Translations under genes and position numbers: made by a program
The notes under the pieces: generated by a model
Databases searched by the model: none
What the model was told of the DNA's origin: nothing
The model's input: the letters and a program-made list of their open reading frames with translations, nothing else
Shown here: positions 1-56,850 of the stretch, piece after piece
How positions within the stretch are numbered: the stretch's first letter is position 1
How the letters are laid out: each line of letters starts with the position of its first letter
Source of the DNA: Bacteroidota bacterium
GTDB taxonomy: Bacteria > Bacteroidota > Ignavibacteria > Kryptoniales > JAKASW01
Direction of reading: 5' to 3'
DNA: 56,850 nucleotides
Assembly: GCA_021845665.1 (NCBI GenBank)
Contig: JAJZVO010000024.1
Coordinates: 1 to 56,850 of the forward strand

Positions 1-1
1 A

Positions 2-97
2 CGCGCGACCCGCGGGTTCACCTTCGTCAGGATGATGGCACTACCGGAATTCTACGAAACCTGCATGACGCTCAAGAAGAGCACGGAGGAATTGTAG
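2..97 (+). CDS. 3' end of an unidentified gene (partial)
   Basis: An open frame enters from the left edge and ends at a TAG at 95-97, giving 31 residues that finish in LKKSTEEL. The charged helical tail looks like a protein C-terminus, but a second frame is also open here and the fragment is too short to name. It could equally be chance. Confidence 0.35.
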   Translation, partial: RATRGFTFVRMMALPEFYETCMTLKKSTEEL

Positions 98-416
98 GTC
101 TGCTAAGAAAGCTCCATGATCTGGCTTCTCTCCTCCTTCTAGAGATGCGGCCGAAAAGTCCACGCTGAAAGGTTGAACCTCGAAGGACTCAAAAAACGCG
201 CAAAGACCCCGAAGAAAAGAACCGTTTTTGCAATCATATTCCCTTTGTGAATTCTGCGTTCCCTTTCTGGCCTTTGTGGTTATGCTTTTCGGCCCGGCTT
301 CTATGTATGGGCTATTTATTCGGCAAGTGAACCAACTGGGTTAAGTGGAATTTTCCATATTTGATTGAAACGGTTAAATTCCGTGTCCTAGAGCATTTCC
401 TCCCGAAATAAACCTC
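98..416. other. Intergenic, no gene recognised
   Basis: Between the possible partial gene and the first promoter candidate I see no convincing coding frame, RNA gene or clear terminator. A minus-strand frame that covers part of this stretch and runs to 590 has no ribosome binding site and is treated as spurious. Confidence 0.5.
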
Positions 417-445
417 TTGACTTTGACGCTTTTGTCCGCTAATTT
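417..445 (+). promoter_or_regulatory. Candidate sigma70 promoter for the first TonB receptor
   Basis: TTGACT (417-422), a 17-bp spacer and TAATTT (440-445). If used, transcription starts near 452 and leaves a leader of about 255 nt before the receptor start at 708. The -10 box is imperfect, so this is weaker than the 6243 promoter of the paralogous unit. Confidence 0.4.
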
Positions 446-707
446 TTGGAGGTTTGTTCGACCAGCCAATAAACGTGTCAGGGAAATATGCAAGGTTGGC
501 AGGACCTCGGACAACTCCATTAGCTATAGAAGAACCTCCACAAGCGTAAGCACCTCCATTCGCAAAAGAACCTCGGCGCTCACAGGGCACAAGTGATTTG
601 TGAGCCGCTATTCGAGTGATTCCTTAATTCATACCATTGGTCCGGCTGTATCTCTTTAGGTACCGCAAGCAGTTTCCAAGAGCGACTGACAACCGAAGGA
701 GCTCGTG

Positions 708-3683
708 ATGGTACGATCAATTGTCAAAGGACTTACCTTTGCTATTCTGCTCTTCTCCTTATTAATCGTTCGCGCCCGTGCGGCACAGAACGGTACCGTC
801 CAGGGAAGCGTCCGGGATTCTCAAACGGGTGAAGCGCTCCCAGGCGCCAACATGCTGTTGCTGGGAACCAGTATGGGGGCGGCATCGGATCTGAACGGCA
901 ATTTCGTGATCAGAAATGTTCCTCCCGGCTCCTACCGTATGCGTGCCACCTATGTCGGTTACAACGCCAGGACAGTAGATGTCGTCATCAAGGATGGTGA
1001 GGCTGTTACCCTCGATCTGAAGCTTGACGCCGTCGGGATCAAAGGGAAGGAAGTGGTTGTCACGGCCCAGGCCAGCGGACAGAACTCCGCCATCAATCAG
1101 CAGCTCTCCTCCGTCCAGATCACAAATGTGGTATCAGCCGCGAAGATTCAGGAGCTCCCCGATGCAAATGCGGCTGAGTCAGTCGGAAGGCTGCCGGGTA
1201 TTTCGCTCATCAGAGAAGGAGGCGAAGCTTCTCAAGTCGTAATACGTGGTCTGGCACCACAATACAATCAAGTGACTATTGATGGTGTTGAGATGGCAAG
1301 TGACGTCGCATCTGCCAATAATCTGACGAGCACCGATTTAAATGACGTGAGCAATAGCCTGATGGGTGATAGGGGAATGGATTTGAGTATGATTTCATCG
1401 AACAGCCTCGGTGGAATCGAAGTAATAAAGGCAATTACACCTGACATGGACGCGGCAGTGCTCGGTGGAGTTGTCAATTTCGACATGAGAAAAGCCGCGG
1501 CAGGCACGCACGACCTCGTTCCAAATTTCAATTTGCTTGCCCAGGGAGCGTACAACCAGTTAAAGAACACGCGGAACGATTATAAATCCGTGGCCTCCGC
1601 CGAAAATCGATATCTCAACAACAACTTCGGCGTTTTTCTGGAAGGATCTGCCGAAAGACGAAATCTCAGCGACAACGAACTCAGTGTAGGTTATACGTTG
1701 AACGACAAGAGCCACGGTGATGCCGGGATACCCGATTTGACATCGTTAACTCTACAGGACGCGTACAGGATGCGCAATCGTTACAATGGTACACTCGTTA
1801 TGGACTATAATGCAGGGGGGACTAGCCTTGGCCTGATGAATTTCTTGAGCACGAGCGACACGAAAGCAACGTATAGAAATCAGACGGCTTATATATTGAA
1901 CGCCACCGGGCGGCAACTAAACTACGGCCTTACCGGCGCGGATACAAAATTGAATGTCTTGACCAACCTGTTGAGTCTAAGGACCTACATCCCACTTTTC
2001 CAGGTCGATGTCAGGTTGTCTCACTCGTACTCTGAAAATCAGGATCCCGGCGATGCCACCTTCGATTTTATCCAGGATTACGGCGGCTTCTCTGGCGGGG
2101 TCGGACCGTCGATCTCAAAGTTGCCCCCGAGTGTCATAGCGGCCTACATACAACCAAATGATACCACTGCCTGGTTGGACAACATCAGTAACTCCAGCAG
2201 CTTAACGAAGGAGCGGATTTATCAGGGAAAGATCGATCTTCTGCACGTGTTCAATATTTCCGACCTGTTCTCGGCTAAATTCAAATTCGGGGGGATGTAC
2301 CAGGAGAGAATCCGCTCTTACGCTTACGGTCAGAGAAGCGGCTCGACAATTTATGACGGGGGCGATGCAGTCGTTGTTGCGTTCAGAAGAGCGTTTCCGA
2401 CGTTGACCACGAACAACATCGGGTTAAGCCTGTCCAATTTTGTCTACGATGGCTACAGTTACGGCAATTTCCTCAACGGGGATTATACGATGGCGTACCC
2501 TCTGAACGACGGTTTGATGTGGAAGCTTGTGCCAATCGCCATGAAGACTAATGCCTCCACTACCATCGGTGGTGGATACAAGGCAAACGACCTGGCGTCA
2601 AGGGTCAACAACTATTCCGGCACCGAAAAACGAAGTGCTGCCTATGGGATGTTGACAATCGATATCGGCGACAAGCTGACACTTCTTCCCGGTGTCCGCT
2701 ATCAGAACCTCGCGACAACATATACAGGAGGAAGGGCAGATCTGACTATACCGGGCGGGGTCTATTCAGATACAACCGTCTCCGAATCTCACGGCTATTT
2801 TCTACCGATGGCTCATTTGATATACAGACCTGTTGATTGGCTGCAAATACATTTCGCTTACACAAACACGCTGAATTACCCTGACTATAGCATAGTCACT
2901 CCAAGGTATTCGATAACGACCAGTTGGGTTTCCATTAATAACTATCGTCTGAAACCGGCAACATCGGAGAATTTTGACCTGGCGTTCTCAGCTTACTCGA
3001 ATGCCCTCGGACTCTTGACAATAGATGGGTTCAGCAAGCGGATCAAGGACCTCATTTTCTATTCCCACACGATTGACACGAGTCTGGCGGCATATCCTGA
3101 ACTACCGCAATACACCGGTACCGTGTGGCAGATCGCTACCTATATTAACAGCCCTTTTCCCGTTAACGTCTATGGCCTCGAAGCTGACTGGCAGACTCAT
3201 TTTTGGTATCTGCCCGGACCTTTATCGGGGATGATTTTGAGCGTCAATTACACTCACATCTTCTCGCAGGCGCATTACCCTAAGACCATATACAACTTCA
3301 TTTACGACGAATACGGTAATGCCGTCAGACAAATTACCGATACTTCATACACGGATCGTTTACTCGATCAGCCGAATGATATCGCCAATCTGGCGATCGG
3401 ATATGACTACAAAGGCTTTTCGGCAAGAGTCTCGATGCTGTACCAGGATAATGTATTCAAACAGCCTGATTTCTGGATGCAACAGAGAGTTTTGTCTGCG
3501 AAATATACGCGATGGGATATTTCCCTCAAGCAGGACCTGCCGTGGCACGGACTGCAGGTCTATCTAAACCTCAACAATATAACAAGCGAAAATGACATCA
3601 GTATTAATGAACGGACCAGCTATCCGGCGTCGGAACAACGATATGGATCGGAGGCACAGTTAGGTATTCGTGTGAGATTGTAG
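708..3683 (+). CDS. TonB-dependent outer-membrane receptor, copy 1
   Basis: About 991 residues. An N-terminal signal peptide is followed by a carboxypeptidase-regulatory-like beta domain (about 27-110, motifs GEALPGAN, DLNGNF, VPPGSYRM), a TonB plug (about 115-260, with ELPDANAAESVGRLPG and VVIRGLAPQYN) and an outer-membrane barrel ending GIRVRL. This class imports a ligand, often an oligosaccharide, across the outer membrane using TonB energy. AAGGAG at 696-701 favours ATG 708 over the GTG three bases upstream. The next gene follows after 39 bases behind a strong AGGAGGT, so the two are probably co-transcribed. It is paralogous to the receptor at 6660: plug regions nearly match while barrels diverge, suggesting different ligands. 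No SusD partner is present, so the substrate is unknown. Confidence 0.93.
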   Translation: MVRSIVKGLTFAILLFSLLIVRARAAQNGTVQGSVRDSQTGEALPGANMLLLGTSMGAASDLNGNFVIRNVPPGSYRMRATYVGYNARTVDVVIKDGEAVTLDLKLDAVGIKGKEVVVTAQASGQNSAINQQLSSVQITNVVSAAKIQELPDANAAESVGRLPGISLIREGGEASQVVIRGLAPQYNQVTIDGVEMASDVASANNLTSTDLNDVSNSLMGDRGMDLSMISSNSLGGIEVIKAITPDMDAAVLGGVVNFDMRKAAAGTHDLVPNFNLLAQGAYNQLKNTRNDYKSVASAENRYLNNNFGVFLEGSAERRNLSDNELSVGYTLNDKSHGDAGIPDLTSLTLQDAYRMRNRYNGTLVMDYNAGGTSLGLMNFLSTSDTKATYRNQTAYILNATGRQLNYGLTGADTKLNVLTNLLSLRTYIPLFQVDVRLSHSYSENQDPGDATFDFIQDYGGFSGGVGPSISKLPPSVIAAYIQPNDTTAWLDNISNSSSLTKERIYQGKIDLLHVFNISDLFSAKFKFGGMYQERIRSYAYGQRSGSTIYDGGDAVVVAFRRAFPTLTTNNIGLSLSNFVYDGYSYGNFLNGDYTMAYPLNDGLMWKLVPIAMKTNASTTIGGGYKANDLASRVNNYSGTEKRSAAYGMLTIDIGDKLTLLPGVRYQNLATTYTGGRADLTIPGGVYSDTTVSESHGYFLPMAHLIYRPVDWLQIHFAYTNTLNYPDYSIVTPRYSITTSWVSINNYRLKPATSENFDLAFSAYSNALGLLTIDGFSKRIKDLIFYSHTIDTSLAAYPELPQYTGTVWQIATYINSPFPVNVYGLEADWQTHFWYLPGPLSGMILSVNYTHIFSQAHYPKTIYNFIYDEYGNAVRQITDTSYTDRLLDQPNDIANLAIGYDYKGFSARVSMLYQDNVFKQPDFWMQQRVLSAKYTRWDISLKQDLPWHGLQVYLNLNNITSENDISINERTSYPASEQRYGSEAQLGIRVRL

Positions 3684-3722
3684 ATCGCGAGCTACAAAAC
3701 GCTAACCCAAATAGGAGGTAAT

Positions 3723-5945
3723 ATGAAAAGAAAGACACGGCTGATACTTGTAATGCTAATCATGGGGTTCGTTACCCCAGGTCTATCGACAACCTTTTCC
3801 GCATGGTCTGATCAAAGAATAACTCTCTTTGGAGATCCCGATCTGAGCAAGCTCTACATCGGTGGTGGTGGGGCTTTGATGCCATCATTTGGTGGAGGTT
3901 GGACGCTTTTCGTATCAGTCAATCTGACAACGCCCAACCCGAGCAGCATAAAATTCTACGTGAACAATCCGCCCTATACACCCGGAGTGGCTCCAGTCCA
4001 GGCTTTCCTTTACGGAAAGGATACTTGGATAATAGACTTTCCGTTTCAACGCGGAACGCCATATACAATATTCGTCGGTGTTACCTATCCAGAAAAGATG
4101 GGAGTGTACACCTGTGGAACTTGGAGCGGGCGGTGGGATTTCCTCCTCGGAACGGAGCTTTCTCAATTGCAAAAAGTGTCAGATCAGACGGTAGATACTC
4201 TAGTCATTGCGCCCCTTCCGCCGGGAAATATCAATACCGTTATTAACGGAGATACGCTCGCTGGCGGTATAAGGGCGCACCCCAATCGCGTTTATGAATT
4301 GAAACGCGGCTTAGTCTACCAGGTGAGCGAACCCATGAGGATAAACGGCTCTCTTACGATCATCGATAGCGGTGCGACCACAACACGTCCTCCAGTACTT
4401 GCTCCGCAGATTCTTTCCGACAATTCTTCTGTGGATCACTTCTTCGAGCTGAATGGCAAAGGAAGCACAGTCACTATGAAGAATTTGTACCTCACCAATT
4501 TTCGCGCTGACGGAAGTATCTACGGCTGGGATGATTGCATCCGTATAAATGCCGACAGTATCAAACTAACGCTAAGGGGAGACATTTTCGACGGATTCGA
4601 CCACACAGTTCTGATGCTGGCAGGACAATGGGACAAGATGCTCGTCACAGACTGCACTTTCAGGAATGAGATGCACAACAGTTCATACTTCGGTGGAGGT
4701 TCTCTACTTTCCAACAGTCACACCGCCATGGATACCACGATTTTTGTGAACAACACTTTCTTCTGCAACAATTCCTACATCTGGTCTGTACGCGGGTATT
4801 GTCCCAACGCGGTGTTCTCTCACAACACGCTTGTCCTCGGCACTGTAAATCCTTTCTTGGCGCAAGTTGCGCAAAACATTCGAATGGAGAACAACATCTT
4901 CTATGCTATGCACTCTTACGGGGGAATTCCTGATCATGTAATAAACAGCTGGTTTCTGAATTACCCTGATACCGCGTCGAGCAGTATCATCCAGGCGAGA
5001 ACATACGATACTACCAGCACCTGGTATTATGTCTGGGGAGATAGCGGGAATGCAATTCCGGGTCCGGAGGTTTACGTCGGTGACGGCGGGACGGGCAATG
5101 TCAAAGTTACCGCAGCGATGGTTAATCCCTCCAGCAGACTTTTCCATCTCCGGCACAACGACTATTTCTGGCCGCAGTCATTATTTACTTTCTACACGCA
5201 ATACAATGACACTGTCAAGACCACTGATACCGTACAAGTGCCGAACATGACCACCTCTGAGGTCAACAAAGTGCTCCTCCGCAGGCTCTACCTGCCGAGA
5301 TGGATCAGCCAGTACACTCTGTATGCGATCGGTCAGATGAAAAAAAATGGGGCCGATGTCGATACATCAGGAAATTTGAACGTTGACCCACAATTCAACA
5401 CAGACATAACTAACCAATTCAACAAGTTGCTGTCCTATGTCGGAAAAATAGCGAGCAATAAACTGGATACCGCCTGGTACTACAATCCAACCAACGGTTC
5501 GCTTTATCCTCCGGCATGGCCTCTCGTTGAGAACCTCGCCTATACTAACACTTCGCTTCAGAATGCTGGCACCGACGGCTACGCTCTCGGCGATCTCAAC
5601 TGGTTCCCGACTCAGAAAGCAGCCTGGCTCGCTGCCGGCGGTCTGGCGCTCGGTGTCCAGAAAGTCCCGATTCAGGTCCCTGATAAGTTCGAACTGAGCA
5701 ATAACTATCCGAATCCATTCAACCCGTCGACAGATGTAAGAGTAAGCCTGAAGACGGCCGGTGTCATCAGCCTCAATGTGTACAATGTCCTCGGCCAGCT
5801 CGTTAAAGTGATCGACCAGGGATACAGGCCCGCAGGTGTGTACATCTATAATATCAACATGGACAACTTCGCGAGCGGTGTTTACTTCTATTCATTGCGG
5901 CAAGGAAGTAATTCGGTAACGAAAAAGATGCTTCTCCTTAAGTAG
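3723..5945 (+). CDS. Secreted beta-helix protein with type IX sorting domain, copy 1
   Basis: 740 residues, starting at an ATG behind AGGAGGT (3714-3720). A signal peptide (about 1-25) is followed by a unique beta-rich region (30-150) and a right-handed parallel beta-helix-like region with short hydrophobic/Asn turns (about 190-400; e.g. FVNNTFFCNNS, NIRMENNIF). The last 75 residues are a type IX secretion sorting domain: [26 protein letters not shown], and a terminal KMLLLK. The protein is therefore predicted to be exported and anchored or released at the cell surface. Such folds often bind or cleave polysaccharide, but no catalytic signature was recognised. It pairs with the upstream receptor, and the same pairing recurs at 6660/9864, implying joint work on one ligand. 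Confidence 0.88.
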   Translation: MKRKTRLILVMLIMGFVTPGLSTTFSAWSDQRITLFGDPDLSKLYIGGGGALMPSFGGGWTLFVSVNLTTPNPSSIKFYVNNPPYTPGVAPVQAFLYGKDTWIIDFPFQRGTPYTIFVGVTYPEKMGVYTCGTWSGRWDFLLGTELSQLQKVSDQTVDTLVIAPLPPGNINTVINGDTLAGGIRAHPNRVYELKRGLVYQVSEPMRINGSLTIIDSGATTTRPPVLAPQILSDNSSVDHFFELNGKGSTVTMKNLYLTNFRADGSIYGWDDCIRINADSIKLTLRGDIFDGFDHTVLMLAGQWDKMLVTDCTFRNEMHNSSYFGGGSLLSNSHTAMDTTIFVNNTFFCNNSYIWSVRGYCPNAVFSHNTLVLGTVNPFLAQVAQNIRMENNIFYAMHSYGGIPDHVINSWFLNYPDTASSSIIQARTYDTTSTWYYVWGDSGNAIPGPEVYVGDGGTGNVKVTAAMVNPSSRLFHLRHNDYFWPQSLFTFYTQYNDTVKTTDTVQVPNMTTSEVNKVLLRRLYLPRWISQYTLYAIGQMKKNGADVDTSGNLNVDPQFNTDITNQFNKLLSYVGKIASNKLDTAWYYNPTNGSLYPPAWPLVENLAYTNTSLQNAGTDGYALGDLNWFPTQKAAWLAAGGLALGVQKVPIQVPDKFELSNNYPNPFNPSTDVRVSLKTAGVISLNVYNVLGQLVKVIDQGYRPAGVYIYNINMDNFASGVYFYSLRQGSNSVTKKMLLLK

Positions 5946-5968
5946 TGGATCGGTTCCGTTACTGCATG

Positions 5969-6000
5969 GGACTGCCGGTTTCCCGGCAGTCCTTTTTTTT
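5969..6000 (+). terminator. Rho-independent terminator
   Basis: Perfect 10-bp stem GGACTGCCGG (5969-5978) / CCGGCAGTCC (5983-5992), a 4-nt loop and eight T's. It ends the first receptor/beta-helix transcript 24 bases after the stop codon. Confidence 0.93.
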
Positions 6001-6242
6001 AACTCTTCGGTGCATGGTTTGTTTCCAATTCAACGTGTGGGTGGCTTCTCATTGCTTTGACAAACATAAATGCGAATTGGTGCCGTCGAAGCTGCTCTTG
6101 CGACACAGCGGTCAATTTCCCCAAGTTTATAGAAGGAGCGATTTATTCGTTAAGAAACTCAACCGACCGCACCATCGGAGCTGTACTATAACAAATCGCC
6201 TTAAAATGGAGAAATTTCAGGCCTGCCCGATGCAGAAAGTTC

Positions 6243-6271
6243 TTGACAATAAGGTGTAGGTTGTCTATAAT
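6243..6271 (+). promoter_or_regulatory. Perfect consensus sigma70 promoter for the second receptor unit
   Basis: TTGACA at 6243-6248, exactly 17 bp, then TATAAT at 6266-6271: both hexamers match the consensus at every position. The inferred start near 6278 gives a leader of about 380 nt before the receptor ATG at 6660. It follows the terminator at 5969-6000, so unit 2 is transcribed independently of unit 1. Confidence 0.8.
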
Positions 6272-6505
6272 TAGTTGGTTTTTTCGAGCGACCGACAAAC
6301 TGCGACACCCACAGCCAGAGAGAAGCAATAGAACCTTTGTTTACGCAGAAGCACTTTCCATTACCCCCGACGCCAAAAACCTCGGCAGTACCGAATTTGA
6401 TTGACTCTCCGAGTACCCACCAGGCGAAGCGATCGACAAACATCCGGAACTCTGTGGAACCAACCGCACTGTTCAAGAAATTAGTCGTAAGGAGTGCGCC
6501 ATGTC

Positions 6506-6541
6506 CCGAAGAAGGACCGGGCGATCGCCGGGCTTTTTCGG
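6506..6541 (+). other. Hairpin in the long leader of receptor 2
   Basis: CCGAAGAA (6506-6513) pairs with TTTTTCGG (6534-6541, one G-U), enclosing an inner CCGG/CCGG stem around 6517-6531. It lies within the transcribed leader, just after an ATG (6501) with its own AAGGAG that is in frame with the receptor. It could act in attenuation or translational control. Nothing else in the 6272-6659 leader was recognised. Confidence 0.4.
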
Positions 6542-6659
6542 CACTTCTAATTACGGAAGTATCGCTTTGTTCGTCCTCGCTAGGTTTAACTCGAGCCAAA
6601 GCGGAAGACTCGAGTGGGATGCTGCATCCCTTGAAAAGAAATCATCAAAGGAGAAAATG

Positions 6660-9650
6660 ATGCGCGGAAGAATTTTTACCGCTTTCAGTACATTAATTCT
6701 GTCTCTCTCTTTCTTCTGCGGGATTGCCTATCCCGCTGCCAGCGGCACCGTGGAAGGAATAGTCAAGGACGCTCAAACAGGAGATGCGCTCCCGGGCGCA
6801 AATGTCCTGATAGTCGGAACGAGCCTCGGTGCGGCGACCGACCTGAACGGCAGGTTTACTGTGGAAAATGTTCCTCCGGGATCATATGAGATCCGGACCA
6901 CTTACGTCGGGTACAAGTCAAAGACGATGCATATCGACGTGAACCCCGGTGCGAAGCTTAATGTTGAATTCAAGCTTGCCGCCGTCGGCATACAGGGCAA
7001 AGAGGTCGTGGTTACTGCCCAGGCGAGCGGACAGAATGGCGCAATCAACCAACAGCTGACTTCCGATCGCATAGAGAACGTGGTGTCCGCGGCGCGCATC
7101 CAGGAACTGCCGGACGCTAATGCGGCAGAATCGGTGGGAAGGCTTCCCGGTATATCTCTGATCAGGGAAGGGGGGCAGGCTACGCAAGTTGTGATCCGTG
7201 GATTGGCGCCTCAGTATAACGAGATCACTATAGACGGGGTACAGATGCCGGGAAATGTCACTTCGCTTAGTAACGCAGGCACTATCCAGTCAAGTGGAGC
7301 AGGCAGCAGCGATCTTACTTCAGCTTACACATCCGGTGACCGCGGTGTTAACCTGAGCATGGTTTCGTCGAGCATGCTGGGAGGTATTGAGGTGACGAAG
7401 GCAATTACACCGGACATGGATGCAGCCGTGCTCGGCGGCGTCGTGAACTTCACCCTGCGAGAAGCAGCAACGAGAAAAGCTCAGCTGCATCTGCTTGCCC
7501 AGGGTGGATACGATAATCTGAAGAGTACCTATAACGATTACAAGTTCGTCGCGACATTCGAGAAGCGTTTTTTTGACGACAAGTTCGGAGTGTTTGCCGA
7601 GGGTGACGCCGAGCGGCAGAACCTCTCAGCTAATGAACTCGGCGCGAGCTATAGCGTAAATAGCCCGAAGTTGAATGTCACGAACCCGATATACCTGGAC
7701 GGCGTGACCCTTCAGGACATACCGAGCACAGAGAAGCGATACGATGCTACTTTGACTCTGGATTATCGCCTTCCCGATGGGAAGATCGGTCTAATGAACT
7801 TTTTCAGCTCCGGCATCACTAATAGTGTGAATCGCAGCGAGAGCTTCAACCTTGTCGATGGTGGAAACGACCATGTGTACGGCCTCCAGGCGCAGCAGCA
7901 AAATTTGACTGCTGCAACCAGTATACTTGATTTCCAGCAGCAAATATCGGCATTGAACGTTCACCTGAAACTTTCGAATGCCTTCTCTCAAACCCAGCTT
8001 CCCTATATAGATACATGGAACTTCGTGCAGGGATTGCCGACCGGCTTTAGTTCATTGGGGGCCGAGAGCCTTAGCCCGACTCAGATTCCGGCCTTGGCTT
8101 ACGATAGCCTGCAGATAACCGGCCTGGATCTGCTAAAGCAAGCGTCCAGCATGTTAAGACAAGACGACATAGGGGCACAGCTGGACTTCAAGACAAACAT
8201 AAATTTCTCCAACCAAGTTACGAGTGTGCTTAAATTTGGCGGAGCATTCAGATACACTAACAGATCATTTAATTACCTCCAGGGTGACGGAAACGTCGAA
8301 CCGAGTGGAGCCAATGTGGTGGCGGGCATCGCTCAGAATTACCCATGGATGCGATCCACAATAAACACCTACGGCGCAATCCTCCCGTTGTTCGCCGACA
8401 GCAGCTACAGCTACGGCAGCAATTTTCTGGGAGGTGGATACAAAATGGGCCTTCCTATAAACCTGGCACTCATGGAACAGGTGCTGAACATTGCAAAGAG
8501 GACCGGCACGCTGGAGTCCTGGTCTCCCGATGCGTTGCAGTCGGGAATCAACAACTACTGGGGGCAGGCATACAGGAGCGCGGGTTACGGAATGATAACG
8601 GTGCATTTTGGCCCTGACCTGACTTTCCTGCCGGGCGTCAGATACCAGGTGTTGCAGACCGAGTTCGGTGCCCCGAGGGCGCTCTCCCGCCTTGGCCCTG
8701 CTTCGAGGTATCAGTTTGCACATTACGATACCACAATGAATGAAGCGAACGGGTACTGGCTCCCGATGGTTCATTTGATCTACAACCCAACCTCGTGGTT
8801 CCAGATTCACCTGGCATATACAAACACACTGAACTATCCCGATTACACCGACATAACGCCTGAACTGGATGTCGGAAATAACAGCGTCGATTATCATAAC
8901 TATCTTCTGAAACCGGCAACCTCGGCAAATTACGATGCCATATTCTCCGTTTACGATAATACGCTTGGTCTCATCTCTGTGGATGCCTTCTACAAATCCA
9001 TACACAATTTAGTATTTCAGAATGGTAACTCGTCGGCACCGGCCTATATAATTAACCCGGCAGACTACCCCGGTCTCCCGAGCTATACCGCCGGATACTC
9101 GATAACGACTGCTATCAATGACCCTTATCCAGTCTACGATTATGGAGCGGAGATTGACTGGCAGACACACTTCTGGTATCTGCCCGGCCCGCTTTCAGGG
9201 CTAGTCCTCAATGTGAACTACACGCATGTCATTTCGAAAGCGAAGTATCCCTATACTTATCTCAACTTCGTTCATCCTACATATCCGGTGGTGGTCGATA
9301 CGGTTAGCGCTCCCTTCTGGGACCGCCTAATCGACCAGCCGAATGATATTGTCAATGTAACCCTCGGCTACGATCTGGGTGGTTTCGGCGCCCGCGTCTC
9401 TATGCTCTACAACGGCAATATATTCCAGTCATACAACTTCTGGCCGCAACTACGATCAACTACGGCCCAATTGCTTCAGTATGATGCTCAGGTCAAACAA
9501 GATCTGCCGTGGTCCGGGCTTCAGGTCTACTTGGATCTGAACAACATAAACGGTGAACCGAACATTCAGAATATTCAAGGTTCGGGCTTCCCAAGCTACG
9601 AATATTATTACGGTATGACGGCAGATCTTGGGATAAGAATGCAAATATGA
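6660..9650 (+). CDS. TonB-dependent outer-membrane receptor, copy 2
   Basis: About 996 residues. Layout matches copy 1: signal peptide, carboxypeptidase-regulatory-like domain (GDALPGAN, DLNGRF, VPPGSYEI), TonB plug (ELPDANAAESVGRLPG, VVIRGLAPQYN) and a barrel ending GIRMQI. The role is energised uptake across the outer membrane; the ligand is unknown. ATG 6660 was chosen because AAAGGAG (6647-6653) lies 6 nt upstream and it places the signal peptide at the N-terminus. An in-frame ATG at 6501 with AAGGAG would add 53 residues before the signal peptide, so it is less likely but worth noting. The gene is followed by its own terminator, unlike copy 1, so its beta-helix partner at 9864 may be expressed separately. 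Confidence 0.93.
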   Translation: MRGRIFTAFSTLILSLSFFCGIAYPAASGTVEGIVKDAQTGDALPGANVLIVGTSLGAATDLNGRFTVENVPPGSYEIRTTYVGYKSKTMHIDVNPGAKLNVEFKLAAVGIQGKEVVVTAQASGQNGAINQQLTSDRIENVVSAARIQELPDANAAESVGRLPGISLIREGGQATQVVIRGLAPQYNEITIDGVQMPGNVTSLSNAGTIQSSGAGSSDLTSAYTSGDRGVNLSMVSSSMLGGIEVTKAITPDMDAAVLGGVVNFTLREAATRKAQLHLLAQGGYDNLKSTYNDYKFVATFEKRFFDDKFGVFAEGDAERQNLSANELGASYSVNSPKLNVTNPIYLDGVTLQDIPSTEKRYDATLTLDYRLPDGKIGLMNFFSSGITNSVNRSESFNLVDGGNDHVYGLQAQQQNLTAATSILDFQQQISALNVHLKLSNAFSQTQLPYIDTWNFVQGLPTGFSSLGAESLSPTQIPALAYDSLQITGLDLLKQASSMLRQDDIGAQLDFKTNINFSNQVTSVLKFGGAFRYTNRSFNYLQGDGNVEPSGANVVAGIAQNYPWMRSTINTYGAILPLFADSSYSYGSNFLGGGYKMGLPINLALMEQVLNIAKRTGTLESWSPDALQSGINNYWGQAYRSAGYGMITVHFGPDLTFLPGVRYQVLQTEFGAPRALSRLGPASRYQFAHYDTTMNEANGYWLPMVHLIYNPTSWFQIHLAYTNTLNYPDYTDITPELDVGNNSVDYHNYLLKPATSANYDAIFSVYDNTLGLISVDAFYKSIHNLVFQNGNSSAPAYIINPADYPGLPSYTAGYSITTAINDPYPVYDYGAEIDWQTHFWYLPGPLSGLVLNVNYTHVISKAKYPYTYLNFVHPTYPVVVDTVSAPFWDRLIDQPNDIVNVTLGYDLGGFGARVSMLYNGNIFQSYNFWPQLRSTTAQLLQYDAQVKQDLPWSGLQVYLDLNNINGEPNIQNIQGSGFPSYEYYYGMTADLGIRMQI

Positions 9651-9679
9651 AATTTGATTTTAACAACATTTCCGGAAAC

Positions 9680-9719
9680 GGGCCGGGAATTCTCATAGAG
9701 ATGGCCCTGAGTTTTTTTT
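9680..9719 (+). terminator. Rho-independent terminator after receptor 2
   Basis: GGGCC (9680-9684) pairs with GGCCC (9703-9707), with an inner TCTC/GAGA stem, followed by eight T's. The outer stem is short, so partial read-through into the downstream gene is plausible. Confidence 0.65.
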
Positions 9720-9736
9720 CACCTACCGAGGAGGTG

Positions 9737-9831
9737 ATGATGCTAAGTCATTTATGATCATGTTTAGGACGAAACGCCGTCACGCGGCTGAAATGTCGCG
9801 CGAAGCGGTTATTCTTTTCAAGAACAATTAA
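9737..9831 (+). other. Two coupled mini-reading frames in the leader of the second beta-helix gene
   Basis: An AGGAGG lies just before ATGATG at 9737/9740, which opens a six-codon frame (MMLSHL). Its TGA overlaps an ATG (ATGA at 9754-9757) that opens a 25-codon basic peptide ending at TAA 9829-9831. The arrangement resembles a leader peptide with translational coupling, but both frames are very short and could be chance or relics. Confidence 0.3.
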
Positions 9832-9863
9832 CTCAAAGAACCTCAAGAAGGAGAAGGATCTAC

Positions 9864-11660
9864 ATGAAAGCGATTTTAACGGCGATGGTTCTCTCGGCTG
9901 TTGTGATACTCGCTTGTATGCCCCGAGCCGTATATGCACAGTACGGCAGCGGATCGGCTTCCGATACTGTATGGGTTACCCCGAGCATGGGGAACGGAAG
10001 CCTGAGCGATTACATTGGCTCAGACACGACATCAACCGGAGCAAGGGCAAATCCCAATGCGATTTACGCCCTTTACAGAGATTCGGTTTATTTCTTCACG
10101 GGTCAGATAAACGTCAATGGAAATTTGACGATTGTCGCACAACCCGGGACGTCTACTCCTCCAGTGATAGCTCCGGCCGTCCTGGCTGATGGATCGTCAC
10201 CCAGCACCTTCATAAACTCAGACGGCGGCAACCTCACCATGAGAGGCCTGTACCTGCTTGGTGTGCCGTATAACAGCCATTGGCTCGGCTGGGGAGATGC
10301 TGTCGTCATTAATGGGGACAGCAGCGATGTCCATGTGGATAGCTGCGTCTTCGACCAATGGAGCGACGGCGCCATGGATTCTTTCGGGAGCTGGGAAAAC
10401 TTCTATATCACGAACTGCTACTTCGTGAACGATATTCACTCGTCGTCCTACTTTGGAGGGCACGACTGGGAGTCGCACGGCAATCCGGTCGACACCTTGA
10501 TGATAGTCAATAATACTATGTTCAATAATAACTCGTATGCTGATGTGCCGACGGGTTATGTCAAGTTTGAACGATTTGATCATAACACGGTCTGTCTTAC
10601 CCAGGTCAACCCGATGAATGATTTCTTCGGCACGAATGACTATATCGAAAACAACATCTTCTATTCGACACTGATGGTCGGCCAGCAAATTGATGAGGCC
10701 TACGCCGAGTGGTATGATACAATATTCTATAAGTCCTTCGCGTGGAGCGCTTCATCAACGATCAGCACAGACACCCTTGGACTCGACCCTTCCCTGGCGC
10801 AAGCCTTCGGTGGAACGGAATCCAATAGAGTCTATAAGGTACTTAACAATGCATATTACTGGCCGGCATCAATCCAGAATTTCTGGACGGCATACAATGA
10901 TACAGTTACCAAGATGGTGAAGGTAAGCTATCCTGATTCTGTGGTGAACCTCAACCATCCGCCGAATGACACGCTCGTAGACACAGCTACCGTTAAGGCT
11001 ATTCTTATTCCGCCCCAGGGATTCATGAACGGCCGCACGCAGCATATGTTTACCGATAAGGCGGAATGGCCCGATTTCATTGCGGCCAACAACGATAGTG
11101 TTGACCCTGGCTTCCCGTCCTTCGTGTCCGACCAGATCGACAGCGCGATAAAGTATGTTCTCGATATCAGAGCAAACGCATATCCGAACTACATGTGGGA
11201 TTATACGAAGGGTCAGCCGTTGTTCAGCTGGCTGTGGCCTTTACCGGAACTCACATACTCGAATACTTCGTTACAGCATGCCGGTACTGACGGCTACGCT
11301 CTCGGAGATCTGAACGCGTTCCCGAGCCAGTTGGCGGCATGGAAGGCTGCCGGCGGTCTGGCCCTCGGCGTGCAGAAGGTCCCGAACACAATTCCCGAAG
11401 CCTTCGCGCTTTCACAGAACTACCCCAACCCGTTCAACCCGACGACCGAAATCAAGGTCAGCCTGAAACAGGCGGGCGTCGTCAACCTCGACGTTTACAA
11501 TGTCCTCGGCCAGCTCGTCAAGGTCGTTGACAACGGTTACAAGCCTGCGGGCGAGTATGTTTACAACGTTAATATGGACGCCTTCGCTAGCGGTGTCTAT
11601 TTCTATAGGCTGCAAGAAGGGGCTAACTCAATAACCAGAAAGATGCTTCTCCTTAAGTAG
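9864..11660 (+). CDS. Secreted beta-helix protein with type IX sorting domain, copy 2
   Basis: 598 residues, ATG behind an AAGGAGAAGGA stretch. After a signal peptide (about 1-26) comes a parallel beta-helix-like region (about 85-270) and a C-terminal type IX sorting domain ([26 protein letters not shown], terminal KMLLLK). It is clearly a paralogue of the 3723 protein: shared landmarks include the NSTxYLGxDxLG-like turns, SSYFGG, NNTMFNNNSY and the AGTDGYALGDLN segment before the sorting domain. It lacks roughly 140 residues of the unique N-terminal part of copy 1. It probably works at the cell surface with receptor 2. The function is unknown; polysaccharide binding or cleavage is a guess from fold and context. 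Confidence 0.86.
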   Translation: MKAILTAMVLSAVVILACMPRAVYAQYGSGSASDTVWVTPSMGNGSLSDYIGSDTTSTGARANPNAIYALYRDSVYFFTGQINVNGNLTIVAQPGTSTPPVIAPAVLADGSSPSTFINSDGGNLTMRGLYLLGVPYNSHWLGWGDAVVINGDSSDVHVDSCVFDQWSDGAMDSFGSWENFYITNCYFVNDIHSSSYFGGHDWESHGNPVDTLMIVNNTMFNNNSYADVPTGYVKFERFDHNTVCLTQVNPMNDFFGTNDYIENNIFYSTLMVGQQIDEAYAEWYDTIFYKSFAWSASSTISTDTLGLDPSLAQAFGGTESNRVYKVLNNAYYWPASIQNFWTAYNDTVTKMVKVSYPDSVVNLNHPPNDTLVDTATVKAILIPPQGFMNGRTQHMFTDKAEWPDFIAANNDSVDPGFPSFVSDQIDSAIKYVLDIRANAYPNYMWDYTKGQPLFSWLWPLPELTYSNTSLQHAGTDGYALGDLNAFPSQLAAWKAAGGLALGVQKVPNTIPEAFALSQNYPNPFNPTTEIKVSLKQAGVVNLDVYNVLGQLVKVVDNGYKPAGEYVYNVNMDAFASGVYFYRLQEGANSITRKMLLLK

Positions 11661-11680
11661 TGGAATAGCCCCATTACAGC

Positions 11681-11722
11681 GGCGGACTGCCAAGCTAACA
11701 GGCGGTCCGCCGTTCGTTTTTT
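11681..11722 (+). terminator. Rho-independent terminator
   Basis: An 11-bp stem GGCGGACTGCC (11681-11691) / GGCGGTCCGCC (11701-11711) with one G-U pair and a 9-nt loop, followed by a T-rich run from 11717. It closes the duplicated receptor/beta-helix region. Confidence 0.9.
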
Positions 11723-12023
11723 CTTTATGAAAATTTTCGCCTCTCTTTTGTTATATTGCTTTTACTAATCCAATGATGAGTCCTGGACTCACTGAGGTGC
11801 TCAGGTACAATCAAAGACTCGTATGGACTCGTGGATTGGCGAAAAACGTGAGTCTCAAGTTTTTTGTACCGGAGAATATCTCAGATCTCGATGCCGTTTG
11901 GTCCTGTTGTTGACTCTTTTTTGATTCGGGCTTCGTGTGGCTTCATCAGAATCGCTGATTTCTTCGGGCTGAAAGTATTCTTGGGAACTCCGACCCTTTT
12001 TCAATCGCTACCGAAGGCTATGA
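11723..12023. other. Intergenic leader region, no gene recognised
   Basis: About 300 bases between the terminator and the MFS permease. An AT-rich motif TTTTGTTATATT (11746-11757) recurs almost exactly upstream of rpiB (TTTTGTTACATT, 27714-27725) and may be promoter-related, but no well-spaced -35 box was found. No coding frame stands out. Confidence 0.4.
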
Positions 12024-13325
12024 ATGAATGATGTCCTGAAAAAAAGAAGTCCCGCTTTCTGGGTCCCTACACTCTATTTTGCAGAAGGACTCCCGTTCGT
12101 TGTTATAAACGTCGTTTCGGTCCTGATGTACAAATCGCTCGGAATTAACGATGCGCAGATAGCCTTCTTCACCACGCTCGTCATTCTACCCTGGACTCTC
12201 AAACCTCTGTGGGGCCCGGTCCTTGAGATGTTCAAGACGAAAAAGTATTTCGTTATCGCAACTCAGTTCATCGGGGGGATCGGCTTCGGGGTCCTCGCCC
12301 TCAGTCTTAAACTTCCTTCCTTCTTTCAGTACTCCATCGCCCTGATGGCCATCATAGCTTTCAACGGCGCGACTCACGATATAGCCGCCGACGGGGTCTA
12401 TATAAACGCTCTTACACCGAAAGAGCAGTCGGAGTATGTGGGATGGCAGGGTGCATTCTACAATGTCGCAAAGGTCCTTTCGCAAGGCGCTTTTGTCTTT
12501 CTCGCCGGGCAACTCCAGGAATCTGTCGGCGTGGTACACGCCTGGATGATCGTCATGGGCCTTTTCGGCGGAGTGATGATTCTGCTCGGCATCTATCACG
12601 CAAAAATGCTCCCCACCGGTGGTGCCGCCGGTCAGGTAAAGTCCGCGAAAGAAGCATTCGGAACCTTTTTGGACGTCGTCAGGACTTTCTTCGCGAAACA
12701 ATACATAGGATGGGGAATCGCATTCATCATCTTGTACCGGTTCGCAGAAGGCCAGGCGATGAAGATCGTCCCGCTCTTCTTCAAGGCGAGCCGCGCATCG
12801 GGCGGACTCGGACTCTCGATTTCCCAGATCGGAATCATCTATGGCATATTCCCGCCAATAGCATTCATAGCGGGATCGATACTCGGCGGCTATTTCACGG
12901 CGAAGTACGGCCTCCGTAAGTCGCTTATCGTTTTGTGCGCATTCTTCAATATACCGTTTGCCGTGTACCTTGTATTGGCATATTCGACCCCAACCAGCCT
13001 ATTGTTGATCGGTACCGCAACGACACTCGAATATCTCGGCTATGGCGTCGGCTTCATCGGTCTGACATTGTACATGATGCAGCAGATCGCACCGGGTAAA
13101 TATAAGATGGCACACTACGCCTTTGCCACCGGCGTGATGAACCTCGGACTCATGATCCCGTCCGCGTTGAGCGGCTTCATCAGCGATTTCCTCGGGTACA
13201 AACATTTCTTTCTCTGGGTGATGATTGCGACGATACCGTCGTTCCTCGTTACGTGGTTTGTGCCTTTTAGAAAAACCGAGGATGCTAATTCGGAGTTACC
13301 CTCCGCTGACAATGCGATTGGGTGA
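12024..13325 (+). CDS. MFS permease, AmpG/PAT-like (sugar or muropeptide type)
   Basis: 433 residues with about 12 hydrophobic segments and an N-terminus typical of the AmpG-like branch of the major facilitator superfamily (YFAEGLPFVVINVVSVLMYKSLG, split by a short loop). The family carries sugars, glycoconjugates or muropeptides across the inner membrane with protons. The motif NGATHDIAADG (around residues 113-123) fits the AmpG/PAT type. It lies 98 bases upstream of a GH94 phosphorylase and ahead of a GH125 mannosidase, so an oligosaccharide substrate feeding a cytoplasmic phosphorylase is the simplest inference. Substrate specificity cannot be read from the sequence. Confidence 0.85.
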   Translation: MNDVLKKRSPAFWVPTLYFAEGLPFVVINVVSVLMYKSLGINDAQIAFFTTLVILPWTLKPLWGPVLEMFKTKKYFVIATQFIGGIGFGVLALSLKLPSFFQYSIALMAIIAFNGATHDIAADGVYINALTPKEQSEYVGWQGAFYNVAKVLSQGAFVFLAGQLQESVGVVHAWMIVMGLFGGVMILLGIYHAKMLPTGGAAGQVKSAKEAFGTFLDVVRTFFAKQYIGWGIAFIILYRFAEGQAMKIVPLFFKASRASGGLGLSISQIGIIYGIFPPIAFIAGSILGGYFTAKYGLRKSLIVLCAFFNIPFAVYLVLAYSTPTSLLLIGTATTLEYLGYGVGFIGLTLYMMQQIAPGKYKMAHYAFATGVMNLGLMIPSALSGFISDFLGYKHFFLWVMIATIPSFLVTWFVPFRKTEDANSELPSADNAIG

Positions 13326-13422
13326 TTAGTGTTGAAGTGGTGATCTGCGCCGCGGATGCGGAACAAACGATGTACACAGATGAATTTTGAAAATTAATCA
13401 TTGAACACAGAGAATTAACGAC

Positions 13423-15825
13423 ATGCGCTACGGATATTTTGACAATAAGAAAAGAGAATATGTAATAGAGCGGCCGGACGTGCCGGTATCATGGACGAAC
13501 TATTTGGGAGTGAAGGACCTCTGCACGGTGATATCCCACAATGCAGGGGGCTATATGTTTTACAAGACGACGGAACACCACAGGATAACGAGGTTCCGAC
13601 AGAACGGAGTACCTCTTGACAGACCGGGGCATTATGTATATATCAGGGACGACGAGACTGGTGATTACTGGAGCGTATCGTGGCAGCCGGTTGGGAAGGA
13701 TTTCAGTAAGGCGAAGTACACGACGAGACACGGACTGTCGTACACGAAATTCGAGTGTGATTACAAGGGGATAGAAGCGGAACAGCTGGTGTTCATCCCG
13801 ATAGAGGACGACGTTGAGCTGTGGGACGTGAGGATAAGGAATAAAGGGAAGAAGAGACGGAAGCTGAGCGTATACTCGTATGTGGAATTTTCATTTCATC
13901 ATGTAGAGATAGACAACCAGAACCTTCAGATGAGCTTGTATGCGAGCGGGAGTAACTATAAGGATGGTATAATAGAGTACGATTTTTTCTACGAGCCGTG
14001 GACGCATCATTATATGGCGTCAAGCTTCGATCCGGACGGGTACGATTGCGTAAGGGACAGGTTTATAGGGAGTTACCGGACAGAGAGCAACCCCATAGCG
14101 GTGGAGAGAGGAAAGTGCAGTGACAGCACGGAACTGGGAGGAAACCACTGCGGGACACTTCAGAAGAAGATGACTCTAAAGGGCGGAGAAGAGACGAGAT
14201 TGGTGTTCATGCTTGGAGTGGGCTCGAGGAAGGAGAAAGGATATGAGATAAGGAAGAAGTACAAGAACCTGAAGGAAGTGGACAAGGCGTTCGGGGAGCT
14301 TAAGGATTATTGGGAAGAGAAGACGTCTGTGCTTCAGTGCAAGACGCCGAACGAAGGGTTGGACACGATGGTGAACATCTGGACTTTGTACCAGGCAGAG
14401 ACATGCGTGGTGTGGTCTCGGTTCGCATCGTTCATCGAGGTGGGAGGAAGAGTAGGACTGGGATACCGCGACACTTCTCAGGACGTGATGGCGGTACCTC
14501 ATACGAACCCGAAGAAGGTAAAGGAGAGGATACGTGAGCTTCTTCACGGCCAGGTGAGCAGGGGATACGGACTTCACTTGTTCGATCCTGACGTGTTCAA
14601 TCCTCAGGAGGAGAGACTTCCGGGAGTGAAGCTGCCGACAGTGGTTCCGACTCCGTCGGCGGAGTCGATAATACACGGTATGGAGGACGTGTGTTCGGAC
14701 GATGCGCTGTGGATAGTAGGATCGGTATGTGAATACGTAATGGAGACAGGCGAGCTGGAGTTTTTCAAGGAGGAGATACCTTATGCGGACAAGGGGAAGG
14801 GGAATGTATACGAGCATCTAAAGAGGTCGATAGATTTTACTGCGGAAGAGACTGCGAAGAACGGGATATGTTTAGGACTACGGGCGGACTGGAACGACTG
14901 CCTGAACCTTGGGGGAGGTCAGAGCGGAATGGTGTCGTTCATGCACTACTGGGCGCTGAAATATTTTATAGACGCGGCGGAGATACTGGGATACGAGAAC
15001 GACGTACAGGAATATTCGAGGATGGCAGAGCAGGTGAGGAGATCGGTGGAAGAGGAGCTTTGGGACGGAGAATGGTACGCTCGTGGAGTGACGAAGGCCG
15101 GAATAAAGATAGGAGTGAAGTCGAACAAGGAGGGGAAGATATTTTTGGAGAGCAACAGCTGGGCGGGATTATCGGGAGCGGCATCTCCGGAGCGGGCAAG
15201 GAAGGCGATGGACTCGGTCCATAGGTATCTTTCGTCGCCATACGGACTTCATCTGAACTGGCCGACGTACACGGAGCCGAACGACGACATAGGATACGTG
15301 ACGAGGGTTTACAGGGGGATAAAGGAGAACGGTTCTATATTCAGCCATCCGAACCCGTGGGCAGTGATAGCGGAGTGCAAGCTGGGAAGAGGGAGGCTTG
15401 CGATGAAGCTATACGACGCACTATTGCCATACAACCAGAACGACAAGATAGAGATAAGGGAATCGGAGCCGTATGTGTACTGCCAGTTCGTGATGGGGAA
15501 GGATCATACGGCATACGGGCGGGCACGACATCCGTGGCTGACGGGAAGTGGAGGATGGAGTTATACTGCGGCGACAAAGTACATACTCGGGATAAGACCG
15601 ACGTATGAAGGGTTGATAGTAGATCCGTCGATACCGCCGGAGTGGGACGGGTTCGAGGCGGTGAGGAAGTGGCGCGGAGCCACGTACCGTATAACCGTCA
15701 AGAATCCTGACCATGTCGAGCACGGGGTGAAGCTGATGAGGCTGAACGGTCAACCCGTTAATCCGCTCGTCCCGGTCCAGCCGGCAGGATCGGATAATGA
15801 AGTCGAAGTCATCTTGGGGAAATAA
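13423..15825 (+). CDS. GH94 disaccharide phosphorylase, cellobiose phosphorylase-like
   Basis: 800 residues, the normal length for the family, no signal peptide, hence cytoplasmic. The N-terminus (MRYGYFDNKKREYVI, then SWTNYLG and AGGYMFYK) is the classic GH94 start. The proton-donor aspartate is expected in ADWNDCLNLGGG (Asp489 or Asp492; Asp492 is the best match to the family position). HPWLTGSGGW near residues 705-714 belongs to the phosphate-binding part. The enzymes split a beta-linked disaccharide with phosphate into a sugar 1-phosphate and a free sugar. Overall likeness is to cellobiose phosphorylases, but other GH94 specificities cannot be excluded. Codon use is odd: Arg AGG/AGA, Ile ATA and Gly GGA dominate up to about 15660, after which the last 50 codons look like the neighbours. 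Confidence 0.9.
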   Translation: MRYGYFDNKKREYVIERPDVPVSWTNYLGVKDLCTVISHNAGGYMFYKTTEHHRITRFRQNGVPLDRPGHYVYIRDDETGDYWSVSWQPVGKDFSKAKYTTRHGLSYTKFECDYKGIEAEQLVFIPIEDDVELWDVRIRNKGKKRRKLSVYSYVEFSFHHVEIDNQNLQMSLYASGSNYKDGIIEYDFFYEPWTHHYMASSFDPDGYDCVRDRFIGSYRTESNPIAVERGKCSDSTELGGNHCGTLQKKMTLKGGEETRLVFMLGVGSRKEKGYEIRKKYKNLKEVDKAFGELKDYWEEKTSVLQCKTPNEGLDTMVNIWTLYQAETCVVWSRFASFIEVGGRVGLGYRDTSQDVMAVPHTNPKKVKERIRELLHGQVSRGYGLHLFDPDVFNPQEERLPGVKLPTVVPTPSAESIIHGMEDVCSDDALWIVGSVCEYVMETGELEFFKEEIPYADKGKGNVYEHLKRSIDFTAEETAKNGICLGLRADWNDCLNLGGGQSGMVSFMHYWALKYFIDAAEILGYENDVQEYSRMAEQVRRSVEEELWDGEWYARGVTKAGIKIGVKSNKEGKIFLESNSWAGLSGAASPERARKAMDSVHRYLSSPYGLHLNWPTYTEPNDDIGYVTRVYRGIKENGSIFSHPNPWAVIAECKLGRGRLAMKLYDALLPYNQNDKIEIRESEPYVYCQFVMGKDHTAYGRARHPWLTGSGGWSYTAATKYILGIRPTYEGLIVDPSIPPEWDGFEAVRKWRGATYRITVKNPDHVEHGVKLMRLNGQPVNPLVPVQPAGSDNEVEVILGK

Positions 15826-15855
15826 GGGGATCCCTGAATTCACGATACACAGAAG

Positions 15856-15916
15856 AAACGCGGGTTCATTCGGATAGGGAAAAAAGCGAGGCCTCTCCGC
15901 GTTCGTCCCGCGTTTT
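15856..15916 (+). terminator. Candidate terminator hairpin after the GH94 gene
   Basis: AAACGCGGG (15856-15864) pairs with CCCGCGTTT (15907-15915); the T's at the 3' arm continue for one more base. The 42-nt loop holds a smaller GAGGCCTC-type palindrome. The T tract is short, so termination efficiency is uncertain. Confidence 0.45.
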
Positions 15917-16035
15917 ATTAAGTCACTTTTCCCGGCGCGGCATTTGATTCTCTTCCCTTGAAAGAAAGACATGCAATGACATATCATCTTCAAAATGTTT
16001 TGCACCGTGTGAAAGCCACGGCATGACGATGTAAA

Positions 16036-16065
16036 TTACAATTCGAACAAAAGTGTATTTAGAAT
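16036..16065 (+). promoter_or_regulatory. Candidate promoter for the GH125 gene
   Basis: TTACAA (16036-16041), 18 bp, TAGAAT (16060-16065). It lies 22 bp before the ATG at 16088, leaving room for the GGAGG ribosome binding site. The -35 box is weak. Confidence 0.4.
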
Positions 16066-16087
16066 ACCAATTTTCCTGGAGGATCTG

Positions 16088-17530
16088 ATGACATCGAGGA
16101 GGGACTTCTTAAGAACAGGTGGGCTTGCAATGGCCGGACTTTCACTATTGAACAGGAACCCGCTGCACTCGGCGCTCGGTGCCGCTGCACAGGCCGCGGG
16201 CGATTCCAACAGCAAGCGTCCCCCGCTCGATAAGAGAAGATTCGTGAGCGAAGCAGTCGATGAAGAAATACGAAGGGTGCAGGCACAAATCGGCAACCAC
16301 GATCTTGCCTGGATATTCGGCAACTGCTATCCTAACACGCTCGACACCACAGTCCAGCTTGGGATGATCGATGGCCGTCCGGACACTTTCGTAATCACAG
16401 GTGATATAGATGCCATGTGGCTGCGTGATTCCAGCGCACAGGTCTGGCCATATCTCCCGCTCGTTAACCAGGATCCGAAGCTCAAAGAGCTTATCGCGGG
16501 AGTGATTAACAGGCAAACGAAATGCATCCTCCTTGATCCTTACGCCAACGCGTTCAACTACGGCCCAACCGGAAGCCCGTTCGACAAGGATCTGACAACC
16601 ATGAAGCCCGGCATACATGAGCGAAAATGGGAAGTGGACTCGCTATGTTACCCGATCAGGCTGGCGCACCGCTATTGGAGAGAAACAGGAGACACCTCTC
16701 CATTCGATAGTAAATGGCGCGATGCGATGAAGCTCGTGGTCAAAACATTCAGGCAGCAGCAGAGAAAGGACGGTCACGGCCCCTACAAATTCCAGCGGGT
16801 CACGGCAGTCCAAACCGATACCGTCGCAGGAGGCGGTTATGGCAACCCGATTAAACCCCTCGGTATGATAGTCTCCATCTTCCGCCCATCCGATGATTCC
16901 ACGATTTTCCCCTTCCTCGTCCCGTCAAATCTGTTTGCCGTCCACGTCTTAAAGCTGCTGTCGGAGATGTCCCGCGATATCATGAAGGACGAAAGGTTTG
17001 CCGGTGATTGCGCCTCGCTCGCCGATGAGGTGTACGAGGCAGTCCAACGGTATGCGGTCGTGAATCACCAGACGTTCGGCAATATGTACGCGTATGAAGT
17101 CGATGGGTTTGGCGACCACTCGTTCATGGATGACGCCAATGCTCCCAGCCTTCTCTCCCTGCCGTATCTGGACTGCGTGCCGGAAAGCGACCAGGTCTAC
17201 CAGAATACCAGGCAATTCCTCTTCAGCGGGAGCAACCCTTACTTCTTCAAGGGAACGGCGGGAGGTGGGATCGGAAGCGCCCACACCGGCCTCGGTAAAA
17301 TATGGCCGATAGCAATAATGATGCGCGCCTTCACGAGCAGGAACGATAATGAGATTTCAACTTGCATTTCCACTCTCGTCGAGTCGAGTGCCGGCACCGG
17401 CTTCATGCACGAATCGTTTGACGAGAACGACCCGAAAAACTTTACCCGAAGCTGGTTCGCATGGGCAAACACGCTCTTCGGCGAGCTTGTGATACGGCTT
17501 CAGAAAGAAAAGCCGTATCTCCTTTCCTGA
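16088..17530 (+). CDS. GH125 exo-alpha-1,6-mannosidase, Tat-exported
   Basis: 480 residues. The N-terminus SRRDFL followed by a hydrophobic stretch is a twin-arginine signal, so the folded enzyme is exported. The body is glycoside hydrolase family 125 (formerly DUF1237): GDIDAMWLRDSSAQVWPY (about 115-132), RKWEVDSLCYPIRLAHRYW (about 179-197), a central NMYAYEVDGFGDHSFMDDAN segment and MHESFDENDP near the C-terminus. Known members remove non-reducing alpha-1,6-mannose by an inverting mechanism. GGAGG stands 5 nt before the ATG. In Bacteroidetes such enzymes usually sit with mannan or N-glycan genes; here the neighbours are a permease and a beta-disaccharide phosphorylase, so either the locus handles a mixed glycan or the genes are functionally separate. 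Confidence 0.92.
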   Translation: MTSRRDFLRTGGLAMAGLSLLNRNPLHSALGAAAQAAGDSNSKRPPLDKRRFVSEAVDEEIRRVQAQIGNHDLAWIFGNCYPNTLDTTVQLGMIDGRPDTFVITGDIDAMWLRDSSAQVWPYLPLVNQDPKLKELIAGVINRQTKCILLDPYANAFNYGPTGSPFDKDLTTMKPGIHERKWEVDSLCYPIRLAHRYWRETGDTSPFDSKWRDAMKLVVKTFRQQQRKDGHGPYKFQRVTAVQTDTVAGGGYGNPIKPLGMIVSIFRPSDDSTIFPFLVPSNLFAVHVLKLLSEMSRDIMKDERFAGDCASLADEVYEAVQRYAVVNHQTFGNMYAYEVDGFGDHSFMDDANAPSLLSLPYLDCVPESDQVYQNTRQFLFSGSNPYFFKGTAGGGIGSAHTGLGKIWPIAIMMRAFTSRNDNEISTCISTLVESSAGTGFMHESFDENDPKNFTRSWFAWANTLFGELVIRLQKEKPYLLS

Positions 17531-17560
17531 CCTCGGCTCCCATGCGAAGTGGCCAGTTTG

Positions 17561-17604
17561 CCTTTCGAAGGTAGCAGAGCCCCTTCTGAGCTACCTTCGA
17601 AAGG
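17561..17604. terminator. Perfect 15-bp inverted repeat between convergent genes
   Basis: CCTTTCGAAGGTAGC (17561-17575) and its exact complement GCTACCTTCGAAAGG (17590-17604) around a 14-nt loop, centred between the ends of the GH125 gene and the minus-strand BNR gene. It probably serves as a bidirectional terminator, though neither side has a clear T tract. Confidence 0.6.
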
Positions 17605-17621
17605 TTGCGTTCCGGCACTCC

Positions 17622-20600
17622 CTATTTCATTCCGTCAACCGGCGTAGGATCGAGTATGACGGCCAGTATGCCTTTCGCCTTCAGCATGTTGTTGAACGCG
17701 GGTATGGTCGAAGTCATCAACGTCTTGTATTCGACTTCGACATTCTCCATCCGGCGGTTTAGCATATTAAAAACTGTCACGTCCTGGTCGGTTGGTGCGA
17801 AATCGGGACTTCCTGGCACATCTCCTGCACCGTCTCCGACCTCGCCTGCAAGCCACAGAAATTTCATGTAAAGCTTCATAGGAGCCGCGTATGTCTTCTC
17901 ATCGTCGGCGGCGAGATATTTCTGGAATAACCTATTCTCCACTTTCTGGATTTTCCAGTCAAGCGTTTTAGCAGACTCCACGATTGATGACGCGTCGGGC
18001 AGTCCTTGTATGTAAACGGGCATGTCCTCGATCTGCTTACGGACCCGCTCGATCGAGTTGATCATTCCAACGACTGTGTCTACATCAGCGTCTATTGCTC
18101 GCCAGAGCTTAACGCTTGCCCTAACATCCGCAAGTGTCCCGGCAGAATGAGGATCTTTGATGACAGTCAGCGGCTGCTTCAAAGTCTTCCCGTTGACCGT
18201 CAACTCGACGGTGTAATTGCCGGGATCGGCAAGCGCTCCCATCAGTGTCGGACTGATGCCCCAGTGATAGATAGGCCGCGTCGTTTTTCCGATGAATCTC
18301 TGGTCGCTCCATATCTGCGGGTATGCCGGGGGCGTCGTCCTTAGCTTCACCGTCCTCACGTCGGGATATCGCAGGTTCCAGTAAACACGGTTAATGCCCG
18401 CCTCCTTCGTTCCCTGAAATGTGCGTACCACATTCCCCGCGGAATCGAGTATCGTGATCTTCACGTTTCCTTCAGGAACCGTCTTCAGATAATAGTTAAT
18501 GTCCGCTCCATAAGGCGGGTTCTGTCCCATTGAAGGATCGTCCGGAACTTCCCGTGGTACGCTTATGCGGCGAAATCGATATGCAGGCCGTGTCCTGAAA
18601 AAGTACTCGGATGAATTAAGGACATCCGGGGTGAGTTGCTCCAGAGGTTTGATATCGTCGAGTATCCAGAATCCCCGCCCCTTCGTCGCGAGGACCAGGT
18701 CGTGAAAATGCTTTTGTATGACCATCCATGATACTGGCGCGTGTGGAAGGTTCGTGTTGATGGGTATCCAGTGCGTCCCGTAATCGTACGTCATGTAAAT
18801 CGAGTTTTCCGTTCCCGCGAAAAGCATTCCCTGCCGGAATGGATCTTCTATCACCACATGCACATAGCTGAAAACGCTCTCCGGAATATCTACGCTGATT
18901 AACTTCCATGTTTTGCCGTAATCCGTGGTCATATAAATGTATGGATTGCGGTTATCCATCTGGTGGAAGTTGAAATTGATGTACGCGGTTCCGGCGTTGA
19001 ATGTGGATGGTTCTATGTGGCTGACCGTGCCGTACTTCGGAAGGTCCGGGAAATTCTGTGTCACGTTTATCCAGTTCTTTCCGCCGTCCGTGGTCACGTG
19101 GACAAGTCCATCGTTTGAGCCCGCCCAAATCACACCTTCTTTGATCGGCGAAACCGCCAACGCCGTCAGGGTTCCCCAGTACTCGACGCCGAGGTTGTCC
19201 GGTGTAAGCCCGCCCGAACTTCCCATGTGGCTGTGATCGTCGAGAGTAAGATCGGGGCTGATGACCTGCCAGCTCTGCCCCGCATCCGTCGTCCTGTGAA
19301 CGTATTGGCTCCCGACATAGACTGTATTATGATGCAGCGGGTCGATGACCAGCGGCATCGTCCAGTTCCACCTGTATTTCAATACGCCTGCTGGAGAATC
19401 GAGCGACTTGCTCGGCCACGGGCTTACCGACCGTGTCTGGCCGGTTTTCAAATTGAACCTGTCGACTTCGCCGGCGTAGCAGTTTCCCCAGACGATATTG
19501 TCGTCCACAGGGTCCGGATAGGAAAAACCCGACTCGCAGCCCGCTGTCGTGCTCCAGTCGCTGGAAGGAATTCCGCCGTACGTCCGCGTGTCGCTCGGTC
19601 CCCGTACCGACTCGTCGTCCTGCATGTTGCCGTAAAGGTAATAGGGCACTCTGTTGTCGACGGCGACGTGGTACATCTGTCCGATCGGGAGCACGATATG
19701 ATGCCAGCTCTTTCCGTGTGTCGTCGAGATGAAAAGTCCGATGTCGCTTCCTATCATCATGCGGTTCGCATTTGTAGGATCGGCCCACATCGCATGGTTA
19801 TCTCCCGCCCAGTAAGTCTGGTAGACTGTTCTACCGCCGTCGAGTGTGTACCAGATCTCGTTGGAAGGGAAATAAACCTCGTTAGCGTCGTCGGGAGAAA
19901 TCATAAGACGGGTGTAATAGTGTGGCCGCTCGGCGAGCATTCGGTTGTAGCTGACTATGTGCCACCTTGCACCTCCGTCGCTCGACCTCCAGAGCGAGCC
20001 GCGCCCGTTTCCGCCGGTCTCGATCAGGGCGTACATAACGTCGGGATCGCTCTGTGCAATTCCAACGGCAACTTTACCGACCGGCCTTTTCGGAAGACCG
20101 CTGGTGAGTCTCACCCAGGTGGCTCCTTCGTCTCGCGACATCCAAACACCGCTCCCCGGTCCGCCGCTCTTCTGTCCCCATGTATGAATCACGTACTGCC
20201 AGGTCCCCGCGAGAAGTATCCGTGGATTATCGGGGTCCATTGCAAGATCCGACGCGCCGGTGTTCGGGTTTACAAACAGGACGCGCTTCCATGTCCTGCC
20301 CCCATCTGTCGTTCGGAAGACGCCTCTCTGTCGCTGCGGCCCGTAACAGTTGCCTTCGGCGGCCACAAGTACGATGTCGGGATTCTTTGGATCTATCACG
20401 ACGCGCGAAATCCTCCCTGTCCGTGTCAGTCCCATGTGCGTCCAGGTCTCGCCGGCGTCCGTCGATTTGTAAACACCGTCGCCTATCGACACATTGCTCC
20501 TGATGAATGGCTCGCCGGTCCCGACCCACACTATATTATGATCAGATGCCGCGATCGCAATGTCTCCGATCGATTGCGCGGGCTCTTTGTCGAATATCGG

Positions 20601-20855
20601 TCTCCAGTGGATGCCTGCATCTGTGGATTTCCATACGCCTCCGGATGCGGCACCTGCGTAGTAAATGTTGAGGTCCCCCGGCACGCCGACTACGGCAGTC
20701 ACGCGGTTGCCGCCTGGGCCGACAAATCTGTAATGGAGCCCCGAGAAGATTTGCGGATTGGGATCCGGTGCCTGTGACTTCGCAGATGCCGTGACGGAAA
20801 CGAACAAGAGAGATGTGATTATGAAAGGAAGTGTAAACCGCGTTGCAAGCTTCAT
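17622..20855 (-). CDS. Large secreted BNR/Asp-box (sortilin-like) propeller protein
   Basis: 1077 residues with a signal peptide (about 1-28) and GGAGGT before the ATG. Repeated Asp-boxes of the form S/T-x-D-x-G-x-x-W (STDAGIHW, STDAGETW, TTDGGRTW, SSDGGARW, TTDAGQSW, TTDGGKNW, TTDYGKTW) spread over residues 70-700 define one or more BNR/VPS10-like beta-propellers. A C-terminal domain (about 800-1077) has a beta part and helical pieces. Proteins like this are often auto-annotated as glycosyl hydrolases, but no glycosidase catalytic pair was recognised; ligand binding at the surface or in the periplasm is equally likely. It faces the GH125 gene and has a full-length paralogue at 44604. Confidence 0.85.
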   Translation of the reverse strand: MKLATRFTLPFIITSLLFVSVTASAKSQAPDPNPQIFSGLHYRFVGPGGNRVTAVVGVPGDLNIYYAGAASGGVWKSTDAGIHWRPIFDKEPAQSIGDIAIAASDHNIVWVGTGEPFIRSNVSIGDGVYKSTDAGETWTHMGLTRTGRISRVVIDPKNPDIVLVAAEGNCYGPQRQRGVFRTTDGGRTWKRVLFVNPNTGASDLAMDPDNPRILLAGTWQYVIHTWGQKSGGPGSGVWMSRDEGATWVRLTSGLPKRPVGKVAVGIAQSDPDVMYALIETGGNGRGSLWRSSDGGARWHIVSYNRMLAERPHYYTRLMISPDDANEVYFPSNEIWYTLDGGRTVYQTYWAGDNHAMWADPTNANRMMIGSDIGLFISTTHGKSWHHIVLPIGQMYHVAVDNRVPYYLYGNMQDDESVRGPSDTRTYGGIPSSDWSTTAGCESGFSYPDPVDDNIVWGNCYAGEVDRFNLKTGQTRSVSPWPSKSLDSPAGVLKYRWNWTMPLVIDPLHHNTVYVGSQYVHRTTDAGQSWQVISPDLTLDDHSHMGSSGGLTPDNLGVEYWGTLTALAVSPIKEGVIWAGSNDGLVHVTTDGGKNWINVTQNFPDLPKYGTVSHIEPSTFNAGTAYINFNFHQMDNRNPYIYMTTDYGKTWKLISVDIPESVFSYVHVVIEDPFRQGMLFAGTENSIYMTYDYGTHWIPINTNLPHAPVSWMVIQKHFHDLVLATKGRGFWILDDIKPLEQLTPDVLNSSEYFFRTRPAYRFRRISVPREVPDDPSMGQNPPYGADINYYLKTVPEGNVKITILDSAGNVVRTFQGTKEAGINRVYWNLRYPDVRTVKLRTTPPAYPQIWSDQRFIGKTTRPIYHWGISPTLMGALADPGNYTVELTVNGKTLKQPLTVIKDPHSAGTLADVRASVKLWRAIDADVDTVVGMINSIERVRKQIEDMPVYIQGLPDASSIVESAKTLDWKIQKVENRLFQKYLAADDEKTYAAPMKLYMKFLWLAGEVGDGAGDVPGSPDFAPTDQDVTVFNMLNRRMENVEVEYKTLMTSTIPAFNNMLKAKGILAVILDPTPVDGMK

Positions 20856-21272
20856 GGTACTCTACCTCCGCTGAACTGGTACTTTAAGGTGTTCCTCGCT
20901 GCCTGCCTGGATTCGTTACCGGACAATCGCGCTCGTCTTTAACCTGGAGATGTGCCTTCGAAACAAAATGCCGGTTCGATCAATTGCGGAGGGCATTTTT
21001 TGGATAACGACCGATGTCGGTTTGAGCAGGTTGGAATGGTCCTTCCGCATTTCATCTTCATTGCATGAAACTATCAAAGTAACACTTCATAAACAACAGG
21101 ATGGCACGGAGACTAACCTGCTCCGGAGTGAATGGGTACTCGGTGTCACTCTTTTTCCCTTTAAGGCCGTCCCGATAAGGAAACTTTTTCGGTGAAATTT
21201 GTCGCTTTCTGTCGTCGAATCTTTTCAGTTGCCGCATAATTATGCAATGATAATGAAGTAAACCAGTCAGGA
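20856..21272. other. Intergenic, no gene recognised
   Basis: About 400 bases upstream of the minus-strand BNR gene and the plus-strand zinc-ribbon gene. An open frame at 20950-21195 has no ribosome binding site and no family resemblance. GCATAATTATGC (21234-21245) is a perfect palindrome 28 bp before the zinc-ribbon start and might be an operator. Confidence 0.4.
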
Positions 21273-21482
21273 TTGAGCGGAATTATTGTCAAGCACAACG
21301 AAAGATACCGGCTTTGTCCAGCATGCGGCGCGCACGAGATAATCACAGTGGCTGTCCTTTATTGCCGCGAGGGCGGCGAGAAAATGATCGAGCGCTGTCA
21401 GGACTGTCTGGACCCGATTTACTATCCAACTTCGCGGTTCTGTCCGTGCTGCCGTCTCGAGTATGTAGCCGGTCGAAAGTGA
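21273..21482 (+). CDS. Small zinc-ribbon protein
   Basis: 69 residues, TTG start with a weak AGGA just upstream. Three CxxC pairs (CPAC near residue 16, CQDC near 42, CPCC near 58) plus an extra Cys in YCREGG mark a metal-binding zinc-ribbon or double-ribbon miniprotein. The regular cysteine spacing is the main evidence that this is real. No partner gene is adjacent; the role (nucleic-acid or protein binding, or regulation) is unknown. Confidence 0.55.
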   Translation: MSGIIVKHNERYRLCPACGAHEIITVAVLYCREGGEKMIERCQDCLDPIYYPTSRFCPCCRLEYVAGRK

Positions 21483-21958
21483 GTCCAGCACATTTTATGA
21501 TGCCGGACCACCGGGCTAGGCCCGATTCGCACATGTGTTGTTTTTTCCCCTCCGCGTATTGCCTTTTCAATTTTCAGGAACGGGGTTCTGCCATGGCTAA
21601 TTCGTGGCATACGCGAGAGTGTAGATAATATTCGATTGATTCGTGTTCTCTCTTCGAGCTTGATCATATCTCCTTAATAGCTTGCATGTGAAAGTGCGGG
21701 ACGTTACTTTTCGTTCGTCATAGGGCTGACTCCGACAGAGTTGACGAGGTATGCAAAAGGGTTAATCTCATTTCGGAAAATTGGAGACCAGTCGGTTTTG
21801 ACCTAAGGGTGACATCCTGGTCGTGTCGGCCTTTCAAAACTCGGCTCGCATCGAGTCATCTTCTCCATTTTTCCCGCTTCCAACATCAGCATACCCATCG
21901 AGATCGATGTCTTTATCAAGTAACGTAAACTGGTATTCTTAAAAATGGAGGCTGAAAA
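21483..21958. other. Intergenic, no gene recognised
   Basis: About 475 bases. A small CGGGC-tag-GCCCG hairpin (21512-21524) with a T run some 15 nt downstream could end the zinc-ribbon transcript. No convincing reading frame is seen. TATTCT near 21934 may be a -10 box for the lipoprotein cluster but lacks a clear -35. Confidence 0.35.
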
Positions 21959-22531
21959 ATGCGCTGCGTATTTGCTTTAGCTATTCTGTTTATGATAGGG
22001 ATCGTGGGATGCGGTGGATCGAGGGGACTCCAGACGGCCGACACCGGCAATATACCCGACTGGTATTCGAATCCGCCACGGGATCCGAACTATCTTTATG
22101 CCGCGAACACACAGAGCTCTCAAGACATGCAGCTTGCGGTCGACAAGGCAACTTCAGCGGCCAGAGCTGACATAGGACGTCAGATCGAACTCAAGATACA
22201 GGGGATCCAAAAGCGGTTCACGGAAGAGACCGGAACCGGTAGTGACGCTCAGCTTCTTCAGATGTTTACCCAGGCGGAGAAGACGGTCGTCTCCACCACG
22301 CTCAACGGCAGCCGCGTTAAGAATCAGAAAATAAACAAGGACGGCAGTCTCTGGCGCGCTTACATTCTCGTGGAATATCCTATCGGTGCGGCAAACCAGG
22401 CTTTGATGGACCAGCTGAAGAAAAACGAGCAGGCCTATACGCGCTTCAGGGCCTCGCAAACGTTCAAGGAGCTTGACGACGAGGCCAAGAAGTATGAGGA
22501 ATTCAAGAAGCAGCAGACTCAGCAGGAGTAG
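21959..22531 (+). CDS. LPP20-like outer-membrane lipoprotein
   Basis: 190 residues. Lipobox IVGC with Cys18 after a short hydrophobic signal. The start of the mature part, PDWYSNPPRDPNYLYAANT, is the LPP20-family signature (Pro-x-Trp near the N-terminus, then a helical region with Ala/Arg and a beta strand ending WRAYILVEYP). The C-terminal 45 residues are charged, probably helical. TGGAGG lies 7 nt before the ATG. It is the first gene of a five-gene envelope cluster (to 26569), and 18 bases separate it from the next. LPP20-like proteins are outer-membrane lipoproteins of poorly known function; here an envelope-assembly role is an inference. Confidence 0.8.
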   Translation: MRCVFALAILFMIGIVGCGGSRGLQTADTGNIPDWYSNPPRDPNYLYAANTQSSQDMQLAVDKATSAARADIGRQIELKIQGIQKRFTEETGTGSDAQLLQMFTQAEKTVVSTTLNGSRVKNQKINKDGSLWRAYILVEYPIGAANQALMDQLKKNEQAYTRFRASQTFKELDDEAKKYEEFKKQQTQQE

Positions 22532-22548
22532 GAGGAACGAAAGCCGTC

Positions 22549-23313
22549 GTGCGGGCACTCGGAATCATTATCGTTTTGTTCGCGGCAGTCCTGCAAGCCC
22601 GCTCGCAAGATTACCCGAGGTGGTTCCTGGACCAGGAGGCCGTGCCATGTGCTCGGACAGCAGTCGGTTACTCTCCCTTGTGGTTCCATAAGGACTCCTC
22701 TGCGGTCCAGGCCGCCCGCAATGCCCACACGAATCTCGCCAGGCAGCATGAGTCGGTTGTCCAACTCGGGCAGGCATTCTGGACTACCGAAATTGGTAAT
22801 GCATGGATGGGAGGAGACTTTAAGATATCGACCGATTCCCTGTCCTGTCTGAATGTGGAGTCAGACACAAATGCCGCAGCCGTCGCCTATCGTTCCGACT
22901 TCGCGATTGCTCTGTGCGCGGGGAGTGAATGTACTGCGCCCGACTCCTTGAAGGAGGTCGTAAGAATGCCGGATGACGAGCCCGACTGGGTGCTCGCCGT
23001 TCCGCAGAGCAGGTCGCGTTTCTATTCGGTAGGTGTGGCACCCAGGTACTTCTACGAGATGAGCTCATGGGAAGCCGCTGAACGTATGGCGTTGATAGGC
23101 CTCGCCAAAGCGGGCGGAGATTCTCTTGCTGCGATCGAGAAGAGTTCACCAGGCTCCGGCCAGGAAGTCCTCAATGAGCATGTCAGCGTCACCATCCGGG
23201 ATTACGAAGTTGTCGCCAGATGGTGTGACGAAACAAATGGAGTCTTCTATGTGCTCACGTCTGTTGAGAAAGACAATGTCCAAAGCGAACCGGTTCGGAC
23301 CGCGACTCATTGA
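22549..23313 (+). CDS. Exported LPP20-like protein of unknown function
   Basis: 254 residues, GTG start with GGAGGA about 12 nt upstream. An N-terminal signal peptide (about 1-20) is seen without a lipobox. The first half is unrecognised; the second half restarts with PDWVLAVPQSRSRFYSVGVA and an Ala-rich helix (AAERMALIGLAKAGGD), the same pattern as the LPP20 family. It lies 18 bases after the lipoprotein gene and is probably translated from the same message. A 215-base gap with hairpins follows before the next cluster gene. Confidence 0.65.
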   Translation: MRALGIIIVLFAAVLQARSQDYPRWFLDQEAVPCARTAVGYSPLWFHKDSSAVQAARNAHTNLARQHESVVQLGQAFWTTEIGNAWMGGDFKISTDSLSCLNVESDTNAAAVAYRSDFAIALCAGSECTAPDSLKEVVRMPDDEPDWVLAVPQSRSRFYSVGVAPRYFYEMSSWEAAERMALIGLAKAGGDSLAAIEKSSPGSGQEVLNEHVSVTIRDYEVVARWCDETNGVFYVLTSVEKDNVQSEPVRTATH

Positions 23314-23356
23314 GACGTTTCCGGACTTTTCAGCCAGCCCATATCTATAAAGTCGG

Positions 23357-23407
23357 CCTTTGCACAGGTCTTATGGAAAAATCCTGCAAAGGGATACGAT
23401 CCCTTTG
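23357..23407 (+). other. Two mutually exclusive hairpins in the cluster
   Basis: CCTTTGCA (23357-23364) pairs with TGCAAAGG (23385-23392), while CAAAGGGAT (23387-23395) pairs perfectly with ATCCCTTTG (23399-23407). The two stems share bases and cannot form together, a pattern seen in attenuators. No T tract follows, so a stability or processing role is also possible. Confidence 0.4.
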
Positions 23408-23528
23408 AGACACCGGGATGGTTACGGATTACACCGGCTATTTAGAACATCAACTATCCGTGAATCCCGTCGTGTCAAATGGCCGTGGATTTTAAAATGC
23501 ACCATCTAAAAATGAAGGGAGGAAGAAT

Positions 23529-24182
23529 ATGAGTTTAGAGATGAATGACCGCAAGGGTCGTCATGGGTTTCTTGCCTATTCTGCGATCGTCCCGGGAGTA
23601 GCGGCGGCTCTTTTTTCCGTGATGTTGATTGGCTGCAGCTCTTCGAGGCAGGTGTCGCGCGTCAGTGCGGATGCGGTGACGGACGTCAGCGGTGACTGGA
23701 ACGACACCGATTCCAGGCTCGTTTCCGAAACCATGGTAAAAGACCTGACATCCGCCCCCTGGGTCGACAGTTTCACGCGGGACAAGGGGAAGAAACCGAC
23801 GGTGATAGTCGGAAAGATAACAAACAGGAGCTATGAACACATCGACGTCACGACTTTCGTGAAAGATCTCGAGAGGTCGCTCCTGAACGACGGCGTCGTC
23901 AATTTTGTGGCAAGCTCGCGGGAACGCGGCCAGATCCGCGAAGAGCGGAAAGATCAGGCCAGGGAGGCTTCCGAAGATACACAGAAAGGCCCGGGCCAGG
24001 AAACGGGAGCGGATTATATGCTGATAGGCAACATCTCCTCGATCATCGACAAAGAGGGCCGAGAAGCCGTCAAGTACTACCAGATCAACATGGAGCTTGT
24101 CGATATAGCGACGAACCAGAAAGTCTGGATTGGCGAGAAAAAGATCAAAAAGGTCGTAACCCAGGACAAATATAAGTTCTGA
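23529..24182 (+). CDS. LpoB-like (PBP activator type) lipoprotein
   Basis: 217 residues. A long N-terminal segment precedes the lipobox LIGC (Cys36). The mature part resembles the LpoB/COG3417 family: DWNDTDSRLVSETMVKDL, PTVIVGKITNRSYEHIDV, a helix and GADYMLIGNISSI, ending in the typical strand NQKVWIGEKKIKKVV. In Enterobacteria LpoB crosses the periplasm to activate peptidoglycan synthase PBP1b; the same role here is inferred. GGAGG precedes the ATG by 6 nt. The next gene starts 6 bases downstream, implying coupling. The residues between about 130 and 155 are very charged and low in complexity. Confidence 0.82.
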   Translation: MSLEMNDRKGRHGFLAYSAIVPGVAAALFSVMLIGCSSSRQVSRVSADAVTDVSGDWNDTDSRLVSETMVKDLTSAPWVDSFTRDKGKKPTVIVGKITNRSYEHIDVTTFVKDLERSLLNDGVVNFVASSRERGQIREERKDQAREASEDTQKGPGQETGADYMLIGNISSIIDKEGREAVKYYQINMELVDIATNQKVWIGEKKIKKVVTQDKYKF

Positions 24183-24188
24183 TCTGTC

Positions 24189-25541
24189 ATGAGAAAAAGA
24201 AACTTTGCGGCGATCGGATGCCCAGCACCGCAATTGAATTTCCTGCTGATCGTTGCCTTCGTGTTGCAGGGGTGCGCGATGAGCGTGGAGTTCTACAAAC
24301 AGGTCGACACCGAGGTTGCCTCAGAGCGGTACGCTTCGGCTGCGAAAATCGTCCAGGAAAACAGGGAGACTTACCGGAAAAACAGCACCGTCCTTTACAA
24401 CCTCGAATGCGGTCTCCTCCTCCACTACGCCGGCGACTACGATCTCAGCAACAGGCATTTCCTCGAAAGTGAAAGGGAAATGGACGACCTCTACACTCAA
24501 AGCATATCCAAAGGTGTTGGCTCGATGGTTCTGAACGATAACCTCCTTCCGTACGAAGGCGAGGACTTCGAGAAGGTGTACGTCAACCTCTTCCTCGCTT
24601 TGAACTACGCCCGTCTCGGGAAAATCGAGGACGCGATCGTCGAGGCCCGGAAAGTGGACCTGAAACTCAACGAGTATTCGAGACAGTACGAGGGCAAGAA
24701 TTCGTACAAGCAGGACGCGTTTGTCCGCTACATCATGGGAGTGCTGTACGAAGCCGACGGCGAGGTGAATGATGCATTCATCTCGTACCGGAGTGCCTAC
24801 GAAGGTTATAAGGCATATGGTACTCTCTTCGCGACGAGGTGTCCTTCCTATCTCAAAGATGATCTGGTGCGGACCGCCGGTGAGCTCGGTTTCCAGGATG
24901 AGCTGGTGGAATACGAGAGAGAATTCGGAATCAAGTACACTCCTTCACAACCGAACACCGGTAGACTCCTCGTCGTTGTGTACTCCGGAAGAGGGCCCGT
25001 GAAGGAAGAGGTCAAGCTCAAGGTCTCCATTATGGATCAAGACGGGACAGTCCATACTTTCATCGCTGCAGTTCCGAAATTCCATTCGCGGCAGAATTGG
25101 GTGAATACGTACAGCGTCTCCGTCAGCGGAAACGGTGTGACCGATGAGACACAGCCGGAGCTCGGCGAAAATGTGAACGCCATCGCCGAGAAAAATCTGG
25201 ATGAGAGAATCAGCCTGATATACCTTAAGACCGCTGGTCGCGCATTGTTGAAGTTCCTGGCGGCTGAACAGGCGAAAAAAGAGGTGAAGAAGCAGAACGA
25301 TTCCCCACTCGCCAATTTCCTGACAAGCGTCGTCGTAGGCGCGGCATACGACGCGTCTGAGAAGGCCGACGTGAGAACCTGGATGACGCTCCCGCACGAC
25401 ATCCAGATAGCCCTCATCAGGCTTCCGGCTGGAGAGTCTAGCGTCGGCGTCATCGATCAAAACGGGGAGCCGGTTATGAGCAAAACGGTTGTGATAACGC
25501 CGCGGGGGCTGTCGGTCGAATTAGTACCCGACCTGAAGTAG
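24189..25541 (+). CDS. COG3014-like lipoprotein with TPR-like helices
   Basis: 450 residues. Lipobox VLQGC with Cys29. Residues about 45-250 are helical repeats resembling tetratricopeptides (VLYNLECGLLLHYAGDYDLS, YVNLFLALNYARLGKIEDAIVEARKVD, YIMGVLYEADGEVNDAFISY). The C-terminal half carries a beta-rich domain. The arrangement matches COG3014 proteins, which in many Proteobacteria and other phyla occur beside LpoB-like and LPP20-like lipoproteins, exactly as here. It probably serves as a scaffold at the inner face of the outer membrane; its biochemical role is not established. Confidence 0.78.
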   Translation: MRKRNFAAIGCPAPQLNFLLIVAFVLQGCAMSVEFYKQVDTEVASERYASAAKIVQENRETYRKNSTVLYNLECGLLLHYAGDYDLSNRHFLESEREMDDLYTQSISKGVGSMVLNDNLLPYEGEDFEKVYVNLFLALNYARLGKIEDAIVEARKVDLKLNEYSRQYEGKNSYKQDAFVRYIMGVLYEADGEVNDAFISYRSAYEGYKAYGTLFATRCPSYLKDDLVRTAGELGFQDELVEYEREFGIKYTPSQPNTGRLLVVVYSGRGPVKEEVKLKVSIMDQDGTVHTFIAAVPKFHSRQNWVNTYSVSVSGNGVTDETQPELGENVNAIAEKNLDERISLIYLKTAGRALLKFLAAEQAKKEVKKQNDSPLANFLTSVVVGAAYDASEKADVRTWMTLPHDIQIALIRLPAGESSVGVIDQNGEPVMSKTVVITPRGLSVELVPDLK

Positions 25542-25552
25542 AGGGAAAAGTC

Positions 25553-26569
25553 ATGAGGATATTTTTATCGTTCGCGATGCTTCTATGGTGCAACGCGTTC
25601 GTCTTTGCCCAGGAGCCCGACTGGATTCGGGGAAAAAGCAGGGAATACCCCGATGAGTTCTACATTGTAGGAGTCGGCAGCGGCGACACGAGACAGGACG
25701 CCGAGAGCCGCGCAAGAGCACACATCGCCGAAGTCTTCAGTGTCAACATAAAGGCCGATATTTCCGTCAACAAGTCGGAGACCCTCAGGCAACATGAAGG
25801 GAAAGTGTCCGGGGAGTCGAAGGAAATCACGAGGTCCAAGATAGACATGGGGCTGAAGAAAACGCTGGAGGGCTCCGAGATTGTCGAAGTCTGGCAAAAC
25901 CCGAGAGATGCCGTTTACTACGCTCTTGCCGTCCTCGACCGAGAGAAAGCCGCTCTCAAAATGTCAGAACGAATTCGGGAACTCGACAACGAGCTACTTA
26001 AACTGGGTGAAGAGGCGGACACGGTTTCGGGCAAGGTGAACAAACTCAAATTGATGCTCCTCCAGCGGTCTCTGTTGTCAGACCGACTTTCGCTCGATTC
26101 GGATTTCAGAATCGTTTCTCCGTCGGCAAAGAGTATTAAAGCTCCCTTCTCTTACACGGAAGAGATTTCTGGCATCACTAAATTCCTTCAGAATGACTTC
26201 GTGATCGGTATCTCCGGTCGCGGACCCGGCGCAGATGTGCTTGCTCAAACTGTCACAGATCTCTTCACGGGGAGAGGTTTCATGGTCGACCGTACCGGCG
26301 GCAGGGGAGCCGATTTGTTGATTGAGATTAACGCGACTACCGACCCTTCAACGCAGCCGGTTGGTGAATGGTATTACTGCAGATGGCGTGTCGAGTTGAA
26401 TGCTTCAGATCCGTCGACACACTCGGTCATTATGAGCGCGTCTGAAAAAGGGAAATCAGGACAGCTCTCAGTGGATGAATCGAAGAGGAAAGCTCTTTTC
26501 GATATGAACAAGAAGACGGCGTTTATTGCTTCAAAGCTCCTTGACAAGCTGACGGGCGGAGAAGAATAA
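25553..26569 (+). CDS. LPP20-like exported protein
   Basis: 338 residues with a signal peptide cleaved near FAQ (about residue 20) and no lipobox. PDWIRGKSREYPDEFYIVGVG immediately after it is the LPP20 pattern, followed by an AESRARAHIAEVFSVNIKADIS segment typical of the family and a short coiled helix (ELDNELLKLGEEADTVSGKVNKL). The C-terminal part (about 220-338) has alternating strands and a final helix. It starts 11 bases after the COG3014-like gene and closes the cluster, with a terminator directly downstream. Confidence 0.78.
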   Translation: MRIFLSFAMLLWCNAFVFAQEPDWIRGKSREYPDEFYIVGVGSGDTRQDAESRARAHIAEVFSVNIKADISVNKSETLRQHEGKVSGESKEITRSKIDMGLKKTLEGSEIVEVWQNPRDAVYYALAVLDREKAALKMSERIRELDNELLKLGEEADTVSGKVNKLKLMLLQRSLLSDRLSLDSDFRIVSPSAKSIKAPFSYTEEISGITKFLQNDFVIGISGRGPGADVLAQTVTDLFTGRGFMVDRTGGRGADLLIEINATTDPSTQPVGEWYYCRWRVELNASDPSTHSVIMSASEKGKSGQLSVDESKRKALFDMNKKTAFIASKLLDKLTGGEE

Positions 26570-26595
26570 ACAAGACTCTTCTACTACCGGAGCCC

Positions 26596-26631
26596 GAGCC
26601 CCGCCGGTGGAATATGGTAGGGCTCTTTTTT
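26596..26631 (+). terminator. Rho-independent terminator of the lipoprotein cluster
   Basis: GAGCCC (26596-26601) pairs with GGGCTC (26620-26625), followed by six T's. A second GAGCCC at 26590 offers an alternative left arm. Confidence 0.75.
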
Positions 26632-26815
26632 ATGTCGGAGAATTGAACGCCGGGCGAAACCCATTTTCTGACTCCTCCTTTAAGGAAATCCTCCTGAAAT
26701 GAGTGTAGGTCTCAGGTTTACTTTTTCCTATCATCGCGTTACCGATATGTAACGGACATCCATCCGATCAAATTTCACCCTCCGAATCATTCCCTTTTCG
26801 ACATCTGCTCTTGGC

Positions 26816-27439
26816 ATGTGTCTTGACCCATTAGATCGGATGAATTTGAAGCGACAAATACAGGACTATCTATCGTCAGGATCGGAATTTCGCGCAGCAA
26901 CCGGAGAACTCCCGGCTCCTGTGCATCGGAATCTCTTGGCCGAAACTCTCGCGGTTATCTGCCTCGTCGCTCTTTTCGGTACCCGGACATCGTTTGCGCA
27001 GAACACGGCTTCGACAGGGGTTGCAATAAACGCCAATGTAATCCAAGGATTAACTCTCACACTCTCCGGTGGGCCGTTATCGCTCGGTACGATCGTCGCC
27101 GGCACAACACCCGCAGCGATCGATCCACAGAAGAGCAGCGTCCTTTTTACCGTAGCCGGAAATGGCGGGAGCGCGGTTAAGGTGAGCTATTCGAACGTTA
27201 CAATGAACGGACCTAGCAGTGCCACTCTTACATTCACTCCGAACGTTTACGGATCATCATCCTTAACGGCACAAGGGGCATCAACGAGTGTGTCTTCGGG
27301 AACAACCGTCAATCTCAGCGGTAGCAGCGGGAGTGAAGGTGATTTCTACTTATGGCTCGGCGGTAACCTTAGTGCTGTACCGGCAGGTCAGACAACAGGG
27401 TCATATAGTGGCACATTCACAATGACGGTTAGTTACTAA
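26816..27439 (+). CDS. Secreted DUF4402-like beta protein
   Basis: 207 residues in the longest form. A hydrophobic segment ending FAQ about 60 residues in looks like a signal peptide, so translation may really begin further in (candidates ATG 26840 or GTG 26920); none has a good ribosome binding site. The mature part is small, rich in Gly/Ser/Thr, and matches the DUF4402 pattern: ITLTLSGGPLSLGTI-like start, VAGNGGSAVKVSYSN, and a C-terminal GSYSGTFTMTVSY strand. DUF4402 proteins are exported, pilin- or adhesin-like beta sandwiches. It is monocistronic: a perfect terminator follows 37 bases downstream. Confidence 0.7.
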   Translation: MCLDPLDRMNLKRQIQDYLSSGSEFRAATGELPAPVHRNLLAETLAVICLVALFGTRTSFAQNTASTGVAINANVIQGLTLTLSGGPLSLGTIVAGTTPAAIDPQKSSVLFTVAGNGGSAVKVSYSNVTMNGPSSATLTFTPNVYGSSSLTAQGASTSVSSGTTVNLSGSSGSEGDFYLWLGGNLSAVPAGQTTGSYSGTFTMTVSY

Positions 27440-27475
27440 CTCTGGATCTATGGATTGGGGGTAGCGGGTTGAAGG

Positions 27476-27502
27476 AGCCCGGCGGAAATGCCGGGCTTTT
27501 TC
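27476..27502 (+). terminator. Rho-independent terminator
   Basis: Perfect 8-bp stem AGCCCGGC (27476-27483) / GCCGGGCT (27490-27497), loop GGAAAT, then a T-rich tail. Confidence 0.9.
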
Positions 27503-27786
27503 TTATGAGGCTGCATGTTATTTATAACATGTCGGCTTGCAAAAGATCTATGCTCTGTCGTGTTTTTAGTAAATGGAATCCAGCAAAGAGTCCAGCTCCG
27601 GTAGGAACGTCCTGCAGAGCCCAGCCGCGTCTTTGCGATTTCCATTGCCCGGCTTCTAACCTCGGGGAAAAATCATCTCATTTTGCAAAAGTTGAAACGC
27701 TCCATTGGCGAAATTTTGTTACATTATTACAGGTTGCGCATGAATTGCGCTTGTGAACCCTGTCTTACTAATCAAGGAGTACATCA
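27503..27786. other. Intergenic region upstream of rpiB
   Basis: Roughly 280 bases with no credible gene. It contains TTTTGTTACATT (27714-27725), nearly identical to a motif at 11746-11757 upstream of the MFS permease, and an AAGGAG just before the rpiB ATG. No convincing -35/-10 pair was found. Confidence 0.4.
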
Positions 27787-28239
27787 ATGCGGATCGGCAT
27801 TGCCTGTGACCACGGCGGTTTCGAACTCAAGGAAGAAATAATTTCACGTTTGAAAAAAATGAACCACGAGGTCGTCGACTTCGGAGCGAAATTGCTCGAC
27901 AACAATGACGACTATCCAGATTATGTCATACCGCTCAGCAAGGAAGTTGCCGCAGGAAAGGTCGAACGCGGCATCGCGATCTGCGGGAGCGGCGTCGGCG
28001 CCTCCGTTGTCGTGAATAAAGTCAAAGGTGTCCGTGGAGCGCTGATCCATGACTGCTTCTCGGCCAGGCAGGGCGTCGAAGACGACGATATCAATGTCAT
28101 TTGCCTGGGGGGAAGAATAGTTGGAAACGAGCTGGCGTGGGTGATAGTCAAGACTTTCCTTGATGCGAGGTTCAGCGGCGCGGAGAGACATAGGCGTCGC
28201 CTTTCAAAGGTGGCGTCTCTCGATAATAAGGAGAGCTGA
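27787..28239 (+). CDS. rpiB: Ribose-5-phosphate isomerase B
   Basis: 150 residues, full length for RpiB/LacAB. It interconverts ribose 5-phosphate and ribulose 5-phosphate in the cytoplasm. Diagnostic elements: IACDHGGFELK at the N-terminus, DYPDY (43-47), ICGSGVGASVVVNKVKGVRGAL with the catalytic-loop Cys67, and DCFSARQGVEDDD followed by VICLGGRIVG. The C-terminus is basic. An AAGGAG precedes the ATG. The next gene, a transaldolase/isomerase fusion, begins only two bases after the stop, so these non-oxidative pentose phosphate steps are made from one transcript. Confidence 0.95.
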   Translation: MRIGIACDHGGFELKEEIISRLKKMNHEVVDFGAKLLDNNDDYPDYVIPLSKEVAAGKVERGIAICGSGVGASVVVNKVKGVRGALIHDCFSARQGVEDDDINVICLGGRIVGNELAWVIVKTFLDARFSGAERHRRRLSKVASLDNKES

Positions 28240-28241
28240 AG

Positions 28242-31070
28242 GTGACGAAAAATCCGTTGTTGGACCTCGAGAGGCTCGGGCAGAGCATCTGGCTGGATTT
28301 CATCAGAAGAGAAGCCGTAAAATCTGGTGAACTCGCGGGCCTGATTAACGACGACGGAATTTCCGGAGTTACATCCAATCCTTCGATTTTCGAAAAGGCT
28401 ATAGCCGGAAGCCACGACTATGACGAATCGATCCGTGCCATGGCGCTGGAAGGAAAGACAGTAGAGCAAATCTATACAAGCCTGACGGTGGAAGACATTA
28501 GAAACGCCGCGGACCTGTTCCGACCAGTCTATGATAGGACGAATGCCGGGGATGGCTACGTCAGCATAGAGGTCTCTCCAGCTCTCGCGCACAGTGCCCA
28601 ACGAACCGTCGCTGAAGCTCGACAGTTGTGGCAGGCTGTCGACCGCCCAAACGTTTATATAAAGGTCCCTGGAACGAAGGAAGGTCTTGAGGCCATAAAA
28701 CGGCTCATCAGTGAAGGGATCAATGTGAATGTTACTCTATTGTTCGGCCTGCCGAGATATCGCGAGGTGGCAAACGCATATTTGTCCGGCCTCGAAGCGA
28801 GAGCGGAAAAGGGTGGGAGTATCTCGAATATTTCTTCGGTCGCGAGCTTCTTCATGAGCAGGATAGATTCAATCGTCGACAAGGTATTTGAAGAGAAGAT
28901 TCAGAAACAGAGTGCCGATACGGCAGATGCCGTCCGGTCGCGCGGCCAGGTCGCGATCTCGAGCGCGAAGCTTGCGTACGAAATTTTCGGTCAACTCTTT
29001 CAAAGCGACAGGTTCCGAAGACTTGAGGCAGCCGGAGCAAAGAAACAGCGTCTTCTATGGGCAAGCACGAGCACTAAGAACCCTGCCTACAGCGACGTTA
29101 AGTACGCCGAGGCGCTAATAGGGCCGGAGACTGTAAATACTCTTCCGCTTGAAACTCTAAACGCTTATCGGGATCATGGCGATCCCGCTGCGAGGTTGAG
29201 CGGCGGCCTTGATGATGCCCATAGAGTACTCGAACGCCTACCTGCGCTTGGATTCGATATCGATTTGGTTACTCAGCATCTTGAAGATGACGGTGTAACC
29301 AAGTTCGAGAATGCATATGCGGTTCTGCTTAGGTCACTGCAGGACAAGCGCGAAGCGGCTCTTCGCGAACCTGTAGACCGTCAGTCATTTTCACTCGGGC
29401 CGCTGGCGAAAGATGTGAGCGATCGTATTTCCCGGGCGGGCTATGAACACCTCGCGGCGAGACTTTGGCAGAAGGATTCCTCTCTTTGGAAAAGCGATGA
29501 CTCTGATCGGAAAATAATAAAGAGTTCACTCGGTTGGCTGCATGTCGCCGAAAAGTTGGAGGAAGTGCTCGACGACCTGTTGGATTTTGCGGCGGAAGTT
29601 AAGGAGGCCGGCTTCAGGCATGTCGTCCATATGGGAATGGGAGGTAGCAGCCTCGCTCCACTTGTGATCGCGGAGTCGTTCGGCAAACTTGAAGAAGGTC
29701 TTCCATTCACCGTTCTCGATACGACGGACCCTGTGACTATTCTGAAGATCGAGCAGGATGTGCCGATGTCTGACACGCTCTTCATAGTCGCCAGCAAGTC
29801 GGGCACCACCGCAGAACCGAACGCCTTCTGCGATTATTTCTATGAGAAGCTGAAAGTGCTCAAAGGCTCTTACGCGGGCGGGAACTTCATTGCCATTACG
29901 GACCCCGGCTCCAAACTAGTGAACGTGGCAAGGGAAAGAAAATTCCGGCGTACCTTCCTAAACTTCGCGGACATCGGCGGACGTTATTCAGCCTTGTCGT
30001 ACTTCGGGCTCGTTCCCGCAGCGCTGCTCGGCGTAGACGTGCCTGAATTTCTCACGAGGGCGCTGCGGATGGCTCACGCATGTCACTCCTGCGTTCCCGC
30101 CGAGAAAAATCCGGGCCTTGCTCTCGGTGCCGCCATTGGAGAACTCGCCGTTAAGGGAAGGGACAAGCTGACTCTTGTTGTCTTGAAGAAAATGAAAACC
30201 TTCGGGCTCTGGCTGGAACAGCTTGTCGCTGAGAGCACAGGCAAAGAAGGAAAGGGGATTCTTCCGGTCAGCCGTGAAACGTTGTTGGAGCCGGATAACT
30301 ACGGAAAGGACAGGCTCTTCGCCTATATCAAGATGAAGGGTGATGACGATGCTGCGACGGACGACCGTATGCACAAACTCATCGATGCCGGTCATCCGGT
30401 GGTTACGATAGAAATGCCGGATGTCTACGACCTCGCACAGGAATTCTTCAGATGGGAGTTTGCAACCGTTGTTGCGGGTTCGATTCTCGGAATCAATGCT
30501 TTCGACCAGCCGAACGTCCAGGAGAGCATAGACATAACAAACAAGCTTCTCGATGAAGTCCGCGTCAAAGGTTCTTTGCCCGAAGAGAGTCCGTCATTGC
30601 GGGACGACAGTCTAAGAGTTTTCGGAACTGTTTCGGGCAGCACTCTCGTTGAAGCCTTGAAGTCTTTCTTAGCCCAATCGAAGCCTGGCGACTACATCTC
30701 GATCATCGCATATCTCCAGGTGAGCAGCGAAGTCGAGGAACGAATCTTTTCAATGCGCAACGAGATCGCGAAGAAGCTGCGTCTCGCGACCACATTCGGG
30801 TACGGCCCGAGATTCCTACACTCGACAGGTCAGTATCACAAGGGGGGACCGAACACTGGCCTCTTCATCCAGCTGACGGCTGAAGATACGGCCGACGCGC
30901 CGATCCCGGGACAGACTTACGGCTTTTCCGTTTTCAAAAGAGCCCAGGCGCTCGGTGATCTGGAAGCGTTAAGACGGCACGAACGGCGGGTTCTGCGGAT
31001 AGATCTCGGCAAAGACTTTGTCGCCGGGCTGGAAAGACTGAACAAGGCAGTCAATGAAGCTTTGGACTGA
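28242..31070 (+). CDS. Bifunctional transaldolase / glucose-6-phosphate isomerase
   Basis: 942 residues from a GTG start (AAGGAG 8 nt upstream). Residues 1-370 are a transaldolase: VTSNPSIFEKAI, then IKVPGT with Schiff-base Lys141 and GINVNVTLLFGLPRY. Residues about 385-942 are glucose-6-phosphate isomerase: HMGMGGSSLAPLV, SKSGTTAEPNAF (phosphate loop) and a C-terminal helix. The fusion is a known arrangement that joins the pentose phosphate pathway to glycolysis at fructose 6-phosphate, moving C3 units and isomerising glucose 6-phosphate/fructose 6-phosphate. Both catalytic halves look intact. It overlaps the rpiB operon and is followed after 54 bases by a HAD hydrolase. Confidence 0.95.
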   Translation: MTKNPLLDLERLGQSIWLDFIRREAVKSGELAGLINDDGISGVTSNPSIFEKAIAGSHDYDESIRAMALEGKTVEQIYTSLTVEDIRNAADLFRPVYDRTNAGDGYVSIEVSPALAHSAQRTVAEARQLWQAVDRPNVYIKVPGTKEGLEAIKRLISEGINVNVTLLFGLPRYREVANAYLSGLEARAEKGGSISNISSVASFFMSRIDSIVDKVFEEKIQKQSADTADAVRSRGQVAISSAKLAYEIFGQLFQSDRFRRLEAAGAKKQRLLWASTSTKNPAYSDVKYAEALIGPETVNTLPLETLNAYRDHGDPAARLSGGLDDAHRVLERLPALGFDIDLVTQHLEDDGVTKFENAYAVLLRSLQDKREAALREPVDRQSFSLGPLAKDVSDRISRAGYEHLAARLWQKDSSLWKSDDSDRKIIKSSLGWLHVAEKLEEVLDDLLDFAAEVKEAGFRHVVHMGMGGSSLAPLVIAESFGKLEEGLPFTVLDTTDPVTILKIEQDVPMSDTLFIVASKSGTTAEPNAFCDYFYEKLKVLKGSYAGGNFIAITDPGSKLVNVARERKFRRTFLNFADIGGRYSALSYFGLVPAALLGVDVPEFLTRALRMAHACHSCVPAEKNPGLALGAAIGELAVKGRDKLTLVVLKKMKTFGLWLEQLVAESTGKEGKGILPVSRETLLEPDNYGKDRLFAYIKMKGDDDAATDDRMHKLIDAGHPVVTIEMPDVYDLAQEFFRWEFATVVAGSILGINAFDQPNVQESIDITNKLLDEVRVKGSLPEESPSLRDDSLRVFGTVSGSTLVEALKSFLAQSKPGDYISIIAYLQVSSEVEERIFSMRNEIAKKLRLATTFGYGPRFLHSTGQYHKGGPNTGLFIQLTAEDTADAPIPGQTYGFSVFKRAQALGDLEALRRHERRVLRIDLGKDFVAGLERLNKAVNEALD

Positions 31071-31124
31071 ATACACACAGGGGCTGTTCAGGCGGCAGAT
31101 TAGATATAGAAAAGGAGGAGGACC

Positions 31125-31745
31125 ATGGAAAAGAAAAATGTGCCGTCGACACTGTTCCTCGACATAGGCGGCGTTTTGTTGACAAACGGATGGGACCGCG
31201 ACGCGAGGAAAACGGCCGCGGAAAAATTCGGACTCGATTACGAGGAGTTGAACGAGCGTCATCATCTGACCTACGATACGTTCGAGGCAGGCAAGCTCAG
31301 TCTCAGAGAATATCTCGACCGGATAGTCTTCTACGATAAGAGGGACTTTTCACACGAAGATTTCCGCAATTTCATGTTTGGGCAATCTCAGCCTTTCCCT
31401 GAAATGATCGCCCTCGTCAGGTTGCTTAAGGAAAAGTATAAACTTAAGATCGGTGTGATAAGCAACGAGGGACGCGAAGTCAATCAGTACAGGATCAGCA
31501 CATTCCACCTCGGCGAGTTTATCGACTTCTTCGTCTCCTCCAGCTTCGTGCATGTTCGAAAGCCCGACAGGGATATCTATCGGATCGCGCTGGACATAGC
31601 GCAGGTGGCACCGGAAGATGCCGTATATGTGGACGACCGCACGATGTTCGCCCAGATCGCCGCCGGTTTCGGACTTAAGTGCATCCATCATAAAGGATAC
31701 GAGACTACAAAAGCTGCCCTCGATGGCTATGGTCTGAAGAGCTGA
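31125..31745 (+). CDS. HAD-superfamily hydrolase (YihX-like phosphatase)
   Basis: 206 residues, strong AAAGGAGGAGG before the ATG. HAD motif I is FLDIGGVLL with nucleophile Asp13 and Gly at the +2 position; this DxG form is normal for the YihX/HAD-IA-v3 branch. Motif II is ISNEG, the motif III lysine lies in RKPDRDIY, and VDDR gives motif IV. YihX of E. coli hydrolyses alpha-glucose 1-phosphate, and a sugar-phosphate substrate would fit the upstream Tal-Pgi gene, but specificity is inferred only from branch and context. Confidence 0.85.
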   Translation: MEKKNVPSTLFLDIGGVLLTNGWDRDARKTAAEKFGLDYEELNERHHLTYDTFEAGKLSLREYLDRIVFYDKRDFSHEDFRNFMFGQSQPFPEMIALVRLLKEKYKLKIGVISNEGREVNQYRISTFHLGEFIDFFVSSSFVHVRKPDRDIYRIALDIAQVAPEDAVYVDDRTMFAQIAAGFGLKCIHHKGYETTKAALDGYGLKS

Positions 31746-31781
31746 TCGGCTTATCACTTGCTAGTGCCATTCCAACTAATT

Positions 31782-31935
31782 TTACCAAATTTTCTTCCGC
31801 TGGGCGAAAATCTTAAGGTCGAATATCAATATCGGGATCGCTCCCGCGGCAATGAACACAACATCTGCGATTATCCTAACAGCCGAGTAGAGGAATAGAG
31901 AAGTCAGCTCTTTCTTTTCGTGGTCCTTGTAAACA
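31782..31935 (-). pseudogene. 3' remnant of a membrane protein, probably nitric-oxide reductase (NorB-like)
   Basis: On the minus strand, about 50 codons read to a stop: after KDHEKKEL comes one hydrophobic helix (AVRIIADVVFIAAGAIPILI), then FDLKIFAQRKKIW. This resembles the last helix and tail of quinol-type nitric-oxide reductases. No matching upstream part exists because the DUF2249 gene occupies that side on the other strand. There is no start codon with a ribosome binding site, so I read it as a decayed gene end. The family assignment is from memory of the C-terminal pattern and is tentative; the neighbouring NO-associated genes support it. Confidence 0.45.
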
Positions 31936-31953
31936 AAAAAAGAGAAAGAAACA

Positions 31954-32211
31954 ATGCCGATAGATCGGAATATGGTTGAACTAAATGTAAGGCCGATTGT
32001 TCCGAGAGAAAAACATCCGACAATACATACAACTTTCGAGAGACTTAATGCCGGTCAGTCGATGACCCTGATCAACGACCACGATCCCAAACCGCTCTAC
32101 TACGAGTTCAATTTTGAAACACCTGGCCGGTTCAGATGGGAATACGTTGAACAGGGACCGGATGCGTGGAGGGTCGTAATAACAAAAATCACCTGTAGTC
32201 CGGGTATGTGA
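31954..32211 (+). CDS. DUF2249 protein
   Basis: 85 residues matching the DUF2249 family along its whole length: LNVRPIVPREKHPTIHTTFE, MTLINDHDPKPLYYEF and FRWEYVEQGPDAWRVVI. The family resembles the TusA fold and often occurs beside hemerythrin-like and nitric-oxide reductase genes; the precise role is unknown. ATG 31972 is an alternative start. The hemerythrin gene follows after 31 bases, so the two are probably co-transcribed. Confidence 0.9.
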   Translation: MPIDRNMVELNVRPIVPREKHPTIHTTFERLNAGQSMTLINDHDPKPLYYEFNFETPGRFRWEYVEQGPDAWRVVITKITCSPGM

Positions 32212-32242
32212 AAATTCTGCGATCTTGTGTAGCTTAGGAAAG

Positions 32243-32737
32243 ATGAACAGCATCTATGAATATCTTTCCGGTGATCATGAAAGGCTGGATGAGCTTCTGA
32301 GACTGGCGTCCGAAGGCAATGGTGGAATTGACATGGAGCCTTATTCCGAATTCCGGCAGGGATTGCTCAGACACATCGGGCTCGAGGAAAAGATAATCCT
32401 ACCCGCGATCGCCCGCCTGCAAAACGGTAAGCAGGTCGAAATTGCCGCGAGGCTTCGGTTGGATCACGGCGCACTCGCCGCTCTTCTGGTCCCGCCGCCG
32501 AATCCCGGCATCATCGAGACGATACGCTCCATACTCAAAGAGCATAATCCTCTCGAAGAGAACGAAGGCGGTTTGTACGAACTCATCGACCGGCTTGCCG
32601 GAGGCGAGCCGGAAAGTTTATTGGAGAAACTTCAATCAGCCCCCGGGGTGCCCGCTCTCCCGCACAACGATAGACCGGGGATACTCGACATCACCCGTCA
32701 AGCAGTAGAGAGGGCCGGATACAAGCCGCTTTTTTGA
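32243..32737 (+). CDS. Hemerythrin-like domain protein
   Basis: 164 residues starting at ATG 32243 behind AGGAAAG; a TTG 18 bases upstream is less likely. A four-helix bundle with the di-iron ligands is visible: SGDHERLDELL, LLRHIGLEEKIILPAI, LRLDHGAL and LKEHNPLEENEGGLYELID. Such proteins bind O2 or NO, or repair iron centres after nitrosative stress. The C-terminal 40 residues (Pro-rich, ending YKPLF) lie outside the bundle. Position next to DUF2249 and a NorB-like remnant supports an NO-stress role. Confidence 0.85.
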   Translation: MNSIYEYLSGDHERLDELLRLASEGNGGIDMEPYSEFRQGLLRHIGLEEKIILPAIARLQNGKQVEIAARLRLDHGALAALLVPPPNPGIIETIRSILKEHNPLEENEGGLYELIDRLAGGEPESLLEKLQSAPGVPALPHNDRPGILDITRQAVERAGYKPLF

Positions 32738-32775
32738 CCCTGTTATGGCTCCAAGTCCCTGACGAGGCTACAACG

Positions 32776-33555
32776 TCAAGCCGGCTTCCTAAACCGCAGA
32801 CAGTAGTACAGCCCCTGCCTGATCTCTGAAAGCCTGATCTCTGTCGCATCGGATGGCAGGAGATCGATCGGAGGGGAGATGGGGTCTCTTGAACTGTTAA
32901 AGAAACCACGAAAAAGGGGGAGCTTGTTATGCGCGTGGGCCGCCTTCTCCGTTTCATCGGCGATCATCATGCGTGCTCCGGGCTTTGCAACCCGAAACAT
33001 TTCGTCGATCGCTTTCTTCTTATTCTCAAAATAGTTGATCGATGCGACATTGAACACGACATTAAAAGCTTCGTCGCAAAACGGAAGGTGTTCCGCCTCT
33101 GCCTGGAAGAGATCTATGTTTCTATCTGCACCGATGTTTTGCCTGCATCTCCTCAATTGTCCCCATGAAACGTCCACCCCGAAGTATTCAGCGTTTGCCG
33201 GGAGGTATTTGATATTCACTCCATTGCCTATTGAAACTTCCAGCACGGAGTCGCCGTTTTCTACTTCGACGTATTTCAGATATTCATTCCGCGACTGTTC
33301 CTCGCCCCCCTTCAGATTGTAGTAGACTGACTGTGTTAACTGGTAGAAGGGGGAGAGGATGTCGTAGTATATCCTGCTCTTCTCATTTGCTGCATTGAGC
33401 CTGCCCGGATCTATGAAGACTGGAATTCCGTCGCGCACAGGGAAGGATGTGCCGCTGTCTGTCCCCACAAGGTGCGTCTCGCCGGCTCTTTCTGTCAGCT
33501 CAAGCCTCTCGCCGTTGACCGGGCTCCGAAGGAGCGACAGCATCTCCGCCTTCAC
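32776..33555 (-). CDS. SAM-dependent methyltransferase with Trm112-like N-terminus
   Basis: 259 residues. Residues 1-50 resemble the small Trm112/UPF0434 domain (LLRSPVNGERLEL ... FPVRDGIPVFID). A class I methyltransferase follows: motif I VLEVSIGNGVNIKYLP, acidic motif II YFGVDVSWGQLRRC, then AEHLPFCDEAFNVVFNVASINYF and a FRVAKPGARMMIADET strand. The enzyme transfers a methyl group from S-adenosylmethionine to an unidentified small molecule, quinone or lipid. It is convergent with the hemerythrin gene and monocistronic. The substrate cannot be read from the sequence. Confidence 0.82.
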   Translation of the reverse strand: MKAEMLSLLRSPVNGERLELTERAGETHLVGTDSGTSFPVRDGIPVFIDPGRLNAANEKSRIYYDILSPFYQLTQSVYYNLKGGEEQSRNEYLKYVEVENGDSVLEVSIGNGVNIKYLPANAEYFGVDVSWGQLRRCRQNIGADRNIDLFQAEAEHLPFCDEAFNVVFNVASINYFENKKKAIDEMFRVAKPGARMMIADETEKAAHAHNKLPLFRGFFNSSRDPISPPIDLLPSDATEIRLSEIRQGLYYCLRFRKPA

Positions 33556-33689
33556 CTGTCTCTACAGACCGTATTAAGACTAGCCCTTTTCATCGTGAAC
33601 CTAATTTAATAATCATCCTGTTCCATTTTACTATACGTCCATCCTTCCATCATTCCACGTTTCCATCGTTCCGAATACCATTGAATCTG

Positions 33690-33717
33690 TTGACCCCACC
33701 GGATAAATTTTTACATT
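33690..33717 (+). promoter_or_regulatory. Candidate promoter for the tyrosine phenol-lyase gene
   Basis: TTGACC (33690-33695), 16 bp, TACATT (33712-33717), 29 bp before the ATG at 33747. The pyrimidine-rich ATTCC/CCATC stretch just upstream (33645-33690) has no recognised role. Confidence 0.5.
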
Positions 33718-33719
33718 AA

Positions 33720-35138
<1,419 letters not shown>

Positions 35139-35161
35139 TATTAGCGGAGACTGTCCCCAAA

Positions 35162-35189
35162 GCAGCCACCCGATGAATCGGACGGCTGC
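35162..35189 (+). terminator. Long hairpin after the tyrosine phenol-lyase gene
   Basis: GCAGCC (35162-35167), AC, CCGAT, GA loop, ATCGG, AC, GGCTGC (to 35189): an 11-bp stem interrupted by a symmetric AC/AC internal loop. No T tract follows, so it may be a stabiliser or a Rho-type end. Confidence 0.45.
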
Positions 35190-35299
35190 CAGCCTTACAT
35201 CCCGATAAATTGTACCCAACTTACCGGGACGCGGGTTGATGCGCCGATTCTATTCGATGTCCTTTTGAGACAGCCCCTGCCAGACTGAAGCAGCACTTG

Positions 35300-36490
35300 A
35301 TGAAACATCTCCAAAAATTGTCGGCATACAAGCGCCCCGATATTCGATTTCTTACGGCTGCCAGGGTCAGTCGCAGTATAGCCGGAGGGATGATCGGAGT
35401 TGCTTTCCCGTATTTCATACTCACGAGGCTGCACTACGGAGCATTCCAGATGGGCGTGATATTCGTGTCCGCAAGAATTGCGACCGCCGTGCTCGGCTTC
35501 TTCAGCGGTGTTGCCGCGGATTCGCAGGGCAAACGCAGGACCCTCATCATTGTAAGTCTGTTGCTGCCGCTTAGTGCCTTCATTGTCTATTTGTCCACCA
35601 GTTTCTGGTGGATCATGTCGGCCGCGATGATTGGCGGTTTCTCGGCGACCGGGTCTCTCGGCGGCGGCGTCAGCGGTGCAGTCCAGCCGGTCCAGAACGC
35701 TGTCCTTGCCGAGCTCACAAATGGAGATGAGAGGACAAAGTTCTACTCTGTTTTTTCTTTCATCTCCGGACTCGCCACCGCACTCGGATCTCTTCTAACG
35801 AAGGTCATGACAATCCGGGATGTGTTCCTGGCCGCTTCGATCATTTCGTTGGCCGCGATCCCGGCTCTTTGGAACCTTCATGTCTCCGACACGCGAAAGA
35901 AAATCGGAAAACTGAAGACGAAGATGGTCATAGGGAAATTTACCTTGACGGGATTGTTGAACGGTATGTCGCAGGGACTCGTTGTGCCTTTCCTGATTCC
36001 GTACTTCGTACTGGTGTACCACATGCCGATGTCTGAAATGTCGGTCTACGCCTTTGCCGGGAGGGCCTTAGGATCGGTCGCGATCCTCGGTGCGCCTTTG
36101 CTGGAGAGAAGGCTCGGGTTCGTCAAGAGCGTTGTGGCTACCCGCGGTCTTGGCCTTGTCTTGATTATGCTCCTTCCCGTAGTCAGGTTCCTTCCTGTCG
36201 CTATTGCCATTTACATCCTTGCCCCGTCCCTTCGAGTCGCTGCCGCACCGATACAGAGGTCGGAGCTTACGAAGCGCGTGCACGGGGACGATCTCGGAAG
36301 GGCGCTCGGCATAAACCAGGTCGCAAGACTTGCGGCTTCGTCGACGGGTACGGGCCTAAGCGGCTACCTGATGCAGAACGCGCTTTATGATGTCCCTTTC
36401 CTCGCATACGGAATACTTATGATAGGGAATCTCTGTCTTTATGTTAAATTATTCGGGATGAAAAAATCGCACACATCCTCACTCAGGTAG
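35300..36490 (+). CDS. MFS transporter, tandem copy 1
   Basis: 397 residues, ATG 35300, no clear ribosome binding site. About twelve hydrophobic segments, with GVAADSQGKRRTLII as the cytoplasmic loop 2-3 motif of the major facilitator superfamily. It is paralogous to the next gene along its whole length: KIGKLKTK, IGKFTLTG, LGINQVARLAASSTGTGLSGYLM and other blocks are shared and well over half of positions match by eye, so a recent tandem duplication is implied. The substrate is unknown; location after the tyrosine phenol-lyase gene suggests an aromatic amino acid, phenol or another organic molecule. Confidence 0.85.
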   Translation: MKHLQKLSAYKRPDIRFLTAARVSRSIAGGMIGVAFPYFILTRLHYGAFQMGVIFVSARIATAVLGFFSGVAADSQGKRRTLIIVSLLLPLSAFIVYLSTSFWWIMSAAMIGGFSATGSLGGGVSGAVQPVQNAVLAELTNGDERTKFYSVFSFISGLATALGSLLTKVMTIRDVFLAASIISLAAIPALWNLHVSDTRKKIGKLKTKMVIGKFTLTGLLNGMSQGLVVPFLIPYFVLVYHMPMSEMSVYAFAGRALGSVAILGAPLLERRLGFVKSVVATRGLGLVLIMLLPVVRFLPVAIAIYILAPSLRVAAAPIQRSELTKRVHGDDLGRALGINQVARLAASSTGTGLSGYLMQNALYDVPFLAYGILMIGNLCLYVKLFGMKKSHTSSLR

Positions 36491-36605
36491 ATTTCTACAG
36501 GCTTCACACGGAAACTGTTGAGAAGTGTAATCGTCTAATTGAGCATCTGGAAGATTTTGTGGAGCACGAATTCCACTCTTAAGCTTTGAACTTAAATCAA
36601 TCAAA

Positions 36606-37802
36606 ATGAATTATTCCATAAAAAAAGATATAATGGTACTCGGTTTTTCACGAGTTACGAGAAGTATTGCAGCGGGAATGATCAACGTGGCGTTCCCTTA
36701 TTATATACTTACAAACCTTCACTATGGGGCATTCGTCATCGGCCTCATCTATGTATCCGCGACCGTCGCTACGGCGATACTTGGCTTTCTTTCCGGCATC
36801 ACAACGGATGTCTGGGGGAAGAGAGGCACGCTCTTGATAGTAAGCGCATTGCTCCCTCTCAGTGCCGTAATGGTCTATCTTTCGACAAGCCTTTGGATGA
36901 TTATTCCCGCTGCCATGCTGGGCGGCTATTCCGCTTCGGGCTCCCTCGCGGGAGGCGGCATCGGAGGCGCAGTCCAACCCATTCAGAGCGCCGTCCTTGC
37001 CAATTTGGCCCCCAGCGAGAAGAGGACAAGCTACTTCTCTTTCTTTACGTTCCTGTCCGGCGTGACTGCGGCAGTCGGTGCCCTCCTAACAAAGCTGTTC
37101 GATGTCCGTGACATCTTCATGGTGTCGGCGATTATTTCTGCGGTCGGCGTCCCCGGGCTGTGGTATCTTCACGTCTCCGAAGCGAGGGGAAAGATCGGAA
37201 AATTGAAGACAAAATCCACGATCGGAAAATTCACGCTGACAGGAATGCTCAATGGACTTTCGCAGGGACTCATCGTCCCGTTTCTCATCCCGTTCTTCGT
37301 CCTCGTGTACCATGTTCCAAAGTCGCTGATGTCGGAATACGCCTTCGCAAGCGGTGTTCTCGGCTCGGTTGCGATTCTTGGTGCACCGATGCTGGAAAAA
37401 TACTTCGGCTTCGTCAAGAGCATAGTCTTCACAAGAGGCCTCGGTACCTTATTGTTCGTGATCTTCCCCATATTGAGGTCCCTACCGGTGGCGGCGTTCA
37501 TATATATCATCGGTCCAGCCCTGAGGGTGATGGCGCTCCCTATTCAGCAATCGGAGCTGACCAAGCGTGTAGACAATGACGAGATGGGAAGAGCTCTCGG
37601 GATAAACCAGGTCGCGAGACTCGCTGCTTCATCTACAGGGACAGGCTTGAGCGGGTATCTGATGGAAACTGCGCTCTTCGAGATGCCTTTCTTCATCTAT
37701 GGTGTGATAATGGCTGCAAATCTCTACCTGTACATAAAGTTCTTCGGAACGAGGAAAGCGGAAGTCGACGAGGATCTGGAAGAAGAAGCCGATGTCAAAT
37801 AG
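36606..37802 (+). CDS. MFS transporter, tandem copy 2
   Basis: 398 residues, second member of the tandem pair. Same topology as copy 1, with GITTDVWGKRGTLLI in the loop 2-3 position and the C-terminal ALGINQVARLAASSTGTGLSGYL block. The tail is longer and acidic (EVDEDLEEEADVK), unlike copy 1. The 115-base spacer has no promoter I can defend, so the two may share one transcript. A small GC hairpin follows the stop codon. Divergence from copy 1 in the transmembrane segments suggests the pair may differ in specificity or form a heteromer, which cannot be decided here. Confidence 0.85.
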   Translation: MNYSIKKDIMVLGFSRVTRSIAAGMINVAFPYYILTNLHYGAFVIGLIYVSATVATAILGFLSGITTDVWGKRGTLLIVSALLPLSAVMVYLSTSLWMIIPAAMLGGYSASGSLAGGGIGGAVQPIQSAVLANLAPSEKRTSYFSFFTFLSGVTAAVGALLTKLFDVRDIFMVSAIISAVGVPGLWYLHVSEARGKIGKLKTKSTIGKFTLTGMLNGLSQGLIVPFLIPFFVLVYHVPKSLMSEYAFASGVLGSVAILGAPMLEKYFGFVKSIVFTRGLGTLLFVIFPILRSLPVAAFIYIIGPALRVMALPIQQSELTKRVDNDEMGRALGINQVARLAASSTGTGLSGYLMETALFEMPFFIYGVIMAANLYLYIKFFGTRKAEVDEDLEEEADVK

Positions 37803-37803
37803 A

Positions 37804-37820
37804 CCGCGGCTCTTCCGCGG
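37804..37820 (+). terminator. Short GC-rich hairpin
   Basis: CCGCGG (37804-37809) and CCGCGG (37815-37820), each self-complementary, around CTCTT, directly after the stop codon of the second MFS gene. No T tract. Confidence 0.4.
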
Positions 37821-37913
37821 GTTCTGCAAGTTTCCCCAGGCGCCATTTAAGAAAAAGTGCGGGATGCATTGTCGCACGATGAACTGTTGAAGAACCGATG
37901 ATCCGAATCGCAC

Positions 37914-38336
37914 TCAGCAGAACTTTTGGAAAGTCTCTCTGAGCAATCCGGCGACTTCTTCGGGTTCCCGTCCCTCAATGTCGCTCCTGTGTATCATCTT
38001 CACCAGTCGCCCGTCTTTGAGAAGGGCGAACGACGGTGATGAAGGCGGCTGATCCGTGAAATAGCTTCTCGCGCGTTCAGTGGCCTCCCTGTCCTGACCG
38101 GCGAATACTGTCGTAATCTGGTCCGGTAATCTCTTGTCTTTCAAAGCGATAGAGAGCGCCGGCCTTGCGATGCTTCCTGTGCAGCCGCAGGTCGAGTTAA
38201 CGAAAACAAGCATGGTCCCCTTTTCCTTCACCGTGTTGTCCACTTCTTCCGCAGTCCTGAGCTCCCGTACGCCGAGCGACCTGACTTCCTTACGCATCTG
38301 ATCTATGAACAAGTCGAAAGTTTCAAACATCTTCAT
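37914..38336 (-). CDS. BrxA/BrxB-family bacilliredoxin
   Basis: 140 residues, full length. The thioredoxin-like fold carries the bacilliredoxin CGC motif (Cys50-Gly51-Cys52 in NSTCGCTGSIARPAL), the signature of the YphP/YqiW (BrxA/BrxB) family. These cytoplasmic proteins remove bacillithiol or similar mixed disulfides from oxidised proteins; whether this organism makes bacillithiol is not shown here. A helix ending LLRETFQKF closes the protein. GAGGAG-like sequence precedes the ATG. It is transcribed away from the MFS pair and toward it, after the phosphohexomutase gene. Confidence 0.9.
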   Translation of the reverse strand: MKMFETFDLFIDQMRKEVRSLGVRELRTAEEVDNTVKEKGTMLVFVNSTCGCTGSIARPALSIALKDKRLPDQITTVFAGQDREATERARSYFTDQPPSSPSFALLKDGRLVKMIHRSDIEGREPEEVAGLLRETFQKFC

Positions 38337-38350
38337 CTCCTCTGTTTGCT

Positions 38351-38366
38351 ATTGTAAACAAACAAT
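38351..38366. promoter_or_regulatory. Palindrome upstream of the bacilliredoxin gene
   Basis: ATTGT-AAACAA-ACAAT, a 5-bp inverted repeat 15 bp before the bacilliredoxin ATG and overlapping a TACAAT that could be its -10 box on the minus strand. It may be an operator; no regulator was identified. Confidence 0.3.
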
Positions 38367-38447
38367 TAGTCGAAAATGGTTTCCGGTAGAAAAGGCTGGA
38401 AAGCCGGTTGCAAACTGCGGGAAGTGCGGTGTATCCACAATGGGCTT

Positions 38448-38480
38448 AACCTTGTCACGGTTCTGACCCTTGACAAGGTT
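38448..38480 (-). terminator. Perfect 9-bp inverted repeat after the phosphohexomutase gene
   Basis: AACCTTGTC (38448-38456) and GACAAGGTT (38472-38480) around a 15-nt loop, 15 bp beyond the stop of the minus-strand mutase. No T tract on either strand, so terminator function is uncertain. Confidence 0.45.
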
Positions 38481-38494
38481 TGTCGATCATAGTC

Positions 38495-39895
38495 TTAAAG
38501 GTTCGTGATGGCTTCGAGTATCTTGTCTACCTTTTCCTTCGACTCCGCCTCGCAATAATAGCGGATAAGGGGCTCCGTGCCGGATGCGCGGACGAGCATC
38601 CAACCGCCGTCGGCGAAGAAGTATTTGAATCCGTCGATCTTTAGTACGTGGTCTACTTTATGTCCCGCAATTTCTTTCAAGCCTTTCTTCATTCTCGCGA
38701 GAACTTTCTGTTTGTACTTCTCGGTTGTGCGGACATCGATCCTTCTGTAAATGTGCGGCCCGACCTGCTCGAACAGTTCCTTGACGAGCTCACCGAGAGT
38801 ACGTTCTCTCTTCACCATCATTTCACAGAGCGTTAAGCCTAGGAACAATCCGTCGCGTTCGGGGATATGTCCCTTCAGGCCGACGCCGCCGCTTTCCTCG
38901 CCGCCTATGAGTACATCTCGCGAAACCATTAGCGAAGCGACATGCTTGAAGCCGACCGGCAATTCGGTCAGCGGAAGGTGGTATATCTTCGCCAGCTTGT
39001 CAGGCATCTCGCCTACCGAAACCGTTTTTACTATTTCGCCCCTCATCCCCTTGGTCTCGTAGAGATATTTCAGGAGGAGCGCATAGACCTCTTGCGGCCC
39101 GACGAAGTTCCCATGTTCGTCTACAGCCCCGATCCTGTCCGCATCTCCGTCCGTGGCGAGTCCCACGCTGTAATTACCGCCAGGGACAAGCTTCATGAGC
39201 TCCCGCAGATGCGCTGCGATCGGCTCGGGGTGCTCACCGCCGAACGACGGGTTGAATTCGTTGTGGATGACGGCTGCATCTTCGATGACTTGTTGGAGAA
39301 TCCCTTGTCCGGCTCCGTACATGGCGTCATGGACAATCCTCAAACGTGCACTCTTTATCGCCGCAATGTCGATCTTCTTCTTGAGATCATCTATATACAA
39401 CTGCCTGAGATTTGCCTTGCTGATCTTTCCCTTTTGTGCCAATTCCTCGAAACTCTTCTTGACTACTTCAAGGGCCTTTTCGGAAGTCTTGTTGGCCTCT
39501 TTCTCCACCTTGCCGACTACCTCGACATCTTCCGGTCCTCCAAAATCAGCTTTGAGTTTAAACCCATTATATCTTGCCGGGTTGTGGCTCGCGGTGATCA
39601 CCACGCCTGCCGCCGCTTTGAATTCCGGAATCGCGAGCGAAAGCGCCGGGGTTGGGCAGTAACCGTCTGATAGTATGACCTTCATCCCTGTATTCGCTAT
39701 TACCTGCGCCGTCCTCTCGGCAAACTCGACCGACAGGAATCTCGTGTCGTGGCCGACCAGGATCCCGTTCTTAGCCAGCTTATGTCTTTTGTAGTATCTT
39801 CCTGTCGCCAACGCCACCCTGGATACGTTGCTGAAAGTGTAATCCTGAGCGATTACTCCCCGCCATCCGTCAGTGCCGAATTTGATCTTCTCCAT
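38495..39895 (-). CDS. Phosphoglucomutase/phosphomannomutase
   Basis: 466 residues, full length for the alpha-D-phosphohexomutase family. It moves phosphate between C6 and C1 of a hexose phosphate via a phosphoserine. The four domain signatures are in order: TASHNPARYNGFK with catalytic Ser103, DGDADRIG (Mg2+ site), GEESGG (sugar recognition) and RASGTEPLIRYYCEA (phosphate binding) near the C-terminus. Glucose versus mannose preference is not readable; the GH94 phosphorylase would supply a sugar 1-phosphate for it, a plausible but unproven link. It has its own promoter divergent from the OPT transporter. Confidence 0.93.
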   Translation of the reverse strand: MEKIKFGTDGWRGVIAQDYTFSNVSRVALATGRYYKRHKLAKNGILVGHDTRFLSVEFAERTAQVIANTGMKVILSDGYCPTPALSLAIPEFKAAAGVVITASHNPARYNGFKLKADFGGPEDVEVVGKVEKEANKTSEKALEVVKKSFEELAQKGKISKANLRQLYIDDLKKKIDIAAIKSARLRIVHDAMYGAGQGILQQVIEDAAVIHNEFNPSFGGEHPEPIAAHLRELMKLVPGGNYSVGLATDGDADRIGAVDEHGNFVGPQEVYALLLKYLYETKGMRGEIVKTVSVGEMPDKLAKIYHLPLTELPVGFKHVASLMVSRDVLIGGEESGGVGLKGHIPERDGLFLGLTLCEMMVKRERTLGELVKELFEQVGPHIYRRIDVRTTEKYKQKVLARMKKGLKEIAGHKVDHVLKIDGFKYFFADGGWMLVRASGTEPLIRYYCEAESKEKVDKILEAITNL

Positions 39896-39925
39896 AGTCG
39901 TTATCCTTTTGGTTAGTACCCCGTT

Positions 39926-39954
39926 AAAATAGAAACCACTTTGCTAACTTTCAA
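39926..39954 (-). promoter_or_regulatory. Promoter of the phosphohexomutase gene
   Basis: Read on the minus strand: TTGAAA (39954-39949), exactly 17 bp, TATTTT (39931-39926). The start codon is 31 bp downstream with an AAGGAT ribosome binding site between. Confidence 0.6.
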
Positions 39955-39985
39955 CGAGGAGAATGGTCGGAAGGGTATAATTTCG

Positions 39986-40014
39986 TTGAAAATCCGGCGG
40001 GGGGCTTTTATATT
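39986..40014 (+). promoter_or_regulatory. Promoter of the OPT transporter gene
   Basis: TTGAAA (39986-39991), exactly 17 bp, TATATT (40009-40014). It is back to back with the mutase promoter, the two -35 boxes being 31 bp apart. The leader would be about 130 nt. Confidence 0.6.
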
Positions 40015-40151
40015 CACCAAGTCAAACGAAAGGCTGATTTGATTACTTCATCGGCTCGTGGCTGCAAAAATCTTCTTCTCTATAAACGTCTAACTGATTC
40101 ACAACCAAAACGACCGGGATCGCATCGGCGATCTGCGTGAAAGGAGTATCC

Positions 40152-42167
40152 ATGGCTGAACAGGTGAACGGCACTCGATTTCAATCGTATGTGCCTGCTG
40201 AAACAACCATGAGGGAATTCAGCCTCAGGGCAGTCTTACTTGGATTGGTAATGTGCGTCATCCTCGGAGCGGCCAATGCATATCTGGGACTGAAGGCCGG
40301 AATGACAATCGCCGCCACCTATCCGGCTGCTGTCATAGGCATGGCGGTCCTCAAAACTATGAAAGGAAGTCTGCTCGAAGAGAACATCGCCAGGACTGTC
40401 GGCGCGATCGGCGAGTCCATCGCCGCGGGAGCAGTCTTCACTATCCCGGCGTTTTACATTGCCGGTATATGGAAACATTTCGACAGCAGGCATTTCCTCG
40501 TAGCGACCGCCATCATGTTTGTCGGCAGTGTGCTGGGGATTCTTTTCGTGACAGTCCTGAGAAGGGTGATGGTCGAAGACAAGGAACTTCCATTCCCGGA
40601 ATCGATCGCAGCTTCTGAGATTCACAAAGCGGGTCGGACCGGCGGCACAGGAGCAAAGTATCTCTTTACCGCAATGGGGATCGGTGGATTGATCAATGCA
40701 TTGGGTCAGCTCAATTTCTTCGCCTCTGCCTGGGAGAGGTTCATCAAATTCACACCGCTTCCGTTGCCGCTCAGCACCGGCTCTTCGAGCGCGACCGTTC
40801 AGTCGGGAGGCGGTGCCCTTATAACGACCCCCGGAGTAAGCCCGGCGTATGTCGGTGTCGGCTACATAATCGGGCCTCGTCTTGCCGCATTAAATTTCAG
40901 CGGCGGTATCATAGCATGGGGACTCTTCGTCCCGCTCTTGCTCTATTTCATCGGGCCGACTGCACTTCCAGCGACCGCCTCGCAAAGTTCGTGGATCGCT
41001 CTCGCCTACTCGATCTCGCTGACTCTCGTCCGTCCTATCGCGATCGGCGGAATGCTTTTCAGTGCGGCGTACACGCTCTATAAAATGAGGAAGAGCCTGA
41101 GCGTCGGACTCGGCAGAGCGATCGGCGATGTCAGAAAGGCTGCCGCTGGTGGCAAAGTCGAAATAAGAACGGAACGCGACATGGATTTCAGATATGTCGG
41201 CGGCGGAATAATCCTTGCCGGTATCGCGACATTTTTCATCTATGATCATTTCGCCAATGAGGCCGTCGCTGCTTTGACCGCAACCATCGTCATGCTCGTT
41301 GCGGGATTCTTCTTCGCGGCGGTCTCCGGGTACCTTGTCGGCATCATAGGCTCGAGCAACAACCCGGTAAGCGGCCTCACGATTTCGACATTGTTGATAG
41401 CCGCGATTCTGATGGTGCTCCTGGGACAGACGGGTATCACTGGCGTCGCGGCGGTTCTCGGCGTCGCCGCGGTAGTATGTGTGGCCGCAGCGGTAGCGGG
41501 CGAGATGCTCCAGGATTTGAAAGTCGGCCATATATTAGGTGGTACGCCGTGGAAAATGCAGGTCGGCGACCTGCTGGGCGTCTTCGCCGGCTCCGCTGTG
41601 ATGTTCATACCTCTGATGATTCTCAATCAGGGCGACATCAACCGCGGCGGTACCGGCTTCGGCGGCGCGAACCTTCCTGCACCGCAGGCAGGCATGATGG
41701 CCGCTCTCGCCCAGGGAATAGTCGGCGGGCACATGGCGTGGCCGCTCGTAATAATCGGGATGATAATGGCGTTCGGATTTATCATCAGCGGCGTGCGGAG
41801 CCCGATGCTTGTCTTCGTCGGAATGTACCTTCCGTTCGGGACAGTCTCGGCGATATTCGTCGGCGGACTCATTCGCGGCATCGTGGACGTAATCGTGAAG
41901 CGCCGTAAGTTTAACGAAGCTCAGGGCGCCCGCGTGGAGAACACAGGTATCCTCCTCTCCTCGGGCTTCATTGCCGGTGAAGCACTGATGGGCCTCGTGT
42001 TTGCCGCGCTCGCCTTCTATGACGTCCAGTGGCCGATGATCTTCGTACATCCGAGCTTCGGCATAAGCATACTCGTATTCCTGGTTCTTGCGGCAATTCT
42101 CATCTACTATCCGTTGAGAAATGCAGGTTCGCCGGACCAGCCGGCGCCTCCGAAGGCAGCGATGTAG
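40152..42167 (+). CDS. OPT-family oligopeptide/metal-chelate transporter
   Basis: 671 residues from ATG 40152, five bases after AAAGGAG; a GTG 15 bases upstream is less likely. About 14-16 hydrophobic segments cover the protein, with the family landmark NAYLGLKAGMTIAATYPAAVIGM near the N-terminus. OPT transporters take up small peptides or metal chelates with protons across the inner membrane. The long GGTGFGGANLPAPQAGMMAALAQG loop and the final hydrophobic helix are also typical. It is monocistronic with a clear promoter and terminator; the substrate is unknown. Confidence 0.92.
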   Translation: MAEQVNGTRFQSYVPAETTMREFSLRAVLLGLVMCVILGAANAYLGLKAGMTIAATYPAAVIGMAVLKTMKGSLLEENIARTVGAIGESIAAGAVFTIPAFYIAGIWKHFDSRHFLVATAIMFVGSVLGILFVTVLRRVMVEDKELPFPESIAASEIHKAGRTGGTGAKYLFTAMGIGGLINALGQLNFFASAWERFIKFTPLPLPLSTGSSSATVQSGGGALITTPGVSPAYVGVGYIIGPRLAALNFSGGIIAWGLFVPLLLYFIGPTALPATASQSSWIALAYSISLTLVRPIAIGGMLFSAAYTLYKMRKSLSVGLGRAIGDVRKAAAGGKVEIRTERDMDFRYVGGGIILAGIATFFIYDHFANEAVAALTATIVMLVAGFFFAAVSGYLVGIIGSSNNPVSGLTISTLLIAAILMVLLGQTGITGVAAVLGVAAVVCVAAAVAGEMLQDLKVGHILGGTPWKMQVGDLLGVFAGSAVMFIPLMILNQGDINRGGTGFGGANLPAPQAGMMAALAQGIVGGHMAWPLVIIGMIMAFGFIISGVRSPMLVFVGMYLPFGTVSAIFVGGLIRGIVDVIVKRRKFNEAQGARVENTGILLSSGFIAGEALMGLVFAALAFYDVQWPMIFVHPSFGISILVFLVLAAILIYYPLRNAGSPDQPAPPKAAM

Positions 42168-42207
42168 ACCCGGATTTTATGGATTAGTCGGATTAACCGG
42201 ATTTGCA

Positions 42208-42240
42208 GAGGGCGGTCGAGTGGCCGCCCTCTCCGCTTTT
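42208..42240 (+). terminator. Rho-independent terminator of the OPT gene
   Basis: GAGGGCGGTC (42208-42217), loop GAGT, GGCCGCCCTC (42222-42231) with one G-U pair, then TCCGCTTTT. A GGATT-rich stretch precedes it. Confidence 0.85.
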
Positions 42241-42263
42241 GATATTTCCAATGATCATTCGAT

Positions 42264-42406
42264 GTAACCGCTCAGTTATGGGGCTATCGACCCTACGGCA
42301 TTCATTAAAATGAACGCCCGGCAATTGCGCGAAACCGCAAAGCGGTTTTGTTCACAACAGCCGTTCGTTTCAACGAATGGCGCGGAAACGGTAACTGAGC
42401 GGTTAC
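42264..42406. mobile_element. 143-bp IS66-type MITE with 8-bp target duplication
   Basis: Terminal inverted repeats are 15 bp and exact: GTAACCGCTCAGTTA (42264-42278) and TAACTGAGCGGTTAC (42392-42406). They begin with GTAA, as IS66-family ends do. The flanks are an exact 8-bp direct repeat, CATTCGAT at 42256-42263 and 42407-42414, which is the IS66 target duplication length. The interior has further palindromes (AAACCGC-aaa-GCGGTTT, TTCGTT-tc-AACGAA) and no coding frame, so it is non-autonomous. It sits just upstream of the BrnT promoter. The transposase source is not in this window. Confidence 0.88.
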
Positions 42407-42425
42407 CATTCGATTCCTGGTATGG

Positions 42426-42454
42426 TTGAACGGCCATATGCGAGTATGTATATT
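42426..42454 (+). promoter_or_regulatory. Promoter of the brnTA operon
   Basis: TTGAAC (42426-42431), exactly 17 bp, TATATT (42449-42454). Transcription would begin near 42461, 16 nt before the BrnT ATG. It starts 11 bp beyond the MITE target duplication. BrnA normally represses its own promoter, so an operator is expected here. Confidence 0.65.
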
Positions 42455-42476
42455 GAAACGTCTGATCGAGAGAGAA

Positions 42477-42773
42477 ATGTCTGCTCCAAAGACCACCTTT
42501 GAGTGGGATCAAGACAAGAACGAGAAAAATCAAAGGAAGCACGATTTGTCCTTTGAGGTGGCTCAATATGCCTTTGCCGATCCGCACAGAGTTATAGCGT
42601 CAGACCAGGAACACAGCGAGAGGGAAGAAAGGTTCTATTGTTTTGGGAAGGTTGGTGAAGACATAGTCACCGTTCGGTTTACGTACCGAAGCGAAAAGAT
42701 AAGAATTATCGGCGCAGGATATTGGAGGAAAGGAAAACAAATTTATGAGAAAGAAAACAAAATACACGAATGA
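42477..42773 (+). CDS. brnT: BrnT-family ribonuclease toxin
   Basis: 98 residues from ATG 42477 with GAGAG upstream; starts further 5' would lie inside the promoter. The family pattern is clear: FEWDQDKNEKNQRKHDLSFEVAQYAFADPHRV, then REERFYCFGKVGEDIVTVRFTYRSEKIRIIGA. BrnT has a RelE-like fold and cleaves RNA, arresting growth unless bound by BrnA. The downstream antitoxin overlaps by 29 bases, the usual toxin-first order of this system. All the core residues I can recall seem present, so it is presumably active. Confidence 0.93.
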   Translation: MSAPKTTFEWDQDKNEKNQRKHDLSFEVAQYAFADPHRVIASDQEHSEREERFYCFGKVGEDIVTVRFTYRSEKIRIIGAGYWRKGKQIYEKENKIHE

Positions 42774-42981
42774 AGAGATCGGCAAGATCGAAGTTGTCGA
42801 AGACTTCTTACCAAGACCTGAAGACCTTGCGTTCAAAGAACAGAACGTGAAGGTTACCCTAAATCTCAGCAAGGCCAGCGTTGAATTCTTCAAGAGGATA
42901 GCAAAAGATCATGGGAGCCAGTATCAGAAGGTAATCAGAGAACTCTTGGATACGTATTCTTCGCATTTTTCGTCCAAATGA
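42745..42981 (+). CDS. brnA: BrnA-family antitoxin
   Basis: 78 residues overlapping the end of brnT. An N-terminal arm (MRKKTKYTNEEIGKIEVVEDFLPRP) should wrap the toxin, and the C-terminal part VKVTLNLSKASVEFFKRIAKDHGSQYQKVIRELLDTY is a ribbon-helix-helix DNA-binding domain. The complex neutralises BrnT and represses the operon. The next gene begins 94 bases downstream. Confidence 0.9.
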   Translation: MRKKTKYTNEEIGKIEVVEDFLPRPEDLAFKEQNVKVTLNLSKASVEFFKRIAKDHGSQYQKVIRELLDTYSSHFSSK

Positions 42982-43075
42982 TATAGCGGATGGTGACGAA
43001 TAGGTTGTGGAATTGGGAAGATTTGCCAACACTTAAATCAGATGGTAAAGAGACCTAAAGGAGGAGGAACAGACA

Positions 43076-43849
43076 ATGAAACAGATACAAAAGGCAAAAC
43101 GGAAGTCCCCCTCGGGTTGCAAGACAACGGACTTGATATTTACCTCGTACGCAGCCACGAATAGCGAGGTATTTCCCCATATCATTCGGCTACATGTTCC
43201 AGCGGGTTCTAAGGTGGCAGACGTGACATACGGGAGGGGGGTGTTCTGGAAAGAGATTCCGATGGGAGAATACAGACTCTATCCAAGCGATCTCAAGACC
43301 GGAACGGATTGCCGAACATTACCTCACAAGAATGGAGAAATGGATTGCGTGGTGTTGGACCCTCCGTACATGGAGGGTTTGTTCCGGGAGGACGAAAGCT
43401 TTGCTGGTCAAGGAACACATACCGCTTTTCAAGAACATTATTCCAATGGGCAGCGGCCAAAGAACCTGAGTAAGAAATGGCATGATGCGGTTCTCGAACT
43501 ATACGTCCAGGCTGCAGTAGAAGCAAAGAGAGTGCTGAGGAAGAACGGAATCTTAATTGTGAAATGTCAGGACGAAGTATCGGCGGGTATTCAAAGGTTG
43601 ACGCATGTTGAGATCATTGTCAATCTCCATTACTTGGGATTCTATCCGAAAGACCTATTTGTGTTAACGAGGAACAACAAAGCTGGAGTAAGTCGAGTGG
43701 TTAAGCAACTACATGCACGGAAAAACCATTCATATTTCCTTGTGTTCGAAAAGGAGGCCACTGTCTCGAAAATGAATTCTATCGCGATAATGACTCATCT
43801 ACTAAGCGGTCAAGCAAGACAAACGGATCTTTTACATAGGGATCTATGA
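43076..43849 (+). CDS. DNA methyltransferase (N4-cytosine/N6-adenine type)
   Basis: 257 residues with AAAGGAGGAGG upstream. Motif I is VADVTYGRG (47-55) and the catalytic motif IV is VVLDPPY (Asp95-Tyr98), so the fold is a class I amino-methyltransferase acting on A-N6 or C-N4. VKCQDEV follows around residue 160. It is shorter than most type II enzymes and lacks an obvious separate target-recognition domain. Its 3' end runs 71 bases into the end of an opposing gene with a PD-(D/E)XK nuclease motif, so the two probably form a restriction-modification pair. The target sequence is unknown. Confidence 0.8.
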
Positions 43850-44408
43850 GGGGCCAAGTAATCGGCATAGAAGAAGCCAGTAATTCGGACTGTTGAAGCG
43901 AGGTATACCTCTTGAACTTGCTTCGAGGCAGATCTCTATTCAGAGCAAAAGCAAACTCCCATTTTTTCGAGAAACCAAAGAGATTCACGGCAACCAAGTC
44001 AAACTCACCCACTCTTAGGCAGGTTGTCTTAACTTGGGAATCATCGGAGAACATTACATTTCGGCTGTCACTGGCATCGCATTGATAGATGGCCGAGAAC
44101 TTAGCTCCGTCCTTTTTGATCGTGTTGGTTTGAAGTGATTTAGATTCAATGCGAAAAGTTTTATGTCGGTAAGTAAGGCGAATATCGCCCTTCTTCTCTC
44201 TGTTGTGATCGTCGTCCTTCGTGACTTCGCTTACCCGGGCATCGCTGAAATACAGCCGTTTGAGTTTGTATTCGGCTACATATCCAAATACAAAGCCTCG
44301 GAGGCTGGGGTTGGTGTCAATGATGGAGGTAAGCTCTTCTGCGGTTAGGTCCCACCGATAGAGAACGTTTTGTTTTCTCAGCTTTTCAAGCTTGTCGAGG
44401 TTCGTCAC
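43779..44408 (-). CDS. Putative type II restriction endonuclease (PD-(D/E)XK)
   Basis: 209 residues, minus strand, convergent with the methyltransferase and overlapping it by 71 bases. The nuclease core is read from [22 protein letters not shown]: Asp75 on one strand, then Glu88-Ser-Lys90 on the next, the spacing of PD-(D/E)XK enzymes. The remaining sequence was not recognised. The likely reaction is double-strand cleavage at the site its partner methylates. It has a candidate promoter at 44433-44461. The identification depends on one motif plus context, so a different PD-(D/E)XK role is possible. Confidence 0.65.
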
Positions 44409-44432
44409 AGTGCACGCTTTTTAGTTTTCAGA

Positions 44433-44461
44433 TAGATAGCAAATCATATACGAAAAAACAA
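44433..44461 (-). promoter_or_regulatory. Candidate promoter of the nuclease gene
   Basis: Minus strand: TTGTTT (44461-44456), 17 bp, TATCTA (44438-44433), 25 bp before the ATG at 44408. Confidence 0.45.
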
Positions 44462-44527
44462 TTCAGCAAAAAGCTCCTGAATTCGGCAGCCCCCAACGCA
44501 AAATAGCCTGCTACCTGAGTTTCCATC

Positions 44528-44556
44528 TTACACATTTTGTGATCCTGAGCTATATT
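44528..44556 (+). promoter_or_regulatory. Candidate promoter of the second BNR gene
   Basis: TTACAC (44528-44533), 17 bp, TATATT (44551-44556), 48 bp before the ATG at 44604, which has AAAGGAG upstream. Confidence 0.45.
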
Positions 44557-44603
44557 TCAACTCAGAGCTTCTTGCAGACCATAATTCAAAGGAGACCATC
44601 ACT

Positions 44604-47600
44604 ATGAAGCATTTCCACCACATCCCTGTTTTATTTCTCCTGCTTTCTTTCAGCCTTGCGTTCGGCCAACCCAACCGGAAAACCGAGCCGGCAAAGGTGC
44701 AGGTGAGCGATGTTATGTCTTCTGCGACCTTCAGCGGACTTGAGCTGAGATCGGTCGGTCCGGCTTTCACAGGCGGACGCATCGTCGCACTCGCTGTCGA
44801 TCCGAACAACCGGGCACATTATTATGTAGGCGTCGCCTCCGGCGGAGTGTGGGAAACTTACAACGACGGCACATCCTGGACGCCGGTGTTCGAGCACGAG
44901 CCGGTTTACTCTGTCGGCGCGCTCGCAATGGATCCGAAGAACCCGTTCGTGGTCTGGGTGGGAACCGGAGAAGCCAACAGCCAGCGCAGCGTAGGCTGGG
45001 GCGACGGGATATACAAGACCCTCGACGGCGGTAAGCACTGGACAAACATGGGACTGAAAACCTCCGAGCACATCGGCAAGATCCTGATCGATCCGCAAAA
45101 TCCGAACATCGTTTACGTCGCGGCGCAAGGACCGCTGTGGGGACCCGGCGGCGACCGCGGTCTCTATAAAACAACCGATGGCGGCAAAACTTGGAAAGAT
45201 GTCCTGAAGATCAGCGAGAATACAGGGGTAAATGATGTTGAGATGGATCCGACAAACCACAACGTGTTGTACGCTTCAACCTATGAAAGGCGTCGCCATA
45301 CATGGGGATTTATTGACGGAGGCCCCGAAAGCGGGATTTACAAATCAACGGATGCCGGTGAAACATGGACGAAACTTAATGCCGGACTTCCCACAGTCGA
45401 CATGGGGAAAATTGGACTCGCAGTCTCGCCGGTGAAACCGAGCGTTTTGTACGCAACCATCGAAGCCGCCGAAGGGAAGGGCGGAATATTCAGGTCTACA
45501 GATTACGGCGAGACTTGGCAAAAGATGAATAGCTACAATGAAACTGCCATGTACTATGGCGTGATATATGCCGATCCAAAAAACGTTAACCGGATTTACC
45601 TGATGGGTACCTATCTCATGTATTCCGATAACGGCGGCAAGACGATGAAGCATATGGACGAGAAGTGGAAGCACGTCGACAGCCACGTCATGTACATCGA
45701 CCCGAGCGATCCGGATTATTACCTGGTCGGATGCGACGGCGGATTGTACGAGAGCTACGACCGCGCAAAGAACTGGGACTTCAAGAGCAATCTCCCGATC
45801 ACACAATTCTATGACGTCGATGTCGACAACTCTAAGCCGTTCTTCTATGTCTATGGCGGTACGCAGGATAACAACTCTGTCGGCGGCCCGTCGCAAACGA
45901 TGAGCGCGTCAGGCATCGTCAACTCTGATTGGTTCATTACCGTCGGCGGTGACGGATTTGAATCGCGCGTCGACCCCGTCGACCCGAACACTGTCTACGC
46001 CGAAAGCCAGTACGGTGGTCTCGTCCGCTACAACAGGAAGACGGAACAGATGCTTGGAATACAACCGGTGCAGGGGAAGAATGAAGCTCCGCTTCGCTGG
46101 GAATGGGACTCCCCTATCATTATTAGTCCGTTCGATCATAACACCATTTATTTCGGTGCAAACAAGCTCTTCAAAAGCACCGACCGCGGTGACAGCTGGA
46201 CTGAAATCAGCGGCGATCTTACACGGCAAATTGATGTAAACAAATTGAAAATCATGGGAAGAATCTGGGGGCCCGACGCGGTTGCCAGAAACACTTCGAC
46301 TTCTTTTTACGGAACGTTGACGAGCATCTCGGAATCGCCCTTGAAGCGAGGACTCTTGTATGTCGGCACTGACGACGGGCTGATTCAGGTCACTGACAAC
46401 GGCGGAAAGACATGGCGGAAAATCGACAAGTTTCCCGGCGTGCCGGAACTGGCGTATGTCACTCGGGTTATTGCTTCCAAGTTCGATGTCAACACCGTCT
46501 ATGCTGCGTTCGACAATCACAAGAACGAAGACTTCAAGCCTTATTTACTGAAGAGCGCCGACCAGGGAAGAACATGGACTTCGATCAGCTCGAATCTTCC
46601 GGAAGACGGACCGGTCCTCGCGTTCGCTCAGGATTACAAAGATCCAAACCTCCTATTCGCAGGGACCGAGTTCGGCCTCTTCTTCTCGAACAATGGCGGT
46701 GAGAAGTGGATACAGCTGAAGGGAAACATGCCGACTATACCTGTACGCGACCTGGCCATCCAGCAGCGCGAGTGTGATCTCGTGGCCGCGACATTCGGGC
46801 GCGGATTCTATGTGCTCGACAATTATGCACCGCTCCGGCTGGCCGATGAGCAAACTCTTTCCGAGAAGGCCGATCTCTTCCCAGTGAGAAATGCCATGAT
46901 GTATGTCCAGAAAGAACCGCTGGGCGACGTCGGAAAGGCTGCTCAGGGTGAATCCTATTTTACCGCTCCTAATCCACCCTTCGGCGCGACGTTCACGTAC
47001 TATCTGAAGAACACTCTTCAGACGGCGAAGCAAGTACGCCTCGAGGAAGAAGCCAAAGCCGTGAAGAGCGGAGCGGAAATAGCGTTCCCGACCAATGAGC
47101 AGCTTACGGCGGAGGGAATGCAACCCCAGCCTGTTGTCGAGCTCAAAGTGACTGACGAATCTGGCAATGTCGTGAGAAGGGTCGAAGGTCCGTCGACTGC
47201 AGGTATCCATCGCGTGAGCTGGGATCTGCGTTATCCGAGCATGGTGGTACGCGAAAAGCCGCGTCCATACGGCTCCGACGAAGGCCCGTTCGTCATGCCC
47301 GGAAAGTACACTGCCGCTCTATTCGAAAGGATGGATGGTAAGACGACTCAGCTATCCCAGCCGCAGAGCTTCGACGTGTACGTGGCGGGCGAAGACACGA
47401 TGCCCGCCGCCGCCCGCGCGGAACTGGTCGCATTCCAGGAGAGAGTCACGAAGCTGCACGGTGCCATCTACGGCGCGCTCCAGACCGCGAACCAGCTGGA
47501 AGAGAGACTCGGCTTGATCGAGAAGGCTCTCAACCAGAGCCCTTCGAATGTTGAGACATTGCGTACCGACGTCTACAACATGCAGATGAAACTCGATTCC

Positions 47601-47888
47601 ATACTCATACAGCTTCGGGGCAATGAAACACTCCAGGCCCTGAGCATCAATACTCCTCCCTCGATAAGCGACCGCATCGAGACGATCATGTACAATGAAT
47701 CGATGTCGACGGCGCGACCGCCGCAGACCGACATTGACTCTTACAATATTGCGAGCGAAGAGTTCACTCAGCAGCTTGGTGATCTCAGGACGCTGGTCAA
47801 CGTCGATTTAAGAAAGCTTGAAAGTGAAATCCAGTCCGCCGGATCACCATGGACCCCGGGAACGCTGCCGGATTGGAAGAATGAATAG
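44604..47888 (+). CDS. Large secreted BNR/Asp-box protein, paralogue of the 17622 gene
   Basis: 1094 residues. Signal peptide to about residue 21 (FGQ), then repeated Asp-boxes (TLDGGKHW, TTDGGKTW, STDAGETW, STDYGETW, STDRGDSW, SADQGRTW) over residues 50-730 forming sortilin/VPS10-like propellers. Shared blocks with the 17622 protein include SGGVWxT/S, MDPKNP/DPKNPD and WVGTGE. The C-terminal part (about 760-1094) has a beta segment with NPPFGATFTYYLKNTL, also present in the paralogue as NPPYGADINYYLK, and helical coils. Function is unknown; no catalytic residues were identified. The product is exported and may be periplasmic or surface-bound. It ends convergently with the histidine kinase gene. 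Confidence 0.85.
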   Translation: MKHFHHIPVLFLLLSFSLAFGQPNRKTEPAKVQVSDVMSSATFSGLELRSVGPAFTGGRIVALAVDPNNRAHYYVGVASGGVWETYNDGTSWTPVFEHEPVYSVGALAMDPKNPFVVWVGTGEANSQRSVGWGDGIYKTLDGGKHWTNMGLKTSEHIGKILIDPQNPNIVYVAAQGPLWGPGGDRGLYKTTDGGKTWKDVLKISENTGVNDVEMDPTNHNVLYASTYERRRHTWGFIDGGPESGIYKSTDAGETWTKLNAGLPTVDMGKIGLAVSPVKPSVLYATIEAAEGKGGIFRSTDYGETWQKMNSYNETAMYYGVIYADPKNVNRIYLMGTYLMYSDNGGKTMKHMDEKWKHVDSHVMYIDPSDPDYYLVGCDGGLYESYDRAKNWDFKSNLPITQFYDVDVDNSKPFFYVYGGTQDNNSVGGPSQTMSASGIVNSDWFITVGGDGFESRVDPVDPNTVYAESQYGGLVRYNRKTEQMLGIQPVQGKNEAPLRWEWDSPIIISPFDHNTIYFGANKLFKSTDRGDSWTEISGDLTRQIDVNKLKIMGRIWGPDAVARNTSTSFYGTLTSISESPLKRGLLYVGTDDGLIQVTDNGGKTWRKIDKFPGVPELAYVTRVIASKFDVNTVYAAFDNHKNEDFKPYLLKSADQGRTWTSISSNLPEDGPVLAFAQDYKDPNLLFAGTEFGLFFSNNGGEKWIQLKGNMPTIPVRDLAIQQRECDLVAATFGRGFYVLDNYAPLRLADEQTLSEKADLFPVRNAMMYVQKEPLGDVGKAAQGESYFTAPNPPFGATFTYYLKNTLQTAKQVRLEEEAKAVKSGAEIAFPTNEQLTAEGMQPQPVVELKVTDESGNVVRRVEGPSTAGIHRVSWDLRYPSMVVREKPRPYGSDEGPFVMPGKYTAALFERMDGKTTQLSQPQSFDVYVAGEDTMPAAARAELVAFQERVTKLHGAIYGALQTANQLEERLGLIEKALNQSPSNVETLRTDVYNMQMKLDSILIQLRGNETLQALSINTPPSISDRIETIMYNESMSTARPPQTDIDSYNIASEEFTQQLGDLRTLVNVDLRKLESEIQSAGSPWTPGTLPDWKNE

Positions 47889-47901
47889 GCAATCCCTTTA
47901 G

Positions 47902-47994
47902 CTCATGCCTCAGGGCCCGGGGGCATGAGGCATGCAGGATGACTTTCCCGGCTAAGACCTGGCTTTCTCACACAACCTTTCAGGTCTTAGCCGG
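47902..47994. terminator. Two hairpins between convergent genes
   Basis: CTCATGCC (47902-47909) / GGCATGAG (47922-47929) and a perfect 14-bp pair CCGGCTAAGACCTG (47948-47961) / CAGGTCTTAGCCGG (47981-47994). The right arm of the second overlaps the last codons of the histidine kinase. They probably end both transcripts, though T tracts are absent. Confidence 0.6.
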
Positions 47995-50136
47995 CGAATC
48001 ATCAGCCGATGGAATCCGCTCCGGGGACGTCTCCATAACCGGCAGATAGACGTTGAAGGTCGTTCCTTCCCCGACTCTGCTTTCAACATCAATGTAGCCC
48101 CTGTGGCTTTCTATGATTCCGTATGCAACAGAGAGACCCAGTCCGGTGCCTTTACCGACTCCTTTTGTGGTGAAGAACGGTTCGAATATTCTTTGGGTTG
48201 TGCATTCGTCCATTCCGATGCCTGTGTCGCTTATCTGAATCTCCACATACTCTCCCGAGCTCGCGTCAGGAAATCGAACCGTCAGCAGTTCTCCCGGTAC
48301 GGTTCCGGTCGAGATTGTCAGGCTTCCCCCGTTCTCCATGGCATCCCTGGCATTCAGACACATATTGAGGAAGGCCTGATTCATCTGTGCCAGGTCTGCC
48401 GATACGAGTGGCAAAGGTTCGTTCAGGCGCGTGGAGATTTCGATCACCCTCGGAAATGTCTCCATCATCAATTCTTCCAGCTCCCGGATCACGTCGTTGA
48501 TCTGTAAATGGATGAATGTGATGCGGGTTTTACGGGCGAAAGTCAGGAGTTGTCTCACCAGAGTCTTGCCGCGTTGAGCAGATTTGAAAATGGCTTTCAA
48601 CCCGCGTTCGGTCCTCTCCTGATCGGCAACCGACTTGCCGAGCAATTCCGAGTACCCGAGAATTACCCCGAGTAGGTTGTTGAAATCGTGTGCGATTCCG
48701 GCGGCAATATTTCCGAGCCCTTCGAGCTTCTGTGCCTGGATGAACCTGCGCTCGAGCGTCCTGATTTCCGTTATGTCCTTCGCCATTCCGGAGACAACGC
48801 CCCCATCGAGAGATGCACTGAGCAAGACATTTCTCATTTTGCCGGTTTTTGTTGTCAGTTCGATTTCCTTGCTCTTCCTGGCACTGTCTGTTTCGCGGAG
48901 TTCCCGGAGGAAGCTGTTCTTGCCTCTATCATTCTTATATGAAGCCGATGAAACCACCGATATCAATTCCGCTGGAGAATCATACTCCAGCATATCAGCC
49001 ATGGCTTTATTTGCGTAAAGGATTGCGCCGTCCAGGGTGACTTTGTAGACCCCGACAAGAGCGTTCTCGACGAGCTCCCTGTAATTCCGCTCCGATTCGG
49101 AAATCTTCCTCTCCATCTCCTTTCGTTCCGTGATGTCGCTCAGCATCACTGCTTTCCCGAGTTCACGTTTCTTTGCATCAAGGATCGGAGATATGTTTAC
49201 CTGGAAAGACCTCGTATCCTGCCCGCGGCCTATGCTGAGGACGTGTCTCGTGGTCTCATCGCGTGTCACGCCGTTGAGGTAGTCGGACAACCCGTGGAAA
49301 TCTGTCAGGATGTTCATACCCTGGAACGGTGGGGCAAACTCGAAGAGGATTTCCTTTGCGCATTTGTTAAAATTCAAAAGACGCCCTGTTTCGTCAACCA
49401 GTATCATTCCATCCTTCATGTTCGCCCAGATATTGTCCAACGCAATCGGGACGAGGTCCAGCATGCGGTATCGGAAAGTGCCCCAGGTGTAGATTATTCC
49501 TGTCGCCACGAAACCTAACGGGGTCACGTCCAGGCCGCGCGGACCCAGTCCGGCAAGATAAACAATCAAAGTAACCCACGGAGCGAGCGATCCTATCGAA
49601 AAAATCAGTGCCTGTTTTCGGTAGACTCTTTGTCCTCTCCTCGATGCGTGAAGGAGCAGTATATTCACAGTCAGCGCTGAAAGGTTTATATAACCCATAA
49701 CAAGCCAATACCAGAATCCCGGGGTGGTGATAATGACATCGAGTCCGCCCATTCTGCTGAGCCCGACAGTCGCATAGTACCAGTGGTGAAATCCGTTCGT
49801 CCATTCGACAAGAGTTGTCAGGACCGAGAAGCCTTCCGCCGGGACAAAAAACCTGCGGGTCAGCCACTTTTTCTTCCCTGCGTATTTTATCGCGAAGACC
49901 AATCCCAGCGTAGGTATTTGTGGAATTGCTAGGTATTCGACGCCCAGCCAGAATTCCTTTCCTGCCAGTGTCTGTGCCGCTAACTCCAGCGCATAGGCGA
50001 ACGAATAGAGCGATGCCGCGAACATGAACAGACCGAACGCGAGCGCGCCATCGGTCTTCTTCTGGCTGATGGAGTGAGCGCCCATCATACTTAGTACGAT
50101 GGAACCTATGAATAGAATCAAGCTGTAGTTATTCAT
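47980..50136 (-). CDS. 7TM-PAS sensor histidine kinase
   Basis: 718 residues. Residues about 1-220 form seven hydrophobic helices matching the histidine-kinase 7TM sensor domain. Two PAS-like domains follow (MKDGMILVDETGRLLNFN near 245; NYRELVENALVGVYKVTLDG near 355). The dimerisation/phosphoacceptor segment GIAHDFNNLLGVILGYSELL places the active histidine at His483. The ATP-binding domain shows MNQAFLNMCLNARDAMENGG (N box), ISDTGIGMDE, FEPFFTTKGVGKGTGLGL and a final GTTFNVYLPV. No receiver domain and no response-regulator gene is adjacent, so it is an orphan kinase; the signal is unknown. A broken AraC-type gene lies just beyond its start. Confidence 0.93.
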   Translation of the reverse strand: MNNYSLILFIGSIVLSMMGAHSISQKKTDGALAFGLFMFAASLYSFAYALELAAQTLAGKEFWLGVEYLAIPQIPTLGLVFAIKYAGKKKWLTRRFFVPAEGFSVLTTLVEWTNGFHHWYYATVGLSRMGGLDVIITTPGFWYWLVMGYINLSALTVNILLLHASRRGQRVYRKQALIFSIGSLAPWVTLIVYLAGLGPRGLDVTPLGFVATGIIYTWGTFRYRMLDLVPIALDNIWANMKDGMILVDETGRLLNFNKCAKEILFEFAPPFQGMNILTDFHGLSDYLNGVTRDETTRHVLSIGRGQDTRSFQVNISPILDAKKRELGKAVMLSDITERKEMERKISESERNYRELVENALVGVYKVTLDGAILYANKAMADMLEYDSPAELISVVSSASYKNDRGKNSFLRELRETDSARKSKEIELTTKTGKMRNVLLSASLDGGVVSGMAKDITEIRTLERRFIQAQKLEGLGNIAAGIAHDFNNLLGVILGYSELLGKSVADQERTERGLKAIFKSAQRGKTLVRQLLTFARKTRITFIHLQINDVIRELEELMMETFPRVIEISTRLNEPLPLVSADLAQMNQAFLNMCLNARDAMENGGSLTISTGTVPGELLTVRFPDASSGEYVEIQISDTGIGMDECTTQRIFEPFFTTKGVGKGTGLGLSVAYGIIESHRGYIDVESRVGEGTTFNVYLPVMETSPERIPSADDSPAKT

Positions 50137-50234
50137 GTGTACCGTCTATGTGAACACCTTACCAAATCCTTTATCGGAGATTTTAACTGTAACTTTAATT
50201 TGACACATGAGATACGGACGGATTTCCCCGTTCA

Positions 50235-50375
50235 ATGAAAGTCAGCGATGTTGCGGCGGCAGTTGGTTTCACGGATAGAAGCGTATTCGAGAAGACCTTC
50301 AGGAAGCTCGTCGGAGTTTCACCGTCAGGATATCGAAGATTGTCTGCTGTCATCGAAAAAGACACGCGAAAATGA
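50235..50375 (+). pseudogene. C-terminal remnant of an AraC-family regulator
   Basis: 46 codons: VSDVAAAVGFTDRSVFEKTFRKLVGVSPSGYRRL is the second helix-turn-helix of an AraC-type DNA-binding domain. The frame has a TGA close upstream and no first helix-turn-helix or effector domain, so the gene is truncated. The fragment begins at an ATG without a ribosome binding site. It is probably an inactive relic between the kinase and the promoter of the exported-protein operon. Confidence 0.75.
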
Positions 50376-50398
50376 TACGTGATTTTGATACAGGTTGG

Positions 50399-50427
50399 TT
50401 GACTTAACTGGCGAGAGAAATTAAATA
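50399..50427 (+). promoter_or_regulatory. Promoter of the exported-protein operon
   Basis: TTGACT (50399-50404), exactly 17 bp, TAAATA (50422-50427), about 130 bp before the ATG at 50561. The AraC remnant ends 24 bp upstream of it. Confidence 0.55.
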
Positions 50428-50560
50428 TGACAGCGGTCTGCTGGGAAATATGCCAGACGAGAAACGAAATCCGAAAATTCGGGTGTTAGTTAAGTTCAAT
50501 TTGACAAATCAATGCAGTTGAGCTGAAAGCCAAAAAAAACACGGGAAAGGAAGACGGGAC

Positions 50561-51712
50561 ATGTATGTAAAAAGGCTCGCGAGTTATCTAGTGATTCCGT
50601 TGATTGCGGCAGTGATGGGGTTCGTCAATATTTCCTGCGGGAGTGTAGCCTCCGATTTAACTTGCCAATCCGTTGTGGCCAGTTTGAGTTTGGTTTCCCT
50701 TCCAAGTAGCGCCCCAGCGGGAGACGTCACTATTAACGTCCAATATCAGTTCTGTGATGATTATCTAAATGGAACAATGTGGCTCGCAGTTGTGAATCCT
50801 GATGACTCCTATAGTTATGAATCAGTGACAATTACATCTAATATGGCATCTGGTACATACGCTTTTACTCATGATTTCGCAACCGCTGGGACGTACACTG
50901 TTTGGGCAGGTGCGAGCAAGGGTACAGGCTCAAACGGAGATGGGGAACCGTTCGGAGATGTCTACAGCACCACCTCAAGGATCAATATTACAGGCGGTTC
51001 TTTAACCGCTGCGTTCGTTGCAGCAGCTGAAAGTTACTGCAACTACTCGCTTACATGGTTCAACCGGGATGCCAATATTACGACGGACGAAAATGGTCCG
51101 CAGACAGAGTGGACTAGCAGTGTTCCTTATAGTCTTGTTAACTATGATGTGGCGGCAGCAATCGCAAAGAACGTCAACGCTTGGGCGCAGCCGAATCAGA
51201 CTCGATGGTATCAGTATTCTCCAGGAAAACCCGCTTACAACTATAATGATCTTGATAACGTCGGAAACAGCAGCTACCCATGGCCGGTAAATACTTTCAG
51301 CGATTGGACGGGAACAAATTGTCAAGGTCTTCTTTACAATTGCGCAGTAGAAGCAGGATACACCAGTTTTACATCAGATAACAATTATATAAACAATGTG
51401 GACGCTTGGGCAAACCTAGGGGCTGAGATTGATGCCAGCCAAGTTCAACCGGGGGATTTTGTCTATTTTCATTATCAATATACTGATCAAAACAATAACA
51501 TAGTAACCTTTTCACACGTTGCGATTGTGAAAACTCCTGCTTCTGACCCTAACAACATCATGCTCATTCAAGCGCTCGGCATATACTCTTCACCGTTTGA
51601 TTTTCAGATAACAGATCAGGCAACCGTCGGTGCGACTGCAAATGCCATTTTGGATGGAATCAGTCCACAACCGACCCTTACAATAGAATATAGAAGACTA
51701 CCTTCGCAATAA
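50561..51712 (+). CDS. Lipoprotein with NlpC/P60- or amidase-like cysteine hydrolase domain
   Basis: 383 residues. Lipobox NISC with Cys26. A beta-sandwich-like region (about 40-145) is followed by a papain-like catalytic part: the nucleophile would be Cys254 in TNCQGLLYNCAVEAGY, and the partner His319 in FSHVAIVK, preceded by QPGDFVYFHY. The pattern resembles NlpC/P60 or amidase-type cysteine peptidases that cut peptidoglycan peptides or other amides. The Asn-rich middle is not recognised. It is the first gene of a three-gene operon of exported proteins; the next starts 11 bases after the stop behind AAGGAG. Base composition is richer in A/T than in the flanking genes. Confidence 0.7.
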   Translation: MYVKRLASYLVIPLIAAVMGFVNISCGSVASDLTCQSVVASLSLVSLPSSAPAGDVTINVQYQFCDDYLNGTMWLAVVNPDDSYSYESVTITSNMASGTYAFTHDFATAGTYTVWAGASKGTGSNGDGEPFGDVYSTTSRINITGGSLTAAFVAAAESYCNYSLTWFNRDANITTDENGPQTEWTSSVPYSLVNYDVAAAIAKNVNAWAQPNQTRWYQYSPGKPAYNYNDLDNVGNSSYPWPVNTFSDWTGTNCQGLLYNCAVEAGYTSFTSDNNYINNVDAWANLGAEIDASQVQPGDFVYFHYQYTDQNNNIVTFSHVAIVKTPASDPNNIMLIQALGIYSSPFDFQITDQATVGATANAILDGISPQPTLTIEYRRLPSQ

Positions 51713-51723
51713 GGAGAACGGAC

Positions 51724-52848
51724 ATGAAAAGAAGAGGCATATTGGTCATTACCGTTGTTGTTTCTCTCATGATTTCGGAGAAAGCCAACTCTCAAAGTTA
51801 CCCTGAGCATTATAGGTATGAGAAGATAATCACAATTCCTATCGGTTCAGGAAGTGGTGAAATAAGCGTGGAATATTCTGCTTTGGGACGTTTTGCAAAA
51901 CTCCCTGACGTGATTGCGGTGGATGGGAATGGCGATTTTATCCTTGGAAGCCGCCTTCAAAATGCGACCGTGCAAGAATTTGATAACAATGGGAAGTTCA
52001 TGAGGGTAATCGCGCGACGCGGTCCGAACGTATCGAATGTGAATTATCCTTTTAAGGTCGCCATTGACAGCAACAACTCTATTTATATTATCGACGCATA
52101 TAAATACTTGAAATCTGGCTTTGTTACTGGTGGATCTTCGATAAAGAAGTTCGATGCAAACGGACAATTCGCATATGATGTTGCATACGGTAGCATTCGG
52201 CAAAATCCAGGGAAACATGATTACATAAGCAATTTATGGGTAACGCCAGGCGGTAGTGTTTATGTTCAAGACGAGTATTCAAGTAAGAGTGAAAAGAACC
52301 AGTGGGGATATCCTGAGCTTGAGCGTGGAATTTTCGGAATCAATGAAAGCGGCAGAGTCGTTGGCGCTGTCGATAGCCGTTTCTATAAGAATTATCAGGG
52401 TGAGATGCTTAAGCTGGGATCCGTGCGAAAAGGGAAGAACGTCACCTTCACCGTCACATACTTTACACAAAAAAACCGAGAGGTGATAGACAAGCAATTC
52501 AGAACGACCGAGAGTCAATTGAATCTGGAGAGGACAAGCGAAATTCAAATCGAAAATGCGGATGAGCCGAAATTCTTAGGAGTCGATCACGCTGGGAACT
52601 TATACTTTGGGGTGAAGGAAGAATATGAGTCAACCGGAAGTACAGTAAACATACTTCCAAAGAATGTAATCTATAAATACTCCCCCTCCAGCCAGCCTTT
52701 AGCAAAAATAGAATTTCCACAGACGGGAGGCAAGCAACTTGTTGATAGTGGTGGTGATGTCTACTGGGTTAATCTTGCAGTAAAGAATCCGAAGCGGTTT
52801 ACCGAGGGTGATCATATCGAGATTCAGAAGTGGGTTGAGGCTAAGTGA
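51724..52848 (+). CDS. Exported beta-propeller-like protein
   Basis: 374 residues with a signal peptide (about 1-23, cut near ANSQ). Repeating strands of the type VIAVDGNGDFILGS, FKVAIDSNNSIYIIDAYK, LWVTPGGSVYVQDEYSS and FLGVDHAGNLYFGVKEEY look like a six-bladed or NHL-type beta-propeller. No catalytic signature is visible. AAGGAG lies before the ATG. It is 11 bases after the cysteine-hydrolase gene and shares its AT-rich composition. It may bind a ligand or form part of a surface complex with the large type IX substrate downstream. Confidence 0.65.
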   Translation: MKRRGILVITVVVSLMISEKANSQSYPEHYRYEKIITIPIGSGSGEISVEYSALGRFAKLPDVIAVDGNGDFILGSRLQNATVQEFDNNGKFMRVIARRGPNVSNVNYPFKVAIDSNNSIYIIDAYKYLKSGFVTGGSSIKKFDANGQFAYDVAYGSIRQNPGKHDYISNLWVTPGGSVYVQDEYSSKSEKNQWGYPELERGIFGINESGRVVGAVDSRFYKNYQGEMLKLGSVRKGKNVTFTVTYFTQKNREVIDKQFRTTESQLNLERTSEIQIENADEPKFLGVDHAGNLYFGVKEEYESTGSTVNILPKNVIYKYSPSSQPLAKIEFPQTGGKQLVDSGGDVYWVNLAVKNPKRFTEGDHIEIQKWVEAK

Positions 52849-52894
52849 CTGAAAGATATTCTCCGAATCCTTGAAAAACAAAATGGGCGGGACT

Positions 52895-55549
52895 ATGAAA
52901 CGAATATTGATTTTATTTCTTTCCTTGACTTCGCTGTGCACAGCTCAACTCCTTCATATTAAAACAGGTAGTGGACCGAGCCGAGTTCCCGTCATGTCCG
53001 ATACGGCCCAGATCAAATCTGTAATTTCGCAAGTTGTGTTCCTTGCTCGCATGAGGGACAGCGAGAGAATCTCACGGTATTTGTCTTTAGGATATACTAA
53101 TGGGAACATGCCATCAGGAGCGCAAGTTACTCTTTCACCAAGAAGTCTACATACCGATAGCATCAATATATCGATCAAAGGAGATAGCGCGGCTGCTGAA
53201 TTCTTGGTTTCGGACTATCAAAAGGGGCACAGTAAGAAGGAAGTGATGTCGTTTTACAAATCGAAAGGTAGATGGATGATCAACGGATCGACTTTCTTCA
53301 TACAATACGTGAGATACGAATCAAAGAATTCTTCGTACAATGCCCCTAACATTGGCTCGACCAGTAACGTTGAAAGAGGGTCAAGCAAATTAAATACAAT
53401 TGCCTCTTTTTCTGGATTTGGTAATCATAAGGTCATTTCAACTACCTCCGTAATTCCATCGTTCAACATTTCAAGTTCTGCCTTGATACAACGCACTGCT
53501 CCATGGACAAGTGTGAATACAATAGACAGATCAGTAACGCAACAGTACCTTAGCAGAATCCTTTTCGATCAACCGTATGATGGTAAGTTTGTGATTTTGA
53601 ATAATTCCGATGTTTTTTCAATCATGTCAGATCATCTTTGGGGACGTATTCTGTATGCAAGCCATAATGGTAATTGGATCAAATCCTACGGGGACAATAA
53701 AGGGGATCAGCCTATACCATTGGCCTCGTCTGTAGCATTGGATCAATCTGGAAACATTTTCGTGATTGCCAATTATCCTCCTACCGTTTACTGGCTTGAA
53801 TATAACGAATCCTCTCAAACCGTTTCTCTAAATAAGACCTTCTCTTTACCAGATGTATCGGATGCTAGCGATATCGATCTCGCTACAGACAGTCAAGGTA
53901 ATGAAACATTTTGGTTGACTGATAATGAGGGAAATGCTGTATTCCACTATGATTTGAGCGGGACAGCGTTAGGCAAATACACAAGTGTTGTTGATCCAAA
54001 CACAAATGAACAGGTAACTTTTGTTCATCCGACGAGCCTGTTGGTAAACTTTAATGGATATCAAAGTCTTGCGTTAATCGACGATGACAGTACACGGGTA
54101 ACGATCATTGATGACATAAGCGGCTTTAATGGAAATGTAATCGATGGCACTTTTACTTCGTTCCAATTTACGGACAAAGTCGCATTGAGTTCTTTGGGTG
54201 TGTTCGGTGGTCTACCCGGACTTAACGGACTTTGGGTGGGGGACGCTTATAACCACATGTTTCATGTTTTCGACGCGCTCTTCGGAACAGGTTATCTCTG
54301 CTCTGTTAGCGAAGCCACCAACGGACAGGTGCAATGGGCAGCTCCGAGAGCCATAATTTCGACTGATATGTCGAACAGCGATGGCGGTTATTTGGAAGGT
54401 CAAACACTAGACAATTGGGACGATTCGCATGGAATAAATACCTACGACAGTGGAACTGATCTCCTGAACGTTGTGGCATCATACGCGTCTGGACCAAATG
54501 TTTTCATTTCGGGGACCACGCCGACGGCTACATTAAGCAGCGCAACGATATACCGACCTGATGGCTCTAGCTACACTTATCCAACTAATACCATATGGGC
54601 GTCCACAGGAGACGTTCTGAACATCCCGTCCTATGATTTGACTCCAACCATCGGTGTATATCATGTAAGTTTCCAACTGACTCCATATTACGGCCAGAAT
54701 TACGTAACAGGACCACCGAGTCCGGTGTCAAGAGACTTTTATTTCGCCCTTCTGCCGGATGGCAACATCGCGGGCCCGTCATGCGGACCTGTCGGAAGCA
54801 TGCTGACGTTCAATGTGAATCCGACCAGTGGTTCAGGCAACTTCTCATATGCATGGTACCGTCAGGATTTGGGAAGCAGTTCTTGGACTTCCGTTGAGGC
54901 ATCAACTCCTTCTCGAGTTAACGTCCTAATGGGATCAGTCGGGTTCACACTGAGGTGCGATATAACAGACAACTACAATGGGAATACCGTTTCGATCTAT
55001 TCCTCTTTCATAAGCTCGGTGACGACTTCAGGAGTCTTAAGTGGAAACGAAATATGGTCCGGCAACGTCACAATAACGGGATCAGTGTCTATCCCATCCG
55101 GTGTGACGTTAATGATACAGCCTGGAACTACCGTCTCGTTTCCCAGTGGTGCCTCACTGACGGCCAATGGGTTGCTGACGGTTAATGGCAACTCATCGTC
55201 AGAAGTTACGTTTACCGCAGCAAGTGGAAACTCTGCTGGTGCCTGGGGCTCTTTAGTACTATCCGGTTCTGGAGCAGACGAATCCGCAATTTTCTATGCT
55301 CATATCGACTATGGCAACGAGGTGGACGTAGAGAGCGCCAACAATGTAACTATAGAGAACTGCAGGATAGACGCCAACGCCGGCGCCGGCATCTACTTGT
55401 ATTCCTCTTCCAACTGCCTCATGCAATCGGATACGATCGCCAATACCAACATCCATCACGGCATTCTGTTGAATGCCAGCACCAGCGACAACTGTTACCA
55501 GAATGTCGTCTACAAGACGAACGAGAACCAGCAGGGTGCCGGGATATAA
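52895..55549 (+). CDS. Large multidomain type IX substrate, 5' part up to an in-frame TAA
   Basis: 884 residues from ATG 52895 (GGGCGGG upstream; earlier starts lack a site). A signal peptide (about 1-18) is followed by an NTF2-like region (about 40-150), a beta-propeller region (about 240-480), an Ig-like domain (about 600-720) and a beta-helix (about 730 on) with GNEIWSGNVTITGSVSIPSGVTLMIQPGTTVSF and repeated NxxI turns. TAA at 55547-55549 ends it in the middle of the beta-helix, but the same frame continues open (next feature). Composition is AT-richer up to about 55300 and GC-richer after, so the gene looks mosaic. Alone this product would lack the sorting domain. Confidence 0.75.
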   Translation: MKRILILFLSLTSLCTAQLLHIKTGSGPSRVPVMSDTAQIKSVISQVVFLARMRDSERISRYLSLGYTNGNMPSGAQVTLSPRSLHTDSINISIKGDSAAAEFLVSDYQKGHSKKEVMSFYKSKGRWMINGSTFFIQYVRYESKNSSYNAPNIGSTSNVERGSSKLNTIASFSGFGNHKVISTTSVIPSFNISSSALIQRTAPWTSVNTIDRSVTQQYLSRILFDQPYDGKFVILNNSDVFSIMSDHLWGRILYASHNGNWIKSYGDNKGDQPIPLASSVALDQSGNIFVIANYPPTVYWLEYNESSQTVSLNKTFSLPDVSDASDIDLATDSQGNETFWLTDNEGNAVFHYDLSGTALGKYTSVVDPNTNEQVTFVHPTSLLVNFNGYQSLALIDDDSTRVTIIDDISGFNGNVIDGTFTSFQFTDKVALSSLGVFGGLPGLNGLWVGDAYNHMFHVFDALFGTGYLCSVSEATNGQVQWAAPRAIISTDMSNSDGGYLEGQTLDNWDDSHGINTYDSGTDLLNVVASYASGPNVFISGTTPTATLSSATIYRPDGSSYTYPTNTIWASTGDVLNIPSYDLTPTIGVYHVSFQLTPYYGQNYVTGPPSPVSRDFYFALLPDGNIAGPSCGPVGSMLTFNVNPTSGSGNFSYAWYRQDLGSSSWTSVEASTPSRVNVLMGSVGFTLRCDITDNYNGNTVSIYSSFISSVTTSGVLSGNEIWSGNVTITGSVSIPSGVTLMIQPGTTVSFPSGASLTANGLLTVNGNSSSEVTFTAASGNSAGAWGSLVLSGSGADESAIFYAHIDYGNEVDVESANNVTIENCRIDANAGAGIYLYSSSNCLMQSDTIANTNIHHGILLNASTSDNCYQNVVYKTNENQQGAGI

Positions 55550-56850
55550 TACGGCGGCGGCTCGAACGGGAATGTGTGGCAAAACGACGTCGACTACTAC
55601 AATTGGGGATTCGCTGCGGCTTACAGCTCTTCCCCATATTGGGAGAATCCCAACTCTCCGGGTGGAAAGAACAATCGCATCACCCATTGCCTCTACGGCG
55701 TCATGGTCTACAACAACAGTTATCCCGACTTAGGAGAACTCTATCCTCCTTTCGAGGTAAGCAGCATCTATGGCAATAGCGTCGACGTCTATTTCAGTAC
55801 GGCCAACGCCGGCATGGATGCAGTTGAAATATACTGGAACAACGGCACAGCAAGTGATGCGATAATACAGACGAGCAACGGTGCAACCGTATACACAAGT
55901 CCTTCGTATCCCTACGACCTCTGGGCAGGGACACCGATACCTTCGAAGCAGTCGCCCGTTGGCGGAGGAGTAAGAGGTTCCGAAGTTGTGGCGAGCACTT
56001 CTGAGGCCGGGAACCCTGAAAGGAGTGGACGTTCACTAATGAGCGGGCAGGGGTCAACAGATTCTCTGTCGATCGGTATCGGCATGATCGAGCAGCACAA
56101 ACGGAAAGACGCCGAGCATTTCTTCGAATCCTATCTCGGCAGACACCCGGACAATCAAGAGGGATACGTTGATCTCTATAATTGCGCCGACAGTGAAACG
56201 GTTCCTGATATTATCAGCTACTTCAAGTCGCTTCCTGCGCAGGCATCGGCAGACCAGAAACTCCTTTTGGCCGATCTGTATCTTGAGCAAGGAGATATCT
56301 CAGATGCTGAACAGGTGGACAACAGCCTCGTGAATGCGAATCCCAACACCTCCCTGGCAGAACAGGCCGAGCTGAATGATTTCTATATCACTCTCTTTAA
56401 GAAACACGATCCCACAGGCGCATCGGCAGTCCTGAAGAGTGTGGAAGGGAACGAAACTCTCCTTGCGCGGCTTCCGGGTGAAGCCCAAACCGGAACACCG
56501 ATGGAGATATCCGACGCGGAATACGCCCTGAAGACGTATGTAGATCCGGCAACCGGGAAGATGCCTGACATGAACGAACAACAGTCCTCGCTCACGTCTG
56601 CGCAATCTGTAAACGGACTGGTGCAGAACTATCCCAATCCGTTTAACCCGACGACGATGATAAGCTACAATCTGAAGACTGCGGGCTACGTGACACTTAC
56701 TGTGTACAATGTGCTTGGACAAAAGGTGGAGACACTGGTAGACGGGTACCAGAACGCGGGTGTCCATAGCGCGGAGTTCAATGGAACGGCTCTGGCAAGC
56801 GGAGTGTACTTCTACCGTCTGACAGGTCCCGGCATAGACCAGGTAAATAA
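55550..56850 (+). pseudogene. Continuation of the type IX substrate after the TAA, to window end
   Basis: The frame of the upstream gene continues without a stop for 433 codons to the right edge, reading [20 protein letters not shown] directly after the TAA. It contains the rest of the beta-helix, an acidic helical TPR-like part ([36 protein letters not shown]) and a type IX sorting domain ([33 protein letters not shown]), which the edge cuts off before its final residues. One base change (CAA to TAA) would restore the whole gene, so this is a nonsense-interrupted gene, a sequencing error or a read-through case. Confidence 0.7.

Follow-up and report, generated by a model that had tools for sequence, protein, structure and literature searches.

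The textbook uptake system for polysaccharide fragments in Bacteroidota is SusC/SusD, and clusters of glycan-use genes are usually found through their susCD pairs. The locus described here raises the question of whether a TonB-dependent receptor can instead be partnered by a secreted beta-helix protein (BH) that carries the sorting tail of the type IX secretion system (T9SS). The window, by which we mean the whole 56,850-nucleotide stretch of DNA analyzed, is the entire contig C129 of a 4.64-Mb draft genome that is 95.6% complete; its closest named relative is the metagenome-assembled "Bacteroidetes bacterium" L141, with 96% identity across the beta-helix. Two receptor plus type IX beta-helix pairs had been placed at positions 705 to 11660 in a preliminary description, and both are present there on the + strand in the order receptor 1, BH1, receptor 2 and BH2, followed by genes of the MFS, GH94 and GH125 families:

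705 to 3683, + strand: TonB-dependent receptor 1, with a CarboxypepD-like domain, plug and barrel (TIGR01782, 343.6 bits)
3723 to 5945, + strand: BH1, T9SS-type beta-helix partner 1, with an extra N-terminal domain; sorting tail at residues 662 to 737
5968 to 5993, + strand: terminator-like hairpin closing pair 1, with 11 pairs and a T-rich tail
6243 to 6271, + strand: sigma-70-like promoter match 5′ of pair 2 (12 of 12 positions)
6657 to 9650, + strand: TonB-dependent receptor 2, with the same domains (TIGR01782, 297.9 bits); open frame from 6501
9864 to 11660, + strand: BH2, T9SS-type beta-helix partner 2; helix at residues ~33 to 490, sorting tail at 520 to 595
12024 to 13325, + strand: MFS transporter (AmpG/BT1-like), the next gene after BH2; an MFS gene also follows in L141
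13423 to 15825, + strand: GH94 family phosphorylase-like enzyme (PF17167, E = 2.8e-176)
16088 to 17530, + strand: GH125 alpha-mannosidase-like enzyme (PF06824, E = 1.3e-167)

Receptor 1 starts with a GTG at 705 or an ATG at 708 and is separated from BH1 by 39 nt; receptor 2 probably starts at 6657 rather than at 6501. Because a terminator-like hairpin follows BH1 and a full promoter match precedes receptor 2, the sequence suggests that pair 1 and pair 2 are separate transcription units, one each; the hairpin and the promoter are the best sites of each kind, and such sites occur overall about as often as expected by chance. It is probable that the MFS gene is part of the same utilization locus as pair 2. 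The extra N-terminal domain of BH1, ≈130 residues long (residues ~22 to 155, window positions 3789 to 4187), is found only in BH1 and, when searched against the ORFs of 21 source-genome loci, matched only itself. Elsewhere in the window are two proteins of ≈1080 residues with repeated Asp-box–like motifs, at 17622 to 20855 (− strand) and 44604 to 47888 (+ strand); the latter matches Sortilin-Vps10/BNR and the former is similar by eye.

Both receptors harbor CarbopepD_reg_2, Plug and TonB barrel domains (Pfam). Receptor 1 scores above the cut-off of 310 for TIGR01782 (TonB-Xanth-Caul) and receptor 2 just below it; against TIGR04056 (OMP_RagA_SusC), the two reach 61.7 and 63 bits versus a cut-off of 368.25 and are not members. 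By these profile scores the window receptors are TIGR01782-like and not SusC. BH1 and BH2 each end in a T9SS type A sorting tail (TIGR04183, 41.1 and 45.8 bits versus a cut-off of 23), and both thus carry the C-terminal sorting domain described by TIGR04183/PF18962; a local tail profile detects this tail in 73 of the 74 paired BHs of the named loci considered below. The T9SS translocon gene sprA is found in the source genome (SprA_N, PF14349, on C17, 148.3 bits, over the cut-off), and a simple pattern test of the N-terminal 60 residues of the BHs found no lipobox-like motif. The helix of BH1 and BH2 matched no Pfam family, CAZy-type families included, and 12 of the 18 source-genome BH homologues matched the generic Beta_helix model at E ≤ 1.

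The source genome encodes 23 TIGR01782 receptors, counted from 28 of 34 TIGR01782 matches after pieces of single genes were joined; six weak matches of ≤41.4 bits (one each on C77, C72 and C83, and three on C75) were left out. The gene downstream is visible for 20 of these receptors and is a BH in all 20, complete in 18 cases and cut by the contig end in two. For the other three, on C44, C135 (the first copy) and C58, the contig stops at the receptor gene or close behind it; the C58 receptor is followed by 717 visible nt that contain no BH. A profile of the 18 helices finds 24 BHs in this genome: the 20 that are paired, two at contig ends (C98 and C7) and two with no receptor in view (C124 and C30:94847).

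Searches of other genomes extend this pairing across the phylum and beyond it, to related phyla. BHs are found in 17 of 41 relatives' genomes, the genus alone contributing 12 of its 13 genomes (the source genome counted); in a phylum-wide draw, they occur in 51 of 394 genomes, which represent 34 of 171 genera. A receptor lies directly upstream of the BH in 30 of 32 relatives' loci and in 39 of 44 loci of the phylum draw (best match per genome). A single scan of 84,980 species genomes supplied 79 named loci, of which 74 have this arrangement; the locus sets share species and are not independent samples. The 30 relatives' loci comprise 12 of 12 matches listed from other families of the class and 18 of 20 matches within the genus, the latter being the first 20 in random order of 115 genus matches (28 prepared); the two exceptions, L075 and L082, are 970- and 1322-aa forms. 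Among the 74 paired named loci, the median gap between receptor and BH is 114 nt, with 69 at ≤300 nt. The titles of the named loci include Ignavibacteria, Melioribacteraceae, Saprospiraceae, Rhodothermia, Balneolaceae and Prolixibacteraceae as well as Calditrichota, KSB1, Neomarinimicrobiota and Cloacimonadota; L196, a small contig in a "Gammaproteobacteria" bin, is probably mis-binned.

The exceptions are few. Five of the 44 phylum-draw loci break the order, with the receptor following the BH in L128, L132 and L136 and no receptor in view in L104 and L109; in the first three, the BH is followed by a 225- to 247-aa ORF that matches part of the receptor profile and then by a longer receptor ORF. 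Four of the five exceptional named loci start ≤95 nt from a contig end, and only L206 (Cloacimonadota) is a true miss, with at least four BH-like T9SS proteins in tandem and no receptor in view. In one further locus (L103), the BH gene is seemingly split into overlapping frames of 395 and 516 aa plus a 197-aa piece with the tail, perhaps by a frameshift. In the reverse direction, a BH lies downstream of at least 87 of the 105 full-length TIGR01782 receptors of the relatives, a count that was at least 81 before 20 of the 24 misses were inspected and six were found to have a BH; six receptors lie at or near contig ends, and 12, of which 11 were inspected, have no recognized BH. Downstream of four BH-less receptors (L251, L257, L264 and L265) are other genes, encoding a DUF4855 protein, a GH16 enzyme with a T9SS tail and T9SS proteins of 1337 to 1395 aa, which are possible alternative receptor partners.

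A SusD is almost never found at these loci. The possibility that one had been overlooked by Pfam was rejected with a local SusD profile (10 sequences) run over all ORFs of 21, 42, 46 and 79 loci, which found only two genes on C86 and one in L111. There was no match in the window, which begins 704 bases 5′ of receptor 1 and so would not show a SusD gene lying farther upstream, nor in the other 20 source-genome pair loci; elsewhere, the SusD source locus L059 aside, only L111 matched. The source genome thus has two SusD-like genes, both on C86 (L059), versus 24 BHs, and each of the two lies directly 3′ of its own different, larger receptor. SusD is also rare in the relatives, with PF14322 matched in 16 of 41 genomes and over the cut-off in only four. 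The earlier proposal that receptor and beta-helix are a paired system other than SusC/SusD is supported: the pairing is conserved elsewhere, and SusD is nearly absent from the loci as far as they are visible. At the level of sequence, adjacency, co-orientation, the T9SS tail, sprA, recurrence across phyla and the near-absence of a neighboring SusD are established features of these loci. We consider it probable that a receptor and its BH constitute one two-component outer-membrane glycan-uptake unit, in which a T9SS beta-helix stands in place of SusD.

To place the BH among known folds, we turned to structure prediction. An AlphaFold model of BH2, built from a 70-row alignment (the window's two BHs and 68 of the 74 paired BHs of the named loci), has a pLDDT of 84.3 and a pTM of 0.77 and consists of one helix and a separate tail. 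With a structural aligner, this model matches residues 425 to 747 of BcAlyPL6 (7dmk) with a Z-score of 31.4 and an rmsd of 2.5 over 294 residues. Next come the equivalent C-terminal domains of further two-domain PL6 enzymes (Z of 24 to 25; residues 439 to 727 in 5gkd), followed by pectate lyase, endo-polygalacturonase, RbmB and other beta-helix proteins; a fused model from another species (L166; see below) also matches the PL6 C-terminal helix (Z of 30.4). A sequence profile reaches residues 445 to 682 of BcAlyPL6 with E = 5.8e-8, the only good E-value among solved structures, and Foldseek on BH2 returned nothing at E ≤ 0.001, its top rows being mostly small sorting-domain or Ig-like chains. 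The BH is thus predicted to fold as one right-handed beta-helix that resembles the C-terminal helix of PL6 alginate lyases. The catalytic N-terminal helix domain of PL6 is missing in BH2, which has one helix only.

Conservation was examined in 71 aligned BHs chosen without the GDLN pattern, by which the named-set BHs were found and which is invariant there by construction. Most of the conserved positions are Asn (189, 216, 241 and 264) that recur at intervals of roughly one helix turn, a ladder that looks structural; also conserved are D54, L70, Y76 and G481-D-L-x-W485 near the helix ends, and D210 and H240, the last two in 92% of these sequences. Conservation stays below 75% for every Lys, Arg and Glu, and a residue set of the lyase type is not seen. 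These data bear on the main rival to an uptake unit, namely, that the BH is a T9SS-secreted beta-helix lyase or hydrolase that cuts surface glycans, with the receptor importing the products and no stable complex formed. In favor of an enzyme, lyases and hydrolases abound in this fold class (PL6, pectate lyase, endo-polygalacturonase and RbmB), and D210 and H240 are widely conserved; however, the best match is to the C-terminal PL6 helix and not to the N-terminal domain. The catalytic residues of PL6 are presumably a Lys and the Arg corresponding to R241 of AlyGC, and the R241A mutant of AlyGC, whose structure (5gkq) is among the fold matches, places this residue in the N-terminal domain. The lack of a conserved Lys, Arg or Glu, the structural look of the Asn ladder and the absence of any CAZy-type Pfam family on the helix also argue against an enzyme, a reading we regard as unlikely, at roughly one chance in five.

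The two pairs were initially described as having highly conserved plugs and divergent barrels and helices, the outcome of a tandem duplication followed by ligand diversification. The first observation is correct: pair 1 and pair 2 are 59% identical in the CarboxypepD-like domain, 73% in the plug, 42% in the barrel, 35% in the helix and 73% in the tail. The corresponding means across the 18 complete source-genome pairs are 49, 62, 36, 29 and 61%; because this is the general pattern of all 18 pairs, the plug/barrel contrast is nothing special to the window pairs, and a conserved plug is uninformative here as a sign of ligand diversification. The duplication does not hold up, since pair 1 is sister to the C101 pair (barrel, 68%; helix, 63%) and not to pair 2, which rules out a simple or recent tandem duplication within the window. 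By identity, pair 2 has nearer relatives than pair 1 in the C107 and C41 pairs, and the side-by-side layout of two pairs is already found in a related genome (L139/L141). In the C101 locus (L035), the gene after the closest BH to BH1 encodes a group II intron–type reverse transcriptase.

Among the 18 source-genome pairs, barrel and helix distances are correlated with r = 0.89 (permutation p of 0.00005), compared with 0.79 for plug and helix and 0.68 for the helix and its own tail. Of 500 barrel subsets matched for size, none correlated with the helix less well than the tail does, and of 500 matched for conservation, 10 did; the partial correlation of barrel and helix given the plug is 0.68, and that of plug and helix given the barrel is −0.03. 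The barrel–helix correlation may come in part from shared clock or rate effects, both parts being fast evolving, and the weaker helix–tail correlation can be due in part to exchange of tails among T9SS cargos. Groups supported in both the receptor and BH trees are C129a with C101, C26 with C55, C56 with C68, C134 with C56, C68, C86 and C59, and C135 with C4b, C54 and C30; the trees disagree where support is weak or branches are long, as for C125 and C4a, and within the C4b/C54/C30 group. Taken as sequence histories, these comparisons show receptor and BH diversifying together as a cassette.

A joint model of barrel and BH was obtained from L166, in which the receptor and BH genes are in one frame and the intergenic DNA can be read through. 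The fusion comprises the barrel without its plug and the BH without its tail, and its alignment used 97 of 117 prepared rows, 22 of them joined pairs. The resulting AlphaFold model has a pLDDT of 88.9 and a pTM of 0.82, with only the linker disordered; a simple calculation gives an expected pTM of ≈0.6 to 0.7 for an undefined mutual placement, and a pTM of 0.82 equates to a mean inter-domain error of ≈7 to 9 Å if the barrel itself is well placed. The model of the complex thus suggests that barrel and BH adopt a defined mutual arrangement. Foldseek on the fused model lists receptor barrels; receptors for siderophores, cobalamin and haem and SusC receptors match the barrel with similar scores (Z of 20 to 23).

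Adjacency, covariation and the joint model together weigh on a second alternative, in which the BH acts on its own as an adhesin or as a structural protein of the surface or cell wall, sharing an operon with the receptor and making no physical or functional contact with it. T9SS tails are common to many unrelated cargos in the genome, several of them beside pairs, and BHs without a receptor do exist (L206, L075 and L082), which speaks for such a protein. This alternative nonetheless sits poorly with receptor–BH adjacency over a wide phylogenetic distance, with congruent trees in which the helix tracks its partner barrel better than its own tail, and with the confident joint placement in the predicted complex, and we hold it to be improbable, more so than a secreted enzyme.

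The nature of the ligand is suggested by the neighboring genes. We scanned the first complete ORF on the same strand within 600 nt downstream of the pair, 47 ORFs in all from the 74 paired named loci. Among the 25 of 54 Pfam families listed are GH2 (7), GH18 (4), sulfatase (3), glycoamylase (3), GH53, GH29, GH76 and GH130 (2 each) and GH94, GH125, GH92 and glucuronyl esterase (1 each); in a control of 40 unselected source-genome ORFs, for which 25 of 93 families are listed, GHL10 (2) is the one family there that clearly denotes glycoside hydrolases. In the source genome, 20 ORFs were scanned, a selection from 29 downstream ORFs plus one upstream ORF (L035:7538), and pairs were found to neighbor GH13 (C135), a heparinase-like lyase (C41), GH2 (C134), GH10 (C54), GH76 (C86), a melibiase-like enzyme (C55), a glucuronyl esterase (C4a) and, in the window, GH94/GH125. 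Ill-fitting neighbors are RCC1-repeat T9SS proteins, a group II intron maturase and peptidyl-prolyl isomerase–like genes. The RCC1-repeat proteins with T9SS tails lie downstream of pairs in L037 (C26) and L040 (C68). Because different pairs adjoin different carbohydrate enzymes, ligand diversification among the pairs is plausible from gene context. Import of a nonglycan such as a metal chelate, cofactor or peptide, as in BtuB–BtuG, XusA–XusB or HxuC–HxuA, would suit a barrel equally near siderophore, cobalamin, haem and SusC receptors and has a precedent in HxuA, a secreted protein that partners the haem receptor HxuC at the surface (PMC4873976), but we consider it very unlikely, given downstream genes rich in carbohydrate enzymes, unlike the unselected ORFs, and up to 24 copies per genome, which fits many glycans better than one cofactor.

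For the glycan-uptake unit that we favor, the following mechanism can be envisaged. The BH would be exported by the T9SS and would stay at the cell surface, on or beside its receptor, where it is predicted to dock on the barrel in a defined way. There, it would bind an oligo- or polysaccharide and, acting like a lid, pass the glycan to the barrel, which would import it with TonB energy; the BH would thereby do the job of SusD with an unrelated fold and by an unrelated export route. Different paralogous pairs would serve different glycans, and pair 2, beside the MFS, GH94 and GH125 genes, may serve a mannose- or glucose-containing oligosaccharide. Several observations count against an uptake unit: 12 of the relatives' 105 receptors lack a recognized BH, five of 44 loci break the order and two source-genome BHs have no receptor in view. 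A neighborhood rich in glycoside hydrolases does not show that the BH binds glycan, and T9SS cargo can also be released into the medium, which counts against a BH held at the surface.

A broader proposal is that these pairs are a widespread second answer to the SusC/SusD problem, in which a class of TonB receptors uses a T9SS beta-helix as a glycan-capturing lid, the helix being derived from or ancestral to the noncatalytic PL6 helix, with two dozen glycan-specific pairs in some genomes largely replacing SusCD, in Bacteroidota and neighboring phyla. We put this forward tentatively, at somewhat less than even odds. If the pairs do the job of SusCD, many utilization loci would be invisible to a susCD search, in taxa that include Ignavibacteria, Melioribacteraceae, Calditrichota, KSB1, Balneolales and Saprospiraceae, and the receptor–BH pair would be a simple marker for them. 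It would also follow that the surface partner of a receptor can be delivered by type IX secretion and that a beta-helix can replace SusD.

The principle of a receptor with a surface partner is already known from SusCD, BtuB–BtuG, XusA–XusB and HxuC–HxuA. In searches of open-license full-text papers, we found no description of a T9SS beta-helix as the partner of a receptor. HxuA, the partner in the last of these systems, is one that we take to be a beta-helix. HxuC/HxuA combines a TonB receptor with a surface protein exported by a separate route, for haem (PMC4873976). It differs from the pairs described here in using two-partner secretion rather than the T9SS and in its ligand, haem versus the glycan proposed here. 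BtuG and XusB are lipoprotein partners of other folds, with cofactor or siderophore ligands. BtuB–BtuG and XusA–XusB each join a receptor to a dedicated surface partner that delivers the ligand (PMC10404256, PMC13142918). BT1025-26 are tabulated as a TonB-dependent receptor and a DUF4957 protein (PMC10434189); the DUF4957/DUF5123 proteins of Bacteroides are approached by one of 18 BH helices, which weakly matches DUF4957 (E = 0.0034).

The PL6 alginate lyases BcAlyPL6 and AlyGC share the C-terminal helix with the BH, by sequence (E = 5.8e-8) and by fold (Z of 31.4). They differ in that the BH is a C-terminal–type helix alone, without the N-terminal helix domain and with a T9SS tail, and in that no lyase-type residue set is conserved in it. 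Finally, SusC/SusD (RagA/RagB) and the utilisomes resemble the receptor–BH pairs in that a CarboxypepD-like TonB receptor is encoded with a dedicated surface partner and in that many paralogous pairs are found per genome, beside glycan-degrading enzymes. The receptor there is a member of TIGR04056, whereas here the scores are 62 to 63 bits versus 368, and the partner there is the SusD lipoprotein, whereas the partner here, a beta-helix ending in a T9SS tail, shows no lipobox-like motif in the pattern test.

Follow-up and report, generated by a model that had tools for sequence, protein, structure and literature searches.

The window, by which is meant the whole stretch of 56,850 nucleotides that was analysed, comes from an assembly of 4.64 Mb in 135 contigs, and among the named relatives of its OPT transporter, those from Bacteroidetes/Kryptoniota metagenome assemblies are the closest. 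It contains a toxin-antitoxin pair, brnTA. The brnT gene (42477-42773, plus strand; Pfam BrnT_toxin, E = 1e-23) encodes a type II toxin and overlaps a BrnA/CopG-like antitoxin partner (42745-42981, plus strand), the Pfam match of which is weak and falls below the cut-offs. A promoter-like site, TTGAAC-17-TATATT (42426-42454, plus strand), precedes the pair, and an imperfect palindrome (ATGG..CCAT, 42420-42441) in the promoter, which recurs at two related loci (L060 and L059), is a candidate antitoxin operator.

Upstream of these genes, and separate from them, is a MITE of 143 bp (42264-42406). It is bounded by perfect 15-bp terminal inverted repeats (TIRs), GTAACCGCTCAGTTA on the left (42264-42278, plus strand) and TAACTGAGCGGTTAC on the right (42392-42406, minus strand), which are 100% complementary. 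The unit is flanked by two copies of an 8-bp target duplication (TSD), CATTCGAT, at 42256-42263 and 42407-42414, and the right copy ends 11 nt before the promoter-like site. A preliminary description of this DNA had reported GTAA-type inverted ends with an exact 8-bp duplication, a palindromic interior without a coding frame, and an insertion 11 bp upstream of the brnTA promoter; the coordinates proved exact, and the remaining points also held. The strand folds far better than shuffled versions of itself (z = -5.9; none of 200 equal), and an open reading frame overlapping the element, of 103 amino acids on the minus strand (42276-42587), continues antisense through brnT, with nothing to support its status as a gene. 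The element is thus short, lacks a transposase gene and carries terminal inverted repeats, as MITEs do. The preliminary description had added that the insertion may affect the brnTA operon; neither an outward promoter nor an intrinsic terminator was detected in a sequence scan of the element.

Among perfect 12- or 15-bp inverted pairs lying within 400 bp of each other in the window, only the pair at 42264-42406 is flanked by an exact 8-bp duplication; 100 Markov control windows yielded six 15-bp inverted pairs, none of them so flanked. The only other perfect 15-bp pair within this distance in the window lies at 17561-17604.

IS66 partners and related copies

The full 143-bp unit occurs once in its own genome. 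Its 12-bp end has 19 exact occurrences there, two of which belong to the window MITE, while the remaining 17 terminate longer elements and for the most part lie near contig ends. The ends of the longer elements are of two kinds, GTAACCGCTCAGTTACAGGG and GTAACCGCTCAGTTACGGTG; the IS66 copies of the genome have 16-bp identical ends, GTAACCGCTCAGTTAC, in common with the window MITE, the left TIR of which is identical to theirs. Five pairs of unlike (left and right) IS66 ends on different contigs have an exact 8-bp flank in common, against an expectation of 0.001. Four of the five lie at contig breaks, the pattern expected of full IS66 copies that have 8-bp duplications and collapsed in the assembly. 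The fifth (C113:8729 and C68:60551) lies inside contigs, where the element is cut short and adjoins unrelated DNA, which suggests a rearranged or misassembled copy. Two fragments matching DDE_Tnp_IS66 above the Pfam cut-off are found in the genome, and one of them, a frame on contig C23 (E = 3e-7), ends at the inverted repeat. From the ends, the flank pairs and the C23 frame together, it follows that IS66-family transposons with the ends of the window MITE are present in its own genome. They are assembled as terminal fragments only, the copies collapsing at contig ends, and no complete transposase gene is among them. The contig ends that mark collapsed copies through exact 8-bp flanks in common (C8/C26, C53/C43, C130/C107 and C130/C55) could serve to join the assembly.

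Relatives of the MITE are found in a congener (G012), where 14 copies, some of them partial, are 73-87% identical to it. In an end-to-end alignment, an average of 4.4 of the 8 positions match between their flanks, compared with 2.35 after reshuffling, and none of 20,000 reshufflings scored as high. For one right end (L047) the score uses the aligned position; a shift to its TIR would make the duplication exact. The duplication is therefore exact in the window and significant in the congener family. A search of this congener, the genome of which is 84% complete, gave no match to an IS66 transposase, and its copies look like relics with decayed duplications. The window copy, judging by its perfect ends and duplication, looks recent, and together with the IS66 copies it marks recent mobility beside a toxin-antitoxin promoter.

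These same-ended IS66 copies, the exact flank pairs and the 14 relatives support an IS66-dependent MITE. The contrary view, that a chance palindrome happens to sit within a chance duplication, can appeal to the lack of anything beyond a single full copy in the genome itself; it is refuted by the related copies, with the IS66 partner and the duplication statistics also against it, and its probability is negligible. The preliminary description had assigned the element to the IS66 type, and had named as grounds for abandoning that assignment a lack of other copies and of any IS66 element with these ends; both were found. It had also suggested a search for empty sites, and no exact empty-site allele was found. 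The OPT-brnT regions of eight relatives lack the element and have no IS66 ends, and at one of these loci (L060) brnTA and its promoter-like site are conserved from window position 42419 onwards, without the element. The stretch upstream has diverged there, and a single CATTCGAT cannot be read in the diverged flanks.

The REPIN-like interior

The interior of the element, which the preliminary description had treated as palindromic only, is a separate mobile repeat common to unrelated shells. It consists of a first REP-like palindrome, GGCATTCATTAAAATGAACGCC (42297-42318), a central hairpin, AAACCGC-AAA-GCGGTTT (42332-42348), and a second, inverted REP-like palindrome, GCCGTTCGTTTCAACGAATGGC (42360-42381). 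A BLAST search with the MITE unit also matches short palindromic stretches elsewhere in its own genome, and one such stretch, used as a query, returned an 87-nt module in 11 of the 13 genomes of the genus; the model of this module finds it in all 13. Within a sample of the class, it was met in only two genera beyond this one. A covariance model (R2) was built from an alignment (A2) of 11 modules, all of which lie outside IS66-, DUF6788- and IS200-type shells. The alignment contains three helices, in which 94.6% of the cells are paired and nine pairs show double changes, and none of 500 shuffles reached the covariation score of the stems. R2 recognises the complete core at 42297-42381 on the minus strand (65.4 bits, E = 4.6e-14), and the hairpin at 42332-42348 aligns to its central stem. 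Because a model built without copies from those shells finds these positions, the window core is, on sequence comparison, a homologue of the dispersed REPIN-like repeat and not a piece of IS66.

Two inverted palindromes with a short spacer, repeated through the genome, are one mark of a REPIN, and here they come with covarying helices in 13 of 13 genomes. No GTAG/CGTC tag stands at the hairpin foot, which reads mostly CATC/TATC in the 9-bp shell described below, often CATC around Y1 genes, and CCGC/CTAC in the window core. Seven modules surround a gene for a Y1 (IS200-like, HUH) transposase in one congener (G006:C16) and three do so in another (G007:C70). These two proteins share 61% identity, no other match in the genus exceeds 42%, and the window's own genome holds no close relative. 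Against NCBIfam, the module-flanked protein scores 87 bits with the IS200 profile (cut-off 55) and 22 bits with the RAYT profile (cut-off 80). The name 'REPIN-like' is used on account of the missing tags and of a Y1 protein that matches the IS200 and not the RAYT profile.

Other identities for the core were considered. A CGTC-tagged REP was rejected, the CGTC letters lying within the stem and not forming an unpaired tag, and integron attC sites, suggested by the tandem modules of G006, were rejected because the modules surround a Y1 transposase gene and sit in TSD-bearing shells. The core has no match in Rfam at E values up to 1, and the exact palindrome pattern has none in viral contigs.

An alternative account takes the element for an ordinary IS66 MITE that arose through internal deletion, its interior being leftover IS66 sequence or chance sequence with no identity of its own. 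The ends, the TSD and the IS66 copies of the genome would suffice for such an origin. The R2 match to the window core disfavours it, however, as does the occurrence of the interior as a module without IS66 ends in every one of the 13 genus genomes and within other shells. The first 190-260 bp assembled from both kinds of IS66 end also lack the module, and we regard this account as improbable. A second alternative holds that the core is functional cargo under selection, such as a structured RNA, a terminator or a protein-binding site, and that shells carrying it persist better. Strong covariation in all three hairpins and the presence of the central hairpin in every shell speak for it, but the lack of an Rfam match and of an intrinsic terminator in the scan speaks against it, and the tandem arrangement of copies about a Y1 transposase gene suits a REP-type repeat better. 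On balance it seems unlikely, though less so than the deletion account.

The window element is very probably a composite MITE, with IS66 ends outside and a REPIN-like core inside, moved by IS66 transposase in trans. The outer 25-33 bp on each side carry IS66-family transposon ends, and the inner 85 bp are a REPIN-like palindromic unit. Given this anatomy and the partner elements, IS66 transposase from other copies in the same genome most likely recognises the GTAACCGCTCAGTTA ends in trans and would insert the composite unit, generating the 8-bp duplication. We infer that a minimal IS66 derivative probably acquired the core by insertion or capture of a repeat dependent on Y1 transposase. The single MITE copy in its own genome, the want of a complete assembled IS66 transposase gene and the lack of an exact empty allele count against this composite view.

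Shells sharing the core

The core also occurs inside shells of other kinds. One of them, with GGGTSTGCGACAAATTTGT ends, generates 9-bp TSDs: in 15 complete cases the flanks match at 7.8 of 9 positions (null 2.7), many of them exactly, and longer elements with the same ends encode a DUF6788 protein. In the window's own genome, the core is shared by a family of 148-bp MITEs that have 9-bp duplications and number about 20 copies (for example C51:108339-108484); the partner IS of this family carries the gene for a DUF6788 protein. Another, IS200-type shell (class C) places the core inside hairpin ends, CCCACTGCC..GGCAGTGG and GCCACCGGC..GCCGGTGGTAGTTCAC, and an intact IS200 transposase gene lies between the same ends in a congener (G011). 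In a further genome (G005), a version of the core has GTAAGGGCTCAGTTA ends and is flanked by AAGACAGG/ATGACAGG. A fourth shell (class D), with GAGGCTGTCC-type ends, is likely; no transposase or TSD was tied to these ends. The central hairpin is found in every shell, and in the window's own genome no close pair of IS66-type or 9-bp-type ends was found besides those that hold the core.

The window itself contains a second, weaker REPIN-like core (35165-35261, plus strand; 23.4 bits, E = 5e-4) between GAGACTGTCC-type sequences, which is assigned to class D tentatively. The surrounding stretch (35146-35281), in which this core lies between GGAGACTGTCCCC and GAGACAGCCCC, is probably a degraded class D shell. 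At another locus (L145, G010:C53, near position 1501), a TGTCATTCTGAAG...CATGACAG repeat dimer appears to be inserted in a copy of the REPIN-like module, from which it would follow that repeats nest in the reverse direction too.

Instead of the repeat inserting again and again, one or two recombination events between mobile elements might have brought the core into the different shells. Exchange is feasible between cores that are about 75-80% alike from shell to shell, and the YATC foot is kept by the 9-bp shell and by none of the others. Shell ends and chemistries (8-bp TSD, 9-bp TSD and IS200 hairpins) are nevertheless unrelated, and stem and loop types differ between shells, so that recombination seems rather doubtful, if a stronger contender than selected cargo. 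For the genus as a whole, we put forward, as a tentative idea with somewhat better prospects than recombination, that the REPIN-like unit is a promiscuous core, recurrently forming the interior of minimal shells from at least three, and probably four, unrelated transposase families, and that it survives without its own Y1 transposase, once that is lost, by moving with foreign ones. The origin of MITEs and the filling of their interiors are poorly known, and the shells of unrelated transposases that have this core in common form a natural series in which to ask whether REP-type repeats seed non-autonomous transposons or hitchhike in them. The same series bears on why REP dimers elsewhere lie inside larger palindromes.

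Relation to known systems

A limited open-access literature search found no paper on one REP-type core in the shells of several IS families, and the parts of the element each have known counterparts. IS66-family ISs and their non-autonomous derivatives are alike in GTAA ends, 8-bp duplication and an IS66 transposase domain by the same end, whereas the window element measures only 143 bp, has no coding capacity and takes its interior from another repeat family. Non-autonomous hairpin-ended elements derived from IS200/IS605 resemble the class C shell, the ends of which are those of the intact G011 IS200 copy; that shell differs from the one in the window.

REPINs, or REP doublets, were described by Bertels and Rainey in 2011 (PMC3116915), and TnpA-REP (RAYT) or class 3 Y1 transposases are known, as are Y1 classes that have atypical repeated hairpins on their flanks (PMC6006769). 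As in REPINs, two inverted imperfect palindromes with a spacer are dispersed through the genome, and here they cluster around a Y1 HUH gene in two genomes. Unlike REPINs, the core lacks a GTAG/CGTC tag, the flanked Y1 protein is of the IS200 and not the RAYT type, and the window copy lies inside IS66 ends.

That REP dimers can lie within longer palindromes is already known, and the window element is a variant of such an arrangement. In GTAG-15 of A. variabilis and CGTC-1 of H. neapolitanus, a REP dimer is likewise centred in a larger inverted repeat (PMC3733652). In the part of that source drawn on here, their outer palindromes are not tied to a named IS family, a target duplication or several unrelated shells, whereas the outer palindrome in the window consists of IS66 ends, bears an exact 8-bp duplication and encloses a core that recurs in other shells.
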